Both the position numbers and the translations under genes were made by a program. Below, piece after piece: positions 1-59,448 of a stretch of 59,448 nt of DNA. The stretch lies in assembly GCA_003671075.1 (NCBI GenBank), contig QWPT01000004.1, forward strand, positions 29,212 through 88,659. Reading direction: 5' to 3'. Every line of letters begins with the position of its first letter. Positions within the stretch are counted from its first letter, which is position 1. This DNA is from Planctomycetota bacterium. Lineage in GTDB: Bacteria > Planctomycetota > Phycisphaerae > Phycisphaerales > SM1A02. Under the pieces are notes generated by a model, which saw only the letters and a list, made by a program, of their open reading frames with translations, was not told where the DNA came from and searched no databases.

Positions 1-57
1 CCTCACGCGAGACCTCACGCGAGACCTCACGTGAGACCTCGCGCGAGGCCTCGCAGG
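1..57. repeat. 12-bp tandem repeat, at least 4.7 copies, coding
   Basis: Units begin at 1, 13, 25, 37 and 49 (last one partial): CCTCACGCGAGA twice, CCTCACGTGAGA, CCTCGCGCGAGG, then CCTCGCAGG. The core CTCACGTGAG and CTCGCGCGAG are each perfect palindromes. The array lies inside the secreted-protein gene and encodes Glu-Val-Ser-Arg-type units. It continues beyond the left edge, so the total copy number is unknown. Confidence 0.9.
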
Positions 58-136
58 TCGCCGGCTCGGACGGAAGGGAGATGGGGGACGCCGAAACCAG
101 AATCGGCGCGAGAAGCAACGCGAGAGTGCTGAGCAT
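1..136 (-). CDS. N-terminus of an exported protein with an EVSR-type repeat (cut by left edge)
   Basis: Reading leftwards from the ATG at 136-134, 45 codons are visible before the window ends, with no stop. The start MLSTLALLLAPILVSA is a classical signal peptide (hydrophobic core, small residues at the end), so export across the inner membrane is likely. From about residue 29 the protein becomes Glu-Ala/Val-Ser-Arg units, encoded by the 12-bp tandem repeat at 1-57. A GAGGA ribosome site lies five bases before the ATG, and a good promoter lies at 193-220. The ATG was chosen because it alone gives both a ribosome site and a signal peptide. Function cannot be assigned from this fragment. Confidence 0.6.
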   Translation of the reverse strand, partial: MLSTLALLLAPILVSASPISLPSEPATCEASREVSREVSREVSRE

Positions 137-192
137 TTGATTCCTCGAGGAGTGGTTGCATAGACGGCGGCACGTTTGCCACTACTCGCCAG

Positions 193-220
193 ATCTTATG
201 ACGAATCAACTCGATGTCAA
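193..220 (-). promoter_or_regulatory. sigma-70-type promoter for the leftmost secreted-protein gene
   Basis: On the minus strand a perfect TTGACA (complement of 220-215) is separated by 16 bases from TAAGAT (complement of 198-193), which matches TATAAT at four of six positions. Transcription would start near 186 and leave a leader of about 50 bases before the ATG at 136. The element lies in the 216-base gap after the carB stop, so the secreted gene is probably transcribed independently of carB. The remainder of that gap shows nothing else I can support. Confidence 0.6.
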
Positions 221-352
221 GCGCGGCCGTTCCGCTTTAAAAACTCTCATCAGGATCCGAGCGGCCGCACGACAGACCATCGCTCCTGGTTCCGACAGAC
301 CCTCGAGGTTGCTGCGGACTCGCTCGGCTCCAACGGCTCGAGGAGCCGACGC

Positions 353-3300
353 TCAACTCGCGACCAGCTCCGCCGCCTTGCGCTCGGCCTTGGGCCGCGC
401 GAGGTGCGGGAAGTAGTCCTGGATCGCCGTCACCGTCCAAGCGCCCGCGCGCAATGCCGCGATCGCGTCGACGGTGGCCTTGGCCGCGGACATCGTCGTG
501 ATCATCGGGATGCCCGCGCGCACCGCGGTCGCGCGGATGCGGCCCTCGTCGGTCTTGCCACCCTTGCGGGTCGGGGTGTTGATGATCAGGTGGATCTCGC
601 CGTTCGCGATCAGGTCGAGCACCGTCGGGCGCGCACCTTCGCTGAGTTTGTTGACCGACTTCGTGTCGACCGAGTAGCCCTTGAGGAACGCAGCCGTGCC
701 CTTTGAGGTGTAAACCTCGAAGCCCATCGAGCGCAGGTCGCGTGCGATGGCGATCGAGGCTTCCTTGTCGCCGTCGCGCACCGAAAGGAACACATTGCCC
801 TTGGTGGGCAGGTGCACGCCGGCAGCCATCTGCGCCTTCGCAAACGCGATCGGCAGCGAGCGGTCGGCGCCCATGACTTCGCCAGTCGAACGCATCTCAG
901 GTCCGAGCACGACATCGACGCCGGGGAACTTGGCGAACGGGAAGACCGATTCCTTGACGGCGTAGAAGCCGGTGCTCGGGATTTCCTTCGTGCCGAGCGT
1001 TGCGAGCGAGCGACCCATCATGAGTTGCGCGGCGACGAACGGCCACGCGACACCCTTGGCCTTGCCGACAAAGGGCGAGGTGCGCGACGCGCGCGGATTC
1101 ACCTCGAGGATGTAAACATCCTTGCCCTTCACCGCGAACTGCACATTCATGAGACCGCGCACCTTGAGGCGCTCGGCCAGACGCATGGCGATCCCCCTGA
1201 TTTCCTCGACAATCGTCGGCGAAAGCGAGAACGGCGGCACGATGCAAGTCGAGTCGCCGGAGTGAATGCCGGCCTCCTCGATGTGCTCCATCACGCCGCA
1301 GACGATCGCGCGCGGTGCATCGGCGTCGTGCTTGATCATGCGCGCGCGCGTGCCGTCGCTTGGCTCGAAGTCGGCGACAACATCGACATCGACCTCGATC
1401 GCGTCGCTGAGGAACCGATCGATGAGCACGGGCGCGTTGGCGAGATCGCTCACATTGACCGCGCTGGTCATGTAGGTGCGCAGCGCGGATTCGTCAGGGC
1501 AAATCTCCATGCCGCGGCCGCCGAGCACATAGCTCGGACGCACGAGCACGGGGTAACCGATGACATTCGCGCACACCACCGCCTGCTCGAGCGAGCGTGC
1601 GATACCGCTCGGCGGCTGCTTGAGGCCCATCTCGTCGAGCAGCGCCTTGAACCGGTCGCGGTCCTCGGCGAGGTCGATCGAATCGAGGCCGGTGCCGACG
1701 AGCGGGACGCCGGCCTTGGCGAGGCCGTGCGCGAGATTGAGTGGAGTTTGCCCACCGAATTGCACGATGGCTCCAACAACCTTGCCACTGCGATCGGCGC
1801 GGTCGGTGCCGCCGCCGTTGAGTCGCTCGATCACGTTGAGCACATCCTCAAGCGTGAGCGGCTCGAAGAACAGCAGGTCGCTGGTGTCGTAGTCGGTCGA
1901 CACCGTCTCGGGATTCGAGTTGATCATCACGCTCTCGAAACCCATGTTTTCACAGGCGAAAGCGGCTTGGCAGCAGCAGTAGTCGAACTCGATTCCCTGG
2001 CCGATGCGGTTGGGGCCGCCGCCGAGGATGACGATCTTCTCGCGGTTGGTTACGCGAATTTCGTCGTCAAACACGGTGATTCCGTCACGGGTGAACGGCG
2101 CTTCGTAGGTCGAGTAGTAGTACGGCGTGACGGCTTCGAACTCAGCGGCACAGGTATCGACGAGCTTGTAGACCGGCTCGATGCCGAGCGCCTTGCGGCA
2201 CGCGCGCACATGAAGGATCGAGTCGGCGCTAATCGAGCCGAGGTAGAGGTTCGCGAGCTGCGCATCGGAGTAGCCCATGCGCTTGGCCTCGAAGAACACA
2301 TCGCGCGGCAGATCCTCGATGCGCGAGTACTTGCAGAGCGTGTCTTCGAACGCGACGAGTTGGCGGAATTCCTCGAGGAACCACGGGTCGATCTTCGAAA
2401 GCGCAAAGACCTGCTCGATGGTCCAGCCCATCTTGAACGCATAACGCACGTAGTACAGCCGACCCTGCGACGGCACCGCAAGCTTGCGCGTGAGCTTGTC
2501 CTCGGGGATCGGCCACTCGACAGGCGAACGGTCGGCGATCTGCAGGCCCTTGGCGAGATCCGAAGCGGTCGCGCGACGAGCAGCGAGCCATTTGTCGTTG
2601 CGATCGAGGCCAAAGCCGAAGCGCTTGACCTCCATCGAGCGTACGGCCTTCTGGAACGCTTCCTTGAAAGTGCGGCCGATGGACATGGCCTCGCCGACCG
2701 ATTTCATCTGCGTGGTCAGCGTCTCGTCGGCCTCAGGAAACTTCTCGAAGGTCCAGCGCGGGATCTTGACCACCACATAATCGATCGATGGCTCGAAACA
2801 CGCGCTGGTGTTGCCGGTGATGTCGTTGCCCAGCTCGTCGAGCGTGTAGCCAACCGCTAGTTTTGCAGCGATTTTTGCAATGGGGAAGCCAGTCGCCTTC
2901 GACGCGAGTGCGGAACTGCGCGAGACGCGCGGATTCATTTCGATGACGACCATCTCGCCGGTCTTGGGGTCGATGCCGAACTGCACATTCGAACCGCCGC
3001 AGTTCACGCCGACAGCGCGCATGATCGCGAACGCCGCGTCGCGCATGCGCTGGTATTCCTTGTCGCTCAGCGTCATGATCGGCGCGACGGTCACAGAGTC
3101 GCCGGTGTGCACGCCCATCGGATCGATGTTCTCGATGCCGCAGACGATGATGCAATTGTCGCGGGTGTCGCGCACAACCTCGAGTTCGTACTCCTTCCAG
3201 CCGAGCACAGACTGGTCGATGAGCACCTGCCCGATCATGCTGGCGGCGAGGCCGCGGCGGATGATCTCGTCGAACTCCTCGCGGTTGTAGGCGATGCCTC

Positions 3301-3850
3301 CGCCAGTGCCGCCGAGGGTGAACGCGGGACGAATGATGGCGGGAAGGCCGATTTCCTGCAGGAATTCGCGGGCAGCTTCAATGTTGGTGACGGTCTTGGC
3401 GTTGGGCTGGCGAAGTCCGAGCGCCTGGACGATCTTGCGGAACTCTTCGCGATCCTCGGCGCGGTGGATCACGCGGCGGTCGGCGCCGATCATTTCAACG
3501 CCATGCTTCTGCAGGATTCCGTCGTCAAAAAGTTTGCACGCGCAATTCAGCGCGGTTTGGCCGCCGAGGGTGGGAAGCAGCGCATCGATCGGGGTGCCGA
3601 GGGCCTTCTCCCTTTCGATGATCTTCTCGACGGCTTCGACCGTGATCGGCTCGATGTAGGTGCGGTCGCTGAACGCGGGATCGGTCATGATCGTCGCGGG
3701 ATTCGAGTTCACCAGCACCACGCGGTAACCCTCCTCGCGCAGGCTCTTGCAGGCTTGCGTGCCGGAGTAATCGAACTCGCAACCCTGTCCAATGACGATG
3801 GGGCCGGAACCGATGATGAGGATCGTGTGGATGTCGTCGCGGCGAGGCAT
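353..3850 (-). CDS. carB: carbamoyl-phosphate synthase large subunit
   Basis: This is the cytoplasmic ATP-grasp enzyme that makes carbamoyl phosphate from bicarbonate, ammonia (from CarA glutamine hydrolysis) and two ATP, feeding pyrimidine and arginine synthesis. Starting at MPRRDDIHT, the N-terminal half carries [26 protein letters not shown] and [13 protein letters not shown]. The second half repeats the fold with [24 protein letters not shown] and [14 protein letters not shown]. The last ~140 residues are an MGS-like regulatory domain. The product is about 1165 residues, somewhat longer than the ~1070 usual in E. coli, through inserted loops rather than an extra domain. The frame stays open another 115 codons upstream, but that stretch is unlike CarB and overlaps the divergent gene, so the ATG at 3850 was chosen. 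No strong ribosome site is visible. carA is not in the window. Confidence 0.97.
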
Positions 3851-4043
3851 AGCGTCGTCGGTCGTTGAGACCGCCCTGATCAGAGGGTTGGCGTGAAGGA
3901 TGGCGGGGCTGCTGAACTGTCGGACTTTCCCGCGCAAGGGCGGGCGGCGCAAAATCCGTACGAGTGTACACGAAGCGCGTGCCAATCGGTCGGCGACGAT
4001 CGCTGTTGACAGGTTGACGATCGGTGGCGACCGTGTCGCGCTC

Positions 4044-4889
4044 ATGCCCTCGCCAACTTTCAAATTCCTCCACGAAGCGACCTCGCTCACGCTGGCGGAA
4101 TCGACGGTCGGACCTGCTGTCGCGTCGCTGCTCATGCTCGGGCTGCTGTTCGCAGTGCCGATCGGCCTGTATTTCGGTGTACGAGCGATCGGCAACCGCG
4201 CGTATCAAGGCGATTCGCTGATCGGATGGGCGCGCTTGGTATCGCTGCCCTATCTGCGTTATTTCCAGCGCTTCTCCGTCGAGGGCCGCAGCATTGTTCC
4301 CAAAACCGTCGGGCCAAACGGGCTGATCGTTGTGGCAAACCATTGCGCGGGTCTTGATCCGGTTTCGTTGCAATCGGTCATGCGCCATCCGATTCGCTTT
4401 CTGATGAGCGCGGAAATGATGGTGCCTGAGATGGTCTGGGTCTGGCGGAGGATGCGGGTGATCCCGGTTTGCTTCGATGGACGCGACGCGATCGCGCTGA
4501 AAGGTGCGATTGCACACATCACTTCTGGCGGAACGCTCGGGATCTTTCCCGAAGGCACCATCGAGCGACCTGAGCGACAGCTTCGGCCGTTTTCCCCTGG
4601 CCTGCGGCTGATTCTCTCGAGGACCCAGGCGCCAGTGCTGGTGATCGCGCTTGATCCCGGCCTCTCCGCCGATACCGCCTACGCGGCGCTGTTCAAGCCG
4701 ACCCGCGGCAAATTGCGTGTTCTCGCGCTGATCGAGCCTGGACCCGACGGACATGCGCGCGACACCGCGCAACAGATCTTCGAGCTGCTCAAGCGCGAGA
4801 CGGGATGGCCGGTGAATGACGCGCCGAGCGACGCAGTCGATCCAAGCACCGTCGAGAGAAATCTGAAGACCCTTGCGGAGTACGGCTGA
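4044..4889 (+). CDS. PlsC-type 1-acyl-glycerol-3-phosphate acyltransferase family protein
   Basis: The product (281 residues) has a transmembrane segment near residues 27-50 and the hallmarks of the glycerolipid acyltransferase family. NHCAGLD gives the catalytic H-x4-D motif, and FPEGTIERP gives the phosphate-binding FPEG motif. Such enzymes transfer an acyl chain to lysophosphatidate or a related lipid at the inner membrane. The substrate cannot be read from sequence. The ATG at 4044 (MPSPTF) was chosen because the upstream in-frame extension is basic, lacks family features and overlaps the carB promoter region. It heads a rightward run: ruvA starts 32 bases downstream. In the 193-base divergent gap with carB, a TTGACA occurs at about 4013 but has no convincing -10 partner. 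Confidence 0.85.
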
Positions 4890-4921
4890 TTCATGCGTTT
4901 GCGCCGTAGGATGCGCCGCGC

Positions 4922-5581
4922 ATGATCTCGCGAATCGAAGGTGTTCTTGTAGATGTCGTCGACGGTGTCGCGGAAGTTCGCGTCGCCGGGAGCGGTCTCG
5001 TGTACGAGGTGTTGGTGCCAGCCTGCGATGCGGGTGATTTGATGATGCGCCAAGGCAAGGAGATTGCCTTTGTCACGCTGCATTACTTCGAATCGCAGGG
5101 GCAAGGCTCGCATTTCGTGCCGCGGCTCATCGGGTTTAGCTCGCGCGAACAACGCGATTTCTTTGAGCTGCTGACCACGGTCAAGGGCATCGGCAATCGC
5201 AAAGCGCTGCGCGCGATGCAGGTTTCGCACGGGCGCATGGCCGAAGCGATTGCGGCAGGCGATGCGAAATTTCTCTCCACGCTGCCGGAAATCGGCAAGC
5301 GGACGGCGGAGAGCACCATCGTGGAACTCAAGGGAAAGCTCGACCCATTTCTGAAGGACCCGTCGGCGACCCGGCGCGCGCTCGAGCGATCGGCCGTTGT
5401 TGCGGTGACCGCGGTGGCGACTGGACCGGCGGCCGATGCAGAGGATGTGCTGGTGGCGCTTGGTGAGCAACGCGCGCAAGCACGCGCGAAAGTCGAGCGC
5501 GTGATGGCTGCCTCCGTGGGCGAGTCGATTGGCGCGGATGAAATCGTGACGCGCGCGCTGCGGACGCGCGGCGTGCAATAG
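4922..5581 (+). CDS. ruvA: Holliday junction branch migration protein RuvA
   Basis: RuvA binds four-way DNA junctions and loads the RuvB motor during recombination repair. The 219-residue product starts MISRIEGVLVDVVDG, the usual N-terminal OB-fold beginning. It has two helix-hairpin-helix motifs (LLTTVKGIGNRKALRAM and LSTLPEIGKRTAEST) in domain II near residues 80-145. An alanine-rich linker leads to the C-terminal three-helix domain that contacts RuvB. Length is normal for the family. It follows the acyltransferase by 32 bases and shares direction with a sugar nucleotidyltransferase, RuvX and a UvrD-like helicase, so three of the five genes in the run act on DNA. ruvB and ruvC are not nearby. 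Confidence 0.93.
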   Translation: MISRIEGVLVDVVDGVAEVRVAGSGLVYEVLVPACDAGDLMMRQGKEIAFVTLHYFESQGQGSHFVPRLIGFSSREQRDFFELLTTVKGIGNRKALRAMQVSHGRMAEAIAAGDAKFLSTLPEIGKRTAESTIVELKGKLDPFLKDPSATRRALERSAVVAVTAVATGPAADAEDVLVALGEQRAQARAKVERVMAASVGESIGADEIVTRALRTRGVQ

Positions 5582-5649
5582 GCAGCGAAGCAAGATTCCA
5601 TCAGGACTTCAACAGCAGGTGCATCGGACCGAATTCGGGAGGCGCAGAG

Positions 5650-6747
5650 ATGATCGACGCAAGCGCGCACAGATATGCCAGCATCATTGCGGGCGGCTCG
5701 GGCACGAGGCTTTGGCCGTATTCACGCAAGGCGCGGCCGAAGCAGTTGCTGCCGGTGGCGGGCGGAATGTCGCTGCTCGAGCACGCGTGGCATCGCGTCG
5801 AAGGTCTTGTTCCGACGGAGCGTCGCGTTGTGTGCGCCGCGGACGGATTCCGCGCGGTGATCCGCGATGCGCTGCCTGGACTACGAGATGACAACTTTCT
5901 TGGCGAGCCCGTGGGCCGCGACACGCTCAACGCGGTCGGGCTGATCGCCTTCGTGCTTGCGGAACGCGATCCGTTGGCGAATTTCTGCGTGCTGACCGCC
6001 GACCACTTGATTGATCCGGCCGATGGATTGCGCGCGCGGATTTCCGAGGGATTTCGCGTGGTCGAAGCCGATCGGTCGCGGCTGGTGACCTTCGGCATCA
6101 AGCCCACTCATGCGGCGACGGGCTATGGATACATCGAGCGCGGCGAGTCGATCATTGGATTCAACGATGCGTTTCGCGCGAAGCGATTCGTCGAGAAGCC
6201 GGATCTTGCGCGCGCGAAGGATTATCTCGCCGCTGGGACTTTCGCTTGGAATTCAGGGATGTTCGTGCTGAATGCCGCGACGGTGTGCGATGCAATCGGT
6301 CGGTTCAAGCCGGATTGCGCGCGCGGCCTCATTGAGATCGCGCGCGCGTACGACACGCCGATGCGCGATGAAACTCTCGCGCGCGTGTACCCGACGCTTC
6401 CCAAAACCAGCATCGACTATGGCGTGATGGAACCTGCAAGCCGCGATGCGACACTCACCGTGTGCACGCTGCCGATGGAACTCTCTTGGCTCGATGTTGG
6501 AAGCTGGACGAGTTACGCCGAAACGATCGCGGTGGATGACGGCGGAAACCGATCGAATGCGCATTGGGTTGACGCGGGATCGCGCAATATGCTCGTTGTT
6601 TCGGACGATCCGACCCATGTCATTGCCACGGTTGGATGCGAGGATCTCGTGATCGTGCACACCAAGGACGCCACGCTGGTCTGTCCGCGCGCGTCGGCGG
6701 AGCGCGTGAAGGAAGTCGCTGAGCGCGTGCCGGAGGCGTGGCGCTAA
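5650..6747 (+). CDS. manC: mannose-1-phosphate guanylyltransferase
   Basis: This enzyme makes GDP-mannose from mannose-1-phosphate and GTP for glycan and exopolysaccharide synthesis in the cytoplasm. Near the N-terminus the product (365 residues) has the nucleotidyltransferase signature AGGSGTRLWPYSRKARPKQ. LTADHLIDP is the metal/nucleotide-binding segment, and FVEKPD and WNSGMF are typical of GDP-mannose pyrophosphorylases. It lacks the C-terminal phosphomannose-isomerase domain of bifunctional ManC, so the symbol refers only to the guanylyltransferase activity. A GGGAGG ribosome site lies eight bases before the ATG. It is followed 12 bases later by ruvX. Nothing in the neighbourhood gives the polymer that would use GDP-mannose. 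Confidence 0.9.
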   Translation: MIDASAHRYASIIAGGSGTRLWPYSRKARPKQLLPVAGGMSLLEHAWHRVEGLVPTERRVVCAADGFRAVIRDALPGLRDDNFLGEPVGRDTLNAVGLIAFVLAERDPLANFCVLTADHLIDPADGLRARISEGFRVVEADRSRLVTFGIKPTHAATGYGYIERGESIIGFNDAFRAKRFVEKPDLARAKDYLAAGTFAWNSGMFVLNAATVCDAIGRFKPDCARGLIEIARAYDTPMRDETLARVYPTLPKTSIDYGVMEPASRDATLTVCTLPMELSWLDVGSWTSYAETIAVDDGGNRSNAHWVDAGSRNMLVVSDDPTHVIATVGCEDLVIVHTKDATLVCPRASAERVKEVAERVPEAWR

Positions 6748-6759
6748 CGCCAACCGCTG

Positions 6760-7215
6760 ATGCGATATCTCGCCATTGATCTCGGTGATAAACGAACTGG
6801 CTTCGCAGCCGGCGATGATGTCATTGGCCTGGTGCAGCCGCTGTTCGTCGCCGAGGCGGCCACCCGCGCGATGCAGCTGAAGGCGTCGATGAAGGCGATC
6901 GACGAATACGGTCCTGATCGCGTTGTGCTGGGAATGCCCTTTAATATGGATGGAACTGAGGGGCCGCGCGCCAAGTTGGTGCGCGCATTCGCGACCGAAC
7001 TTGAGGCTGCCATCAAGGCGGCGCTCGGCGCGTACACGCGGGTGAGAATTGAATTTCAGGATGAAAGACTGTCGAGCTTTGCTGCAGAGGAAAAGCTCAA
7101 TCGCACCGGACGAACGCATGGTGAGAAGAAGGCGTTGCGCGATGCGCTAGCCGCGTGCGCGATACTCGAAGACTTTCTACAGGCGCAGCGTCGTGCGGCG
7201 GGCGGCGACCAATGA
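6760..7215 (+). CDS. ruvX: RuvX/YqgF-type Holliday junction resolvase-like protein
   Basis: The 151-residue RNase H-fold protein begins MRYLAIDLGDKRTGFAAGD, whose aspartate in the DLGxKRxG motif is the first catalytic acid. VLGMPFNMDGTEGPRA is the other strongly conserved block of the family, and FQDERLSS supplies the third region. YqgF proteins act in Holliday junction processing or in 16S rRNA 5-prime-end maturation, and sequence cannot choose between these. The gene starts 12 bases after the guanylyltransferase. Its TGA overlaps the ATG of the helicase gene (ATGA), which implies translational coupling of the two. Confidence 0.88.
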   Translation: MRYLAIDLGDKRTGFAAGDDVIGLVQPLFVAEAATRAMQLKASMKAIDEYGPDRVVLGMPFNMDGTEGPRAKLVRAFATELEAAIKAALGAYTRVRIEFQDERLSSFAAEEKLNRTGRTHGEKKALRDALAACAILEDFLQAQRRAAGGDQ

Positions 7216-9239
7216 GTGCAGGCGAGACATCGCGTGCATCGCGCCAGGGCTCTGTGAAACTCACGCAGGAGCAGCGCGCCGTCGTGGAGGCTCCGGGCGA
7301 CGCGCATCTGACCGTGCTGGCTGTGGCTGGTAGCGGTAAGACGACGACGATGGTGCATCGACTTGCCGAGCTTGCGCTGCGCGGAGTAAAGCCAGCGCAC
7401 ATGCGCGCGGTGATGTTTAACAAGGCTGCGCAGAAGGCGTTTGAATCGCGGTTGGCCGCCACTGGAATCGATATCAGCGAGCTGCGTGTGCAAACTTGGC
7501 ACGCGCTCGGATTCGGCATCGTGCGCCATCTTGAGTCGGTTGGCGCGGTGGCGCGCATGACGCTCATCACGGATGGCGGCGAAATCCTGCGCATCGTGGG
7601 CGACTGCATCCGCGAGGAATTCGCCGAGCGCAACGAGCATCCCGACGAGGACGATGGACGCGACACCGAGAGTTGCCTCGAGGCGATCCGTGAGTGGAAG
7701 TCCATGTTGGTTGCGCCGAAACGCGCGGGGCATGCAACGGATGAGTTTCTGGCGGCGGTGTATGGGCGCTTTGAAAAACGAAGGAAATCGCAGGGATTTC
7801 GCACCTTTGACGATCTCATCACCGATGCGGTGTCCGCACTTTCCGAAAGTGACAGCCGTCACGGACTTGCCGACCGATTCGAGCATCTCGTGCTCGATGA
7901 GTTTCAGGATGTCGATCACGCGCAGTTCCGTCTGCTCGAACTTCTCGCTGGAACGCGCGCGCGCGTGACGGTTGTTGGCGATGACGACCAAACTATTCAC
8001 GAGTGGCGCGGGGCGCGCAGCGCGTTCATTCGCGGTGAATTCGCCAAGCGCATCACTACCTACCGCCATCTTGGCTTCACGCTGTCGACTTCGTTTCGCT
8101 TCGGCCCCGCACTGGCCGAGGCCGCCGAGCGTGCGATCGCGCCCGGACAAGGGCGGGTCGCCAAGCGCATCATTGCCTCGGATCCTGAGCAGGATTCGCA
8201 GTTGGTCGTGGTGACCGAGAGCGGCGATGCACCAGCGGCGCTCGATCCGCTGGTGATGAAACTGCGCGAGCTTCTTGACGACGCAACGCCCGCGCGCGAC
8301 ATCGTTGTGCTCGGTCGTTCGTGGGCGCAATTGCTGGCGATGGAGTGGCGCATGCTCGCCGCGCGCATCCCGTTTGCGATGGATGAACACGCTGCTTTCG
8401 CTGGCGATCCGTCGCTTTCGCTGTTGCTGCACTATGTGCGCGCGGCGCAGGGCGTGCGCATGCCCATCAACGACGATCTCGCCAAGACGATTCTTCGCAT
8501 CGTCAACCGACCGTTCCGCGGCGTTTCACGGCAAGGAATCGAGCGACTGGTGCGCGATGCGCAGCGCGAACATCTCTCCATCGCCGACATTTGCTTTGGT
8601 GAAGACCTGCACAAAATCGCCGGCTTTCACGGCGGCGCCCGCATCGAACTCAAGGCGCTCGGCGGCGTGCTGCTGAAGGCGATGCGCCGCGATGGCGGTG
8701 ATGCGGGTGCGGCCGACGCGATTCGGATCCTTCGCAACGAGATCGATTTCAAGGAGGCGCTTTCTGCCCATCGCAGCGAGGCGAGCGTGGCGGAATGCCT
8801 GCGCGCGTTCGAGGTTCTTGAAGACTTCGCGCGCGCGAGCCGTTGCCGACTCGCCGAACTCGAGGCGCAACTTGCGTCGGTCGATCCATCGCAAGGCGAG
8901 CCGAAGGAACGCTGCATCCGCGTGACGACGATCCATCGGGTCAAGGGACTCGAGTGGGACTTCGTGTTTATTCCTGAGTGCGACGAAGGCTGGATGCCGC
9001 TGCCGGGCGACGAGGTGAGCGGATGCTTCGACAAGGAGTCGACACAGGCCACGCTCGGCCGCAGCCCTGCGATCGAAAGTGAACGGCGGCTTTTCTATGT
9101 GGGAATCACCCGCGCGCGCACGACGTGCTTCGTGAGCTGCGGCAACGAGGAAGAGCGGTCGCGGTTCCTGCGCGATGCGCTGGCGAAGCCGGAGAAGAAC
9201 GCGAAGCTCGTCAAGGTCGCTCGCGCGGCGAAGCGCTGA
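7212..9239 (+). CDS. UvrD/Rep-family ATP-dependent DNA helicase (SF1)
   Basis: The product (675 residues) is a 3-prime to 5-prime superfamily 1 helicase. Motifs in order: Q-motif LTQEQRAVVEA, Walker A AVAGSGKTTTM, motif Ia region MFNKAAQKAFE, motif II LDEFQDVDHAQ, motif III VGDDDQTIHEWRGA, motif IV STSFRFG, motif V TIHRVKGLEWDFV and motif VI RRLFYVGITRAR. All catalytic segments are intact and the length is that of Rep/UvrD/PcrA. The start MSAGETSRAS overlaps the ruvX stop, and the in-frame upstream extension is the shadow of ruvX. Likely roles are repair or replication restart. The specific subfamily is not resolved. Only seven bases separate its stop from the convergent stop at 9247. Confidence 0.92.
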   Translation: MSAGETSRASRQGSVKLTQEQRAVVEAPGDAHLTVLAVAGSGKTTTMVHRLAELALRGVKPAHMRAVMFNKAAQKAFESRLAATGIDISELRVQTWHALGFGIVRHLESVGAVARMTLITDGGEILRIVGDCIREEFAERNEHPDEDDGRDTESCLEAIREWKSMLVAPKRAGHATDEFLAAVYGRFEKRRKSQGFRTFDDLITDAVSALSESDSRHGLADRFEHLVLDEFQDVDHAQFRLLELLAGTRARVTVVGDDDQTIHEWRGARSAFIRGEFAKRITTYRHLGFTLSTSFRFGPALAEAAERAIAPGQGRVAKRIIASDPEQDSQLVVVTESGDAPAALDPLVMKLRELLDDATPARDIVVLGRSWAQLLAMEWRMLAARIPFAMDEHAAFAGDPSLSLLLHYVRAAQGVRMPINDDLAKTILRIVNRPFRGVSRQGIERLVRDAQREHLSIADICFGEDLHKIAGFHGGARIELKALGGVLLKAMRRDGGDAGAADAIRILRNEIDFKEALSAHRSEASVAECLRAFEVLEDFARASRCRLAELEAQLASVDPSQGEPKERCIRVTTIHRVKGLEWDFVFIPECDEGWMPLPGDEVSGCFDKESTQATLGRSPAIESERRLFYVGITRARTTCFVSCGNEEERSRFLRDALAKPEKNAKLVKVARAAKR

Positions 9240-9246
9240 TCGCGTA

Positions 9247-9918
9247 TCACGCCGGCGGACAGCTCCGCGCGGCGCGCATCGCACAGAGCGTTCGCGCGAC
9301 CGGGGTGGCGTTGAATGCGAACAGGACGACGCCGAGCACGAGCTGCGAGGACACGCGGCCTTCCGCGTCGAGGAACGGCACCCTGGGGAAACGGAACGGC
9401 AGCATCGACAACGCGGCGAAGAGCCATACGAGCACCGCGATCACCGGCAGGAACTTCGTCACCGGAGTGTCGACGCCCTCGATCCGCCCTCGAGCACCGG
9501 GCCACACATCGCGTACCGTCGGAGAAGTGGGCGTGCCGTCATCGGCGCGGCCGCACTCGGTGCACACCGCGGATCGCGGCGGATCCGCCTCGCTGCGGGG
9601 ATCGCCCTGCGCGAGCGCGTGACCGCAGCCGAGGCACGCGCGCTTCCCGACGACTCGTAACGCGCGCACCAGCAGCACGACCCCGGCGAAGCTGTGCACC
9701 GCCCCGACGAACCCCATCGCAAGTGCCGCGACGACCACCGGACCCTGGCGATCCGCCGTCGCGAGAAACAGCGTTGCGATCCATCCCGCAAGCGCCGCGA
9801 CGAACAGGAGTCCCGAGACACGGGCGATCCGCGCTGGCGTGCGCAGAACGGGCGGCACATCGCGCGCCGCGAGCAATCCAGTCCAACCCAGCGTCGCGGC
9901 GCGGGTCACACCGGCCAC
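9247..9918 (-). CDS. membrane protein with a four-cysteine zinc-ribbon insert
   Basis: No named family is recognised. The 223-residue product has hydrophobic segments near residues 35-55, 60-85, 150-170 and 190-205. Between the second and third sits a soluble loop with CLGCGHA and, 22 residues on, CTECGRA: two CxxC knuckles forming a probable zinc ribbon. Small membrane proteins with a CxxCG...CxECG ribbon are a recurring type in planctomycete genomes (from memory, not checked). The ATG lies inside the pgl reading frame, with a 13-base overlap, so the two are probably co-translated as the last genes of the xerD-zwf-pgl run. No function is proposed. Confidence 0.65.
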   Translation of the reverse strand: MAGVTRAATLGWTGLLAARDVPPVLRTPARIARVSGLLFVAALAGWIATLFLATADRQGPVVVAALAMGFVGAVHSFAGVVLLVRALRVVGKRACLGCGHALAQGDPRSEADPPRSAVCTECGRADDGTPTSPTVRDVWPGARGRIEGVDTPVTKFLPVIAVLVWLFAALSMLPFRFPRVPFLDAEGRVSSQLVLGVVLFAFNATPVARTLCAMRAARSCPPA

Positions 9919-10694
9919 CGCGCCGACTCCGGATCGAGATACCAGCGGAGTTCCCCGCCAAGCGGCGCGATGCCCTTGATCGGGATGTCACGCGGCGTGT
10001 CGATGCCATTGACGATCCGATGGATCATCGGCGCTTTCTTCGGTCCAACCACGAGCGCGCCCACGAAGCGCGCGCTGTTGATGAGCGTGTAAGTCATCGT
10101 CACGCGGTCGGGAGGCGTGACGGCGGGGCCGCGATTGAAGATGGCAAAGCGATCCTGCACATCGAGCGCTGGCGAATGTGGAAAGAGGCTTGCGGTATGG
10201 CCGTCGTCGCCCATGCCCAGGAGCACGAAGTCAAGACGGTCGTGGCCCTTCTCGCGCCAACCGAGGACCTCGCGCAACTCGGCTTCGTATCGGGTGTCGG
10301 CATCGTCGTCGTAGGCGTGAATCGGATGCATCTGCGACTTCGGGATGTCCGAGTGATCGCCGATGATCTCGCGAATCTGCCCATAGTTCGACTTCTCGTG
10401 GTCGAAGGGAACGCAGCGCTCGTCGACGATCCAGAGATGAGTGCGGCGCCACGGCATTTCGCGGTACGCGGGGTCGATCATCATGCGCTCGTACAGCGGC
10501 ATCGGCGTCGAGCCGCCAGAGAGCGCGAGGTGAAAATCTCCGAACGCGCGCACGCACGCTTTCGCCTGACTGAGGATGTCGAGGCCGATGGCATCGAGCG
10601 CCTGATCGGCGTCCTCGGATAGAACCACATGGCCCGGAAGCCGCGGAGCTTCTGGCGTGTCATCGATGATTTCGTAGGTCTCGCCGTCGGACAT
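9906..10694 (-). CDS. pgl: 6-phosphogluconolactonase
   Basis: This is the second enzyme of the oxidative pentose phosphate pathway, hydrolysing 6-phosphogluconolactone in the cytoplasm. The 262-residue product has the NagB-like fold signatures LALSGGSTPMPLYE near the phosphate site and WIVDERCVPFDHEKSNYG, the DERxVP...SNY block that defines the family. GMGDDGHTASLFP completes the active site. The start MSDGETYEI was preferred to an in-frame ATG 75 bases upstream because that extension is unlike family members. It lies 56 bases downstream of zwf, whose product is its substrate generator, so the pair is a functional unit. Confidence 0.93.
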   Translation of the reverse strand: MSDGETYEIIDDTPEAPRLPGHVVLSEDADQALDAIGLDILSQAKACVRAFGDFHLALSGGSTPMPLYERMMIDPAYREMPWRRTHLWIVDERCVPFDHEKSNYGQIREIIGDHSDIPKSQMHPIHAYDDDADTRYEAELREVLGWREKGHDRLDFVLLGMGDDGHTASLFPHSPALDVQDRFAIFNRGPAVTPPDRVTMTYTLINSARFVGALVVGPKKAPMIHRIVNGIDTPRDIPIKGIAPLGGELRWYLDPESARWPV

Positions 10695-10750
10695 GGGGCG
10701 CAGAGTAACCGACACGCGAGCCCTAGATAAACCTTGGAAATCAGCCGGCT

Positions 10751-12262
10751 TTACGGCTCGTTGCGCCACACGCGACCATCGCGCGCCAGAAGGTCGTCGG
10801 CGGATTTCGGCCCCCAGGAACCACAGGCGTAGTTGCCGTGAATTCCCGCGCGCGCCTTTGCGGAGCGCTCATCAAGAAACGGCATGACCGCGTTCCATGC
10901 GCCCTCGACTTCGATGCGGTGCTTGAACAGCGTTTGATCGCCGCGCATTGCATCAACGATGAGCGGGCCATACGCCTCGACCGGATCGGTCTTGAAGCGA
11001 TCGGCGTAGTCGAGCTGCATGTCGACATTGGCTCCGTGCAAGCCAAATCCAGGCACCTTGACATCAAAGCGCAAGTTGAAGCGCTCCTTGGGTGCGATTT
11101 CGATGACGAGTCGATTGGGCGATTCACCCGTGAATCCAGGCAGTTTTCGAAACAGGTTTGCCGCCGGCGGCTTGAACTGCACGACAACCTCGGTGCGCTT
11201 GGCCGCAAGTTTCTTGCCCGAGCGAATGTAGAACGGCGTGCCCGCCCAGCGCCAATTGTCGAAATGCACCTTGATAGCGGCGAAGGTTTCGGTGGTCGAT
11301 GTCGGCGACACGCCCGCGAGTTCGTTGTACGCGCCTTCGACGCCGTCACCAGCGAACTGGCCAAGCGCGCAGTGGGCGGCGACCTCGTCAGCGGTGGGAA
11401 TCGAGATCGAATCGATGATCTTGATCTTCTCGGCGCGCACATTTTCCGGCGTGTACAAGCTCGGCGGCTCCATCGCCACGAACGCGAGGATCTGGAAGAG
11501 GTGCGACTGAATCATGTCGCGAATGGCGCCGGTCTGGTCATAGAACGCCGTGCGCTGACCGACCGAAACCGTCTCCGCAGCGGTGATTTGAACATGATCG
11601 ATGTACTGCCAGTTCCACAGCGGTTCGAAAATCGTGTTGGCGAAGCGCAGCACGAGCATCGATTGCACCAGTTCCTTGCCGAGATAATGATCGATTCGAT
11701 AGATCGACTCCTCCTCGAACGCGCGACCGAGCGCGCGATTCAAACTTGCCGCGCTCACCGCGTCGTGGCCAAACGGCTTCTCGACGATGATGCGCTGCCA
11801 GCTCTTGGCGGACTGGTCGACCGAACACCAGCGCTTGCCCTCGACGACAAGGCCGGCGGCGTCGATTTGCTCGACGATTGGCTCGTAGAGATTCTCGGCG
11901 ACCGACATAAAAAACAGCAGGTTTCCCCGCGTTCCCTTGGATTCCGCCATTTCGCAAAGCCGCGCATCGAGCGCGGGATAGCAGTCAGGCTTGGCGGCGT
12001 CGCCGGCGAAGTAATGCAACCGCTGCGCAAACTCGACCCACTTGCTCGCGTCGAAGTTGGCGACCTGCTTGGCAACCCACAGCTGCACTTCGTCGCGCCA
12101 CTGATCGTCGGATTTCTGCGTGCGTGACACACCGAGAATTACCGTGGATGGATGCAGCTGTCCCATGACATGCATCTCGTACATCGACGGAATCAACTTG
12201 CGCGAGGCGAGGTCGCCTGAGGCGCCAAAGATGACGAGGATACATGGGTCGTTCAGCGGCAT
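10751..12262 (-). CDS. zwf: glucose-6-phosphate 1-dehydrogenase
   Basis: The enzyme oxidises glucose-6-phosphate to 6-phosphogluconolactone with NAD(P)+ and opens the oxidative pentose phosphate pathway. The 503-residue product starts MPLNDPCILVIFGASGDLAS, containing the dinucleotide-binding GASGDLA motif. It carries the substrate-binding signature RIDHYLGKELVQ and an EKPFGHD segment at the active site. Length is as expected (about 490-510). An alternative ATG 42 bases upstream would overlap the recombinase stop. The nearer start leaves a 31-base gap and matches where family members begin. It is co-directional with pgl downstream. Confidence 0.96.
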   Translation of the reverse strand: MPLNDPCILVIFGASGDLASRKLIPSMYEMHVMGQLHPSTVILGVSRTQKSDDQWRDEVQLWVAKQVANFDASKWVEFAQRLHYFAGDAAKPDCYPALDARLCEMAESKGTRGNLLFFMSVAENLYEPIVEQIDAAGLVVEGKRWCSVDQSAKSWQRIIVEKPFGHDAVSAASLNRALGRAFEEESIYRIDHYLGKELVQSMLVLRFANTIFEPLWNWQYIDHVQITAAETVSVGQRTAFYDQTGAIRDMIQSHLFQILAFVAMEPPSLYTPENVRAEKIKIIDSISIPTADEVAAHCALGQFAGDGVEGAYNELAGVSPTSTTETFAAIKVHFDNWRWAGTPFYIRSGKKLAAKRTEVVVQFKPPAANLFRKLPGFTGESPNRLVIEIAPKERFNLRFDVKVPGFGLHGANVDMQLDYADRFKTDPVEAYGPLIVDAMRGDQTLFKHRIEVEGAWNAVMPFLDERSAKARAGIHGNYACGSWGPKSADDLLARDGRVWRNEP

Positions 12263-12293
12263 GGCGCAAGCGTACCTTGGGATTTGCGGGATA

Positions 12294-13289
12294 TCAGCGG
12301 TCAAAACGCGGGTGGAACTTGGCGACTATTTCCCGCAGCCGTGACTTCTCGACATGGGTGTAGATCTGCGTGGTGACGACGCTGGAGTGACCGAGGAACT
12401 CCTGCACCGTGCGCAGATCGCAGCCGCCCCGAAGCAGATCGGTTGCGAAACTGTGGCGCAAGACATGCGGGTGCACATCATGCAACCCCGCGATAGTGGC
12501 GTACTTCTTCACGAGGCCCCAGATGGCAACGCGCTCAAGCGGCTTGCCGCGGATAGATACAAACAGCCGATGGTCGGCCTGCGCCTCGTTGGCCTTGACG
12601 ATGTCGGCGCGCTGCGTTTCCAGCCATCGCGTCAACGCCTGCGCCGCCGGCATACCCACGGGAACGATGCGCTGTTTGTTGCCCTTTCCGATCACGGAAA
12701 GCGACGCGATGACCGGGTACCACTCGTTGACGCGCACCGAGCCGACCTCGCTCGCGCGCAACCCTGCCGCGTACATCAACTCAAGAATGGCGCGGTCGCG
12801 GATCCAAAGATCACCGTGATCGGGGCCGGGGGCCTCGATGAGCTTGCGCATCTGACCGGGCGAAATGACATTAGGAATCTTGCGCCACTTGGTCGGACGC
12901 TCGAGGAGGCGCGCTGGATTCTCGGGGATTTCCCTGTTCGCATGCAGGAAACGGAAGAAGACGCGCACGGTCGAGATGTGTCGCACCGTGCTCGCGGGGT
13001 CGAGATTTCGGTTGAGCTTGCCGGAAAGGAAGCGGACATGCTCGGAGAGGTGCTCGGGGGTGACATCGCGCGGACTGGTGACGCCGCGCGCGAGCAGGTC
13101 GCCAACGAGGTCGTCGAGGTCGCGGCCGTAAGTGGCGATGGTGAGGGGCGCCAAGCCGCACTCGATGCGGATGTAGGCCATGAAGTTGCGCAACGCGATG
13201 GTGAAACCCGGCGTCTGCGCGGCGGTGCCCTGCGGCGCCATCGGGGTGCGTTCGGGCTCACTGGGAGGCTGGGTCGCGAGAAACTTCAT
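12294..13289 (-). CDS. xerD: XerC/XerD-type tyrosine recombinase
   Basis: The 331-residue product has a SAM-like N-terminal core-binding domain (about residues 25-110) and a C-terminal catalytic domain with the full set of residues. These are Arg in AAGLRASEVGS, Lys in VIGKGNKQRIVP, His-x-x-Arg in PHVLRHSFATDLL, His in FLGHSSVVTTQ and the nucleophile Tyr in IYTHVEKSRL. Such length and completeness fit the chromosome-dimer-resolving Xer pair rather than an integron or phage integrase. No dif-like site or integrated element was recognised beside it. Starts at MKFLATQPP (13289) or MAPQGT 14 codons later are both possible. The longer upstream extension overlaps the flagellar promoter region and is unlikely. 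The choice between XerC and XerD is not decided. Confidence 0.9.
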   Translation of the reverse strand: MKFLATQPPSEPERTPMAPQGTAAQTPGFTIALRNFMAYIRIECGLAPLTIATYGRDLDDLVGDLLARGVTSPRDVTPEHLSEHVRFLSGKLNRNLDPASTVRHISTVRVFFRFLHANREIPENPARLLERPTKWRKIPNVISPGQMRKLIEAPGPDHGDLWIRDRAILELMYAAGLRASEVGSVRVNEWYPVIASLSVIGKGNKQRIVPVGMPAAQALTRWLETQRADIVKANEAQADHRLFVSIRGKPLERVAIWGLVKKYATIAGLHDVHPHVLRHSFATDLLRGGCDLRTVQEFLGHSSVVTTQIYTHVEKSRLREIVAKFHPRFDR

Positions 13290-13364
13290 CAAGGCGCGGG
13301 CGCAAATCGCCCCACAGGATCGGCATTCCCCGCCGTGGAAGGCGAGAAGTGGCGGAGGTGGGCG

Positions 13365-13380
13365 TGGCATGGCCCTTGCT
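13365..13380 (+). promoter_or_regulatory. sigma-54 (-24/-12) promoter of the flagellar operon
   Basis: TGGCATG, four bases, TTGCT matches the RpoN consensus TGGCACG-N4-TTGCW with one mismatch and exact GG/GC spacing. A start site would fall near 13391, about 50 bases before the first ATG of the flgF-G-A-H run (13444). The element lies in the 154-base divergent gap with xerD. An enhancer-binding-protein site would be expected upstream, but I could not identify one. Confidence 0.72.
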
Positions 13381-13443
13381 TGCTGTGATCCCGAAGCGTT
13401 GGGCCGGAGGCCGAACGCAGAACTTCTCGGCAAGGAGTGCCGC

Positions 13444-13827
13444 ATGCAGAACTCAGCTGAAACAGCCAAAAAACTGATGCTTCGGGTCTTTCCCCGAGTC
13501 CTGTCTGCGTCGAATTCTTCCGCGCAGGAATTGCCGAGCCTGACCTTGGTTGGCGCAGCGATTGCGCGATCGGCCCGCCCTGTTGCTGGCCACGGCCGCG
13601 CCCCTCTACCCAAGAGCCCGTCGTCGGAAATTCGACTCGCGCGCCTCGTTCATGCTGGCCACGCGACTCGCAGCGAGCATGACGCCCTCTTTGCGGACCT
13701 GAACCCTGACGAAGGCCGAATCGTGGCCGCGTCCTCTCGGCCCGCCGGCTCACTTTGGCGCTTCCACGCCGCCCCGACCCCCGCTGGCGCGCGCATTGCT
13801 TGCAACTCTGTCGGAGCGCACGCATGA
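13444..13827 (+). CDS. hypothetical protein leading the flagellar rod operon
   Basis: No family is recognised. The 127-residue frame has AAGGAG six bases before its ATG. Its stop overlaps the flgF start as ATGA, so it looks translated and coupled to flgF. The N-terminus (MQNSAETAKKLMLRVFPRVL) is mildly amphipathic. The rest is rich in Ala, Arg, Ser and Pro, with an acidic stretch DALFADLNPDEG near residue 80 and no signal peptide, transmembrane segment or cysteine cluster. It is the first gene downstream of the sigma-54 promoter. A small export or assembly factor is conceivable but not demonstrated. The alternative is an untranslated leader with an accidental open frame. Confidence 0.5.
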   Translation: MQNSAETAKKLMLRVFPRVLSASNSSAQELPSLTLVGAAIARSARPVAGHGRAPLPKSPSSEIRLARLVHAGHATRSEHDALFADLNPDEGRIVAASSRPAGSLWRFHAAPTPAGARIACNSVGAHA

Positions 13828-14624
13828 ACTACGGTTTCTACCTCTCAACCGCCAGCGCCATCACCGGCATGCGTCGGCTCGACACCGTCGCGAACAACCT
13901 CGCCAACTCGACGACGGTCGGGTTCAAGGCGGATGTGCTCTCGATGAGCGCGCGGCTGCCGGAGAACATTGAGAACGGCGGCATGTACAGCGACACCAAC
14001 GCGGCACTCGACGCCCTTGGCGGTGGCACGCTCTTCAATCCGACCCAAATCGACCTGTCGCAGGGAACCCTGCGAAAGACTGGCAATCCGCTCGATGTTG
14101 CGCTCGAAGGCGACGGCTTCTTCATGCTGGAATCGCCGCAGTCGGGCACGGGTGCGAACAACGGCCCCGCCGCCAACGACAAGCTTCTGGCCCGCGCTGG
14201 AGCCTTCAGTCGCGATAGCAAGGGCCGCCTGGTACTCGCCACCAGTGGTGTCGCCGTGCTTGGAACCAACGGCAAGCCAATCGTGATTCCCGCCGACGCC
14301 GCCAAGGTGCGCATCGATGCGCGCGGCAACATCTTCAACGACACCGATTCGATCGGGCAGCTTGCCGTCGTCATGCCAACCGACATCGCCAATCTCCGCA
14401 AGGAGGGACGCGATGCGCTGCGCCTGATCGGCGGACGCACGAAGGACGCGCCCACTGAAACACTGGTGCGACAGGAACACCTCGAGGAGAGCACGGTCGA
14501 TTCGGTCGCCGCCCTCGCTGAGCTGGTGAAAGTCTCGCGCAGCATCGAGTTTTCCACCCGCCTCATGCAGACGCAAGACCAAATGACGGGCCGCCTGATC
14601 GACACCTTCGGACGCTTCAGCTGA
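13824..14624 (+). CDS. flgF: flagellar basal-body rod protein FlgF
   Basis: FlgF is a proximal rod subunit of the flagellar basal body, exported by the flagellar type III apparatus without a cleaved signal. The 266-residue product begins with the rod/hook signature (TVANNLANSTTVGFK near residue 20). It has LDVALEGDGFFML in the middle, a DxxG beta region, and the conserved C-terminal helix ending MTGRLIDTFGRF. Both terminal helices that form the rod coiled coil are present. The ATG overlaps the upstream stop, and 17 bases separate it from flgG. Confidence 0.92.
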   Translation: MNYGFYLSTASAITGMRRLDTVANNLANSTTVGFKADVLSMSARLPENIENGGMYSDTNAALDALGGGTLFNPTQIDLSQGTLRKTGNPLDVALEGDGFFMLESPQSGTGANNGPAANDKLLARAGAFSRDSKGRLVLATSGVAVLGTNGKPIVIPADAAKVRIDARGNIFNDTDSIGQLAVVMPTDIANLRKEGRDALRLIGGRTKDAPTETLVRQEHLEESTVDSVAALAELVKVSRSIEFSTRLMQTQDQMTGRLIDTFGRFS

Positions 14625-14641
14625 TTGGAGAGGAACCCACC

Positions 14642-15451
14642 ATGAGCTACATCGCCCTCAATACCGCGGCCACAGGACTTTCGGCGCTCTCAACAAGCCT
14701 CGATGTCACCGCCAACAACCTCGCCAATGCCAACACCACCGGCTTCAAGAGTTCGCGCGTGAACTTTGAAGATCTCTTCTATCAAGAGTTCGCGCAACCC
14801 GGAGCTCCGAGCAGTTCGACGCTGCAGCGGCCAACGGGGCTGTATGTCGGTCTCGGCACTGATGTGTCGGGCACGCAACTCAACTTCTCGCAGGGCGCCA
14901 CGCAGGTCACCGATCTTCCGCTCGACATGATGATCGAAGGCGACGGGTTCTTCGAGGTTGAGATTCCGGACGACATCGCGCAGGGACAGGGATTCACCCG
15001 CGCGGGCAACTTTGCGCTGAACGCTGACGGCGAGATCGTCATGGCGAATTCGCCTGGATTTAGGCTGCGTTCGGATGTCACGATTCCATCCGATGCATCG
15101 CAGATCGCCGTCGCGCTTGATGGAACGGTCACGGGAATGCTGCCAGGCGGAACGGAGCCGACGGAATTTGGCACCATCATGCTGACGCGCTTCATCAATC
15201 CAGCTGGGCTGCAGACCCGCGGCAACAATGTCTACACCAAGACCGAGGCGAGCGGAGAACCGCTCACAACCGATGCGGGCCAGGAGGGCGCCGGCTTCAT
15301 CCGTCAGGGCGCGCTCGAGGCATCGAATGTGGATCCTGTGACCGAACTGGTCACGCTCATCAAGACACAGCGCGTTTTTGAAATGAACAGCCAGGTCCTG
15401 CAGGCGGCGAACGAGACGCTGAAGAACATCTCGAACATCCGCACCTTCTGA
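14642..15451 (+). CDS. flgG: flagellar basal-body distal rod protein FlgG
   Basis: FlgG forms the distal rod that crosses the periplasm to the P and L rings. The product (269 residues, slightly above the 260 of E. coli) has the ANNLANANTTGFKSSRVNF signature, a FEDLFYQ segment, LPLDMMIEGDGFFEVE and the C-terminal heptad region VTELVTLIKTQRVFEMNS followed by ETLKNISNIRTF. It is preceded by a strong GGAGAGGA ribosome site. It sits between flgF and flgA in an order common to many flagellar loci. Confidence 0.96.
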   Translation: MSYIALNTAATGLSALSTSLDVTANNLANANTTGFKSSRVNFEDLFYQEFAQPGAPSSSTLQRPTGLYVGLGTDVSGTQLNFSQGATQVTDLPLDMMIEGDGFFEVEIPDDIAQGQGFTRAGNFALNADGEIVMANSPGFRLRSDVTIPSDASQIAVALDGTVTGMLPGGTEPTEFGTIMLTRFINPAGLQTRGNNVYTKTEASGEPLTTDAGQEGAGFIRQGALEASNVDPVTELVTLIKTQRVFEMNSQVLQAANETLKNISNIRTF

Positions 15452-15469
15452 TCGCTTGGAGGACTTGCC

Positions 15470-16561
15470 ATGAACATTGCCATCTACATCTCTCGACTTG
15501 CATCTCGTTGCGCAGCCATCAGCGCAATCGCGGTGATTTCCGCTGTCTCCAACGCCGACACCATTCGCATGGTTCCGTCGGTGCGCATCGCATCGGGCAA
15601 GGAAATCACACTCGCCGATCTCGCCGATCTCGATGGCGCCGATGCCGAGAGCCTCGCCACCACGGTTGTCGGTCGCGGCGAGAATGGCGCGTTTGAAATT
15701 GGAGTCGACCGCGTGCGCCAGCAGCTGGTGGTCGCGGGCGCAAATCTGCGAAAGATCGAGTTTATCGGCGAAAAGACGGTGGTTCGACCGTTGCGTGGCA
15801 CCGTGGCAGACACGACGGATGCGGCGCGCACCATCGCATGCAACGGTGGACTCGGCGTTACGGCCGGAACGATGGCGAGCACCGCGCCGGGAATGCGCCT
15901 GATTGATCCTGCAAAGCAGCCGGCAACTGGCACGCCGTTGGCGATCATCTGCGAGATGGTGCGCAACGCGTTCGGCGCCGATGCCTGCGATCTTCGCCTT
16001 GAAATGAGCGCGGATCAGCTGGAAAAAATTGCGCCGGTCGCGGGCGTTCGCTACGAAGTTGCAAAGAAATCAGCGTTGCGCTCTGCGCGCATCGAGTTCG
16101 AGGTGATCGGTCGGCCATCGACTGGCACCGAGACGCGCACTCGAATTCGCGTGAATCCACGCTTCGAACGCGAGGTGTTGGTTGCGCGCGCCGATGTCCG
16201 CCGCGGCGTTCGCGCCGACGGCGAATCGACCACGATTGAAACACGCATGCTGACGCTTGATGAAGCTTCCGATGCCGTTGATCCACACAAGATCAGTGAG
16301 ACCACTTTCATCCGCGCCAAGTCCAAGGGCGCGACGATCGATCGCACTGATATTGCCCGCGAAAACGACATTCACCGCCACGAGACCGTGACCGTGCGCC
16401 GCGAAGTCGGCATGGTTGCGATCGAGTTCGAGGCGATCGCGCTGGAGGATGGCACCGCCGGCGACATCATCGCGTTCGAGAAGGCGGGCACTCGCCATTC
16501 GCGCGACCGCCGTCCGATCAGCGCGGAAATTGTTGGCCCAGGCCGCGCCGTCATCCGCTGA
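15470..16561 (+). CDS. flgA: flagellar P-ring assembly chaperone FlgA
   Basis: FlgA is a periplasmic chaperone that helps FlgI form the P ring around the rod. The 363-residue product has a signal peptide (hydrophobic segment about residues 12-30, small residues before NADTIRM). The C-terminal 140 residues resemble the FlgA SAF-like domain, including VLVARADVRRGVRADG, an ISETTFIRAKSKGATIDRT segment, and HRHETVTVRREVGMVAIEFE with EDGTAGDII near the end. It is longer than the ~220-residue enterobacterial protein because of a long N-terminal domain, as in several other phyla. GGAGG lies just before the ATG. The client flgI is not in this window. Confidence 0.85.
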   Translation: MNIAIYISRLASRCAAISAIAVISAVSNADTIRMVPSVRIASGKEITLADLADLDGADAESLATTVVGRGENGAFEIGVDRVRQQLVVAGANLRKIEFIGEKTVVRPLRGTVADTTDAARTIACNGGLGVTAGTMASTAPGMRLIDPAKQPATGTPLAIICEMVRNAFGADACDLRLEMSADQLEKIAPVAGVRYEVAKKSALRSARIEFEVIGRPSTGTETRTRIRVNPRFEREVLVARADVRRGVRADGESTTIETRMLTLDEASDAVDPHKISETTFIRAKSKGATIDRTDIARENDIHRHETVTVRREVGMVAIEFEAIALEDGTAGDIIAFEKAGTRHSRDRRPISAEIVGPGRAVIR

Positions 16562-16620
16562 CCGCTCAAGCTTGCGTTCGAAATCAGGTTGGAAACCATC
16601 AGAAACGCTCAGGAAACGCC

Positions 16621-17397
16621 ATGACCACCGCACTGCTCGTCGCCCTCTATCTCTGCGCTGATGCGCCTATTTCGGCGCCGCTTCCTACCGTCATGCCTGG
16701 CAGCACGCCGACCAACCTGTCTGGATCCAATCGCGTTCTTCGCGAAGATGAGAAGTCGGGCAGGCGTGCGACCCAGTCGGCCACGGCCGCCGCAATCGCT
16801 GCTCAATCCGCCGCCGCACGCAGTTCCACCAGCGATCATCCAGCGACGGGATGTCTCTTCGAGGTCAACGATCCTGAGCCGCGCACATTCGCCGTGCACG
16901 ACCTCATCACCATCGTCGTAAGCGAGAACAGCAAATCCAAGAGCTCGGCCGATGCGAAGGCGGACAAGGACTACAGCATGACCGCCGAGATCGGCGCGTT
17001 CATGTCGATGGATCCGAGCAGTTGGGACGGTGGCGATGTCAATCTCGACGGCACCAGTCTGCCCGCTTTCGATGTTTCTAGCGGCAAGGGGTTCAAGGGC
17101 AAGGGGACTTCCGCGCGCACCGACGACTTCACTGCGCGAGTCACCGCGGAAGTCATCGAAGTGCGACCGAACGGCCTGCTCGTGCTTGAGGCGCGCCGCG
17201 AGATCGTCAACGACGGTGAATCACAGGTCATCCTGCTGTCGGGCATCTGTCGTCCTGAGGATGTCAGCGCCAGCAACAGCGTGCTATCGCAGTTCATCGC
17301 CGACGCCGTCATCAAGAAGTTGACGAGTGGCCAGCTGCGTGACACCGCCGAGAAGGGCATTGTTGCCCGAATCCTCGACTCGATCTTCGCGTTCTAG
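16621..17397 (+). CDS. flgH: flagellar L-ring protein FlgH
   Basis: FlgH forms the outer-membrane L ring through which the rod passes. The 258-residue product shows the family core FAVHDLITIVVSENSKSKSS, then KGFKGKGTSARTDDFTARV, LVLEARREIVNDGESQVI, LSGICRPEDVSASNSVLSQ and a C-terminal DTAEKGIVARILDSIF. A short hydrophobic N-terminus exists (MTTALLVALYLCADAP), but the cysteine is preceded by YL rather than the usual small residues. The lipoprotein anchor found in enterobacterial FlgH is therefore uncertain. It is the last gene of the visible flagellar run, with a tandem repeat starting four bases after its stop instead of the expected flgI. Confidence 0.92.
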   Translation: MTTALLVALYLCADAPISAPLPTVMPGSTPTNLSGSNRVLREDEKSGRRATQSATAAAIAAQSAAARSSTSDHPATGCLFEVNDPEPRTFAVHDLITIVVSENSKSKSSADAKADKDYSMTAEIGAFMSMDPSSWDGGDVNLDGTSLPAFDVSSGKGFKGKGTSARTDDFTARVTAEVIEVRPNGLLVLEARREIVNDGESQVILLSGICRPEDVSASNSVLSQFIADAVIKKLTSGQLRDTAEKGIVARILDSIFAF

Positions 17398-17400
17398 GGT

Positions 17401-17460
17401 GTTGCGATAGACCTTGCGATAGACCTTGCGATTGACCTTGCGATCAACATGGCGATCTTC
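17401..17460. repeat. five 12-bp tandem units after flgH
   Basis: GTTGCGATAGAC, CTTGCGATAGAC, CTTGCGATTGAC, CTTGCGATCAAC and ATGGCGATCTTC fill exactly 60 bases. The array starts three bases after the flgH stop. The last, most diverged unit supplies the ATG of the following open frame. There is no hairpin or T-run, so it is not a conventional terminator. Confidence 0.9.
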
Positions 17461-17856
17461 AATTGGCCCGTCTCCAGTTCAAATTCGCCATATCTGAAGG
17501 TACTTTCTGCTTTGCGCCGCACTCGATGCTGGCGGCTTGAGCGCAACGATCCGCAATTGCCTAGTCGAGCAGAACAGCGCGGCGTGTCGGGCGCGTTGCG
17601 CCTGATGAACACTGCGGTCGCGGGAAACACCTCAGACAATGTTGCGTGTGGGCTGCGCGTGCACGGCGGCATGCAAAGTTGCGTGCTCGCCACAACCACG
17701 ACGATCTGCGCAAACGCGCATCGCGATGTCGATGGCCCCTACTTCCTCGAGGGCGCGGCAACGGTGTGTCATTGGCAGGCCGACTTGACTGGCAATGGAC
17801 GGGTAGACGCCCGCGGCCTTTCGGTCCTGCTTTCCTCATGGAGCGGTTGCAACTAG
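17449..17856 (+). pseudogene. dockerin-like secreted-protein fragment
   Basis: The open frame (135 codons) ends with CHWQADLTGNGRVDARGLSV followed by a Leu-Leu-Ser-Ser-Trp tail and a final Cys-Asn. DLTGNGRVD is an EF-hand-like calcium loop of the dockerin type. Many planctomycete secreted proteins close with such an aspartate/asparagine-rich loop plus a Leu-Leu...Trp tail (from memory). The N-terminal part has no signal peptide and starts inside the tandem array. This looks like the surviving C-terminus of a larger exported protein rather than an intact gene. The cysteine-containing middle (VACGLRVHGGMQSC) may be the old domain's remnant. It lies between flgH and convergent trpC. Confidence 0.45.
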
Positions 17857-17871
17857 TCCCGCGCGAATCGA

Positions 17872-18681
17872 CTACGCGCGCAGCAACTCGCGCAACGCAA
17901 CACCGGGATCGGGCTGGCGCATGAGATGCTCGCCGACGAGCACGATGTGGATGCCGTGCGTGCGCAGGCGGCGTAGATCATCGGGCGTGCGAATGCCACT
18001 CTCAGCAACGATGACGCTGGTGTCCTCGAGCAACTCGGCAAGCCGCATCGAATGCTCGACGGAAGTCTTCATCGTCCTCAAGTTGCGATTGTTGATTCCA
18101 AGAAGCGAGTAGCTCGCGTGCGGGAAACCAACGATGTTGACCGCGCGCAGCAGATGATCGACATCGTGCACCTCGAGGAGCGTAGTCATGCCCAGCTCGG
18201 TGGCGAGAATTTGAAAGTCGATGATGTCGCGCTCGGGAATAGCCTCGGCGATGAGGAGGATCGCATCGGCACCAGCGGCGCGCGATTCCCAGACTTGATA
18301 GATATCGACGATGAAATCCTTGCGAAGCACGGGCAGCTTGACCGCGTCGCGAATCATGTGGATGTATTCGAGCTTGCCGCCGAAGTCATGCTCGTCGGTG
18401 AGACAGGAGATCGCGCTGGCACCGTTAGCGGCGTAGGACTTGGCAATGGCGACGGGGTCGAAGTCCTCGCGGATCACTCCCGCGGACGGGCTTTTGCGCT
18501 TGATCTCGGCGATGACATGGGTCAGGTCGGGATGCCGGCGGTCGACAAGTGCCTTGAAAAAGTTGCGTGGTCGGCCCAGCTCAGAGATGCGCTCCTGAAG
18601 AACCTCGAGAGGGACCGCCTCGCGGGCGAGAGCGACCTCGATGGTTTTTCGCGCGACGATGTCCTTCAAGACAGAGTGCAT
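17872..18681 (-). CDS. trpC: indole-3-glycerol phosphate synthase
   Basis: This TIM-barrel enzyme closes the indole ring in tryptophan synthesis. The 269-residue product shows the catalytic blocks in order: IAEIKRKSPSAG (Glu and Lys of the first strands), YAANGASAISCLTDEHDFGG, LPVLRKDFIVDIYQV (catalytic Lys), ADAILLIAE, LEVHD, LGINNRNL, VAESGI and VLVGEHLM. All essential residues are present and it is monofunctional (no PRAI domain). The start MHSVLKDIVARK was chosen over an ATG 36 bases upstream because family proteins begin there. It stands alone, with no other trp biosynthetic gene near. Divergent to it lies the CPBP gene. Confidence 0.95.
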   Translation of the reverse strand: MHSVLKDIVARKTIEVALAREAVPLEVLQERISELGRPRNFFKALVDRRHPDLTHVIAEIKRKSPSAGVIREDFDPVAIAKSYAANGASAISCLTDEHDFGGKLEYIHMIRDAVKLPVLRKDFIVDIYQVWESRAAGADAILLIAEAIPERDIIDFQILATELGMTTLLEVHDVDHLLRAVNIVGFPHASYSLLGINNRNLRTMKTSVEHSMRLAELLEDTSVIVAESGIRTPDDLRRLRTHGIHIVLVGEHLMRQPDPGVALRELLRA

Positions 18682-18777
18682 AGAACCGTCCGTGCGGGTA
18701 CTTTCCAGTCCTTCCAAGGACTGGTGCTGGTTATAGCCTCTTTCATCGACATCCCCGCCACGCTTCTTCAGTCGAAA

Positions 18778-18837
18778 GACGAGGTGGGCGGTGGCGTGAG
18801 CGATGGCATGGGCGATGGCATGGGCGGCGGCGTGGCG
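18778..18837. repeat. five 12-bp tandem units at the CPBP protease start
   Basis: Units GACGAGGTGGGC, GGTGGCGTGAGC, GATGGCATGGGC (twice identical) and GGCGGCGTGGCG span 60 bases. The two identical units each contain an in-frame ATG (18808 and 18820), and a GTG lies at 18796. The real start of the downstream gene therefore probably lies within the array, giving a Gly/Asp/Met-rich N-terminus. Confidence 0.85.
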
Positions 18838-19671
18838 GCAGTGCTGCTGGTGGGCGCGCTAGCTGTTGGCGCAATCACTGCCATCGTTGGCAAGGGTCTA
18901 TGGAAATGTCCAGCCCAACCGATCGGGCGTATCCCGCGGGACCCTGCCATTGGCGGCCTTGCGATGATGATCGCGCTGATCATTGGCTCGGTGGCGGGCG
19001 CGGGTGCGGCTGGAGCAGCTGCGTCAATGGGCATCGATGACGAGGCCTACGCGCGGCTGGCTGCGGGCGTGGCGGGCAACATGGTGCAGGTGGCGATCGC
19101 GCTGTTGGCCTTGCAGGTCGTAACTCAATGCAACGGCACAACGCCGGCCGCCAAACCCGCGCGCGCAATCGGTGCGGGCGTACTGGCATTTCTGCTTGTC
19201 GCACCTGTAGTCGCGGGCGTGTCGATCGCCATAAACGCGATGTTGGTTGCACTCGGATTTCCAAAGGCGCCCGAAACCTCGCACGAAACCCTGCGCATTC
19301 TTATCGAGCGTCACGACACCCTGCTCTCTGTGCTCACACTCGCGCATGTTGCGCTGCTGGTGCCTATCGCCGAAGAGGCGCTTTGGCGCGGATTGCTGCA
19401 GCCCTCACTGCGTCGCGCTGGACTCGGCGGATTCGAGGCTGTTCTTGCCACCGCCACGCTCTTCGCACTCATTCACTGGTCGGTGGTTCCCGCCGAGGGA
19501 CGCGCCGCCGGACTGGCGATGCTCTTCACACTGGCGTTGGCGCTGGGGATCTTGCGCGAGCGCACGGGCGGCATCATCGCGCCCATCGCGTTGCACGCGC
19601 TGTTCAACGCGGCGAATGTCGCGCTCGCGCTCGCCTCGGCGGCGAATGTTCCCGTATCTTCTCCGCCATGA
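18808..19671 (+). CDS. CPBP-family intramembrane metalloprotease
   Basis: The product (about 287 residues) is polytopic, with hydrophobic segments near residues 8-30, 48-75, 85-105, 120-145 and 170-270. It carries the CPBP/Abi motifs: EEALWRG (the EExxxR motif), FALIHW (FxxxH) and HALFNAANV (HxxxN). Members are membrane-embedded glutamic/metalloproteases related to prenyl-CAAX endopeptidases. The substrate is unknown. The start is uncertain: the frame is open far upstream through the trpC shadow. ATGs at 18808/18820 and GTGs at 18724/18796 are possible, and I chose the first ATG, inside a 12-bp tandem array. The stop overlaps the trpS start (ATGA). Confidence 0.82.
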   Translation: MGDGMGGGVAAVLLVGALAVGAITAIVGKGLWKCPAQPIGRIPRDPAIGGLAMMIALIIGSVAGAGAAGAAASMGIDDEAYARLAAGVAGNMVQVAIALLALQVVTQCNGTTPAAKPARAIGAGVLAFLLVAPVVAGVSIAINAMLVALGFPKAPETSHETLRILIERHDTLLSVLTLAHVALLVPIAEEALWRGLLQPSLRRAGLGGFEAVLATATLFALIHWSVVPAEGRAAGLAMLFTLALALGILRERTGGIIAPIALHALFNAANVALALASAANVPVSSPP

Positions 19672-20771
19672 GTGCTGTCGACACGAATCACGCCGAAAGA
19701 CATGCCGAAACACACGGCAAACCCCGCATCCTGACCGGCGACACGCCAACGGGATCGCTTCATCTTGGCCACTGGGTTGGCAGCGTGAAGCGCCGCGTGG
19801 AACTGCAGGACAGCCACGACTGCTACTTCATCATCGCCAACATGCACGCGTACACAACGCGACTCGCCAAGAGCGACGAGATCAAGCGTGACTCGATCGG
19901 CATCGTGCGCGACTATTTGGCGATGGGCATCGACCCAGAGAAGGCCACGATCTTCCTGCAAAGCGAGATTCCCGCCATCGCCGAACTCACCTTTCTGTTC
20001 GCGATGCTGCTGCCGTTCAATCGGGTCATGCGCAACCCAACGCTGAAGACCGAGATCGAACTCAAGGGACTCGGCGAGACATACTCGTTCGGATTTCCGC
20101 TGTACGCAGTCGGTCAAACGGCGGACATTCTTTCCTTTCGCCCGGTAGGCGTGCCTGTTGGCGAAGACCAGGTTCCGCACCTCGAACTCACGCGCGAAGT
20201 GGCGCGCCGTTTCAACCAGATCTTCTGCGGCGTCGATGAGCAGGCCGAGGACGCGGACCATGTAAAGCTCGGCGGCGTGTTCCCGATTCCTCGCGCCGAT
20301 GTCGGCGAAGTTGGACGCCTCGGCGGCATCGACGGCGTGAACAAGATGTCGAAGTCGCTCAACAACGCGATCTTCATCAGCGATCCCGCGAAGGAAGTCG
20401 AGAAGAAGGTCAAGAAGATCTTCACCGGCCGCCAGAGCGCGACCGAGCCGGGCGATATCAACAATGTGCTGTTTCAGTATGTGCGCACCTTCATTCAGGA
20501 CAAGGCGCGCGTCGGCGAACTCGAGGAGAAGTACTCCAAGGGTGCCGACATCGGCGACGGCCATGTGAAGCTTGAGGTCGCTGCTGCGATCAACGAGCTG
20601 CTTGAGCCGATGCGCGAACGGCGCGCGAAGTACGAGGGGCGCGATGATCTCGTGCTGGAGATTCTCAAGGCCGGCTGCGAGCGCGCGAACAAGCTTGCCG
20701 AATCGACGCTCGAGCGAGTCAAGTCGCGCGCCAACCTTGTGTCGTGGCCGCGACGACTGTCGTACTCCTAA
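19668..20771 (+). CDS. trpS: tryptophan--tRNA ligase
   Basis: This class I aminoacyl-tRNA synthetase charges tRNA-Trp. The 367-residue product has the HIGH-type motif PTGSLHLGHWVGS near residue 30 and KMSKS in GVNKMSKSLNNAIF. It also carries VGEDQVPHLELTREVARRF, characteristic of TrpRS, and FPLYAVGQTADIL for the tryptophan pocket. The start MSAVDTNHA overlaps the CPBP stop, and the longer upstream frame is the shadow of that gene. The N-terminal ~20 residues before the Rossmann fold are slightly longer than usual. The gene is convergent with apaG, with three bases between the stops. Confidence 0.96.
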   Translation: MSAVDTNHAERHAETHGKPRILTGDTPTGSLHLGHWVGSVKRRVELQDSHDCYFIIANMHAYTTRLAKSDEIKRDSIGIVRDYLAMGIDPEKATIFLQSEIPAIAELTFLFAMLLPFNRVMRNPTLKTEIELKGLGETYSFGFPLYAVGQTADILSFRPVGVPVGEDQVPHLELTREVARRFNQIFCGVDEQAEDADHVKLGGVFPIPRADVGEVGRLGGIDGVNKMSKSLNNAIFISDPAKEVEKKVKKIFTGRQSATEPGDINNVLFQYVRTFIQDKARVGELEEKYSKGADIGDGHVKLEVAAAINELLEPMRERRAKYEGRDDLVLEILKAGCERANKLAESTLERVKSRANLVSWPRRLSYS

Positions 20772-20774
20772 CGC

Positions 20775-21179
20775 TCACGCTTCGGCAACAAGATAAAAAC
20801 GCGCGACGGTGGCGTCGAACTTCGCGCCATCGCGTTCGAAGGTGAAGTGCCCTTCCATTGTGCCCCACGAAGTCAGCATCGGGCAGAAGCTCGAGTATTC
20901 AAAGCTATCGCTGGGCGCAAGCTCGGGATGCTGACCAACGACGCCCGGACCTTCGATGATGCGCTCCTCGCCATCGGCGTCGACGATGCGCCAATGGCGC
21001 GCGAACAGACGAATGAGCGCCGTTCCTTCGTTGTGGATCCGAACCGTGTAGCTAAAGAGAAAGCGCTTGTCCCTTGCCGACGACTGCGCCGCCATGAACT
21101 CGGGGCGCACAGTCACGCGCACTCCGTCGGTGACGGCTTGGGACTCGTGCTTGGTCGAGCGAGGTGTGATCGTCGTCAT
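20775..21179 (-). CDS. apaG: ApaG family protein
   Basis: ApaG proteins are small Ig/fibronectin-III-like folds of uncertain role, historically linked to cobalt/magnesium phenotypes and dinucleoside polyphosphates. The 134-residue product has family blocks VRVTVRPEFM, RFLFSYTVRIHNEG, LFARHWRIVDADG, GPGVVGQHPELAPSDSFEY and MEGHFTFERDG, in the normal order and at normal length. It is divergent to asd, with a 55-base gap between their starts, so their promoters must be compact or overlapping. No regulator sites are evident. Confidence 0.93.
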   Translation of the reverse strand: MTTITPRSTKHESQAVTDGVRVTVRPEFMAAQSSARDKRFLFSYTVRIHNEGTALIRLFARHWRIVDADGEERIIEGPGVVGQHPELAPSDSFEYSSFCPMLTSWGTMEGHFTFERDGAKFDATVARFYLVAEA

Positions 21180-21234
21180 AGCGGCGCATCATAGATGCAT
21201 GCAGCCGCACGCACAGGCGCTACGATTTGCGCCC

Positions 21235-22311
21235 ATGCTGCAATTGCCCAGAAATCCAGTAGTCGCGATCGTTGGTGCCACTGGCGCGGTGGGACGCGAA
21301 ATGATCGCGATTCTTGAGCAGCGCCGATTTCCGCTGGGGTCGCTGCGCCTGTTCGCCTCGCCCCGATCGCGCGGAACTCGAATCGCGTTTCGCGCCAACG
21401 ACATCGTGCTCGAGGATCTCGCCCACGGCGCGGTGCCCGAGGGAATTGATCTCGCGCTCTTCTCGGCAGGCAAAGGTATTTCAACGGAGTGGTGTCCGAA
21501 GTTTCGTGACGCAGGCGCGCTGGTCATCGACAATTCCAGCGCATTCCGCGCCGATCCAGCTTGTCCGCTCGTTGTGCCTGAAGTGAATCCGCACGCGCTC
21601 GAAGCGTTGGGCGGACCGGCGATCATCGCCAATCCGAACTGCTCGACCATCATCGCGCTGGTTGCGGTAACGCCGCTGCACCGTGCGATCGGCATCGAGC
21701 GCATGGTGGTCGCGACTTACCAAGCCGCGTCGGGCGCGGGCGCAGCGGCGATGGAGGAGTTGGAGTCGCAAGCCCATGCGTTCGCTGGCGCGACTGCGAT
21801 GAATACGACCATCTTCGGCCGTCAATATCTCTTCAATGTCTTCAGCCACAACTCGCCGATCGGCCTCGACGGGTCGAATGATGAGGAGCGCAAGTTGCTG
21901 ACCGAAACGCGCCGCCTGTGGGAGTCCGATGCGGTGCGCGTAGGTGCGACCTGTGTGCGCGTTCCCACCCTGCGCGCCCACGCCGAGGCGATTCATCTGG
22001 AGTTTGCCCGTGCGACAAGTGAGGACGAGATTCGCGCCCTGCTTGCGCGCGCGCCCGGCGTTGAGATCGTCGATGACCGCACGGCCAATCGCTTTCCTGA
22101 ACCACTCGGCGCGGCGGGCGGCGATGCGGTGCAGGTCGGTCGCATTCGCATGGACCACAGCGTTGCGGGAAATCGCGGCGTGGCGCTCTTTGTTTGCGGC
22201 GATCAGATCCGCAAGGGCGCTGCGCTGAACGCGATCCAGATCGCCGAACGCTTCCTTCCCAGCGCTCCAACGGCGCGCGCGGCCCTCACCACCGTTGCCT
22301 CGGCGCGATAA
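21235..22311 (+). CDS. asd: aspartate-semialdehyde dehydrogenase
   Basis: The enzyme reduces aspartyl phosphate to aspartate semialdehyde with NADPH, supplying lysine/diaminopimelate, threonine and methionine. The 358-residue product starts MLQLPRNPVVAIVGATGAVG (nucleotide-binding GATGAVG). It has the catalytic cysteine in NPNCSTI near residue 138, YQAASGAGAAAMEEL for substrate binding, and a C-terminal GNRGVALFVCGDQIRKGAAL block. The start was chosen because upstream in-frame sequence runs through the apaG shadow. It is a stand-alone gene followed by tRNA-Gln. Confidence 0.95.
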   Translation: MLQLPRNPVVAIVGATGAVGREMIAILEQRRFPLGSLRLFASPRSRGTRIAFRANDIVLEDLAHGAVPEGIDLALFSAGKGISTEWCPKFRDAGALVIDNSSAFRADPACPLVVPEVNPHALEALGGPAIIANPNCSTIIALVAVTPLHRAIGIERMVVATYQAASGAGAAAMEELESQAHAFAGATAMNTTIFGRQYLFNVFSHNSPIGLDGSNDEERKLLTETRRLWESDAVRVGATCVRVPTLRAHAEAIHLEFARATSEDEIRALLARAPGVEIVDDRTANRFPEPLGAAGGDAVQVGRIRMDHSVAGNRGVALFVCGDQIRKGAALNAIQIAERFLPSAPTARAALTTVASAR

Positions 22312-22377
22312 TCCAATCGGGACGCAGGAAATCGCGGGCTGTTCGCGCCCTTGATCCTCGTCCTCTGACTTATCGAC

Positions 22378-22405
22378 TTGAAGAACGGCGCGCCGAAGCT
22401 ACGAT
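22378..22405 (+). promoter_or_regulatory. promoter of the tRNA-Gln gene
   Basis: TTGAAG (22378-22383) and TACGAT (22400-22405) match the sigma-70 boxes at four of six positions each, with a 16-base spacer. Transcription would start near 22412, a few bases before the tRNA 5-prime end at 22418. The location is therefore convincing even though each box is imperfect. Confidence 0.55.
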
Positions 22406-22417
22406 GGCGCACCCTCT

Positions 22418-22488
22418 TGGGGATTGGTGTAACGGTAGCACAAGTGATTCTGGTTCACTTTGTCCTAGTTCGAATCTAGGATCCCCAG
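22418..22488 (+). tRNA. tRNA-Gln (anticodon CTG)
   Basis: The acceptor stem TGGGGAT (22418-22424) pairs with ATCCCCA (22481-22487), with G at 22488 as discriminator. The anticodon stem AGTGA/TCACT encloses the loop TTCTGGT, giving anticodon CTG, which reads CAG. The T arm is CCTAG-TTCGAAT-CTAGG with a standard TTCGA loop. The UG start of the acceptor is typical of bacterial glutamine tRNAs. The CCA end is not encoded exactly (TCCA follows). It has its own promoter upstream and a terminator 12 bases downstream. Confidence 0.95.
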
Positions 22489-22500
22489 TCCAAGAACGAC

Positions 22501-22532
22501 AACGGCTCGCATGACGCGGGCCGTTTTCGTTT
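22501..22532 (+). terminator. intrinsic terminator of tRNA-Gln
   Basis: AACGGCTCGC and GCGGGCCGTT form a 10-bp stem (one U-G wobble) around the loop ATGAC, followed by TTCGTTT. Stem, loop and T-rich tail fit a factor-independent terminator. It also lies ten bases beyond the stop of the leftward lipoprotein gene, so it may work for both strands. Confidence 0.75.
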
Positions 22533-22542
22533 GAACGCAGAA

Positions 22543-23103
22543 CTACTTGGCTGGCCCCTGGAATTGCACGCTTCGAATTCCGCGCAACCACACTGGGCCG
22601 CTTCCATCGGATGGATCGAACCACGCGATCAGGTCGACCGATTCAACGGGAAGTACATCGCTGCCACCCGACGCAAGCAGCGAGAGAATCAGTTCATGGC
22701 ACGGCCCCGCGAGCGATGTCGATCGCGCGCGCTGCACCAACTCTGGGCTGAATACCCATGTGCGCAGCGGTTCGGCGCCCAGCTTCTCCGGGGTCCCCGA
22801 CTGACCGAGTCGGTAGATGGCGAAGTGAAACGCGCCTTCGGCATAAAACGGCGATGGGTACGGGCGCGAGAAGAGATACGCGGTGACCTGCAGCGAATCA
22901 GGCAAATCGTTGCCGTTGGTGTCCGCGGGCTTGGGCGCAAATGTGATCGCCAACGCATTGGGCTTCGCCGACTTCGGAGGCGGCGTTGGATCAGTTGGCT
23001 TCACCGACGGCGCGCCACCGTCAGCGGTCGTGATCGTGGTCTGACATGCGGACATCGCCAGAACGATCGCGGAACATGCGAGTAAGAGCGCGCTCGATTT
23101 CAT
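22543..23103 (-). CDS. lipoprotein coupled to the giant secretin; candidate pilotin
   Basis: The 186-residue product opens MKSSALLLACSAIVLAMSAC, a lipoprotein signal with the cysteine in AMSAC as the lipidation site. A Pro/Lys linker follows (PTDPTPPPKSAKP), then a globular domain with DTNGNDLPDSLQV, a calcium-loop-like segment. The ATG overlaps the secretin stop (TGATG), so translation is coupled and the two are the last genes of the T2SS operon. No named family is recognised. Because secretins are usually delivered to the outer membrane by a small lipoprotein (pilotin), that role is the simplest inference, but there is no sequence match to GspS or PilW-type pilotins that I can see. Confidence 0.75.
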   Translation of the reverse strand: MKSSALLLACSAIVLAMSACQTTITTADGGAPSVKPTDPTPPPKSAKPNALAITFAPKPADTNGNDLPDSLQVTAYLFSRPYPSPFYAEGAFHFAIYRLGQSGTPEKLGAEPLRTWVFSPELVQRARSTSLAGPCHELILSLLASGGSDVLPVESVDLIAWFDPSDGSGPVWLRGIRSVQFQGPAK

Positions 23104-26100
23104 CAAGGCTGCCCCGTTCCGCTTGCTCCACCGTCGAGTTGGCTCTTGCCTTCGAGTTGACCCTTGCGGATCTGCTCGAGCAACTGCGGAGGAAGCGAGA
23201 GGCGGTCGATGCTTTCATTCGTAATCTCGCTTGCCTTCGAAGCGCCGCCGTTGCTCGGCGCACGCACGACATGCGGCGTGAGCACGATGAGCAACTCGGT
23301 TTTTGATGAGTTCTCCTTGTACTGGCGAAACAGCATGCCGAGCACTGGGATGTCTCCGAGCAGCGGAATCTTGCGATCGACGCGCTCGAAGCGGTCGCTG
23401 ATCAAACCGCCGATGACAACGGTCTGACCATCTTTCACCGTGACGGTGGTGGTTGCGCGGCGGCGCGTGATCACGGGTGAATTGAAGTCCTCGGAGAGCT
23501 GCGTCGTCTGCAGCGACAGTCGCGAAATCTCCGGCTCGATCTGCATGCGCACGAAACCTTCGGGATTGATCGACGGCGTCACAGTGAGAATGATGCCGAT
23601 GTCTTCGGGCGTCACGCTCGTCGACTGACCCGCGCTCGAGAAACTCTGGCCCGAGGGCAAGCGAACCGTTTCGCCGACCTGAATGAACCCCTTCGAGTTG
23701 TTCTCCACCATCACCGATGGATTCGACAACACTTGCACACGGCTCTGCGACGCGAGGGCGTTGATGAGGAGTTCGAAATCCTCCGCGCCGATCGCAACAT
23801 TCGGCGTGCCTGAATTGGTGAAGAGCGAGCCGAGAAGCTGGGTTCCCGGCACCCTGGTCATGTTGCCCATGCCTGCGGCGACGCCAAATTCACCGATGGT
23901 GGCGTTCCCGAACTCCGGTCCAAGCGACTCGGACTTGTCGAGCGAAACTTCCGCGAGCAACACCTGGATGAGCACCTGCGGAGGATCGACATCAAGTTCC
24001 TTAATGATCTCCTGCACTTTCTCCATGTAGCGCGGGCTTGCGTTGACGAGCACGGTGTTCGACTTCTGATCGCCAACAACAGTGACCTCGCGCTCAAGCA
24101 ACTTCGACGCACTGGGAAGTTCGTCGGCGGAGAGCGTCTGAAGAATCTTCTTCTGATCCTCGCTGACAAAGTCGTTGACCACCTTCGCAACATCAACTGC
24201 GGTCGCGTTCTTCAGCTTGTACGCGTAGGTGTCGCGCTCGTTGGCCTGCTGGCGATCGAGTTCGTTCACCACCGTTTCAACAAGCGTGAGGTAGTTGGGC
24301 GTGCCCGACACCAGAAGCGAATTGGTTCGGTCGTCGACGGTGATCGAAAGTTGCTGACGATCGTCGGGAACAAGGGTCAGATCTGCGCCGAGCGTGCCGG
24401 CCTGTTGGGTCGCGGCCGTATTGGCGGCAGCGGATGCGCCGATTTCCGCAGGCGCCTGGTCAGCAGTTTCGCGCGGCTTGAGCACATAGAGACTGCCTTG
24501 CTGGCGAAGGCTGAAGAGTTCCTTCAGGATGCGCGCCATCTGACTCGCGTCGGCGTTGACCATCTTGAAGATGCGGATGTTCTGGCTTCCGCTCGTCGAG
24601 CCATCAAGGTCGTCGACCATCTGCTGAATCAGCTCCATCGACTCGCGCGGCGCGCGCACGATGATGGTGTTGGTGCGAATGTCAGGCGTCAGCGAGATCG
24701 ACTGGCGCGTCGCGGCGGAAATCTCCATCTCCGCGCCTTGACCTGGCTTTCCGTCGATCTGGCGAAGGTACTTGAGGATCGTTGCTTGCTGGCCGGTTCG
24801 ACCCGCGAGCGAACTTCCCGACAGAACCGACTGGATAAGCCCCACGGTCTCCTGCACATTCGCGCCCTTGAGAGCGATGTACTTGATTTCGACGACCGTC
24901 TGCGGCTTCGCGCCGTCGAGTTGCGCAACAAGGCGGCGAATGGCGGCGATGTCGGCCTCGGGACCGCTGGCCACGATGGCATTCAAGCGCACATCAGGCT
25001 TGACCTGCACGATCTGCGCGCCACGGCGGCGATTCTCCTCAGTCACATACATCTCGTCGAGCATGCGCGCCATGTCGGGCGCCGCCGTCTTCGAAAGCAC
25101 GATGACCTCAAACGGCTTGTCGGCAAGCTGATCCTTGGCGGCCTGCGCGAGCAGATCAACAAGACCGCGCACGACCTCGAAGTTCTCCTCACTCGATGCG
25201 ATGATGAGCGAGTTCGACGCGACATCAGGCACAACCGACACCGCATCGGACGGCGTCTCCGAGGTTCCGAGCGAAGTCGCTCGTTCGCGCATGAGCTGTT
25301 GAATACGCGGCGCGATGGTTTCGGCGCGAGCGGCTGCCAGCGTGAGCACATGCACGCCGATCGCGGAGTTCGTCGGGATTTCATCGAGCTTGGCCACGAT
25401 CTGCCTCACCAACGCGCCGTCCTCAGGACCACCAGCAACGAGCAAACTCGAAGTGCGCGGATCAGCAATCACCAGCGGCTTCACCCGCTTCGCCACTTCG
25501 GGCGAGAGCTCGGCGTAACGCCGGTTGAGGATCTGCGAAATCGCGCCGACAAGGCGATCCATGTTCGCCTTCTTCACCGGCACCACTTCGACCGACGACT
25601 CGTCGAGAAGGCGCTCGGTATCAAGGTCGACCAGAAGCGACTTGATCACATCAAACGAATCGGCGCCCGCAGCAATCAGCAGCTGGTTGGTCCTTTCGTC
25701 GGCGGTGATGATCACGCGCTCGAGGTCAGCGGACTGCGGCTGAGTCTTCTGCAGGCGGTCGACGCGCGCGTCCATCATCTTCTGCAAGATGGCGGAAAGG
25801 CGCGGCGCGCTCGCGTTTTTCAGATCCATCAAGCGGATCTCGCGATACTCAGGCGCAACCTTGCGGTCGAGGTTCTTCAGGATCTCCTCGACAACGGTGA
25901 ACGAACGCGCGCTGGTCGAAACCACCAGCGAATTCAGGCGATCGTCGGGAACCACTCGCACGCGATCCTCGGAACGAATCGCCTTGGCTGCGACTTGTTG
26001 GTCGAAGAGCTGCACCAGCATTGGCCCGATGCGCGACGCGCTCGCGTTCTCCAGCGGATACACGCGCACGATCGATCCAGGCGCGGCCGCCTCGGTATCG

Positions 26101-29100
26101 AGTTGTTGAATGAGCTCCTGCACGATTTCAAGATTCTGCGTGCTGCCCACAAGAACAAGCGAGTTGGTTGGGAGATCGGGACGAATGACCAACTGACCGA
26201 AGGGGACGAATGTATCGCTCTCGATCGCCGCGGCCGGCTGATCACCGCGCGGCGCGCGCGCCATGCGGATACGACCAATCTGCTTCTGCAGCGGCCCGCT
26301 TTCAGGCAGTTTTGTCGAGCCTTCAACAAGCACCGCGCGCAGCGTCTCCGCGAGATCGCGCGCGTCGGCGTATTGAAGCTTGACGATGCGCGGCTCGATC
26401 CATCCGATGCTCACAGCCGAATCAAGCCGTTCGCGCAGCACCTCGACGAATGCGACTGCTTCCTCTTTGCCCGCAACGATCACGGTGTTGGTGCGATCGT
26501 CGATGGAAATGGCGACATCCTGCGCGAGCGCTTCACCAGTTGCGCCGGCGGCTTGCGCCTTCACCTGCGTTCCCGTGAGCCCGCCAATCGTTTTTCCTTG
26601 CGCGAAGAGTTCGCGCACGATGCGCGCAAACTGTTGCGCCTGGATGTTCTGCAGCGGATAGATGCGCACAACGGCCGCGTCGGTCACGGGCAGACGATCG
26701 AACAACAGCGCCGCTTCCTCGAGCGCACGCACATTGTCCGCCGTCGATGCAAGGATGATCGAATTGCTCTGCACATCGACGAGGATCTTCACTGGCTTCT
26801 GCAAGTCGAGCGCGATCGGGCTGCTCGCGCCTTCGGGTGTGATGCGAAGTCGACGCACTTGCTCCTGCAACGCGCGCGCCAGTTCGCTCTGCTTTGCGCC
26901 CGCGGCTCCGCCAGCTGCCGCGCCCGCTCCTGAACCTTGCGCGACGATGGCGCGCAGCGTTTCGGCGATACTGGCCGCCGCGGCATTCTTCATGCGCACG
27001 ATGCGAACATCGGAGTCCGCCATCGGCGGATCGGCGTCGATCGACTTGATGAGCGACAAAATGGTTTCGCGGTCGGCCGGATTGGCAACGATCACCAACG
27101 CGCTGCGATTGGCGGCTACCGAAACCTTGAGTGGTTCAGAGATGACCTTCGCAACGCTATCGATGGGCTGCGTACGATCGAGCCCGATTTCCTCGATGAT
27201 CTTCTTCGCCGCCTCCGGCGAACTATTCACGAGATCGATGATAAAGATGCCCTTGCTTGAATCAGGTGCAAGCGCGTCCATTTGTTCGACGAGTTGCTTG
27301 ATCTCCTGGAAGATCGGACCGGTCGAGGCGATGACCAGGCTGTTGGCGACGGTGTCGATCTGGATCGACAGCGTGAGGCCGGCCTGTCGGGCGCGTTGCG
27401 TAAACGCCTCGCGAATGGCTGCGGCCACGCGCGGCGCAGGCGCACTCTTCAACCGAAGAAGCTGGACCTGAAGGCCTTGCTCGGTTGCTTGCTGTTGCAG
27501 CGCCTCGGCAATCGCCGCGATGCGCGCGAAATCCTCTTCGGATGCACGCACAATGAGCGCGTTGCTCGTTGCGTCGCCAACGATGCGCAGACCGTTGTTG
27601 CGGCCAGCCTCGCGTCCGTTGCCAAACACGCGCTCGATCGATCGCGCGAGCTGCTCGGGATTTCCGTAACGCACCGCGATCAGCCGCGGCATTGGAAGTT
27701 GCGCAAAGTCGGGAAGATCTAGCTGCGCGATGATCGCATCGATCTTGCGCATGTTGGCTGGACTCGCTGCGATCACGAGGTTGTTGGAGATTTCGTCGGC
27801 GCTGGCGCTGACATACTCCTCGGCCTTCACCTGCGGAATGACCATCTGCGGCTGCTGCTGACCTTGCTGATTCTGCGGCTGCGCAGGCTGTGGCTTGGGG
27901 CGCAAATCTTCAAACGCATCGTTGATCGCACGGGCAACACTCTTTGCATCGGCGTGCTTCAGCGCGACCACGCGCAGTTGACGCGACGCGTCGTACTGCT
28001 CGGTATCAAGCTTCTCGAGCAGCAGGCGAATGCCCGCCCACTCCGATTGTTCGGCCGAGATGACCAGCGAATTGGTGGCTTCGTCGCCGATGATGCGCAC
28101 GCCCTGCTTCGACGGCGTGTCGGCGTCAAGCGCGCCCGCGCCGTAGAAATAACTGAGCGCTTCCTGAATGCCGCGCGCCTTGCCCCGCTTCAGCGGCACG
28201 AACTCAGTGACGCGCCGCTTGTCGCTGCGAATGTCGATCGCCTTGACGACATCCTGAATGGTGCGGAACTGCTCGGGCGTCGCCGCAACGATCAGCCGGT
28301 TCTCCGACGGATCGGCCTCGATCCGCGGAGCTTCGACTCCAGGAGCCGAACTCTGGCTGGAAACGAGATTGCTGAGCGTGCGCGAGACTTCGTCCGCCGC
28401 TGCGAACTGCAGCGGAATGATGCGGAAGTCGACGGTCGCCTTTGCGGGCGACTCCTCGAGCTTCGACAACAACTGCTCGATGACGGGGTAACTCTCGGGC
28501 GTCGCCGTCACGATCAGCGAATTCGAGCGCGTGTCGGCAATGACGCGGGCATTCACTTGAACCGCGGGACGGCCAGGCTCAAGGCGAACCGCGATTCCCT
28601 GCGTCCTTCCCTTGGTGTCGAGTTGCAGCGAGTTCGTCAGAATGCGCACTGCGTCTTCGGCCTTCGCCGTCTTCAGTGTGAAAGTGCGGATGACGGTTTC
28701 TTCGGCGCTTGTCGGCGCATCGAGCTTCTCGATGAGAGACTTGACCTGACCGAGCTGCAGCGGCGACGCGGTGGCGATGATGCTGTTGGTACGGACATCA
28801 GGCGTAATCGAAACAGCTGACGAACCCGCAGCGCCGCTCGAACGGCCGCGGAATTGCTCGGAAACGATCTTGGCGATGTCGGCGGCCTGACCCTTGCGCA
28901 GCACGATGATCTCGCTCTTGCGGTCACCGCCGGACTGCGGTTGATCGAGGCGCGTGACGAGGTCGCGGATCGTGGAAATCTCCTCGGGAGTTCCTGCGAT
29001 CAGAAGCGCGCCGCCCGACGCCGATGCGACGATGGTGGCTGCGCTGGTTCCGCCCGCGGCGGTAGACGCGCGTTCATCGAGAAACTGCTTCAAGGTCGAG

Positions 29101-32100
29101 GCGAGTTCAACAGGACCAGCGAATTCAACGGGAATCACCGCGCTTTGCCGGCCTTCCTGCACGAGCGTCTTGGCCAACGAGTCAAGCAGCGTCTTGATTT
29201 CGGCGTGTTGCGCATCAGTCGCGCGCACCACCAACTTGCGCGAACGGACAACGGGAATAACCCGCGAGCCCGTCGAGTTCTGCGCGGTTTCCCACGGACG
29301 CGTCTGCCGCTCGCCGATGGCGTCGCGCACCAATCCTGCGATCTGGTCGACATCGCCGTTCTTCACTTCGTAAATGCGCACCACGCGCACATCGCCTTCA
29401 GCCGGTGCAACATCCACCGCGGCGATGAAGTCGGTTGCAAAGGTAAAGCGATCTCCGCGACCCGCAACCACAATGCTGTTGCGACGCTCGTCGGCGCGCA
29501 CGCTCACCATGCTTTCAGCACGATCGTCAGCGCCCATCGATGCGAGCAATTGCTCGAGCGACGCCGCTGCCTCGGCTGCGCGCGCGAACTTCAGCGGATA
29601 CACCTTGAAATCAAGCGATTTCGCTGTGTCTGGGGCATCGAAGCCCTTCACCAATTCGGTGATTTCATTGAAATCATCTTCGTTGGCGGTCACGAACAGC
29701 GACGAACTGCGCACATCGGCAACGATCGACACCGCGCGCTGCTGCCCGCGGCCGCGACCACCGACGGCGATGGAGGCGCGATCATCGAAGAGCTTCTGCA
29801 ACGCCGTTGCAACACGCTGAGCATCGGCGCGCTCGAGCCTGACCTGCTTGATGGCAAACTTTCTGGACGCGCTGCGATCGACCTCGGCGATCACCTTGGT
29901 GATCTGCGCGCGCGCATCGGGGTCTGCGCGCAGAAGAAGAACTCCCGCCGCATCGTCAGCGACAATCTGCGCATGCTCGCGCAGTGTGGGATCTGCGCCA
30001 AACACGACCTTCTCGATGGTCGCAAGAACATCGGACGGCCTGCCGTTGCCGATGACGATGGTTTCCAGCGTTGCGCCGGCAATCGGACTCGGCGCATCGA
30101 GCACGGCAAGAAGCCGCTCGATCTCCCCATTCATCTCCGTCCCGCCGGCGATCACCACCATGTTGGTGCGCTCGTCCGCGGAAAACTCGGGCACGCTGAT
30201 CACGATTCCCTGCGCGCCGAGCGAACGGCTGCGCGCGGTAAACGCGGTCTGCAGGCTCTTCATCACATCAACGGCCTTCGCATGCTTGATCGGCACGAGC
30301 CGAAGTTCAGGCATGGGCGAACGATCGCCGCGATCGGCGAATGCTATGAAACGGTCGGCGAACGCTACCGCCTCGGGTGCACCGACAACGGTCACTGCGT
30401 TGGCGCCGCGCTCAGCGAAGACGCGCACCGTTGCTGGATCGAACGCAAGCGCATCGCCATCAGCATCGCCACGAGCATCGGCGCCATCCTGCGCGATCGT
30501 GACGGCGAGCGCCCTCATTTGCGACCCGCCGTTCTGCGAAAGAATCGAACGCAGCGCTTCAGCCACCCGATCGGCGCCAGTGTTGCGCAGCACGAAACTC
30601 TTGATCACGACCTGCTGCGCCTGCTGTCCGCGCGCGAGTGCGGCGACCAACTGGCCAATCGACTCGAAGTCACGATCGCTCGCAACCACGATCAGTGAGC
30701 GTGTTTCCTCGTCAGCGACGATCGCGACACGCTTGGCGAGATCGCCCGGCTGTCCGCCCGCTGGCGTAATGCGTGCGACAGCGCCCGTGACGATCGAAGC
30801 GATCTTCGCGGGGTCGGCCGACGGCGGCAACTGAATCGATCGCACCCGCGATCCTTCGGTGGGGAGAGTCTTCGACGCCTGCTCGATGAGCTTCATCGCG
30901 CGCTCAATCTCGCGCGGTGAACCGAGAAGCAACAGCGAGTTTGAATTCTTGTCAACGGCGACGGTCACTCCCGTCCCCGCCTGCGTGTCGCCTTCCGCGC
31001 CCGCACCTTCATCCGCCGCAGCGCTCGCCTCTTTCGCGATCTTGTCGGCCTTCGCCGCGGCGCCAACATCCACCTGCGCGAATGCCTGCACGATGAATGC
31101 GAGTCGCGCTGGCAACGATGGCGGCCAACCTGGACCACGCGGCGCAACTGCGTCCATGCTCCAGGAACCCGCACCGCTCTGCGCGCCCGCCGCTGGTTTC
31201 TTCGGCGATTCGTAACGCTTGAGCAACTCCTCGACGGTGATCACCTCGATGTCGCCGTCCTTGCCCTCCATCATCTTTCGCAGAAGCCGCGCGATGTCGT
31301 CGGCGTTGCCCTTGGATGGATCGAGCGGCACACTGCGCAGCGAACGCGAACTTGCCATCGCCGCGCCGTCAAGGCGGGTGACGATGCTCTCGATCATCGT
31401 GTACTGCTTTTCGTTGGCGCGGACCAACAGGCTGTTGCTCGCAACATTCACGCGAATCACCGGCGGCACCTCGGTGCCATCGTCGGTCTCGAAAATATCG
31501 AGAAGGCTCTTGGCGATCTCGGGCGCGTCGCCGTTGCGCAAGGTGATCACGCGCACAGTGCGGTCGCTCTCGTTGCCGGGCGTAACGTCGAGTTGGCGCA
31601 GCATTTCCTCGGCTGCATCGAGCGCGGTCGGCGTGGCGGAAATCACCACGGCGTTGAGGCGTTCGTCGGCAATCACGCGCAACGGTGGCTCAGCTGGACT
31701 GGCCGCATCGCCACGGGTGCGAGTGCGCGCGCGCGCGGCCTGCGCGGCTTCGTTGGTGAGCAATTGCTCGACGAGCGGCGCCATCTGCCCAGCGCGCGCC
31801 TTCTTCAAAAACACCGTGCGCACGCGAGCAGCATCGCGCGGCCCGCGCACATCCATGTCGCGCACCGTCTTCTCGATTTCGTCGAGTTGCTGCGGATCGG
31901 CGGCAACAACGATGGTGTTGCTCGTCATCTCAGGAGTAATCGTGGGCTTGATGCGACCAGGGCGCGACGCAGCGCGAGCGGCGACCGCCTGCTCAATAGC
32001 CTTGGCGACAGTATCTGCCGTCGCCTCACTGAGCGGATAAACGCGAATTTCAACGGGCGCGTCGCCGTCGCGCGGCTTATCGAGTTGCGTGACAACTTCA

Positions 32101-35100
32101 GTTGCGATCGACATGAGTTCCGCGGGCGCAGTGATGATCACGCGCGCGTTCAACGGGTCGGCAACGATCTTCGGCTCCATCACTGCGGCGCCCGCCTTTG
32201 CGGCCGACACGAGCGATGCGGGCCAGCGCGAGCGATCGGAAAGTACAGCAGTGAGCGCACTCACCACTACATCCGGCGAAACATGCTTGAGCTGAACAAC
32301 GCGGAAATCAGCCTGTGGCGCAGCGAAAGCCTTGCTGTCGAGCTCAGAGAGAATTTCCTTCGCGCGTGCCGTTCCTTCAGTGGTGCCGACGATGACGATA
32401 GTGCCCGACTGTGCAAGCGCGGACAATTCGATGCGCGACGCTCCGCCAGTACCAGCGCTCTCGAGAATTCGACGCGCCTCCTCAACAAGCAGCGACACCG
32501 GGGCCTTGGTTGGCGTGAACACGATCCACGAGCGCGACGACGCATCGCCGTCACGATCGAGTTCCTTGATGAGCCCTTCGGCGACGCTCATGATGCGTGC
32601 AGCACCAGAGACGATCAGCGAATTGGTGCGCGGATCGGCCTCAACACGCACTGGCGGCGTTGGCGCGATCTGACCGCGCGTGCGGCGCATGCGCTCAATC
32701 GCAAGACGCGGATCGGTGTCCTGCTGGTCGGCAAGCAGCCGCTGCACCAGAGGAGCAATGCGCGCGCTATCGGTGTTCTTCAGCACAAATGTTTTCGCAT
32801 CAACCGAGTCGAGCGCGGGACGCTCGTCCAGTGGAGCGATGAGCTTGTCGGCCTCATCGAGATCGGTCGCAGGCCCCACCATGAGCAGCGCGTTCGATCC
32901 GGTTGCGGCAATCACCTTCACCGCCAACGGTTCGTGGGTCGCAGGATTGGTCGCGGCACCGAGCGCTTGCGTCAGGCTTGACGCAACTTCAGTTGCATCG
33001 GCGTAAAGCAACGGGCGCACGCGCACGATTGGCTCGCCCGCCGACAGATTGCCATCATCGAGTTGACGGACCAACTCCTCAACCACGGGCATCAGCGCAT
33101 CGGGCGCGCTCACGATGAGCGCGTTGGAACGACGATCAGAGGCGATGTCGAGCACGCGGGTGGCGCGGCTGGCGAGCGTCGGCTCGATTTCCGCGAGCCT
33201 GCCCTCGAGCGCGCTGCGCACGAGCGGAGCCAGCGATTCAGCCTTCGCACTCTTCAACTTGAAAACGCGCAGCGTGGTTGCGGGCTGTGCCGCTCCCTCG
33301 ACGCCCTTGACGACCTGCTCCACTCGCGGAAAAACGCTGGCGGCAGCGCTCACAACCAGCGTCTTCGAGACCGGCTCGGTGGTGACGACGGTGCTGGTGC
33401 CTTCTGGTCCAAACTTGCCCGCAACGGCGAGCTCGCGAATGGTCTTGGCGATTCCTTCGAGGTTTCCATCGGCCAAACGCCAAGTGCGAATTTCCGCATC
33501 GGGCATCGCTTGGGTGCGATCGAGTTGTTCGACAAGCTTCTCGAAGCCGGCCATGCGCGCGAGCGGCGCGTCGACGATGAGCGAGTTGGTCTGCGCATCG
33601 GCGCGCACCACGACTTCACGCGGAGGCTGAAGCTCGGGCCGAGCTCGTCCGCGCGGATCCACCGGCACCGGCGGCTGCGGATACATCTCGTCGATGGTCT
33701 TGGCCAACTCACCTGCACGCGCAACTTTCAGCGAGAAAATGCGGATCTCTCGATCGGAAGCGGACTGCCGCGTCGCACCGTTGAGATCCTCGACGATCTT
33801 CTGAATCTCGGGCAACAAATCGGGATGCGCGGCCACGATCAGCGCGTTGGTCTGCGCCTCAGCGGTGATTTGCACGGGCTTCGCGCCCTTTTCCTCTGGC
33901 GTGCGCTGCGCATATGTCTGCATGAGCGCGGTCGCGAGAGTGGCAGCATCGGCGCTGCGCAACTGCAGAATGCGCAGCGGTGGCGTGGCGCCCATGGGCA
34001 CATCGAGATTCTTGAGAAGAACAGCGAGCAACTCATGTTGGCGCGCATCGGCGGCAACGAGCAGCGAGTTGGTGCGATCGAGCACCTCGATCACCGGCTC
34101 ACGCGCAAATCCCGCGCTCTGACCGAGTCGGCTGGCGGCGAGGCCATCGAGATAGGCCTTGGCGTCGACGGCCTTGGCGAAACTCATTGGAATAACGCGG
34201 ACATCCGCGCTCGGACTCGTCGCGGCAACGAGTTGGCGACATGCATCGGCAAAACGCGCGAGCGGCTCGTCCTCACCACTGGCAACGATGGTTCCGTTGG
34301 CAGCGTCGATCTCCGTCTCGATCGCGGGCTTCTCGCCCTCGGCGGGTTCGAGCGCGGCAAGCTTGAGCGCCTTGGCCAGAAGCACAGCCGCATCGCCCGC
34401 TCCGACATCGATCACGCGCACGCCACGCTTGACCGCCACTGCCTGCAGCTGCTTGAGCAACTGCTCGGTCTTCTCGAAGGTCATCGAATCGCCCGCGACA
34501 ATCAGCGTGCGGCTGGTGGCCTCAGTTTGCACCAGCACATCGACAGGCTTCGCGCCGTCGACGCCGGGCTTCGAAAGCATTCCACGCGCGCCGAGATCGC
34601 GCAGCGTCTGCGCGATGCGCTCGATGTCACCCTTGTCCACGCGATAGGTGCGCAGTTCCGCTTGTGGCGGCAACGGCGTGCGATCGAGCGTGAGCACGAG
34701 CTGCTCAAAGCTCGCGCGGCGCTCCGACGGCGCCTCGACGATGAGCGAGTTGGTGGTTGCATCGGCGGTGACGAAGACTTCCTTCGGCTTCTGCAGATGG
34801 GGCAGCGGACGGCCGCGTGCATCGAGAGGAACTGCCGGCGGCGGATAGAGCTTGTCGAGCGCGGTAGCGAGGTCGGTCGCCTTGGCGGCCTTGAGCGCCA
34901 TGACGAAAGTCTCGCGGGTCGGGCCCGCGCCGGTATCGCCCGAGCGGTTGAGTTCGCCGATGAATCCCTTGATTTCCTCGAACACACTCGCGTGCGCGGT
35001 GACGATCAGCGTGTTGGTGGTGGCATCGCTCTCGATGCGCACGGGCTTCAAACGGCGCTCGTCGGGAGCGCGTTCGTCGTAACGCTTGGCGAGCATCGCC

Positions 35101-37529
35101 GCGACCTGATTTGCATCGCCGCCACGCAGCTGCAGCAGCCGAAGCGGCGGCAGTTCCTCGGGCGAGGAGATGTCGAGATCGCGCACGAAGCTGTCGATGA
35201 GCGCGAGCTGCGGCGCTTCACCGATGATGTAAAGCGAGTTGGTCGGCTCGATGACCTTGATCTCGGCCGCAGGAACGCTGCGCGACGGATCGACGGGCGA
35301 CGCAGACGCGAGCAGCGGCGAAAGTTTCGCTGCAACATCGCTTGCCTTGGCTGCACGCATCGGCACGATTTTCGCCGTGCGCGGCGGCGGCATCAGTTGG
35401 CGCGCCTGTCCGAGCGCCTGCTCGAACATCGCAACCGAAGCGCTGCGTCCGCCCACGAGCAGCGCACCGCTTGACGAATCGATCTCGACGGTTGGCGCAG
35501 GAAACTCCTGCTCGGAGCCCTTTGCCAATTGAGCAAACACCATGTTGGCGCGCTCAACCAGCCGAGCGACATCAGCACCGGGCGCGGGAATCGCGCGGAA
35601 AGCGAAGGCGTCGCGGCCCGCGCGATCCAACCCCGCCACCAACGACTGCACCTGCGCGACCTGCTCGGGCGTGCCCGAAACAAGCAGCGCCTTCATCGAG
35701 TCAACGGCCTCAATCGAGGGCGGAACGAAGGGCAGTCCGTCATGCGGGTCAAGCACCTGCTTGGCGAGCTCGCGTACCTGCGCGACGATCGTGCTCGGCT
35801 GCGCGTTCACAAGCGCAATCTGCCGCGTTTCGCGCTCAACCACGCGAGTCGCGTCGACCTGGTTCATCAATTCGGTGAAGCGAGAGATCGACTGCGCGCT
35901 GCCGATGAGCACCAGTTCATGACTCTTGGCGTCGTACTCGATGCGCAAACTGCGCGATGGATCGCTCGCCTTCGTCTGCTGCTCGTAGAGCTGGCGCGTA
36001 CGCTCGAGGCTGGCCTCGCCATCCTTGCTGGTTATGCGAATGAGGCGCACCTGGCGGTCGACATTGGCCGGGCGGTCGAGCGTTTCCACGATCGCGCGGA
36101 TGCCCGCGATGTCGGAGGAATCGCCGCCGACCAGAACCGTGCGGCCATCGGGGCCGGCAACCAGCGTGACTTCGTCCTGCTGACGCTTGGAAAGAAGTGA
36201 CTTCGCCGCAGCGAGAATCGCATCGGGCGACGCGCTCTGCAATTCAATCGCCGCAATCGCGCGATCGCCGCGCAGACGGTCGCGAGTAGTCGCGCCCTGT
36301 TTGGCCGCGGCGATCTTCTTCGGATCGAATCCTTCCATCTCGCCGATGAATCGCTCAGCGTCATCGATCGCTCCGAGATCACCAACGATGGTCACGCGTT
36401 CGGCTTCGGGCAACGCAACAATCGTCGGCTTCTTGTCGGCGGGATAGCCAGCGAACAATTGCTCGAGCCGTTCCTTCGCCGCCTGCGGCTTCACCTTCTC
36501 GACTGAAAATGTCTTCATGCCACGACCGCCCGACGCCGTCGGCGCAGCAGCATCGGCCATCGGCACATCGAGCAACTCAAGCGTCTGGCGAACCGATTCG
36601 ATCTTGGCGCGCGGACCGCGGGCGATGATTGCGTTGGTGCGGTCGTCGGCGGCGAGCATCAAGCCCGCAACCCTATTTTCCTCGATCTTCTGCCGCTTTC
36701 CATCAGCGATCACATACTCCACCACGCGCTCGCCCATCAATGCCTGCAAACTCAGGATGATCAAGCTGGCCTTGGTGAAGCGCACTGGAATGAGCTCGAT
36801 GATATTCTCGACATCCTGGCGGTCGAGCTCTTCGATGATGCGCTGCAGTCGGCGAACCTGCGCAGCGGTTTCAACAATGAGCACGGCGTTCTGCTGCTCA
36901 AGCGCGGTGACGGAACCGTAGCTCGCCACCAGCGACTTGAGTTGTTCGGCGACGGGCTTCGCCTGTGCGTTCAGCAGCGGCAGCACGATGGTGACGATCT
37001 CTTCGTCGCCAATATTCGCGGGCACGGTGCCGATGAAGGTCGGCACATTCTCACGCTTCATGTCGTCGAGCTTCTGCAGATACAGCCGACTGCCATCATC
37101 GCGCAGCATGCATCCTTGCGTCTGCAGCAGCACATTCATCGTGCGCAACGCTTCCTCGAGCGTGTAATCCTTTGGATAGATGTAGTCGACCGTGCCCTTG
37201 GGAACGTCGGTCTCACGCACCACGGGCAGACCAGTGGTGCGACTGAAGTAGTCGAGGATCTGGTCGTAGGTCTGACCCTTGAAGTTGAAGCGCACCCGCA
37301 CCGATTGACGCGACGGCGGCGTTTGCGGAGCAGCGTTCGAAGCGGGCGTCGTGGAACTCTGGCTCTCAGGAGCCGGAGCCGTAGGAGCCGCTGCTTGAGG
37401 AGCCGATTCTTGAAGAGCCGATGCGATCGTTGGCTGTCCTGCAATCGCAGCCGCTATCAGCGGGGTGACGCCCGTCACCATTTGCGCCATGCTCGTCATG
37501 CCCGTCGACCGCCTCGTTCGCTTCTTCAT
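23103..37529 (-). CDS. gspD: giant T2SS secretin GspD with about 52 N-domains
   Basis: A single open frame of about 4808 residues, against 650-750 for normal GspD. Order: signal peptide (about 1-38, ending ASA); Pro/Ala linker; N0 domain (about 76-155, FNFKGQTYDQILDYFSRTTG onward); then about 52 secretin N-domains (156-4516). Each averages 84 residues and carries a variant of D-x-R-T-N-S-L-I-V near its middle and ends with a leucine-aspartate helix. The secretin pore (4517-4808) follows, with QVLLAEVSLDKSESLGPEFG, VQVLSNPSVMVENN, ITRRRATTTVTVKDGQTVVI, KIPLLGDIPVLGMLF and TELLIVLTPHVV, then a short S-domain-like tail. The ATG at 37529 has GGAG upstream. The secretin lets folded proteins cross the outer membrane. 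No frame break is visible anywhere. Confidence 0.97.
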   Translation of the reverse strand: MKKRTRRSTGMTSMAQMVTGVTPLIAAAIAGQPTIASALQESAPQAAAPTAPAPESQSSTTPASNAAPQTPPSRQSVRVRFNFKGQTYDQILDYFSRTTGLPVVRETDVPKGTVDYIYPKDYTLEEALRTMNVLLQTQGCMLRDDGSRLYLQKLDDMKRENVPTFIGTVPANIGDEEIVTIVLPLLNAQAKPVAEQLKSLVASYGSVTALEQQNAVLIVETAAQVRRLQRIIEELDRQDVENIIELIPVRFTKASLIILSLQALMGERVVEYVIADGKRQKIEENRVAGLMLAADDRTNAIIARGPRAKIESVRQTLELLDVPMADAAAPTASGGRGMKTFSVEKVKPQAAKERLEQLFAGYPADKKPTIVALPEAERVTIVGDLGAIDDAERFIGEMEGFDPKKIAAAKQGATTRDRLRGDRAIAAIELQSASPDAILAAAKSLLSKRQQDEVTLVAGPDGRTVLVGGDSSDIAGIRAIVETLDRPANVDRQVRLIRITSKDGEASLERTRQLYEQQTKASDPSRSLRIEYDAKSHELVLIGSAQSISRFTELMNQVDATRVVERETRQIALVNAQPSTIVAQVRELAKQVLDPHDGLPFVPPSIEAVDSMKALLVSGTPEQVAQVQSLVAGLDRAGRDAFAFRAIPAPGADVARLVERANMVFAQLAKGSEQEFPAPTVEIDSSSGALLVGGRSASVAMFEQALGQARQLMPPPRTAKIVPMRAAKASDVAAKLSPLLASASPVDPSRSVPAAEIKVIEPTNSLYIIGEAPQLALIDSFVRDLDISSPEELPPLRLLQLRGGDANQVAAMLAKRYDERAPDERRLKPVRIESDATTNTLIVTAHASVFEEIKGFIGELNRSGDTGAGPTRETFVMALKAAKATDLATALDKLYPPPAVPLDARGRPLPHLQKPKEVFVTADATTNSLIVEAPSERRASFEQLVLTLDRTPLPPQAELRTYRVDKGDIERIAQTLRDLGARGMLSKPGVDGAKPVDVLVQTEATSRTLIVAGDSMTFEKTEQLLKQLQAVAVKRGVRVIDVGAGDAAVLLAKALKLAALEPAEGEKPAIETEIDAANGTIVASGEDEPLARFADACRQLVAATSPSADVRVIPMSFAKAVDAKAYLDGLAASRLGQSAGFAREPVIEVLDRTNSLLVAADARQHELLAVLLKNLDVPMGATPPLRILQLRSADAATLATALMQTYAQRTPEEKGAKPVQITAEAQTNALIVAAHPDLLPEIQKIVEDLNGATRQSASDREIRIFSLKVARAGELAKTIDEMYPQPPVPVDPRGRARPELQPPREVVVRADAQTNSLIVDAPLARMAGFEKLVEQLDRTQAMPDAEIRTWRLADGNLEGIAKTIRELAVAGKFGPEGTSTVVTTEPVSKTLVVSAAASVFPRVEQVVKGVEGAAQPATTLRVFKLKSAKAESLAPLVRSALEGRLAEIEPTLASRATRVLDIASDRRSNALIVSAPDALMPVVEELVRQLDDGNLSAGEPIVRVRPLLYADATEVASSLTQALGAATNPATHEPLAVKVIAATGSNALLMVGPATDLDEADKLIAPLDERPALDSVDAKTFVLKNTDSARIAPLVQRLLADQQDTDPRLAIERMRRTRGQIAPTPPVRVEADPRTNSLIVSGAARIMSVAEGLIKELDRDGDASSRSWIVFTPTKAPVSLLVEEARRILESAGTGGASRIELSALAQSGTIVIVGTTEGTARAKEILSELDSKAFAAPQADFRVVQLKHVSPDVVVSALTAVLSDRSRWPASLVSAAKAGAAVMEPKIVADPLNARVIITAPAELMSIATEVVTQLDKPRDGDAPVEIRVYPLSEATADTVAKAIEQAVAARAASRPGRIKPTITPEMTSNTIVVAADPQQLDEIEKTVRDMDVRGPRDAARVRTVFLKKARAGQMAPLVEQLLTNEAAQAARARTRTRGDAASPAEPPLRVIADERLNAVVISATPTALDAAEEMLRQLDVTPGNESDRTVRVITLRNGDAPEIAKSLLDIFETDDGTEVPPVIRVNVASNSLLVRANEKQYTMIESIVTRLDGAAMASSRSLRSVPLDPSKGNADDIARLLRKMMEGKDGDIEVITVEELLKRYESPKKPAAGAQSGAGSWSMDAVAPRGPGWPPSLPARLAFIVQAFAQVDVGAAAKADKIAKEASAAADEGAGAEGDTQAGTGVTVAVDKNSNSLLLLGSPREIERAMKLIEQASKTLPTEGSRVRSIQLPPSADPAKIASIVTGAVARITPAGGQPGDLAKRVAIVADEETRSLIVVASDRDFESIGQLVAALARGQQAQQVVIKSFVLRNTGADRVAEALRSILSQNGGSQMRALAVTIAQDGADARGDADGDALAFDPATVRVFAERGANAVTVVGAPEAVAFADRFIAFADRGDRSPMPELRLVPIKHAKAVDVMKSLQTAFTARSRSLGAQGIVISVPEFSADERTNMVVIAGGTEMNGEIERLLAVLDAPSPIAGATLETIVIGNGRPSDVLATIEKVVFGADPTLREHAQIVADDAAGVLLLRADPDARAQITKVIAEVDRSASRKFAIKQVRLERADAQRVATALQKLFDDRASIAVGGRGRGQQRAVSIVADVRSSSLFVTANEDDFNEITELVKGFDAPDTAKSLDFKVYPLKFARAAEAAASLEQLLASMGADDRAESMVSVRADERRNSIVVAGRGDRFTFATDFIAAVDVAPAEGDVRVVRIYEVKNGDVDQIAGLVRDAIGERQTRPWETAQNSTGSRVIPVVRSRKLVVRATDAQHAEIKTLLDSLAKTLVQEGRQSAVIPVEFAGPVELASTLKQFLDERASTAAGGTSAATIVASASGGALLIAGTPEEISTIRDLVTRLDQPQSGGDRKSEIIVLRKGQAADIAKIVSEQFRGRSSGAAGSSAVSITPDVRTNSIIATASPLQLGQVKSLIEKLDAPTSAEETVIRTFTLKTAKAEDAVRILTNSLQLDTKGRTQGIAVRLEPGRPAVQVNARVIADTRSNSLIVTATPESYPVIEQLLSKLEESPAKATVDFRIIPLQFAAADEVSRTLSNLVSSQSSAPGVEAPRIEADPSENRLIVAATPEQFRTIQDVVKAIDIRSDKRRVTEFVPLKRGKARGIQEALSYFYGAGALDADTPSKQGVRIIGDEATNSLVISAEQSEWAGIRLLLEKLDTEQYDASRQLRVVALKHADAKSVARAINDAFEDLRPKPQPAQPQNQQGQQQPQMVIPQVKAEEYVSASADEISNNLVIAASPANMRKIDAIIAQLDLPDFAQLPMPRLIAVRYGNPEQLARSIERVFGNGREAGRNNGLRIVGDATSNALIVRASEEDFARIAAIAEALQQQATEQGLQVQLLRLKSAPAPRVAAAIREAFTQRARQAGLTLSIQIDTVANSLVIASTGPIFQEIKQLVEQMDALAPDSSKGIFIIDLVNSSPEAAKKIIEEIGLDRTQPIDSVAKVISEPLKVSVAANRSALVIVANPADRETILSLIKSIDADPPMADSDVRIVRMKNAAAASIAETLRAIVAQGSGAGAAAGGAAGAKQSELARALQEQVRRLRITPEGASSPIALDLQKPVKILVDVQSNSIILASTADNVRALEEAALLFDRLPVTDAAVVRIYPLQNIQAQQFARIVRELFAQGKTIGGLTGTQVKAQAAGATGEALAQDVAISIDDRTNTVIVAGKEEAVAFVEVLRERLDSAVSIGWIEPRIVKLQYADARDLAETLRAVLVEGSTKLPESGPLQKQIGRIRMARAPRGDQPAAAIESDTFVPFGQLVIRPDLPTNSLVLVGSTQNLEIVQELIQQLDTEAAAPGSIVRVYPLENASASRIGPMLVQLFDQQVAAKAIRSEDRVRVVPDDRLNSLVVSTSARSFTVVEEILKNLDRKVAPEYREIRLMDLKNASAPRLSAILQKMMDARVDRLQKTQPQSADLERVIITADERTNQLLIAAGADSFDVIKSLLVDLDTERLLDESSVEVVPVKKANMDRLVGAISQILNRRYAELSPEVAKRVKPLVIADPRTSSLLVAGGPEDGALVRQIVAKLDEIPTNSAIGVHVLTLAAARAETIAPRIQQLMRERATSLGTSETPSDAVSVVPDVASNSLIIASSEENFEVVRGLVDLLAQAAKDQLADKPFEVIVLSKTAAPDMARMLDEMYVTEENRRRGAQIVQVKPDVRLNAIVASGPEADIAAIRRLVAQLDGAKPQTVVEIKYIALKGANVQETVGLIQSVLSGSSLAGRTGQQATILKYLRQIDGKPGQGAEMEISAATRQSISLTPDIRTNTIIVRAPRESMELIQQMVDDLDGSTSGSQNIRIFKMVNADASQMARILKELFSLRQQGSLYVLKPRETADQAPAEIGASAAANTAATQQAGTLGADLTLVPDDRQQLSITVDDRTNSLLVSGTPNYLTLVETVVNELDRQQANERDTYAYKLKNATAVDVAKVVNDFVSEDQKKILQTLSADELPSASKLLEREVTVVGDQKSNTVLVNASPRYMEKVQEIIKELDVDPPQVLIQVLLAEVSLDKSESLGPEFGNATIGEFGVAAGMGNMTRVPGTQLLGSLFTNSGTPNVAIGAEDFELLINALASQSRVQVLSNPSVMVENNSKGFIQVGETVRLPSGQSFSSAGQSTSVTPEDIGIILTVTPSINPEGFVRMQIEPEISRLSLQTTQLSEDFNSPVITRRRATTTVTVKDGQTVVIGGLISDRFERVDRKIPLLGDIPVLGMLFRQYKENSSKTELLIVLTPHVVRAPSNGGASKASEITNESIDRLSLPPQLLEQIRKGQLEGKSQLDGGASGTGQP
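23982..37064 (-). repeat. protein-level tandem array of secretin N-domains (~250 bp period)
   Basis: My manual parse gives 52 units of about 75-115 residues, most with the sequence order beta-helix-...-(T/S)N(S/A/T)L(I/V)V-...-helix-LD. Units 7-11 and 12-16 are an obvious higher-order duplication. Unit 25 contains a long low-complexity insert (about 30955-31225). Units 38, 42, 44, 50 and 51 have expanded loops. DNA identity between neighbours is modest, so the array is old and not an assembly stutter. The count may be off by one or two, because a few units (3-5) lack the TNSLIV motif. Confidence 0.88.
37368..37427. repeat. four 15-bp tandem units at the secretin N-terminus
   Basis: On the plus strand AGGAGCCGGAGCCGT, AGGAGCCGCTGCTTG, AGGAGCCGATTCTTG and AAGAGCCGATGCGAT cover 60 bases. 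They encode four five-residue units (IASAL, QESAP, QAAAP, TAPAP) straddling the signal-peptidase site and beginning the flexible linker before N0. Confidence 0.8.
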
Positions 37530-37542
37530 GCTGACTCCGTTC

Positions 37543-37633
37543 CCGAGCAACTGCTCGGCTGAAGACACTCCGCCGCAAAGGGACGCAACGCACATAACGC
37601 GCGGGCCTTCGCAACCGCTCGCATCTTGCGAGC
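37543..37633 (-). promoter_or_regulatory. two RNA hairpins in the leader of the giant secretin gene
   Basis: In the 122-base gap between gspM/C and gspD, transcribed leftward, a 7-bp stem GCTCGCA/TGCGAGC with a 3-base loop lies at 37633-37617, just after the gspM/C stop. A second 7-bp stem CCGAGCA/TGCTCGG with a 2-base loop lies at 37558-37543, ending five bases before the GGAG ribosome site. Neither is followed by a T-run, so they are not terminators. They could limit ribosome access or mark an RNA-processing site. Function is inferred only. Confidence 0.4.
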
Positions 37634-37651
37634 ACAGTCATTAGTTTTAGT

Positions 37652-38740
37652 TCACCCGTTGGTCGGCGACGCAAGCAACGCAGACCGTTGAGTGAGGTTG
37701 GTTCCAACCTGAATTCGACAGGCACCAGATGGGCTCTCGAACACGGCGAAATCATACTCGACGCCGCGGAAAACAAGCTCTCCGGCAGTCATGGTTGGAT
37801 GAAGCACAACATTCGATCCTGAAGGAAGATGACGCAGCCAAGCCTCGGGTCCGCTCGGGCCTTCGATCACGCCGGTGATCTGCCATTCTCCGTAAGGAAA
37901 TCCACCCGGTCCAATCGGAGGAACTGTTGCTGTCACTGCGGCCTGCGCGGGAGCGGTCGCGGTCGGCGCTGCGCCAGGAACGGCGGCGATTGCGGCGGGC
38001 ACGACCACGGGCGGCGGTGGAATGCGAAACGGGTTGGAGGAGAAGAGCGCGGCGTATCGATCTGCGAGTTGGAGCGTCGCTGGATCAAACTTCGGCGGCG
38101 TCTTCCCGACATACCCGGGCATGAACGGGGTGGTGAGTCTGAGTGTGACGCCGACCTGCTGGCCATCCGTACTCGGATTGAGCCTGACCGACTCGATGCG
38201 CTTAATCCACGGCTCGGCGTCAACGCGGAAAATCAATCGGTAAACCTTGTCGACAGAGGCTCTTGCAATCACAGTTGCTTGAACCTCCATGAAGTCGATC
38301 TCGTCGCGCATTTTGCGCGAGTCGGGTGATTTGAACTCTTTCTTGGCGGGCGTTGGCCGCCCAACCGAGGTTCCGGTGGTCACCGAAAAGTCGTTGAAGC
38401 CGAGCTCTTCGCAGGCGCGATTGAGCCGCCGGCGGACCTCGCTGTCGACGGTCTCAAGACTCGAACCGAGCATCTGGTTGGCGATGCCCTGCAACTTGCC
38501 GTCGAGCTCGGGGCGCGCCTTCGACTTCGCGGTCGCGTCGGTCAGGACCTGCACATAGGTATCGATCTCGGCGAGGGCGGAGACTCGCTCTGCTGACATG
38601 CGCCGGTCGCCGACGAAGAAGCCGATCAGAATCGCGCTGATCACGCTCACCGCGATGGCGAGGGTGAACCAGTGACGACGGAGGAGTCGGGATGGATCGA
38701 TCGATTTCACGGAAATCGATGTCACGGAGATCGACTTCAT
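37652..38740 (-). CDS. fused inner-membrane T2SS protein: GspM/PilO-like plus GspC/PilP-like HR domain
   Basis: The 362-residue product has a short cytoplasmic start, a transmembrane helix (about residues 24-45, FTLAIAVSVISAILIGFFVG) and a coiled-coil/ferredoxin-like periplasmic region with PilO/GspM character to about residue 215. A Pro/Ala linker (about 230-265) follows. The C-terminal domain beginning YGEWQITGVIEGPSGPEAWL has the beta-strand pattern of the homology region of GspC or PilP, the part that binds the secretin N0 domain. No separate gspC is present, so this fusion probably takes its place. The ATG overlaps the gspL stop (ATGA). Its first codons lie in a 15-bp tandem array and repeat as Ser-Ile-Ser-Val. 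Family assignment is by topology and position more than by strong sequence identity. Confidence 0.68.
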   Translation of the reverse strand: MKSISVTSISVKSIDPSRLLRRHWFTLAIAVSVISAILIGFFVGDRRMSAERVSALAEIDTYVQVLTDATAKSKARPELDGKLQGIANQMLGSSLETVDSEVRRRLNRACEELGFNDFSVTTGTSVGRPTPAKKEFKSPDSRKMRDEIDFMEVQATVIARASVDKVYRLIFRVDAEPWIKRIESVRLNPSTDGQQVGVTLRLTTPFMPGYVGKTPPKFDPATLQLADRYAALFSSNPFRIPPPPVVVPAAIAAVPGAAPTATAPAQAAVTATVPPIGPGGFPYGEWQITGVIEGPSGPEAWLRHLPSGSNVVLHPTMTAGELVFRGVEYDFAVFESPSGACRIQVGTNLTQRSALLASPTNG

Positions 38741-38744
38741 GATC
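38700..38744. repeat. three 15-bp tandem units over the gspM/C start codon
   Basis: ATCGATTTCACGGAA, ATCGATGTCACGGAG and ATCGACTTCATGATC (plus strand) span 45 bases and include the complementary start codon at 38740-38738. The protein consequently begins MKSISVTSISVKSID, with the same five-residue phrase repeated. Confidence 0.85.
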
Positions 38745-40335
38745 CGCCCCCTGCTTTCGCCGCGGGATCCGCTGCGCCACCCGCCACGCCCAATTGCTTG
38801 GGTTCGAGTTCAGTTGTGCGCAGCGTGTAAGCGAAGGGATAGGGAAGTCGGCGACCACCGCGCGCATCGGCGCCCGTCGAACCAACGGTGTAGCCCTTCT
38901 CCTTCACCAACGCGTCGCGCAACGCATCGGCGGTGGTGCGGTCTTTCGCCTCGCCGTCGAGAATGAAGCGCAGTTCAGGCTTTGCCGACATCTTGCCTAC
39001 GTCGCTGTACTCGATTTCAGTGGCGTCGAGCTGTGCACTCAGGCTGTCAAGCACAACGCTCGATGGATCAGGCGCGAACCGCCGAAGGCCATCGAAGTGG
39101 GCGAGCCAATCGGGCGCGAGCAAACGATACGCCTCGATGTGTTTGACCTTGAGGTCATCGCGCTTGTAGCGAAGACGCAACGGTGATGCGGTGCGGGCCT
39201 TGGCTCGCAGATCATCGTGGCGACCTTCAAGCGCAGACCATGATCGCGCGCCGAAAGTCCAGCCACCAAGTCCCGCGATCACCATGATTCCCGCGATCGT
39301 GAGGATGCGCTGGCGCGTTCGCGCGGCAACATCGATAAGCGCGGTGGGATGCAACAGGTCGATCGCGTCGCCCGTTGCCACAACCGCAGCGTCATCTTCC
39401 AGCAACAGACCAGCGAGGGGAAGACAACTGGCGCACGCTTGCTCGCGCACATCGGCCGAAGCGAAGGCTACGCGCGGATGCGAGTCGAGGCGCACCGCCG
39501 AGCAACCCGCGATGGCCGCCAATTGCGGCGCGATCAAAGCGGCGACCGCTTTGTCCGCAACGATCACAACGCGATCAAGCGCAAGCCCATCGGGAGACGA
39601 ACGGAGCGCGGCAAGAAGACGGCGGAATTCGACGAGAATTGCAGTGTTTTTTTGCTCATCGCTTCCTGAACCAAGCGCGGCTCCGCGTGAATGCAGCAAC
39701 TCGCCGTCGCGCACCAGCGTGCACTCGAGCATGTCGCGCGTTGCGTCGACGGCGAGGGTACAGCCATGCTGCATCGTGTCACTGGCGCGGATAAGTGCGA
39801 GCATGCCGAGTGCGCGCACCGAGATGCGCGCGACCGGCGAACCAGCGCGCGCCGAAGCCTCGTCGATGCGCGCCCTTGTTGCGGCGGCCACCACAACACT
39901 GGTCACGCCGCTTGATGTCGACGAACGCTGAAAGTCGCAAAGCGTTTCCATTCCCTCGACGCTGTAGTCGCGGACCAACGCCATGCGCGCCATGCTGCGC
40001 AACTCCGCCTCGTCATCGCAAGGAAGTTCAACCCGTCCAATGAGTGACTCTTCACGCGCGAGGGCGATCACGCATGGGGCTCCGGGAACTCCTAGAATTT
40101 CCCTCGGATTTGCGCGCTCGCCATCGGGTGTCACCACTTCGTCGAACACGCGGACGATGGTGATACGACCCGCCGAGCGCTCGCAGAGAATCGCGCGCGA
40201 CCAACCCGGGCCCGTGTCGATGGCAAGCCGCCGCGCGTCGACCTTGGCACGACGCGACGAATTCGGAATGAGCCGCGTCCACTGTTGGGCGATTGCCGCA
40301 ACTGGGCTTGAGATTGGCTTGCCTGTGTCTGCCAT
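38737..40335 (-). CDS. gspL: T2SS GspL-type protein (PilM-like ATPase-fold plus PilN-like membrane part)
   Basis: The 532-residue product starts with an actin-like PilM/GspL cytoplasmic domain (about 30-340: LAIDTGPGWSRAILCE, VIALAREESLIGRVELP, TLAVDATRDMLECTLVRDG). A single transmembrane helix (about 355-372, ILTIAGIMVIAGLGGWTF) is followed by a coiled coil and a ferredoxin-like PilN/GspL periplasmic domain, ending in a Gly/Ala-rich tail. GspL joins the secretion ATPase GspE to the periplasmic machinery. The start codon lies in an 11-bp array with three further ATGs upstream. The stop overlaps the gspM/C start. gspE itself is absent from the window. Confidence 0.78.
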   Translation of the reverse strand: MADTGKPISSPVAAIAQQWTRLIPNSSRRAKVDARRLAIDTGPGWSRAILCERSAGRITIVRVFDEVVTPDGERANPREILGVPGAPCVIALAREESLIGRVELPCDDEAELRSMARMALVRDYSVEGMETLCDFQRSSTSSGVTSVVVAAATRARIDEASARAGSPVARISVRALGMLALIRASDTMQHGCTLAVDATRDMLECTLVRDGELLHSRGAALGSGSDEQKNTAILVEFRRLLAALRSSPDGLALDRVVIVADKAVAALIAPQLAAIAGCSAVRLDSHPRVAFASADVREQACASCLPLAGLLLEDDAAVVATGDAIDLLHPTALIDVAARTRQRILTIAGIMVIAGLGGWTFGARSWSALEGRHDDLRAKARTASPLRLRYKRDDLKVKHIEAYRLLAPDWLAHFDGLRRFAPDPSSVVLDSLSAQLDATEIEYSDVGKMSAKPELRFILDGEAKDRTTADALRDALVKEKGYTVGSTGADARGGRRLPYPFAYTLRTTELEPKQLGVAGGAADPAAKAGGGS

Positions 40336-40369
40336 AGTTCTGCCATGGTTCTGTCATGGTTCTGTCATG
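40326..40369 (-). repeat. four 11-bp tandem units, each with an ATG, at the gspL start
   Basis: On the coding (minus) strand, units of the form CATGACAGAAC are repeated (two exact, then CATGGCAGAAC and TATGGCAGACA). They place ATGs at 40368, 40357, 40346 and 40335, the last being the gspL start. The first ATG opens a four-codon frame ATG-ACA-GAA-CCA-TGA whose stop overlaps the second ATG. Eleven bases is not a codon multiple, so successive ATGs lie in different frames. Confidence 0.88.
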
Positions 40370-40376
40370 CAGTTGA

Positions 40377-42092
40377 TCAGCGTGATGCGCCTCCGCCGAT
40401 GTCGCGACCCGTTGCGCCAACGCGGCTTCGTGCCGCGCGGGAACTCGAAGTTGGAGGGAGCGGGATTGTCGCCTCTCGCGGCTTCAAGTCAAAGCTCGAA
40501 GGGGCTGCTTGCGTGGAATCTCCGGAGCGCCTGAAGATGTCCCCATCTTGCGCGCCGTCCGATTCCTCGTCCAAACTGCCGTCCGCCACCGAACTGGAGC
40601 GGCCAGTTGTCCGCGTGTTGTCCGATGCCGACTGCTGGTCGCCAGTTGAGCCAAGGTCCCTGCGCGAGTCGCCATCGCTCACCATGGAATCGAGCGCACG
40701 GGCGGTCGGAAGCATGGAAATGTCGCGGAGAAAGGCGATTCGGGCGGGGTCGGTCGACACATCGACCACGCAGTCGAAGGCGTACGCGCCGCGGGGTTCG
40801 TCGCCTTGGCTGGCAGTGGCGGTCGCGAGTCCGGTTTCGTCGTCGCTGGCGGCAACGATGCGCGCCTCCACCCGCACACGCCAAAGCGCGGAGCGATTGG
40901 TGATGCGGCCAGCCACCGCGCCAAACTGCTCGTTGGTAAGCACGCGGCGCGATACCAACCAAGAAGTGCCCTTGCGCTCGGTTTCATCCAACGAGTCGCG
41001 GAGATCAACGATACGAGCCGCCGCATCGGCGCCGAGGCCATCGAGCGCGGCAAGTGCACGCACATCCGCGCGCACGATGTCCAAACGCGCGACCCCGTGC
41101 GTGCCAGCCTGAAGCGTGCAAGTGCTGAGGATGTCGTCGATGCGCGCCAAGTCGATGCCCTTGGCAAGTAACGCGCGCGCGATGGCGCCGTCGTCAGCGC
41201 CCTCCTTCGCGTCCTTGGCCACGCGCTCGAGAGCGATGCGCTCGGTGTCTTCAAACTGACTGAGCGACGCGGTGGCGCGATCGCCGGAGCCGCCCGCGCC
41301 GAAGGCCGCGATGAGATCCAGACGCGGCGCACCGTCGAGATCAACGAGCGGCTCCGCACCGTGCACGGTCAACAATTCGATGAGCGGCGGCACCGACCCG
41401 CGATCGCTCGATGCGCCTCCGCCCGCGGTTCCACTCCATTCTCCATCAGAGCCACCACCCGAGTTGCCCCGGGGACCTTCATCAAGTTCGTCGCGTTCGT
41501 CGCCGATGGTGCTCATTGAACCGAACACCTCGTTTAGTGTGATCGCGCCTTGGCCGGGCGCGGCGAAGGACGCGGCGGCGTCGATGGAGCTCAGTGGACG
41601 ACGCGTCGCAATCTGCGCGGTGATTTGCTGAGCAATCTCTGAACCGTCCTCGGTCGCCTTCTCCAACATGGCGATCGGCGATTGATTGGCATCCAGTTTC
41701 GCGGCCTCACTTCCAAAGAACTCACCGCTCCACAGAGCAACGAGTCGTACTTCGATGTGACGATCGCCGTCAGGAATGTCGAGCAACAGTGCATCTCCGC
41801 TGGGCGATGCACCGGCGAGGATTTTCTCGCGGTCGCGCGCGATCAGGTCGGCGGCGAGCGCGACGCCATCGAGCGCGGCATCACGCATTCGCCGCTCAAG
41901 ATCGGCCGCGCGCGAACTCACCGTCGCGCCGCGCGCCGCGAATATTGCACCCGTCGCCACCAGAATCGCCGCAGCAACGACCACCAACACGGCGATCATG
42001 ACAAAGCCGCGCTGATGACGCGTTGAGGGCTCCGCGTGTTTCATCGCGTGATTTGTCGCGCTATTCATCGCGTTGTTCATCGCGCTATTCAT
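40377..42092 (-). CDS. gspK: T2SS minor pseudopilin GspK
   Basis: GspK caps the pseudopilus. The 571-residue product has a prepilin cleavage site RHQRG/FVMIAVLVVVAAAILVA near residue 29, with no Glu at +5, which is characteristic of GspK. A large soluble domain follows, including two helix-hairpin-like stretches (LARIDDILS, LDGLGADAAARIVDLRDS) and a segment LNEVFGS. Serine/glycine/aspartate-rich loops lie near residues 200-240, and the tail (460-571) is long and low in complexity. The leader peptide is unusually long because its first 20 residues come from a 12-bp tandem array (MNSAMNNAMNSATNHAMKHA). The true start could be any of four in-frame ATGs. It overlaps gspJ upstream by ATGA. Confidence 0.85.
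   Translation of the reverse strand: MNSAMNNAMNSATNHAMKHAEPSTRHQRGFVMIAVLVVVAAAILVATGAIFAARGATVSSRAADLERRMRDAALDGVALAADLIARDREKILAGASPSGDALLLDIPDGDRHIEVRLVALWSGEFFGSEAAKLDANQSPIAMLEKATEDGSEIAQQITAQIATRRPLSSIDAAASFAAPGQGAITLNEVFGSMSTIGDERDELDEGPRGNSGGGSDGEWSGTAGGGASSDRGSVPPLIELLTVHGAEPLVDLDGAPRLDLIAAFGAGGSGDRATASLSQFEDTERIALERVAKDAKEGADDGAIARALLAKGIDLARIDDILSTCTLQAGTHGVARLDIVRADVRALAALDGLGADAAARIVDLRDSLDETERKGTSWLVSRRVLTNEQFGAVAGRITNRSALWRVRVEARIVAASDDETGLATATASQGDEPRGAYAFDCVVDVSTDPARIAFLRDISMLPTARALDSMVSDGDSRRDLGSTGDQQSASDNTRTTGRSSSVADGSLDEESDGAQDGDIFRRSGDSTQAAPSSFDLKPREATIPLPPTSSSRAARSRVGATGRDIGGGASR
42033..42092 (-). repeat. five 12-bp tandem units encoding the gspK leader
   Basis: Coding-strand units ATGAATAGCGCG, ATGAACAACGCG, ATGAATAGCGCG, ACAAATCACGCG and ATGAAACACGCG cover exactly 60 bases from the start codon inward, giving four in-frame ATGs. 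The array encodes (M/T)-(N/K)-(S/N/H)-A five times. Confidence 0.9.
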
Positions 42093-42793
42093 CGCGGGGC
42101 CGCCTTCTTCGACGACTCTTTGTCGAGGCTGCGGATTGCAAGCGGATCAACGCGTGGCGCACCCATGATGCGGAAGAAACGAACGCGATCGGCTGCGACC
42201 TCGGCGGCCGCGCGTGGTGCGGAGTCGCGCGAATCATCGGCGTTGCTGGCCACCGTCGACGCGGAGGCGGTGCGGGTGGCGTTGGTGCGATCGAACCAAA
42301 TCGATACCTCGATGCCTACGGGAAACATCTGAGATTCCCTGCTATCGAAGGCATCTTGCCATCCGTCCTCGGCGAGATAACGAATGCGCATCGCGCGCAC
42401 GGGCGCGGCGAGCGCGTCCTGTCGAATGCCGCGCGCGACGGAGATTTTGCCCGTGCTCGAATCAAAGGCGATGGTGGTGGCAGCCATTTCGCTGAACATA
42501 GGCTGGCCGTCGTTGCCCAGGCCGACCGCCGATCGAACGATGCGCATCGACGACTCGTTGCCTTGGATGCCCGCGCCCTGCGACGCCGCATCGACGACGG
42601 CGGTGGCGCACGCGCGTTCGATTGCGGTGAAGACCTCTTCCGCGCATTCGATTTCGCGCGAAATTCGGCCGAGCCGCGTGCGGGCGTCGCCGAGATTGGT
42701 GGTGAACATGGCGATGGCACCGAGGAACGCCGTCGCAATCGCAACGCCAACAATCGCTTCCAACAGCGAGAAACCGTGGATGCGGCGCGTCAT
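42089..42793 (-). CDS. gspJ: T2SS minor pseudopilin GspJ
   Basis: The 234-residue product has the prepilin signal MTRRIHG/FSLLEAIVGVAIATAFLG, with Phe at +1 and Glu at +5, and one hydrophobic helix. Its soluble domain has the extended-strand character of GspJ, with a segment MRIRYLAEDGWQDAFDS. It contributes to the tip complex with GspI and GspK. Both ends are ATGA overlaps with gspI and gspK, implying strict co-translation. Assignment to J rests on the order H-I-J-K and on size. Confidence 0.82.
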   Translation of the reverse strand: MTRRIHGFSLLEAIVGVAIATAFLGAIAMFTTNLGDARTRLGRISREIECAEEVFTAIERACATAVVDAASQGAGIQGNESSMRIVRSAVGLGNDGQPMFSEMAATTIAFDSSTGKISVARGIRQDALAAPVRAMRIRYLAEDGWQDAFDSRESQMFPVGIEVSIWFDRTNATRTASASTVASNADDSRDSAPRAAAEVAADRVRFFRIMGAPRVDPLAIRSLDKESSKKAAPR

Positions 42794-43221
42794 CGTGAGC
42801 GAACCTCGCCGCGCTGGCTGAGATCGACAGAACGCTCGTGCACGGCTACGACGGGGGGCTCGACTCCAGCGCCGCCGCTCATGTCGCGCACGGTGGCACG
42901 CGCGCGGGCGAGCTTGGATGTGGCGCCAGGAACGATCTCAATGGCGACGGCGAGATCGTCACTGCGATCACGCTCTTCGCCCAAGTCGCCGGCCGCGATC
43001 ATTCCTGCGTCGAGTTCCGCAAGACGAGTTGCCGCGAGGTCGAAGGCGCGCGCGCGAAGCTCAACGCGGCGAATGCTGTCGAGCGCCGAACGCATGGCCG
43101 ACAGGGTGAATGACGCCGCGGTCGCGAAGAGCGCGACCGCGAGCAGAAGTTCGAGCAAGATGCCGCCGCCACGGCGGGCAGGCGGGCGAAGACGGAATCT
43201 ATGGACGGAGTGTGTTGCCAT
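42790..43221 (-). CDS. gspI: T2SS minor pseudopilin GspI
   Basis: The 143-residue product begins MATHSVHRFRLRPPARRGG, then GILLELLLAVALFATAASF. For Glu to fall at +5, cleavage must leave Gly at +1, an uncommon but tolerated residue. A short soluble domain follows (RAFDLAATRLAELDAGMI, VEIVPGATS-like strands), consistent with GspI. The ATG at 43221 was chosen over one five codons upstream because the latter lies in the 11-bp ATG array. No clear ribosome site precedes either. It is coupled to gspJ by ATGA. Confidence 0.75.
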   Translation of the reverse strand: MATHSVHRFRLRPPARRGGGILLELLLAVALFATAASFTLSAMRSALDSIRRVELRARAFDLAATRLAELDAGMIAAGDLGEERDRSDDLAVAIEIVPGATSKLARARATVRDMSGGAGVEPPVVAVHERSVDLSQRGEVRSR

Positions 43222-43262
43222 CCATGATCCATCCATGATCTACGCATGATCTACGCATGATC
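43219..43262 (-). repeat. four 11-bp tandem units, each with an ATG, at the gspI start
   Basis: Plus-strand units CATCCATGATC (43219, 43230) and TACGCATGATC (43241, 43252) cover 44 bases. On the coding strand they give ATGs every 11 bases (43258, 43247, 43236, 43225) plus 43232 and the likely start at 43221. The design (4 x 11, ATG per unit, ending at the gene's own start) is the same as at gspL although the unit sequence differs. Confidence 0.88.
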
Positions 43263-43314
43263 CATCGCGACCTGCGGTCCATGAGAGAACGACCGAGCTG
43301 CAATTGCCACGGCT

Positions 43315-44025
43315 TTAGCGTCGCGGACGGGCGATAGGCGCGTCGTCGAAACTCACGCCGTCAAACTCTGGTCGATCCGCATTCGTCCGATCGATATCGG
43401 CGGCCTTCTCGACCTGCTGCGGAACTCCGGTCGCATGATCGACCTGCAACGCGCGCAGGCTTCCTGCATCGGTTCGCAACATAAACATCGGTGCGAAGAA
43501 CACGGTTCCGTCGGGCAGGAAGATGGCGAGAGTCTGACCGGCCTCGGTGGAAAGTTCGTCGGTTGGCGCGGCCATGGGCTTATCGAGAGGCGAACCAAGC
43601 AGTTCGTCCGATCCGCGCTCGGCGTTTTCCATTCCAAGCGCGATGCGGACACCGCGCGGAAGCTGCATTCTGGCCCACGATGCGTTGATGGGCGATGCGC
43701 CATCCGCGTCCGTGCGATGCCCCGAGTGATTGCCGTGATTTCCTTCGGCGCTGCTCATGAAACGCGCATTGATCGAACTCTGGCTTCCGTTGAATTCGGC
43801 GACGACTTCAACAGCGCGGCCTCCTTCACGCGCGGCCGCGCGAGCCATCATCATCTGCATCGTCAGGCCATCTTCTGCGTTGTCGAGTTCGCGCGTGCCA
43901 AGCCAACCCGTGGTCCAAGGAATCACGATGGCGGAGATCGCCAGCAGAATGCCAAGACCGATGAGCAACTCAAGAAGTGAGACGCCACGGCGGGTTCGAG
44001 CGAAGATGGACTTGAGCCGATGCAT
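43315..44025 (-). CDS. gspH: T2SS minor pseudopilin GspH
   Basis: The 236-residue product starts MHRLKSIFARTRRG/VSLLELLIGLGILLAISA, a prepilin signal with Glu at +5 and an N-terminal helix. A GspH-like beta domain follows (MQMMMARAAAREGGRAVEVV, WARMQLPRGVRIAL, IFLPDGTVFFAPMFML). The FLPDG block near the end is typical of GspH/FimT proteins. The C-terminus has an acidic, low-complexity tail. The ATG at 44025 was chosen because the upstream extension lacks prepilin character. It lies 135 bases downstream of gspG. Confidence 0.85.
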   Translation of the reverse strand: MHRLKSIFARTRRGVSLLELLIGLGILLAISAIVIPWTTGWLGTRELDNAEDGLTMQMMMARAAAREGGRAVEVVAEFNGSQSSINARFMSSAEGNHGNHSGHRTDADGASPINASWARMQLPRGVRIALGMENAERGSDELLGSPLDKPMAAPTDELSTEAGQTLAIFLPDGTVFFAPMFMLRTDAGSLRALQVDHATGVPQQVEKAADIDRTNADRPEFDGVSFDDAPIARPRR

Positions 44026-44160
44026 TTCTATTGCGGTGTTCTGCTTCTCTTTGAGCGTTGCGCCATCAGAGACATGAGAGATTGATGAGAGGTTGCCGAG
44101 AGGTTCATGGAGGCGGGCGTGACCTGTATCGGCTCGACCGCGTCTACTCATTCGCCATAA

Positions 44161-44682
44161 TCATCCGCCACTGGCGCCCGAAGTTCCCGTCGAACCACCG
44201 CCTCCGCCCGAGAACTCGCCGAACTCATCGCCGGCGGCTTCCTTGCGGGAATCCTGATTGGAAACATCGTCTTCGGTTCCTTCTTGACCGTCGGGACCGT
44301 TGGAGACGATGTCAAAATTTGCGCCTTCGAGAATGGTGCTGGGCACACGGAACACCCACACATTTCCCCACGCGTCCTTCGGCTTGGGCTCCTTGAGGTA
44401 CGGCCCGCCGTAGCGCGCCTGATCCTCATCACTGGCAAGCGCTTCCTTGGACCAGAGAACCGCAAGGCCCTCCTCCTCGGTCGGCCAACGCTTCATCTCC
44501 ACGCGGAACTGCTCGAGCGCGCCCTCGAAAGCCTGCAGCTGTGCGCGGGCAAGTTTCAGGTCAGCCTTCTCACTGGCTCCGAGAACATTGACCGCGACAA
44601 GACTGCCGATGGCCAAAAGAATGCCGATGACGATGAGAAGTTCGAGAATCGTGAAGCCACGACGACGGGACTGCGTGTGCAT
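44161..44682 (-). CDS. gspG: T2SS major pseudopilin GspG
   Basis: GspG polymerises into the pseudopilus that pushes substrates through the secretin. The 173-residue product begins MHTQSRRRG/FTILELLIVIGILLAIG, a textbook prepilin peptidase site with Glu at +5. It contains FRVEMKRWPTEEEGLAVL, the Pro/Thr-rich helix cap, the conserved PKDAWGN motif, and SNGPDGQEGTEDD, the calcium-binding loop of major pseudopilins. A Gly/Ser/Thr-rich tail follows. TAGGAG lies nine bases before the ATG. A 117-base gap separates it from gspF, containing a small hairpin (GCGCC/GGCGC) right after the gspF stop that could separate expression of the two. Confidence 0.94.
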   Translation of the reverse strand: MHTQSRRRGFTILELLIVIGILLAIGSLVAVNVLGASEKADLKLARAQLQAFEGALEQFRVEMKRWPTEEEGLAVLWSKEALASDEDQARYGGPYLKEPKPKDAWGNVWVFRVPSTILEGANFDIVSNGPDGQEGTEDDVSNQDSRKEAAGDEFGEFSGGGGGSTGTSGASGG

Positions 44683-44799
44683 GAAAAAGGCTCCTAGAAG
44701 GCGAGTTCAAAGTCTACCCCGAAGCAGGGCCGACCATTCGCGCTATTGCCTGAGTCAAGAAGAAATTCCGCTCGCGGCCGCGTGCGCCTTATCGGGCGC

Positions 44800-45984
44800 T
44801 TAAAGCTGCGACGACAGGTTCATCATCGGAACCACCAGCGCGAGGAAGATGAACATGACCACGCCCGCGATAAGCAGCAGCATCGCCGGTTCCATGAGCC
44901 GCAGCAGCATGGCGAGAGTGCGATCGATGCGCGATTCAAGCGTGTCAGCAAGGCGAACCAAGACTGACGGGAGCGTGTTGGCGCTCTCGCCGACGGCGAC
45001 GATCTCGATGACATCCTCAGGGAAGAGCCCGCTTTCCGCGAGCGGCTTGGAGAGCTGCTCGCCCTGGCGAACGGCTTCGCTGGCGTTGTGAAGCGCCCGG
45101 GAGAGCACGGGATTTCCAGCGGAATCGCGGGCGATCTCGATGGCTTGCAGCATGGGGATGCCGTTCTCGAGCAATGTTCCCAGCATGCGGGCAAAGCGCG
45201 CCACTGCGATGGACGCGAAGAGCGGGCCAAGCATCGGAACATGCATGAACCGCTCGGCGATCCAGTAGCGGACGGCGGGCTTACGCAGCAGGATGATGGT
45301 GATGGTGACGAAAACGACGCTCACCACGAGCATGAGCACGGCGTGGCCAGTGAACAGCGCGCTGGCGCCGAGCAGGATGCGCGTGGCGAGTGGAAGGCTC
45401 GGCATCTTGTTGAAGAAATCCTGGAATTTCGGCACGAAGAAGACCAGTGACGCGATCACAACGCCCGCGCCCACCAACAGCAACACCAGCGGATACATGA
45501 GATTGCCGATGACTCGGCCGCGAATATCCGCTTGCTGCTCGAGCAACATGGCCAAGCGCGCGAGCACTGGTTCGAGAAACGCGCCACGCTCACCCGCCCG
45601 CACCATCGCAACATGCACCGTCGCGAATATGCGCGGATGGCGCGACATTGCATCGGCAAGACGCTCGCCCGCCGATATTGCGTCGGCGACCTCGCTCCAG
45701 GCCTTGGCGAGCGTGAGATTCGATTTTCCTCGGCCAAGAAGCCGCAATGCGCGCAGCAGCGGAACGCCCGAGCGCAGCAGTTCGGAAAGTTGGCGATAGC
45801 TGGCTGAAAGCGCGCGCACGCCCACGCGTCCGCCAGCGCGTGGTGCGCCCGCTGTTGAAATGCGGATCGGCGCGAGGCTCTTCGCCGACAAATCAGCGAG
45901 CAACACCGATTCGGTTGCGGCATCTGCGCGTCCCTTGACGCGCCGACCCGTGGCGTCGCGAGCGATGTAATCGAAGGTTGGCAC
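44800..45984 (-). CDS. gspF: T2SS inner-membrane platform protein GspF
   Basis: GspF is the polytopic platform that interacts with the GspE ATPase and drives pseudopilus assembly. The product (394 residues from a GTG start, VPTFDYIARDATGRRVKG) has two GspF domains (about 55-180 and 255-380). It carries IRGRVIGNLMYPLVLLLVGA, LVFFVPKFQDFFNKM, LLENGIPMLQAIEIA and a C-terminal MLLLIAGVVMFIFLALVVPM helix. The GTG start gives the family N-terminus YIARDxxGxxVKG. An ATG ten codons upstream is possible. It is the first gene of the operon in view. The expected upstream neighbour gspE is missing, the next gene being a PEP-CTERM protein 72 bases away. Confidence 0.93.
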   Translation of the reverse strand: MPTFDYIARDATGRRVKGRADAATESVLLADLSAKSLAPIRISTAGAPRAGGRVGVRALSASYRQLSELLRSGVPLLRALRLLGRGKSNLTLAKAWSEVADAISAGERLADAMSRHPRIFATVHVAMVRAGERGAFLEPVLARLAMLLEQQADIRGRVIGNLMYPLVLLLVGAGVVIASLVFFVPKFQDFFNKMPSLPLATRILLGASALFTGHAVLMLVVSVVFVTITIILLRKPAVRYWIAERFMHVPMLGPLFASIAVARFARMLGTLLENGIPMLQAIEIARDSAGNPVLSRALHNASEAVRQGEQLSKPLAESGLFPEDVIEIVAVGESANTLPSVLVRLADTLESRIDRTLAMLLRLMEPAMLLLIAGVVMFIFLALVVPMMNLSSQL

Positions 45985-46056
45985 GCGGCAATAGTAAAGC
46001 CGCGCGCACCTCAACGGTGCGCGCGGCGATTGATCGTGTGTGATGTCGTGAAGCGT

Positions 46057-46830
46057 TTAGCGACGGCGACGGCGAAGAAGTCCCGCTCCGGCCAGCAGCG
46101 CCATTGCCCCAGGGGCAGGCACCGCCGTGGATTCGAACACGAGTTCCGCGCCGAAACTTTCGCCCGTTCCCGCCTCGCTGATCTCAAGCTTCATGCCCGC
46201 AGCAACGAGAACTCCGCCGTAAACGGTCACGCCGCCGCCCGATCCGTCCCATCCACCAGGGCCGCCCGCACCGCCGGAACCGCTTCCGCCAGTTTGGCCG
46301 TGGGCGAAACCGCTGAAGCGCGTCGAGACAACGCCGTTGCGACCGAGCGAAATGTAGTGCTGCATATTGACCTGGTCGTCGCCACTGATGGCGTCACATT
46401 GATTGAGGCGGTTCGCAAGCGTGGCTGAGGTTTCTGCAATATGCGGCGCAATTGTTCCCAGATAACCAGTGGTGACGGTTCCCGTCAGCAGATCCGCGCC
46501 GACGACCTTCATGAGGTCGATGTCGGCGCCCGGGCTCCACATTCCATAGGAGTTCGTGCCAGTGTCCCGCACGCGGATCTCAACGAGCGCGAGGTTGCCA
46601 CCGAGCTGTTGGGCGATCGCGGAAATGTCGAACGAGGTGATGGTGCGCACGCCGGCCGTGTCGACGCGGGTGTTGACGAACGCTCCGTACGAGCCCGTAT
46701 AGGTGATGACTGGCCGTGGATAGATTTGCGTCACCGTGCCAAGGTTCACGACGATTTCGGCGGACGCGGCGCTGGTGAAGACAAGTCCTGCAGTGATGGT
46801 GGCGGCGGCGATGGCGATAGCGTTCTTCAT
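46057..46830 (-). CDS. PEP-CTERM sorting-domain protein
   Basis: The 257-residue product has a signal peptide (MKNAIAIAAATITAGLVFTS, cleavage after ASA) and a C-terminal sorting tail VPAPGAMALLAGAGLLRRRR: a Pro-rich motif, a hydrophobic helix and an arginine cluster. This is the planctomycete version of PEP-CTERM. Such tails are processed by exosortase-type enzymes and place proteins at the cell surface or in the exopolysaccharide. The middle region has no recognised domain but is glycine-rich near residues 185-210 (GQTGGSGSGGAGGPGGWDGS). It may be a T2SS substrate simply by location 72 bases upstream of gspF, but nothing in sequence proves that. The 222-base divergent gap to 47053 holds no feature I can support. 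Confidence 0.85.
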   Translation of the reverse strand: MKNAIAIAAATITAGLVFTSAASAEIVVNLGTVTQIYPRPVITYTGSYGAFVNTRVDTAGVRTITSFDISAIAQQLGGNLALVEIRVRDTGTNSYGMWSPGADIDLMKVVGADLLTGTVTTGYLGTIAPHIAETSATLANRLNQCDAISGDDQVNMQHYISLGRNGVVSTRFSGFAHGQTGGSGSGGAGGPGGWDGSGGGVTVYGGVLVAAGMKLEISEAGTGESFGAELVFESTAVPAPGAMALLAGAGLLRRRRR

Positions 46831-47052
46831 TTTTTTGGTTGTCCTGTTCCCCGTCCGCGTGCCTCGGCTCCCTGCGGCCGCTGCCTCGCGTAACACCATG
46901 AGAATGCCGCGGCAATGCGGGGGTTCAAGCAATTGTTGCGATTGGCGCGCGGAGGAAACTCAACGCGCATCGCATATGCGAACTGTGCCGAAGACGCAGG
47001 GTGGATCTGTGCGGACTGCGCGATTTGCGCGGCGATCGCTACGCTTCGCTCC

Positions 47053-47964
47053 ATGCGCGTCGTCAGTCTTCTTCCCTCCGCAACCGAATTACTCTGCGCC
47101 GTCGGTGCGGCTGATCTTCTTGTAGGCCGCAGCCATGAATGCGACTTTCCTGCGGGGATTTCGTCGATTCCGCTGCTCACGCGCACGCGCATCCACGCGG
47201 GCGATTCGAGCGCTATCGACGCTGAAGTTTCGGCGGCGATTGCTGGAGGAAACAGTCTGTACCAGCTCGACGAAGAACTTCTCGCCGCGCTGCAGCCCGA
47301 TGTGATCCTGACGCAGAACCTTTGCGATGTCTGCTCGATCGACCTGCGAAGTGTCGAACGGGTTGCGGCTCGATTGCCCAAGAACCCCGTGGTGTTGAGC
47401 CTCGATCCCAAGAGCGTGTTCGATGTGTTCGACGATTTGTTGCGCGTGGGCGAAGCGGTCGGTCGTGGGGCGCAGGCGCAGGCGGCGATGGTTCACTTGC
47501 GTGCGCGCTATTGGAGCGCGATCGACTTCGTGAACCCTTATGTGCCGGGGCCGGAGATTCTGTTTCTTGAGTGGGCCGATCCCGCGTTCGTTGGTGGGCA
47601 TTGGACGCCGGGGCTGATCGAGGCGGCGGGCGCGCGGCACTCGCTGAATCCGGCGGGAGCGAAGTCGCGGCGCGTGACGCCCGAAGAGATCATCGAGAGT
47701 GCGCCTGAGCGGATCGTGCTGTGCCCGTGCGGATTTGGCCTCGAGCGCGTGCGTGAGGATTTCGCGCGATTGGAGAAAACGCGTTGGTGGCCGCTGCTTC
47801 CCGCAGTGATGGACGCCAAGCCTGGCAACATCGCGCTCGTCGACGGCAACCAAATGTTTAATCGCCCAGGACCACGGTTGGTCGATGCGTTTGAGTGGAT
47901 GGTCGGTTGGGTCAACGGGCGAGATGAACTCATTGCGCCTGGATTCCCCGTGATCTACCCGTGA
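47053..47964 (+). CDS. BtuF-like periplasmic-binding-fold protein without signal peptide
   Basis: The 303-residue product begins MRVVSLLPSATELLCAVGAA, the usual start of the cobalamin/iron-siderophore binding fold (BtuF/FecB superfamily). It has LVGRSHECDFP, ALQPDVILTQNLCDVCS, EWADPAFVGGHWTPGLIEAA and a C-terminal RPGPRLVDAFEWM. The form with HECDFP and QNLCDVC belongs to a group often annotated as cobalamin-binding protein that lacks an export signal, as here, so its location and ligand are uncertain. No ABC-transporter partners are adjacent. A start at 47053 is preferred, since the upstream frame is cysteine-rich and unlike the family. Its stop lies inside an 11-bp repeat. Confidence 0.8.
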   Translation: MRVVSLLPSATELLCAVGAADLLVGRSHECDFPAGISSIPLLTRTRIHAGDSSAIDAEVSAAIAGGNSLYQLDEELLAALQPDVILTQNLCDVCSIDLRSVERVAARLPKNPVVLSLDPKSVFDVFDDLLRVGEAVGRGAQAQAAMVHLRARYWSAIDFVNPYVPGPEILFLEWADPAFVGGHWTPGLIEAAGARHSLNPAGAKSRRVTPEEIIESAPERIVLCPCGFGLERVREDFARLEKTRWWPLLPAVMDAKPGNIALVDGNQMFNRPGPRLVDAFEWMVGWVNGRDELIAPGFPVIYP

Positions 47965-47979
47965 TGCGCCCGTAAAAAT
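47947..47979. repeat. 11-bp tandem units across a stop codon
   Basis: CCCGTGATCTA, CCCGTGATGCG and CCCGTAAAAAT are consecutive; the second contains the TGA that ends the BtuF-like gene. The third unit keeps only the first half of the motif. It continues into a 226-base intergenic gap before clpB, in which I see no other repeat, terminator or convincing heat-shock operator. Confidence 0.7.
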
Positions 47980-48190
47980 CCCTGATCCACGCTGAGGGTG
48001 CTGCTCGGCGATGGCAATCGGACGATACCCAGAACGAACCGTTTCCTTCGTCTGCCCAAACGGCAGGAGCCGCGGCCCCCGCGCGCTGATCGGCACTCAA
48101 AATCATGTCGGACGGGCCGTTCAAGCAGGCGCGGAATTTGCAATTGGGCGCGACCGAATTTGATGCAGGATCCCCAAGGAGCCAGACACC

Positions 48191-50815
48191 ATGCGATTCG
48201 ACCGATTCACCACTCTCGCCCAGGAAGCTTTATCCGCCGCCCAATCGGCGGCGAATAGCGCGGGAAACCCAGAGATCATGCCGTTGCATCTGCTTGCAGC
48301 GCTGTTGGCGGAGAAGACTTCGTCGACATCGTCGCTGCTGCAGAAGGCTGGCGTCGATCCGTCTCGCGTGCTGGATGTTGCGCAGGCTGAACTGCGTCGA
48401 CTTCCGTGCGTGCAAGGCGGTTCCGCCAATAGTCCGTCGCGCGAACTGACTGAGGTCTTTACCACCGCCGAGCGCGACGCGCTGAAGATGAAGGACGCGT
48501 ATGTCTCGAGCGAGCATCTGATGCTGGCGCTTGCTGATGTAAAAAGTAGCGCGAAAGAAGTGCTTTCGACGCTCGGACTCGATCGCAAGCGCGTGCTCGC
48601 CGCCGTTGAGGCGATCCGCAAAGCGTCGGGCGTGGCCAATGTCGCCGACCAGAACGCAGAGTCGAACTACGAGTCTCTCAAGAAGTACGGCATCGACCTC
48701 GTTGAGAAGGCGCAGCAGGGAAAGATTGATCCGGTGATCGGACGCGACGAAGAGATTCGCCGCTGTATGCAGGTGCTTTCGCGGCGGACGAAGAACAATC
48801 CCGTGCTCATCGGCGAGCCGGGCGTTGGCAAGACTGCGATTGCCGAGGGATTGGCCATTCGCATTGTCAACGGCGACTGTCCCGAGTCGATGCGGCAATC
48901 GCGCATCGTTGCGCTGGATGTTGGGCAGTTGCTCGCGGGCGCGAAGTACCGCGGTGAATTCGAGGAGCGGCTGAAGTCCGTGCTGCGCGAGGTCGCGTCG
49001 AGCGAGGGGCGCGTCATCATCTTCATTGATGAGTTGCACACCATCGTCGGCGCGGGACAGAGCGAGGGCGCGGTCGGCGCGGGACAGCTTCTGAAGCCGG
49101 CGCTTGCACGCGGAGATTTGCGCTGCATCGGCGCGACCACACTTGACGAGTACCGCAAGCATGTGGAGAAGGATCCTGCGTTTGAGCGGCGTTTCCAGCC
49201 GGTGTTCGTCGGCGAGCCGAGCGTCGAGGACACCATCGCGATTCTGCGCGGACTGAAATCGCGCTACGAGACGCACCACGGCGTGCGCATTCAGGACGGC
49301 GCGATCGTGTCGGCAGCCACACTTTCGCAGCGCTACATCGCCGATCGCTTTCTACCCGACAAGGCCATCGATCTGCTCGACGAAGCGGCGTCGCGCCTGC
49401 GCATCGAGAACGACTCGGTTCCGATGGAGCTTGATGAGGTCAAGCGAAAGATCATGCAGTTGGAGATCGAGCGCGAGGCGCTCAAACTCGAGAAGGATGC
49501 AGAGAGCAAAAAGCGGCTCGCCGCCATCGAGGAAGATCTCGCTGAACTCAACGAAACCAATCGTGGAATGACGGCGCGGTGGGAGCTTGAGAAGAAGGAA
49601 CTCGACGCGGTGAAAGCTGTGAAGAGCGAGATCGAGCGCAAGAACACTGAGCTCGATCAGGCCAAGCGCCGTGGTGACTTTGAAAGCGCATCGCGCATTC
49701 AGTACGGCGATCTGCGCGAACTTGAGCAGCGACTCAAGAGCGCGGAGGAATCTTTCCGCAAGCGCCAGAGCGATGGAACGGCGATGGTGAAAGAGGAAGT
49801 CGACAGCGAGCAGATCGCTGAGGTTGTTGCGAAATGGACGGGGATTCCCGTGGCGAAGCTTGTCGAGAGCGAGCGAGAGAAACTGCTGCACATGGAGCAG
49901 GATCTCGCCAAGCGCGTGGTCGGGCAACGCGAAGCGGTGACGGCGGTGAGCGAGGCGGTGCGGCGCAATCGCGCTGGACTCGGCGAGGCGCATCGGCCGA
50001 TCGGATCGTTCCTCTTCCTCGGGCCAACCGGCGTGGGAAAGACCGAGCTCTGCAAGGCGCTTGCGGGATATCTCTTCGACACCGAAGAGGCCATCGTGCG
50101 CATCGACATGAGTGAATACATGGAGCAACACGCGGTTTCGCGCTTGGTCGGCTCGCCGCCGGGATATGTGGGGCACGACGACGGCGGGCAGTTGACCGAG
50201 GCGGTGAGGCGGCGGCCGTACTGCGTGGTGCTCTTCGACGAAATGGAGAAGGCGCACCCCGATGTTTCCAACATTCTGCTGCAGGTTCTCGACGATGGCC
50301 GCCTGACCGATGGACAGGGACGGACGATTGACTTCTCGAACACCATCGTGGTTATGACCTCAAACATCGGCTCGCACGCGATTCTGGAAATGACCGACCG
50401 CAAGGAAGACGAGTCGGTGATCGAGGCCCATGTGCGCGGGATCCTCAAGAAGCACCTTCGTCCCGAACTGCTCAACCGCATTGACGAGACCGTCATCTTC
50501 CACTCGCTTGGCCGTGAGCACCTCGCGGGAATCGTGGAGATTCAGCTGGGAAACCTGCGAAAGCGGTTGGCGGCGCGCGGCATCAGCCTCGGCGTGAGCG
50601 CCGCCGCGACGCTGGCGCTGGCCAACGAGGGCTACGACCCGCAGTTCGGCGCGCGGCCGCTCAAGCGCGTCATTCAGCAGCGGCTTGAGAATGCGCTCGC
50701 GGGCAGAATTCTTGCCGGCGAACTCGGTGACGGCGACTCCGTCAGGGTCGATTACCAAGGCAAGAGCTTTACCTTTACCAAGGTTGCGCCGACTCCCGTA
50801 GCGACTGTTGGATAA
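48191..50815 (+). CDS. clpB: ATP-dependent disaggregase ClpB
   Basis: ClpB is a hexameric AAA+ chaperone that extracts proteins from aggregates together with DnaK. The 874-residue product has the Clp N-domain (1-145, [19 protein letters not shown]), NBD1 with Walker [16 protein letters not shown] and Walker [15 protein letters not shown], and the coiled-coil middle domain (about 405-530). NBD2 follows, with Walker [16 protein letters not shown], pore loop [23 protein letters not shown] and sensor region LNRIDE, then [13 protein letters not shown] at the C-terminus. AAGGAG lies ten bases before the ATG. The middle domain identifies it as ClpB rather than ClpA/ClpC. The upstream gap has an isolated GGCACTC but no inverted partner, so no CIRCE site is claimed. 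Confidence 0.97.
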
Positions 50816-50869
50816 ACCGCATGGCTCAGGCGTGAACCGCCTTGACGAATCCGCGGCGATTGCGACGCT

Positions 50870-52030
50870 ATGGGGATGCTCCCCCTGCTCGCGATCGCCG
50901 CTGTGCTTTGCATGACTCCCCCGCTGCCGACGCACATGCCGCCAGCGCAGCGCGTGTTGTTTCCGTTTGATCCCGTGATCCTGCTTGGATCAGGCGAGAA
51001 GATGGAAGGCGTTGCAACACGCGAGGCGGATTATGGCGGGTTCCACTATCGATTTGCGACTGAAGCTTCGCAACGCGCGTTCGCAGCAATGCCTGCGCGT
51101 TTCGCCATTGCGTGCGGCGGAGGCTGCGCGCGCATGGGCCCGTTGAGCGATGCGGGCGATGTGCAGCGTTTCGAAGTCGCCAATGATCGGCTGTACATCT
51201 TTGCCAGCGACGCGTGCCGCGCGTCGTTTTTGAAGGAACCCGCGGCGTTTCTTGAGGTAGCCGACGATCCGTTTCCCACCGATCAACGCGGAATCGAGCT
51301 CGCGACCATCGCGCGTCGTTGGCTGCGCGCAGACGCAGCGTGTCCGAAAGAGATTGTGGTGTTGGCGACGCGTGAAGAGAAATCCGCCGATCTGGCGAAC
51401 GATGTGGTGAACAATGTGGTGAACAATGTGGTGAACAATGTGGTGAACAAGGTGGTGCACAAGGTGCGCGACGAAATGCGACTAGCACCCAACCTCACCT
51501 TCACCGTGCTCAACGCTTGGAACGACGATGCGTGGTGGACGACGGCATGCTTCAGCCCCGCCGACGACAAGGCGACGCCGATGAACTTCAAGCGCTCCAC
51601 GGCGCAAGGCGAACAGCCTCTTGATGAGTCACAGATTGAGGCGTTTCGCCGAGTGGCGATGCTTGAACCGATCTTTCTCTCGCGACTCCTGCTGCAGTCC
51701 GATGTGAAGTTGGCGGGCGGTGGAACGGAGAATTGGAAAGTCGGCGAGAAGGTGCTCACTGGCGAGATTCTGAAGATGCACTGGAAGGGCGTGACCGTCG
51801 AGTGGCTGCTGAAGCCTGCGACGGGGCAGCCGGTGGCGCAACGGGCGATGAAGCGTTCGCGTGACGCGCGCTTTGCATTGGTCACCGAGTCGCTTGCCGA
51901 GTGGAACGACACGGCGGGCGTGCGCGTTCCCATGGTGCGCACCGATGGCGTGACTATGCGCAAGTTCGATGCGGTCGAGAGCGATTGCAAGCCCGAGGCG
52001 ACGGATGCGGTGACCGGCGCGCCACAGTAA
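50870..52030 (+). CDS. exported YHS-domain-like protein with an in-frame VVNN repeat
   Basis: The 386-residue product has a short signal peptide (MGMLPLLAIAAVLCMTPP). Next comes a YHS-like domain (about residues 28-85: RVLFPFDPVILLGSG, YGGFHYRFATEASQRAFAA, CGGGCARM), a small metal-associated fold found in metal-handling proteins and some ATPases. A second copy of the same logic appears at LYIFASDACRASFLKEPAAF. A tandem insert follows (about 177-200, Asn-Asn-Val-Val units), then an unassigned C-terminal domain with TVEWLLKPATGQP. Function is not identified. It follows clpB by 54 bases and precedes the ArnT-like gene by about 100. The start could also be the ATG two codons later. Confidence 0.7.
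   Translation: MGMLPLLAIAAVLCMTPPLPTHMPPAQRVLFPFDPVILLGSGEKMEGVATREADYGGFHYRFATEASQRAFAAMPARFAIACGGGCARMGPLSDAGDVQRFEVANDRLYIFASDACRASFLKEPAAFLEVADDPFPTDQRGIELATIARRWLRADAACPKEIVVLATREEKSADLANDVVNNVVNNVVNNVVNKVVHKVRDEMRLAPNLTFTVLNAWNDDAWWTTACFSPADDKATPMNFKRSTAQGEQPLDESQIEAFRRVAMLEPIFLSRLLLQSDVKLAGGGTENWKVGEKVLTGEILKMHWKGVTVEWLLKPATGQPVAQRAMKRSRDARFALVTESLAEWNDTAGVRVPMVRTDGVTMRKFDAVESDCKPEATDAVTGAPQ
51398..51469. repeat. six 12-bp tandem units inside the YHS protein gene
   Basis: AACGATGTGGTG, AACAATGTGGTG three times, AACAAGGTGGTG and CACAAGGTGCGC cover 72 bases in frame. They add (N/H)-(D/N/K)-V-(V/R) six times. Three identical central units indicate recent expansion; the flanking units are diverged. 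Confidence 0.92.
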
Positions 52031-52129
52031 GGCGAGTTGACGCAGGGACGAGTTGAAGCGCGGGCAATCGCCGCAAGCGCGTGAAGCGCATCGATCATTC
52101 GATGCAGCGAGCCACGGTACCATCGGGCG

Positions 52130-53992
52130 ATGCTGCAACTGGCCGCAGGACTTCGCGCACAAAGCGCATATCGCAAGCAGGATTCGTGGCTGATTTCGGC
52201 TGCGATCGTGTGCGTGCTCGCTGCGTGCGCGTTTCTCGTAGGCATTGCCGCGATTCCAGTGACTGATCGCGACGAACCTCGGTTCGCACAGGCCTCTCGG
52301 CAAATGGCGGAGAGCGACAAATTGGCGGATTGGGTGATTCCGCGCGTTGGCGAAGTGATTCGGCTGAAGAAGCCGCCGCTGATCTACTGGCTGCAAGCGC
52401 CGACGGTGTTGTTGGCGACGGGTGGCGATGCAAAGCAGGATGCGATTTGGATGTACCGCTTGCCGAGCGCATTGGCGGCGTTGGTCGCCGCACTCGCAAC
52501 GATGTGGCTCGGACGGCGCATGTTTGGCGGAAACACTGGGCTTCTCGCGGCGTGTCTGCTGGTGGTGTCGCCGGTGATCGTGACCGATTGCCACATGGCC
52601 CGTGCCGACGAAGTGTTGCTCGCAGCTACGACGCTTGCGATGTGCGTGCTGTGGACGCTGTGGCGCGAGCATCGAATCAACCGCGATGCGCGCGGCGGTT
52701 TGCCCTTTGCGCAGGTCGTGCTGTTCTGGTTCTTCGTTGGCGTGGGTGTGTTGGCGAAGGGGCCGATCACGCCGTTTGTTGCGGGAACTGCAGCGTTGGG
52801 CTGCGCGGCGGCACGGCGCGACTGGCGTTTTCTGTGGCGATTGCGCCCGATCACTGGCGTTGTTGTGCTCGCGGCGCTCGCGCTGCCGTGGTTGTATCTC
52901 GCGATGCGCGAAGTGGGATGGGAGACGCTGAAGGCAGCGTTTGACAAGGAAATCGTGCAGCGCGCGAAGGAAGGCGCGGAGGGTCACGCAGGACCGCCGG
53001 GCTACTACTTGGTCACGCTGGTTGCGTTCTTCTTTCCGGGTTCGCTGATCACGGGGCTTGCGTTCGGGCGAATGGTGATGCGCGCGTTTGCGGTGAAAGC
53101 GGCGGAAAAAGGTGTGGGATTCTTCGCGCGCATGCGCACGCGCTTTATGAGTGCGCGTGGACGCGACGCGGAAGTGTTTCTCTTCTTCTGGCTGGTGCCG
53201 ACATGGCTCGCGTTTGAGTTGGTGGTGACGAAGTTCCCCCACTACATCCTGCCGACATATCCAGCGATCGCGCTATTGACCGCGCGTTGCGTGCTCGGCG
53301 GAGTTCGCGCGCTGCCCAAGACGCTCGGTGGAGCCGATCGATTTGGCTTTGGCGCGTGGCTGGTGATCGGCGCGGGATTCGCGCTCGGCGGACCGACGAT
53401 CTACTTCCTGTTCGCTGCGCGCGGACTGACGGCGCCGGCCCAAGGCGCTTGGCCGACGATGGCTGATGCGGGCATGATCACGCTCGTGCTCGCATCGATC
53501 GTGACGATTGCGTCGGTGGCGCTGCTGGTGAAAGCGTGGCGCGCATCCCTCGCGGGTGCGTTTGCGACGGCGATGGCGCTTGCGATTCCCGCGACGGCGC
53601 TCGCCGAGATGGCGAACTTCGGCGTATGGCTCCCGAACACGCGCTGGATCTGGAACACGCCGCGCATCGTGGGCTTGGTGGCAAAGGACTGCGGAAAGAC
53701 GCCTGTCGATGCTGATTTCCCGCTGATTGCAGGCGTCGGCTACCAGGAGGACTCGCTCCTTTGGACGACGCGTAACAAGCTTGTGCGATTTGGCGACGAG
53801 GTCACCGAGAAAAACCGCGCCGTGATTGAGGCGTGGTGCGGCGCGCATCCCGGCGCGTATCTGCTGATTCCCCGCGCAAACGCCGCAGAATTCGCGTCGT
53901 TCGGCGATATCGCCGGCGAAGTGCGCGGCTTCAACTACTCCGACGGAAACCACACCGTGGATCATGCGTTGATTCGGCTGCGGCGCCCGTAA
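52130..53992 (+). CDS. ArnT/PMT-type membrane glycosyltransferase
   Basis: The 620-residue product is polytopic, with about 12 hydrophobic segments. Its first periplasmic loop carries the catalytic acidic motif TDRDEPRFAQASRQM, with a later RLKKPPLIYWLQA. Both are characteristic of GT-C glycosyltransferases of the ArnT/PMT type, which transfer a sugar from a polyprenyl phosphate to lipid A or protein on the periplasmic face. Further segments are MYRLPSALAALVAALATMWL, MARADEVLLAATTLAM and FPHYILPTYPAIALLTA. The C-terminal soluble portion (about 500-620) is unassigned. Donor and acceptor are not predictable. No arn operon genes lie nearby. Confidence 0.85.
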   Translation: MLQLAAGLRAQSAYRKQDSWLISAAIVCVLAACAFLVGIAAIPVTDRDEPRFAQASRQMAESDKLADWVIPRVGEVIRLKKPPLIYWLQAPTVLLATGGDAKQDAIWMYRLPSALAALVAALATMWLGRRMFGGNTGLLAACLLVVSPVIVTDCHMARADEVLLAATTLAMCVLWTLWREHRINRDARGGLPFAQVVLFWFFVGVGVLAKGPITPFVAGTAALGCAAARRDWRFLWRLRPITGVVVLAALALPWLYLAMREVGWETLKAAFDKEIVQRAKEGAEGHAGPPGYYLVTLVAFFFPGSLITGLAFGRMVMRAFAVKAAEKGVGFFARMRTRFMSARGRDAEVFLFFWLVPTWLAFELVVTKFPHYILPTYPAIALLTARCVLGGVRALPKTLGGADRFGFGAWLVIGAGFALGGPTIYFLFAARGLTAPAQGAWPTMADAGMITLVLASIVTIASVALLVKAWRASLAGAFATAMALAIPATALAEMANFGVWLPNTRWIWNTPRIVGLVAKDCGKTPVDADFPLIAGVGYQEDSLLWTTRNKLVRFGDEVTEKNRAVIEAWCGAHPGAYLLIPRANAAEFASFGDIAGEVRGFNYSDGNHTVDHALIRLRRP

Positions 53993-54002
53993 AAAACGTG
54001 TC

Positions 54003-54050
54003 GCGCACTGCGTCGCCTGCCGTGACGCGCACTGCGTCGCCTGCCCTGCC
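54003..54050. repeat. two 24-bp tandem units between convergent genes
   Basis: GCGCACTGCGTCGCCTGCCGTGAC-like copies at 54003-54026 and 54027-54050 differ at three positions. They fill most of the 68-base gap between the ArnT-like stop (53992) and the GAF-protein stop (54061). No hairpin with a T-run is present. Confidence 0.8.
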
Positions 54051-54060
54051 GCGCGAACAA

Positions 54061-54504
54061 TCACGCAAAGAACACAACTCCGCGCTGCATGATTGCGCGC
54101 TCGTCGTCGGCGGTGAAGGTGCGCTCGGCACGCGTCGCGACTCCGAGCACGCCGAGCAGGCGGCCGTCGGCTGCGAGCAATGGCACGGCAACGCTGCCCG
54201 CGAGGCCGGTTGCGCGCGCGCCGGGGCGAACATCGCCAGTCGTGTCTTGCTGGATGTTGCAGCTGTTCACCGGACACCTGCGCTCAGCGGCGAGACCGGC
54301 CATGCCCTTGCCAATCGGCACGAGCTTCACGATCTCGAGCACGGGCGCGGGAATGCCGATCCCGCATCGAAGGTGCAGCGCGCCGTCGTCACCAATCGCG
54401 TGCAGCGTGCCACTGTCGGCGCAGAAGTCGCGGAGGATCGATTCGAGAAGAGCGAGGTCGGTGGCCGCGAAGGTCATCGACGCAGGATAGCTCGGTTCAC
54501 TCAT
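54061..54504 (-). CDS. GAF-domain protein
   Basis: The 147-residue product is essentially a single GAF domain: LLESILRDFCADSGTLHAIG, LHLRCGIGIPAPVLEIV, IGKGMAGLAAERRCPVNSCN, ATGLAGSVAVPLLAADGRLL, GVLGVATRAERTFTADDERA. GAF domains bind small ligands. Two cysteines in RCPVNSCN might form a redox or metal site, but free-methionine-sulfoxide-reductase residues were not identified. No output domain is attached. The start MSEPSYPAS was chosen; an ATG nine codons later is possible. About 140 bases upstream lie between it and the FG-GAP gene stop. Confidence 0.78.
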   Translation of the reverse strand: MSEPSYPASMTFAATDLALLESILRDFCADSGTLHAIGDDGALHLRCGIGIPAPVLEIVKLVPIGKGMAGLAAERRCPVNSCNIQQDTTGDVRPGARATGLAGSVAVPLLAADGRLLGVLGVATRAERTFTADDERAIMQRGVVFFA

Positions 54505-54646
54505 CGCGCTTGTACGCGCGCGACTGGTGTTCTTCTTCAGCTCACGCTCCCATTTTGATGAGCATGTGCACGCCCGAGTGGACGCGGTCGAGCGAACGCG
54601 ATTCGGGGAGTGATGCAGGGCGCTCAGCCATGAGCAACGCGCCTCG

Positions 54647-55891
54647 CTATTTCTGCGTGAACACGAACACGCCGTGTTTGTTGGCGACAACCGCATCAGG
54701 CTTGGCGTCGGCGTTGATGTCGCCGGTCCACAGTTGCGTACCAACGCCGCTGTCGGCGTCGATGAGATGCTTCGTGAAGGTCGCGTTGCCATTGCCATCG
54801 CGCTTCAACTCGAACCAACAGAGAACGGGCGCGGCCATCGGCTCGTCGTCGCCCATCGGACCGTGTGCCCAGCGGCGTTTGCCGGCAACGATGTCAAGAA
54901 GTCCGTCGCCGTTGATGTCGATGACGCGAAGCGCGTGAATCTGGCTGAATCCAGCATCATTGGCGTTGTCAGCAGCGGCGCGGCCGAGGATCACGCGCTC
55001 GGCGAAAGTGCCGTCGGCGTTCTGCTCGAACCACGAGAGACCGTAGCCGTGCGCCTTGATGCTGGTGATGACATCGTTGCGACCATCGCCATTGACATCG
55101 AACGCGTACATCTGCGCGCCGCCTTCGCCGAAGTTCGCGCCATGAAGCTTCCAGTTTGAATCCTGCGAAACATCGGCGGGTTGCTCGTACCAACCAGTGC
55201 TCGCGATGATGTCGGTGCGACCATCGCGATTGATGTCGCCGGCGCCATACCCGTGGGTGTACTGGAAGATCGCCTTGTCGCCCTCAGGAGTCTTGGGCGT
55301 GATGGGGCGAAAGCGCGCCTTTGCGAGCGGACTGTTCGGCGGTTTCGACCAGTCGATCTCGGCGTATCCAAACTGGCCATTGGTGTGACAGAGCAGTTCA
55401 GGCTTGCCATCGGCAGTGATGTCGATGAAGTCGGGCGATTCGCCGTTGGCGATGTCGAAGATGTCCGCGCGGTTCCACGCGGGGCTGATGACATGATCGA
55501 GTGCAACTCCTGGATTCACGAACACCGACGCCGGCGTTCCTGGAAGGCCGTAGACGAGAATGTCGGGCCAACCGTCGGCGTTGAAGTCGTAGGCGAACTC
55601 GATGAAATAGTCGGAGTAGCCGGTGTCGGCGCGGTACGGCGTTTTGTTGATGCCGGCCGGATTGTCGCGTTCGGGCGTGTACGCCGACTGCTGTGTGAAA
55701 TCAGGCCCGAGCCAGATGAATCGCCCCGCCGCAATATCAAGCTTGCCGTCGCGATTGAAGTCGGCGACGGTGCAGCCTTCGGCAACGAATTCTTTGCTGA
55801 TGATCTGCTTGTCGAAGCGCACATCAGACGCGTTGTGCGCGGCGAGATGCGAAGCGGCGACGATCGCGATGATGATGTGGGTGCAAATCAT
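54647..55891 (-). CDS. exported FG-GAP/VCBS repeat protein
   Basis: The 414-residue product has a signal peptide (MICTHIIIAIVAASHLAA) and at least five calcium-loop repeats of FG-GAP/VCBS type: VADFNRDGKLDIAAG, YDFNADGWPDILV, AGDINRDGRTDIIAS, AFDVNGDGRNDVITS, VIDINGDGLLDIVAG and TGDINADAKPDAVVA. These fold into a beta-propeller, common in planctomycete surface proteins. It lies 12 bases downstream of the NagB-LmbE gene on the same strand, so the two are probably co-transcribed. The ligand is unknown. Confidence 0.88.
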   Translation of the reverse strand: MICTHIIIAIVAASHLAAHNASDVRFDKQIISKEFVAEGCTVADFNRDGKLDIAAGRFIWLGPDFTQQSAYTPERDNPAGINKTPYRADTGYSDYFIEFAYDFNADGWPDILVYGLPGTPASVFVNPGVALDHVISPAWNRADIFDIANGESPDFIDITADGKPELLCHTNGQFGYAEIDWSKPPNSPLAKARFRPITPKTPEGDKAIFQYTHGYGAGDINRDGRTDIIASTGWYEQPADVSQDSNWKLHGANFGEGGAQMYAFDVNGDGRNDVITSIKAHGYGLSWFEQNADGTFAERVILGRAAADNANDAGFSQIHALRVIDINGDGLLDIVAGKRRWAHGPMGDDEPMAAPVLCWFELKRDGNGNATFTKHLIDADSGVGTQLWTGDINADAKPDAVVANKHGVFVFTQK

Positions 55892-55903
55892 GCGCTCTTT
55901 GCT

Positions 55904-57898
55904 TTAGTCGAGCAGGCGGCCGTCCCAGCGGACGAACGACTCGATCGCTTCGTATTCAGCTAAACCGAGCGCGTCGTAGAGCTTCGCGGTTGCGGCGTTG
56001 CGCTGTTCGGCGCGCTCCCAGAATTCGCGTTCATCGGCGCCTGGGAAAAGCGCGCGATCCTTCTGCGACTGGTGCTTGAAGATCGCGGTGCGCTTGCGTG
56101 CGACTTCGTCGGGCGACAGCGGCACAGCCATCTCGGTCTGCTCAACATCCCACTCCTGCCACGCGCCTCGATAGAGCCATGTGGTCGAGTGCTTCATCCA
56201 TTCGTCCGCCGCGCATTCCTGCAGCGCGTGGAAAATTGCGGCGAGGCACACGCGGTGGGTTCCGTGCGGATCGCTGAGGTCGCCGGCGGCGTAAACCTGA
56301 TGGGGCTTCACGCTGCGCAGGAGTTTCTTGACGATCTCGATATCCTCGCTACCAAGCGGCTTCTTGCGCACGCGACCGGTTTCGTAGAATGGCATGTCGA
56401 GGAAATGCAGTTGATCCTCGGAAATTCCGCAGTAAATGCCCGCGGCCTTCGCCTCGCCGCGACGGATGAGTCCCTTGAGTTTCTGCAGCTCGGGCGGATC
56501 GACTTCGCCAGGAGCCTTGGCCTTGAGCGCGCGCGCGATGTCGTGTTCCATGCGCTCGGTTCGCGCGCCTTCGAAACCGAACATGCCGTTGAAGTCGGAG
56601 GCGAAGTCGAGAAAGCGCAGCGCTTCCGCGTCAAATACCGCGATGTTGCCCGATGTCTGGTAGGCGACATGAACCTCGTGGCCTTGATCGACGAGCCGAA
56701 TGAGCGTGCCGCCCATTGAGATGACATCGTCGTCGGGATGCGGCGAAAAGATAAGCACGCGCTTGGGGAAGATGTCGTCGCCGAGTCGGTTGATATCGCC
56801 GGCCTGCTTACGCTCGGCGGGCTTTCCACCGGGCCAGCCCGTGATCGAGCGCTGCAAATCGCGGAAGACCGAAATGTTGAGGTCGTAGGCCTTGGCTCGA
56901 CCAGCGAGGAGATCCTGCAGCTCGTGCTCGTTGTAGTCCTCGGCCGTGAGCTTGAGAATCGCCTTCTTGGTAACGCGCGCAAGCCAGATGACCGCTTTGC
57001 GCGCGAGCGCGTCGTTCCACTCGAGGTCGTGGTTGGCGCTGCACCACGGCGCCTTGCAGCGCTCGAGCTCGGCGGCGGCGGGGAGGTCGAGATAGACCTG
57101 CGCGTTGGCGTGCTCCTGGAGAAAGCTCGCGGCGATGGAGTTGGTAACCGCGCCTTCAATCGCGCGCGCGACAACGGGAGCCTTGCCCTCGCCGAACGCA
57201 ATCATCACGATGCGCTTAGCCTCGAGAATTGTGCCGACGCCCATGGTGACGGCGCGGCTCGGAACATTTTCCTCGCCGAAGAAGTCGCTCGCGGCGTCTT
57301 TGCGGGTGACGCGATCAAGCGTGATGAGGCGCGTGCGACTGGTGCGGCCCGAGCCCGGCTCGTTGAAGCCGATGTGGCCAGTGCGTCCGATGCCGAGAAG
57401 CTGAAGGTCGATGCCGCCAGCAATTTTGATCTCGCGCTCGTAACGATCGCACATCGATCGCACATCGCCCTCGGCACAAGTGCCGTCAGGAATATGGGTG
57501 AACTTCGCGTCGATGTCGATGAGATCGAAGAGATGCTCGCGCATGAAGCGGTGGTAGCTCTGCAGCTCATGCGACTGCATGGGCCAGTACTCGTCGAGAT
57601 TGAAGGTGACGACATTCTTGAAGGACAGTCCTTCTTCCCTATGAAGACGCACGAGTTCGTCATAGACGCCGGTCGGAGTCGATCCAGTCGCGAGTCCGAG
57701 GACGCACTTCTCGCCCTTCGCGGCCTTGGCGCGGATGAGGTCGGCAATCTCGCGCGCGACAGTTGCGCTGACATCCTTCGCGCGTTCGAACACCCTTGTG
57801 GGAGTCCGCTCGGCGGGCGATGCGATTTCCCAATACGCGGGCGCGGCGGCGTTCGATGGCGAGGTGTTGGGCAACGGCTTCGATTTGAGGGTAGCCAT
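55904..57898 (-). CDS. nagB: NagB-like glucosamine-6-phosphate deaminase fused to a PIG-L/LmbE deacetylase domain
   Basis: The 664-residue product joins two sugar-metabolism domains. Residues ~30-300 are NagB-like: VLGLATGSTPTGVYDELV, VVTFNLDEYWPM, GIGRTGHIGFNEPGS, AVTMGVGTILEAKRIVM. Residues ~385-640 are LmbE/PIG-L: VLIFSPHPDDDVISMGGTL (zinc ligands in PHPDDD), VAYQTSGNIAV and GDLSDPHGTHRVC (third ligand region). Together they could deacetylate an N-acetylglucosaminyl compound and deaminate glucosamine-6-phosphate to fructose-6-phosphate. In E. coli NagB the loop reads DGHIAFNEP; here the Asp is Thr (RTGHIGFNEP), while His and Glu remain. I recall the same loop in fused Bacteroidetes proteins. 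The ATG at 57898 is preferred over one 18 codons upstream. Confidence 0.88.
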   Translation of the reverse strand: MATLKSKPLPNTSPSNAAAPAYWEIASPAERTPTRVFERAKDVSATVAREIADLIRAKAAKGEKCVLGLATGSTPTGVYDELVRLHREEGLSFKNVVTFNLDEYWPMQSHELQSYHRFMREHLFDLIDIDAKFTHIPDGTCAEGDVRSMCDRYEREIKIAGGIDLQLLGIGRTGHIGFNEPGSGRTSRTRLITLDRVTRKDAASDFFGEENVPSRAVTMGVGTILEAKRIVMIAFGEGKAPVVARAIEGAVTNSIAASFLQEHANAQVYLDLPAAAELERCKAPWCSANHDLEWNDALARKAVIWLARVTKKAILKLTAEDYNEHELQDLLAGRAKAYDLNISVFRDLQRSITGWPGGKPAERKQAGDINRLGDDIFPKRVLIFSPHPDDDVISMGGTLIRLVDQGHEVHVAYQTSGNIAVFDAEALRFLDFASDFNGMFGFEGARTERMEHDIARALKAKAPGEVDPPELQKLKGLIRRGEAKAAGIYCGISEDQLHFLDMPFYETGRVRKKPLGSEDIEIVKKLLRSVKPHQVYAAGDLSDPHGTHRVCLAAIFHALQECAADEWMKHSTTWLYRGAWQEWDVEQTEMAVPLSPDEVARKRTAIFKHQSQKDRALFPGADEREFWERAEQRNAATAKLYDALGLAEYEAIESFVRWDGRLLD

Positions 57899-58027
57899 GG
57901 GGTGGGGCGATCCTAACTGAAGAGCGGGCGGAAGAACGGGCGGGATACGCATGGGAGTTGAGAAGGAAACCCGCGGATGGCGGCCAACTTTCACCGCATC
58001 GGTTCTCGTCACCCGCTCGGCCCTCGC

Positions 58028-58069
58028 GCAACATTGGGCGCGCAACATCGGGCGCGCAACATCGGGCGC
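58028..58069. repeat. three 14-bp tandem units
   Basis: GCAACATTGGGCGC, GCAACATCGGGCGC and GCAACATCGGGCGC, end to end, non-coding, about 130 bases upstream of the NagB-LmbE start. Confidence 0.88.
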
Positions 58070-58146
58070 GAGCCGCCGCCCACCGCTTGCCGAGTGCAAA
58101 TCTCCCTGACTTCAAAGGTTGCGCGGCAGCCTTGACCACGAGCCCT

Positions 58147-58179
58147 CGGTTGCAAATCGGTTGCAGATCGGTTGCAGAT
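58147..58179. repeat. three 11-bp tandem units after aroC
   Basis: CGGTTGCAAAT, CGGTTGCAGAT and CGGTTGCAGAT lie 35 bases beyond the aroC stop, on its transcribed side. They are non-coding. Confidence 0.85.
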
Positions 58180-58214
58180 CGCGCGCGCTCGTTCACCGAA
58201 CTTTGGGCGCGAGA

Positions 58215-59387
58215 TCAAATCTCGCGGGCAGCAGCGATGTACGCGGCGTAAGCACCGCGCACCTCGCGCATCGAGTCGCCGGCGAACTTGCCGAGAAACG
58301 CGCGCGCGACCTCGAACGCAACCGCGTTCTCCATCACCACGCTCGCCGCCGCCACCGCGCTCACATCGCTCCGTTCGTAGGCGCTTTGCACTGGTTCGTG
58401 CGTGCCGAACTCCACGCTGGGCAAACCGCGCAGCAGCGTCGAGATCGGCTTCATTGTGCCGCGGATAACGATGGGCATGCCGTTGGTCATGCCGCCTTCG
58501 AGTCCGCCGGCGTTGTTGGTGGGGCGAGAGAATCCAAGGTGAGACGCGCCGCCAGCCGCAGCAGCAGCATCGAACTCAATCGGATCATGCACTCCGCTGC
58601 CAAAGCGCGCCGCGCACTCGCGACCGAGACCGATCTCAACCGCCTTGAACGCCTGGATGCCCATCACCGAAAACGCCAGTCGCGCGTCGAGGCGATCGTC
58701 CCAGTTCATGCACGAGCCGAGGCCGGGCGGGCAGCCAAAAACATGCACTTCGCACCAGCCGCCCACGGTGTCCTTCTCGGTTTTGGCGCGATGGATGAGG
58801 TCGACCAACTTCGCATCAACCGCCGCATCGGGGCAATACACCTCGCTGGAATCGCGCGCAGCCGTGAGCGCATCGAGCGCGCTTTCGCGGATATCGAGCG
58901 TGCTCCAGGCATCGCACGCGCCGCGCACAAAGCCGAACACGCGAATGCCAAACGCATCGAGCACGCAGCGCGCGACTGCACCCGCCGCCACCCGCGCCGC
59001 CGTCTCGCGCGCGCTGGCGCGCTCGAGCGTTCCTCGACAATCGGGCGTGAGATACTTCAGGCTTCCCGCGAGATCCGCGTGACCGGGCCTCGGTCGCGTC
59101 ACCGGCGGCGTCTTGGCTGGATCATCGATGCGGCTGTCTTTGTTGATGATGCGCAGCGCAACTGGCGAGCCGATCGTGCGCCCCTGCCGCAGTCCGCCGA
59201 GAAACTCTGCAACATCGCTCTCCATCTTCTGCCGCGCGCCGCGTCCGTAGCCACCTTGCCTGCGCGCAAGCTCACCATTGACGCGCGCTGCATCGATGGC
59301 GAGATCGGCAGGCAGCCCGTCGACGATGGCGACAAGCGCAGGACCGTGCGATTCGCCTGCAGTTTGGTAGCTCAGTGGCTTGCCCAT
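58215..59387 (-). CDS. aroC: chorismate synthase
   Basis: The flavin-dependent last enzyme of the shikimate pathway, converting EPSP to chorismate. The 390-residue product starts MGKPLSYQTAGESHGPALVA (signature GESHG). It has RRQGGYGRGARQKMESD, PVTRPRPGHADLAGSLKY, RASARETAARVAAGAV, NNAGGLEGGMTNGMPIVI and a C-terminal KPISTLL block, all family hallmarks. AGGGAG lies seven bases before the ATG. The frame remains open a further 20 codons upstream through a 12-bp repeat, but the ribosome site and family start favour 59387. Confidence 0.96.
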   Translation of the reverse strand: MGKPLSYQTAGESHGPALVAIVDGLPADLAIDAARVNGELARRQGGYGRGARQKMESDVAEFLGGLRQGRTIGSPVALRIINKDSRIDDPAKTPPVTRPRPGHADLAGSLKYLTPDCRGTLERASARETAARVAAGAVARCVLDAFGIRVFGFVRGACDAWSTLDIRESALDALTAARDSSEVYCPDAAVDAKLVDLIHRAKTEKDTVGGWCEVHVFGCPPGLGSCMNWDDRLDARLAFSVMGIQAFKAVEIGLGRECAARFGSGVHDPIEFDAAAAAGGASHLGFSRPTNNAGGLEGGMTNGMPIVIRGTMKPISTLLRGLPSVEFGTHEPVQSAYERSDVSAVAAASVVMENAVAFEVARAFLGKFAGDSMREVRGAYAAYIAAAREI

Positions 59388-59423
59388 GCGGATGCTCCCT
59401 GATTCGTATTTCAATTGACGCGT

Positions 59424-59447
59424 GCCATGAAGCAAGCCATGAAGCAC
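59424..59447. repeat. two 12-bp tandem units upstream of aroC
   Basis: GCCATGAAGCAA and GCCATGAAGCAC abut and reach the right edge of the window, so more copies may follow. They lie 37 bases upstream of the aroC start and read in frame with it (Leu-His-Gly-Leu). Confidence 0.7.
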
Positions 59448-59448
59448 G

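Follow-up and report, generated by a model that had tools for sequence, protein, structure and literature searches.

Type II secretion systems export folded exoproteins, and their secretin GspD, a 15-mer of stacked rings, has an N0 domain followed by about three further N-domains. The planctomycete envelope is a structure that has long been disputed, and giant genes are reportedly the subject of a 2023 bioRxiv preprint by West-Roberts. According to the accessible text of two sources, PilQ of Thermus thermophilus has six N-rings and a channel of about 35 nm that spans most of a wide periplasm (PMC4463427, PMC5745081), and it is one of the largest such systems characterised (PMC5745081). Large periplasmic enlargements have been seen by tomography in Planctopirus limnophila, as stated in the available part of PMC5394234. 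The GspD norm of about three N-domains does not hold for the secretin encoded in the window analysed here (the whole stretch of 59,448 nucleotides), which has N0 but about 52 N-domains. The gene and its domains are as follows.

23103..37529, minus strand: giant type II-type secretin gene (gspD-like), 4808 aa from the ATG at 37529
37416..37529, minus strand: Sec-type signal peptide, by eye; residues 23-60 of the longer frame, in agreement with the starts of orthologous frames
37023..37313, minus strand: N0 domain (platform-docking end), from an N0 profile built from orthologues and from AlphaFold2 with Foldseek to the N-terminal domains of PulD/XcpQ
23970..36995, minus strand: array of about 52 Secretin_N domains, 51 significant and 1 weak (residues 358-427)
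23262..23759, minus strand: secretin pore domain PF00263, from Pfam and from Foldseek to GspD 5zdh (E=5.8e-29)

A frame without a stop spans 23103-37595 on the minus strand. The ATG at 37529 is the likely start because a typical signal peptide (by eye) begins there, GGAG stands before it, and the starts of several relatives agree. The product, 4808 aa and 514 kDa, is about seven times as long as the usual type II channel protein, and one unbroken frame runs from the signal peptide and N0 through about 52 secretin N-domains to a complete GspD-type pore. The initial annotation had described a continuous frame of about 4800 residues, without a strand, with about 52 N-domains and a complete, normal-looking pore, and had expected a 15-mer of more than 7 MDa; all of this was borne out, the computed mass of the 15-mer being 7.7 MDa. 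Pfam placed 46 Secretin_N stretches individually above threshold (family E=0) and a single Secretin pore at residues 4613-4778 (E=1.1e-48; PF00263, 165 bits against a cut-off of 27.5). An HMM iterated on the protein found, in addition to N0, 51 N-domains at E<=1e-3 and two weak ones, and one of the weak matches, at residues 2084-2140 with 4.6 bits, belongs to a partial domain of a joint in the middle of the array. A broader HMM was built for counts across families because one trained on this array might undercount the others; it again found 51 domains here. The NCBIfam model TIGR02517 (GspD) scored 1262 bits against a cut-off of 351, a sum inflated by the repeats, with its best stretch at residues 4417-4781. 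The PilQ (440 bits) and SctC (386 bits) models also exceeded their cut-offs, with scores that are likewise summed over repeats and lie below that of GspD. Membership in GspD is thus indicated by both the PF00263 pore and TIGR02517.

AlphaFold2 models of each end as a monomer, 1092 and 1098 residues long, had mean pLDDT values of 75 and 71 and consist of repeated beta-alpha-beta-beta-alpha units. Type II secretins ranked first in Foldseek for both, with PulD 6hcg (E=4.5e-11) for the N-terminal model and GspD 5zdh, at the value listed above, for the C-terminal one. The pTM of the models was low (0.31 and 0.32), and the mutual arrangement of the domains is therefore not predicted. The stretch after the pore is conserved and predicted to be helical. 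Domains within the array share a mean identity of 25% (maximum, 56%), and Tandem Repeats Finder reported just two short rows inside the gene, so that collapse of repeats from short reads is implausible.

The giant secretin is a family across much of the class Phycisphaerae. A stop-free frame of at least 3000 aa through the secretin pore was present in at least 29 of 61 genomes (the source genome and 60 relatives). Among 298 genomes of the class, the source genome included, the C-terminal profile found 132 at E<=1e-120, of which 70 had a frame of at least 3000 aa. A class-wide PF03958 search, which scored at most 19 candidates per genome, served as a lead only. The search for homologues in Phycisphaerae with domain counts, which the initial annotation had proposed, thus found giants to be widespread, and 42 complete fused giants carry 30 to 63 N-domains (median, 43; counts by one HMM). 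The longest (L161) has 6169 aa and 63 N-domains. Single-contig genomes with a giant are G024 (4856 aa), G046 (4634 aa), G062 (4557 aa), and G329 (4933 aa). Of 392 genomes from the phylum, 13 had a frame of at least 3000 aa, and all 13 belong to the order of the source organism. The longest matched secretin frame outside the class has 1495 aa, a figure that leaves out pores so divergent that they fail E<=1e-60. Named genomes, when scanned, gave at least 80 loci, including long frames in MAGs labelled Verrucomicrobia (such as L132, with 3961 aa, L126, and L128). Among 240 genomes from the phylum of one of these MAGs, G683, two matched at E<=1e-90 and G683 alone has a giant; in that phylum the giant is therefore confined to few members, perhaps by transfer. 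No cultured species bearing a giant was identified among the genomes examined. The MAG titles of five giant-type contigs (L125, L129, L134, L106, and L065), which name Klebsiella pneumoniae, Akkermansia muciniphila, Cyanobacteria, or Phycisphaera mikurensis, look doubtful. Two apparently short secretins in the giant clade, L097 (chromosome record CP053450.1) and L057, proved to be giants with frame breaks; such breaks, also seen in L152, occur in arrays from single genomes and do not distinguish sequencing error from decay.

The array is old and kept by selection. All 51 domains are reciprocal best matches of, and collinear with, those of a relative in the genus (L039). Between 32 and 50 domains are collinear in seven family members and 38 to 40 in three members of family f2, where random order would give 9 to 11. 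L050 (43 domains) and L051 (46 domains) show little collinearity with this array: 8 domains are in order of 14 and of 12 reciprocal matches, respectively, which about 2% (L050) and 0.5% (L051) of random orders reach. Blocks can be lost, as L038 is without most domains between positions 7 and 21. Whole-gene dN/dS in four pairs was 0.10, 0.035, 0.11, and 0.233, approximate values with dS near or above 1. In the three pairs examined by domain, pN was lower than pS in every domain, and the fastest-changing domains were about numbers 24 to 35. A recent tandem expansion was rejected on the grounds of the one-to-one collinearity, the low identity between domains, and dN/dS. A tree of 64 pores placed the long forms in three groups (support, 98/100, 100/99, and 91/94), distinct both from the ordinary secretins and from the four of 1253-1495 aa that come from outside the class. 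With all long forms held together, p-AU was 0.063 when the two long branches L002 and L003 were left out and L097, 'mid' in the 64-pore tree, was counted as long; a single origin is not rejected.

The secretin gene stands among genes of a type II secretion operon.

22543..23103, minus strand: lipoprotein gene, candidate pilotin; overlaps the secretin stop (TGATG), with a lipobox
37652..38740, minus strand: GspM-like, by position; no Pfam match here, weak PilO or T2SSM in relatives
38737..40335, minus strand: GspL/PilM-like, weak here; PilM_2 clear in relatives
40377..42092, minus strand: GspK-like minor pseudopilin, E=0.13 here; T2SSK clear in relatives
42089..42793, minus strand: GspJ-like pseudopilin, N_methyl E=0.0013, below cut-off
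42790..43236, minus strand: GspI-like pseudopilin, gspI E=3.9e-5, below cut-off
43315..44151, minus strand: GspH-like pseudopilin, N_methyl E=0.005, below cut-off
44161..44682, minus strand: GspG major pseudopilin, T2SSG E=1.6e-25
44800..46014, minus strand: GspF platform protein, T2SSF E=4.4e-52

The genes gspF to gspM lie upstream of the secretin on the same strand, and the lipoprotein gene lies downstream. The gspF-M context and the coupled lipoprotein named in the initial annotation were both recovered. GspF and GspG are clear, and H, I, J, K, L, and M rest on weak matches, position, and relatives, for which L150, L164, and L112 were used (T2SSK and PilM clear; PilO and T2SSM weak). The content of a type II operon (GspF, GspG, minor pseudopilins, GspL, and GspM) is therefore present. 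No gspE is found in the operon, and 10 T2SSE matches over cut-off lie on other contigs of the genome. GspC (PF11356) had no match in the source genome, which is 97.6% complete; the control matched 2 of 14, E. coli and Caulobacter. The GspL-like gene was strong (E<=4.1e-56) in all seven genomes with a giant or split giant, including G034, where it is not adjacent to the secretin, and in none of 13 without a giant (best, 4.9e-9); these 20 genomes were picked for presence or absence, and the profile, made from giant-bearing loci, favours those. The 13 giant-less genomes, of family f1 (G016, G017, G019, G020, G022, G023, G028, G032, G033, G148, G198, G236, and G265), are small in 12 cases (2.0-2.8 Mb; G023, 3.3 Mb). 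G180 (2.2 Mb) retains a frame of 3109 aa, so a small genome does not always mean loss of the giant.

A homologue of the lipoprotein directly follows the secretin in 64 of 100 loci searched, some of which are the same DNA twice. The other 36 loci gave no match, and many of them end soon after the secretin. Under a loose lipobox rule, a candidate was present in 57 of 78 loci with enough sequence, including some labelled Verrucomicrobia and three with composite arrays. The family (about 185 aa) matched no known family in NCBIfam, PHROGs, or Pfam, and matches to PDB sequences were at chance level only. Its lipobox and adjacency to the secretin make the lipoprotein a candidate pilotin. Just upstream of gspF, at 46057-46932 on the minus strand of the window, lies a gene for a predicted exported protein without a Pfam match that ends in VPAPGAMALLAGAGLLRRRRR, which we take to be a PEP-CTERM-like sorting tail. 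This protein is a possible cargo of the machine.

The array is interrupted near its middle by the joint mentioned above.

30957..31343, minus strand: mid-array joint, a partial N-domain with a low-complexity linker (residues 2085-2213); split point in three related MAGs
31074..31115, minus strand: signal-peptide-like segment at residues 2161-2174 of the protein, within the joint; conserved in all 8 genus members examined

The segment resembles the end of a signal peptide (of the type LPAR..AF....AFAQ). Other family members have looser counterparts; the segment is present in L044 and looser in L053. The joint of L038 is without the hydrophobic segment, and no such joint was findable by motif in L050 and L051. 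An old gene fusion may have left the segment behind as a scar, or the chain may be processed there. The three related MAGs L061-L063 form one clade in the pore tree (100/99); in them the giant consists of two adjacent genes split at the joint, and the second gene carries its own signal peptide (by eye). Two of these MAGs, G277 and G204, from one genus, were fetched again as L163 and L162.

A further division is seen in families f17, f19, and f21. Their pore frames of 1605-1908 aa carry 14 to 16 N-domains, and the pore gene is directly preceded by a pore-less gene of N-domains, or in f21 by two. These frames had been taken for short secretins, a reading that the separate array genes upstream rule out. 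Complete pore-less array genes carry 10 to 30 N-domains, and in the three of their proteins that were searched, Pfam detected Secretin_N but not Secretin. N0 was detected on the first, pore-less gene in five of six complete composites (L148-L151 and L167), weakly (E 4e-5 to 4e-9), and was not significant in L156; in the split loci L162 and L163 the first gene gave a strong match. The pore gene had no N0 in any of these eight loci. The six composites, two of which (L149 and L151) are closely related, had totals of 38 to 44 N-domains, and the split loci had 43 (L162) and 39 (L163); L152 (overlapping frames and unread bases) and L153-L155 (cut by contig ends) are excluded from these totals. In L150 the order of the operon slots is K-L-M-array-pore. 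Judging from these genes, separate proteins without a pore can carry part of the array. In planctomycete genomes outside the class, two frames with 5 or 6 domains and no detected pore, at 15333-19175 (minus strand) of L158 and 3-2534 (plus strand) of L159, lie about 11 to 13 kb away from a secretin frame, which has 1364 or 1495 aa; the L158 frame has an N0 match, and the L159 frame is cut by the end of the locus.

We consider that a type II-type secretin with a periplasmic part extended to about 52 stacked rings, forming one long conduit, has a slight balance of probability in its favour. N0 would dock on an inner-membrane platform of GspF, GspL, GspM, and the pseudopilins, and the C-terminal pore would sit in the outer membrane with the dedicated lipoprotein as its probable pilotin. 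Stacked co-axially as rings, the N-domains would make up a single long tunnel or sheath that would guide a substrate or pseudopilus across a periplasm that is enlarged or invaginated. We infer the ring stacking, the tube, the pilotin role, the cargo, and the enlarged periplasm at the site. With 52 rings at an assumed 2.5-4 nm each, the tube would measure about 130-200 nm. The array is presumably on the periplasmic side because the N-terminal signal peptide and the C-terminal outer-membrane pore would place it there, as in known secretins; this speaks against the extracellular fibre that the initial annotation had also offered. The long conduit that it had proposed gains indirect support from the divided forms, with N0 and pore ends on separate genes and similar ring totals. 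End-to-end stacking predicts that the end parts can lie apart, that the sums are similar, and that the breakpoints move, and the divided forms fit these predictions; stacking into one long channel is the simplest reading. More generally, one giant chain or two to three proteins could stack into a modular tunnel of about 40 to 60 rings and more than 100 nm, a conduit and ruler across an enlarged or invaginated periplasm, in which an N0-bearing pore-less base, an optional middle segment, and a pore-bearing top would follow one another. We put this forward tentatively, as somewhat more easily wrong than right. FlgA- and FlgH-like genes for flagellar P and L rings lie at 15470-17397 of the window (plus strand), and the organism probably has a flagellum with outer rings. 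Flagellar L and P rings need membranes that are close together, and the periplasm therefore cannot be 150 nm wide everywhere; the conduit would run through a local enlargement of the kind seen in Planctopirus limnophila. Also counting against one tube are the signal-peptide-like segment of the joint, which is odd for a continuous tube protein and would fit processing, the open placement of domains in AlphaFold2, the lack of a GspC match and of gspE in the operon, the weak order in L050 and L051, the 36 loci without a lipoprotein match, and the description of cultured Phycisphaeraceae as free of crateriform structures.

Some of these points suit other explanations better. The width problem raised by the flagellum genes would be eased if the protein were an ordinary secretin, made of the pore and a few adjacent rings, whose other N-domains form no tube but a flexible periplasmic tail or tether, with a task such as reaching the inner-membrane platform or binding peptidoglycan or a substrate. 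Beads that are folded with undefined mutual placement are consistent with such a tail, as are the low-complexity joint and the fast evolution of domains 24 to 35 or thereabouts. However, orthology is one-to-one and selection purifying along the array, and fused and divided forms have similar ring totals. In the divided forms, moreover, no covalent bond links the protein with N0 to the pore, and a tether would therefore fail without contact between the proteins. We think a tether unlikely.

The joint itself raises the alternative that the chain is cut there and that its N-terminal half serves as a separate periplasmic scaffold or sheath outside the secretion channel. The segment shared across the genus and, more loosely, the family, the split of L061-L063 at the joint with a new signal peptide on the second gene, and the separate pore-less array proteins of f17, f19, and f21 all agree with processing. 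The platform-binding domain N0, however, is on the N-terminal part, which points to a channel function. The pore gene keeps 14 to 16 rings in composites and 24 in split loci, so the breakpoints differ; the hydrophobic segment is missing from the joint of L038, the motif finds no such joint in L050 or L051, and the segment may be a mere scar of an old fusion. A processed array thus appears rather improbable to us. An assembly or binning artefact or a decaying repeat would be compatible with a source MAG of 113 contigs and with the frame breaks of L057 and L097. Against this stand full-length frames in single-contig genomes and in many species, the collinearity, dN/dS, and the lack of collapsible repeats at the DNA level; the chance of an artefact or decay is negligible here, and for the family the single-contig frames, collinearity, and dN/dS refute it. 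The concern about a collapsed or mis-joined array, raised in the initial annotation, is largely answered by the same frames and the same lack of DNA repeats, and its view of a functioning secretin instead of a decayed repeat agrees with a gene that collinearity, dN/dS, and conservation mark as real and selected.

Returning to the stacked-ring conduit, its rings would make a channel that, to our knowledge, is far longer than any known secretin. The ring count would then predict a distance within the planctomycete envelope that is checkable by cryo-tomography, and what the data suggest is a protein tunnel of great length that crosses an enlarged cell envelope. Judging from the composite loci, separate ring proteins may together be able to build one secretin; if so, pore-less ring-extension proteins would be a new kind of secretion-system component. 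The giant secretin could also be used to engineer channel length and would be a marker for a class that is largely uncultured. An array spread, as predicted from the genes, over two or three adjacent genes in other families is new here. A search of open-access literature, including the accessible parts of PMC11573180, PMC12057145, PMC6461901, PMC10066038, and PMC3422733, gave no report of giant secretins and no description of a secretin assembled from separate ring proteins.

Compared with GspD, PulD, and XcpQ (PDB 6hcg, 5wq7, 5zdh, and 4ec5), the secretin has 4808 aa, whereas PDB GspD chains matched by the profile have at most 657 aa; its array is spread over several genes in other families, and no GspC was found. 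The pilotins GspS/AspS and PulS are secretin-dedicated outer-membrane lipoproteins; a pilotin is needed for outer-membrane targeting and binds the C-terminus of its secretin. The candidate here is encoded directly after the secretin. In contrast to them, it matches no known family, and its role is putative. The crateriform structures of Planctomycetes link the outer and cytoplasmic membranes in cells with an enlarged periplasm, according to the available part of PMC5394234. In contrast to the giant, they are described in Planctopirus and, in the accessible text of PMC8882080 and PMC7783415, cultured Phycisphaeraceae are described without them, while matched secretin frames outside the class reach at most 1495 aa. 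PilQ of T. thermophilus also has extra N-rings in an organism with a wide periplasm, as far as the accessible text of PMC5745081 goes. PilQ, however, has six N-rings in 757 aa and serves a type IV pilus and DNA uptake, whereas the giant would have about nine times as many rings and belongs to a T2SS-type operon.
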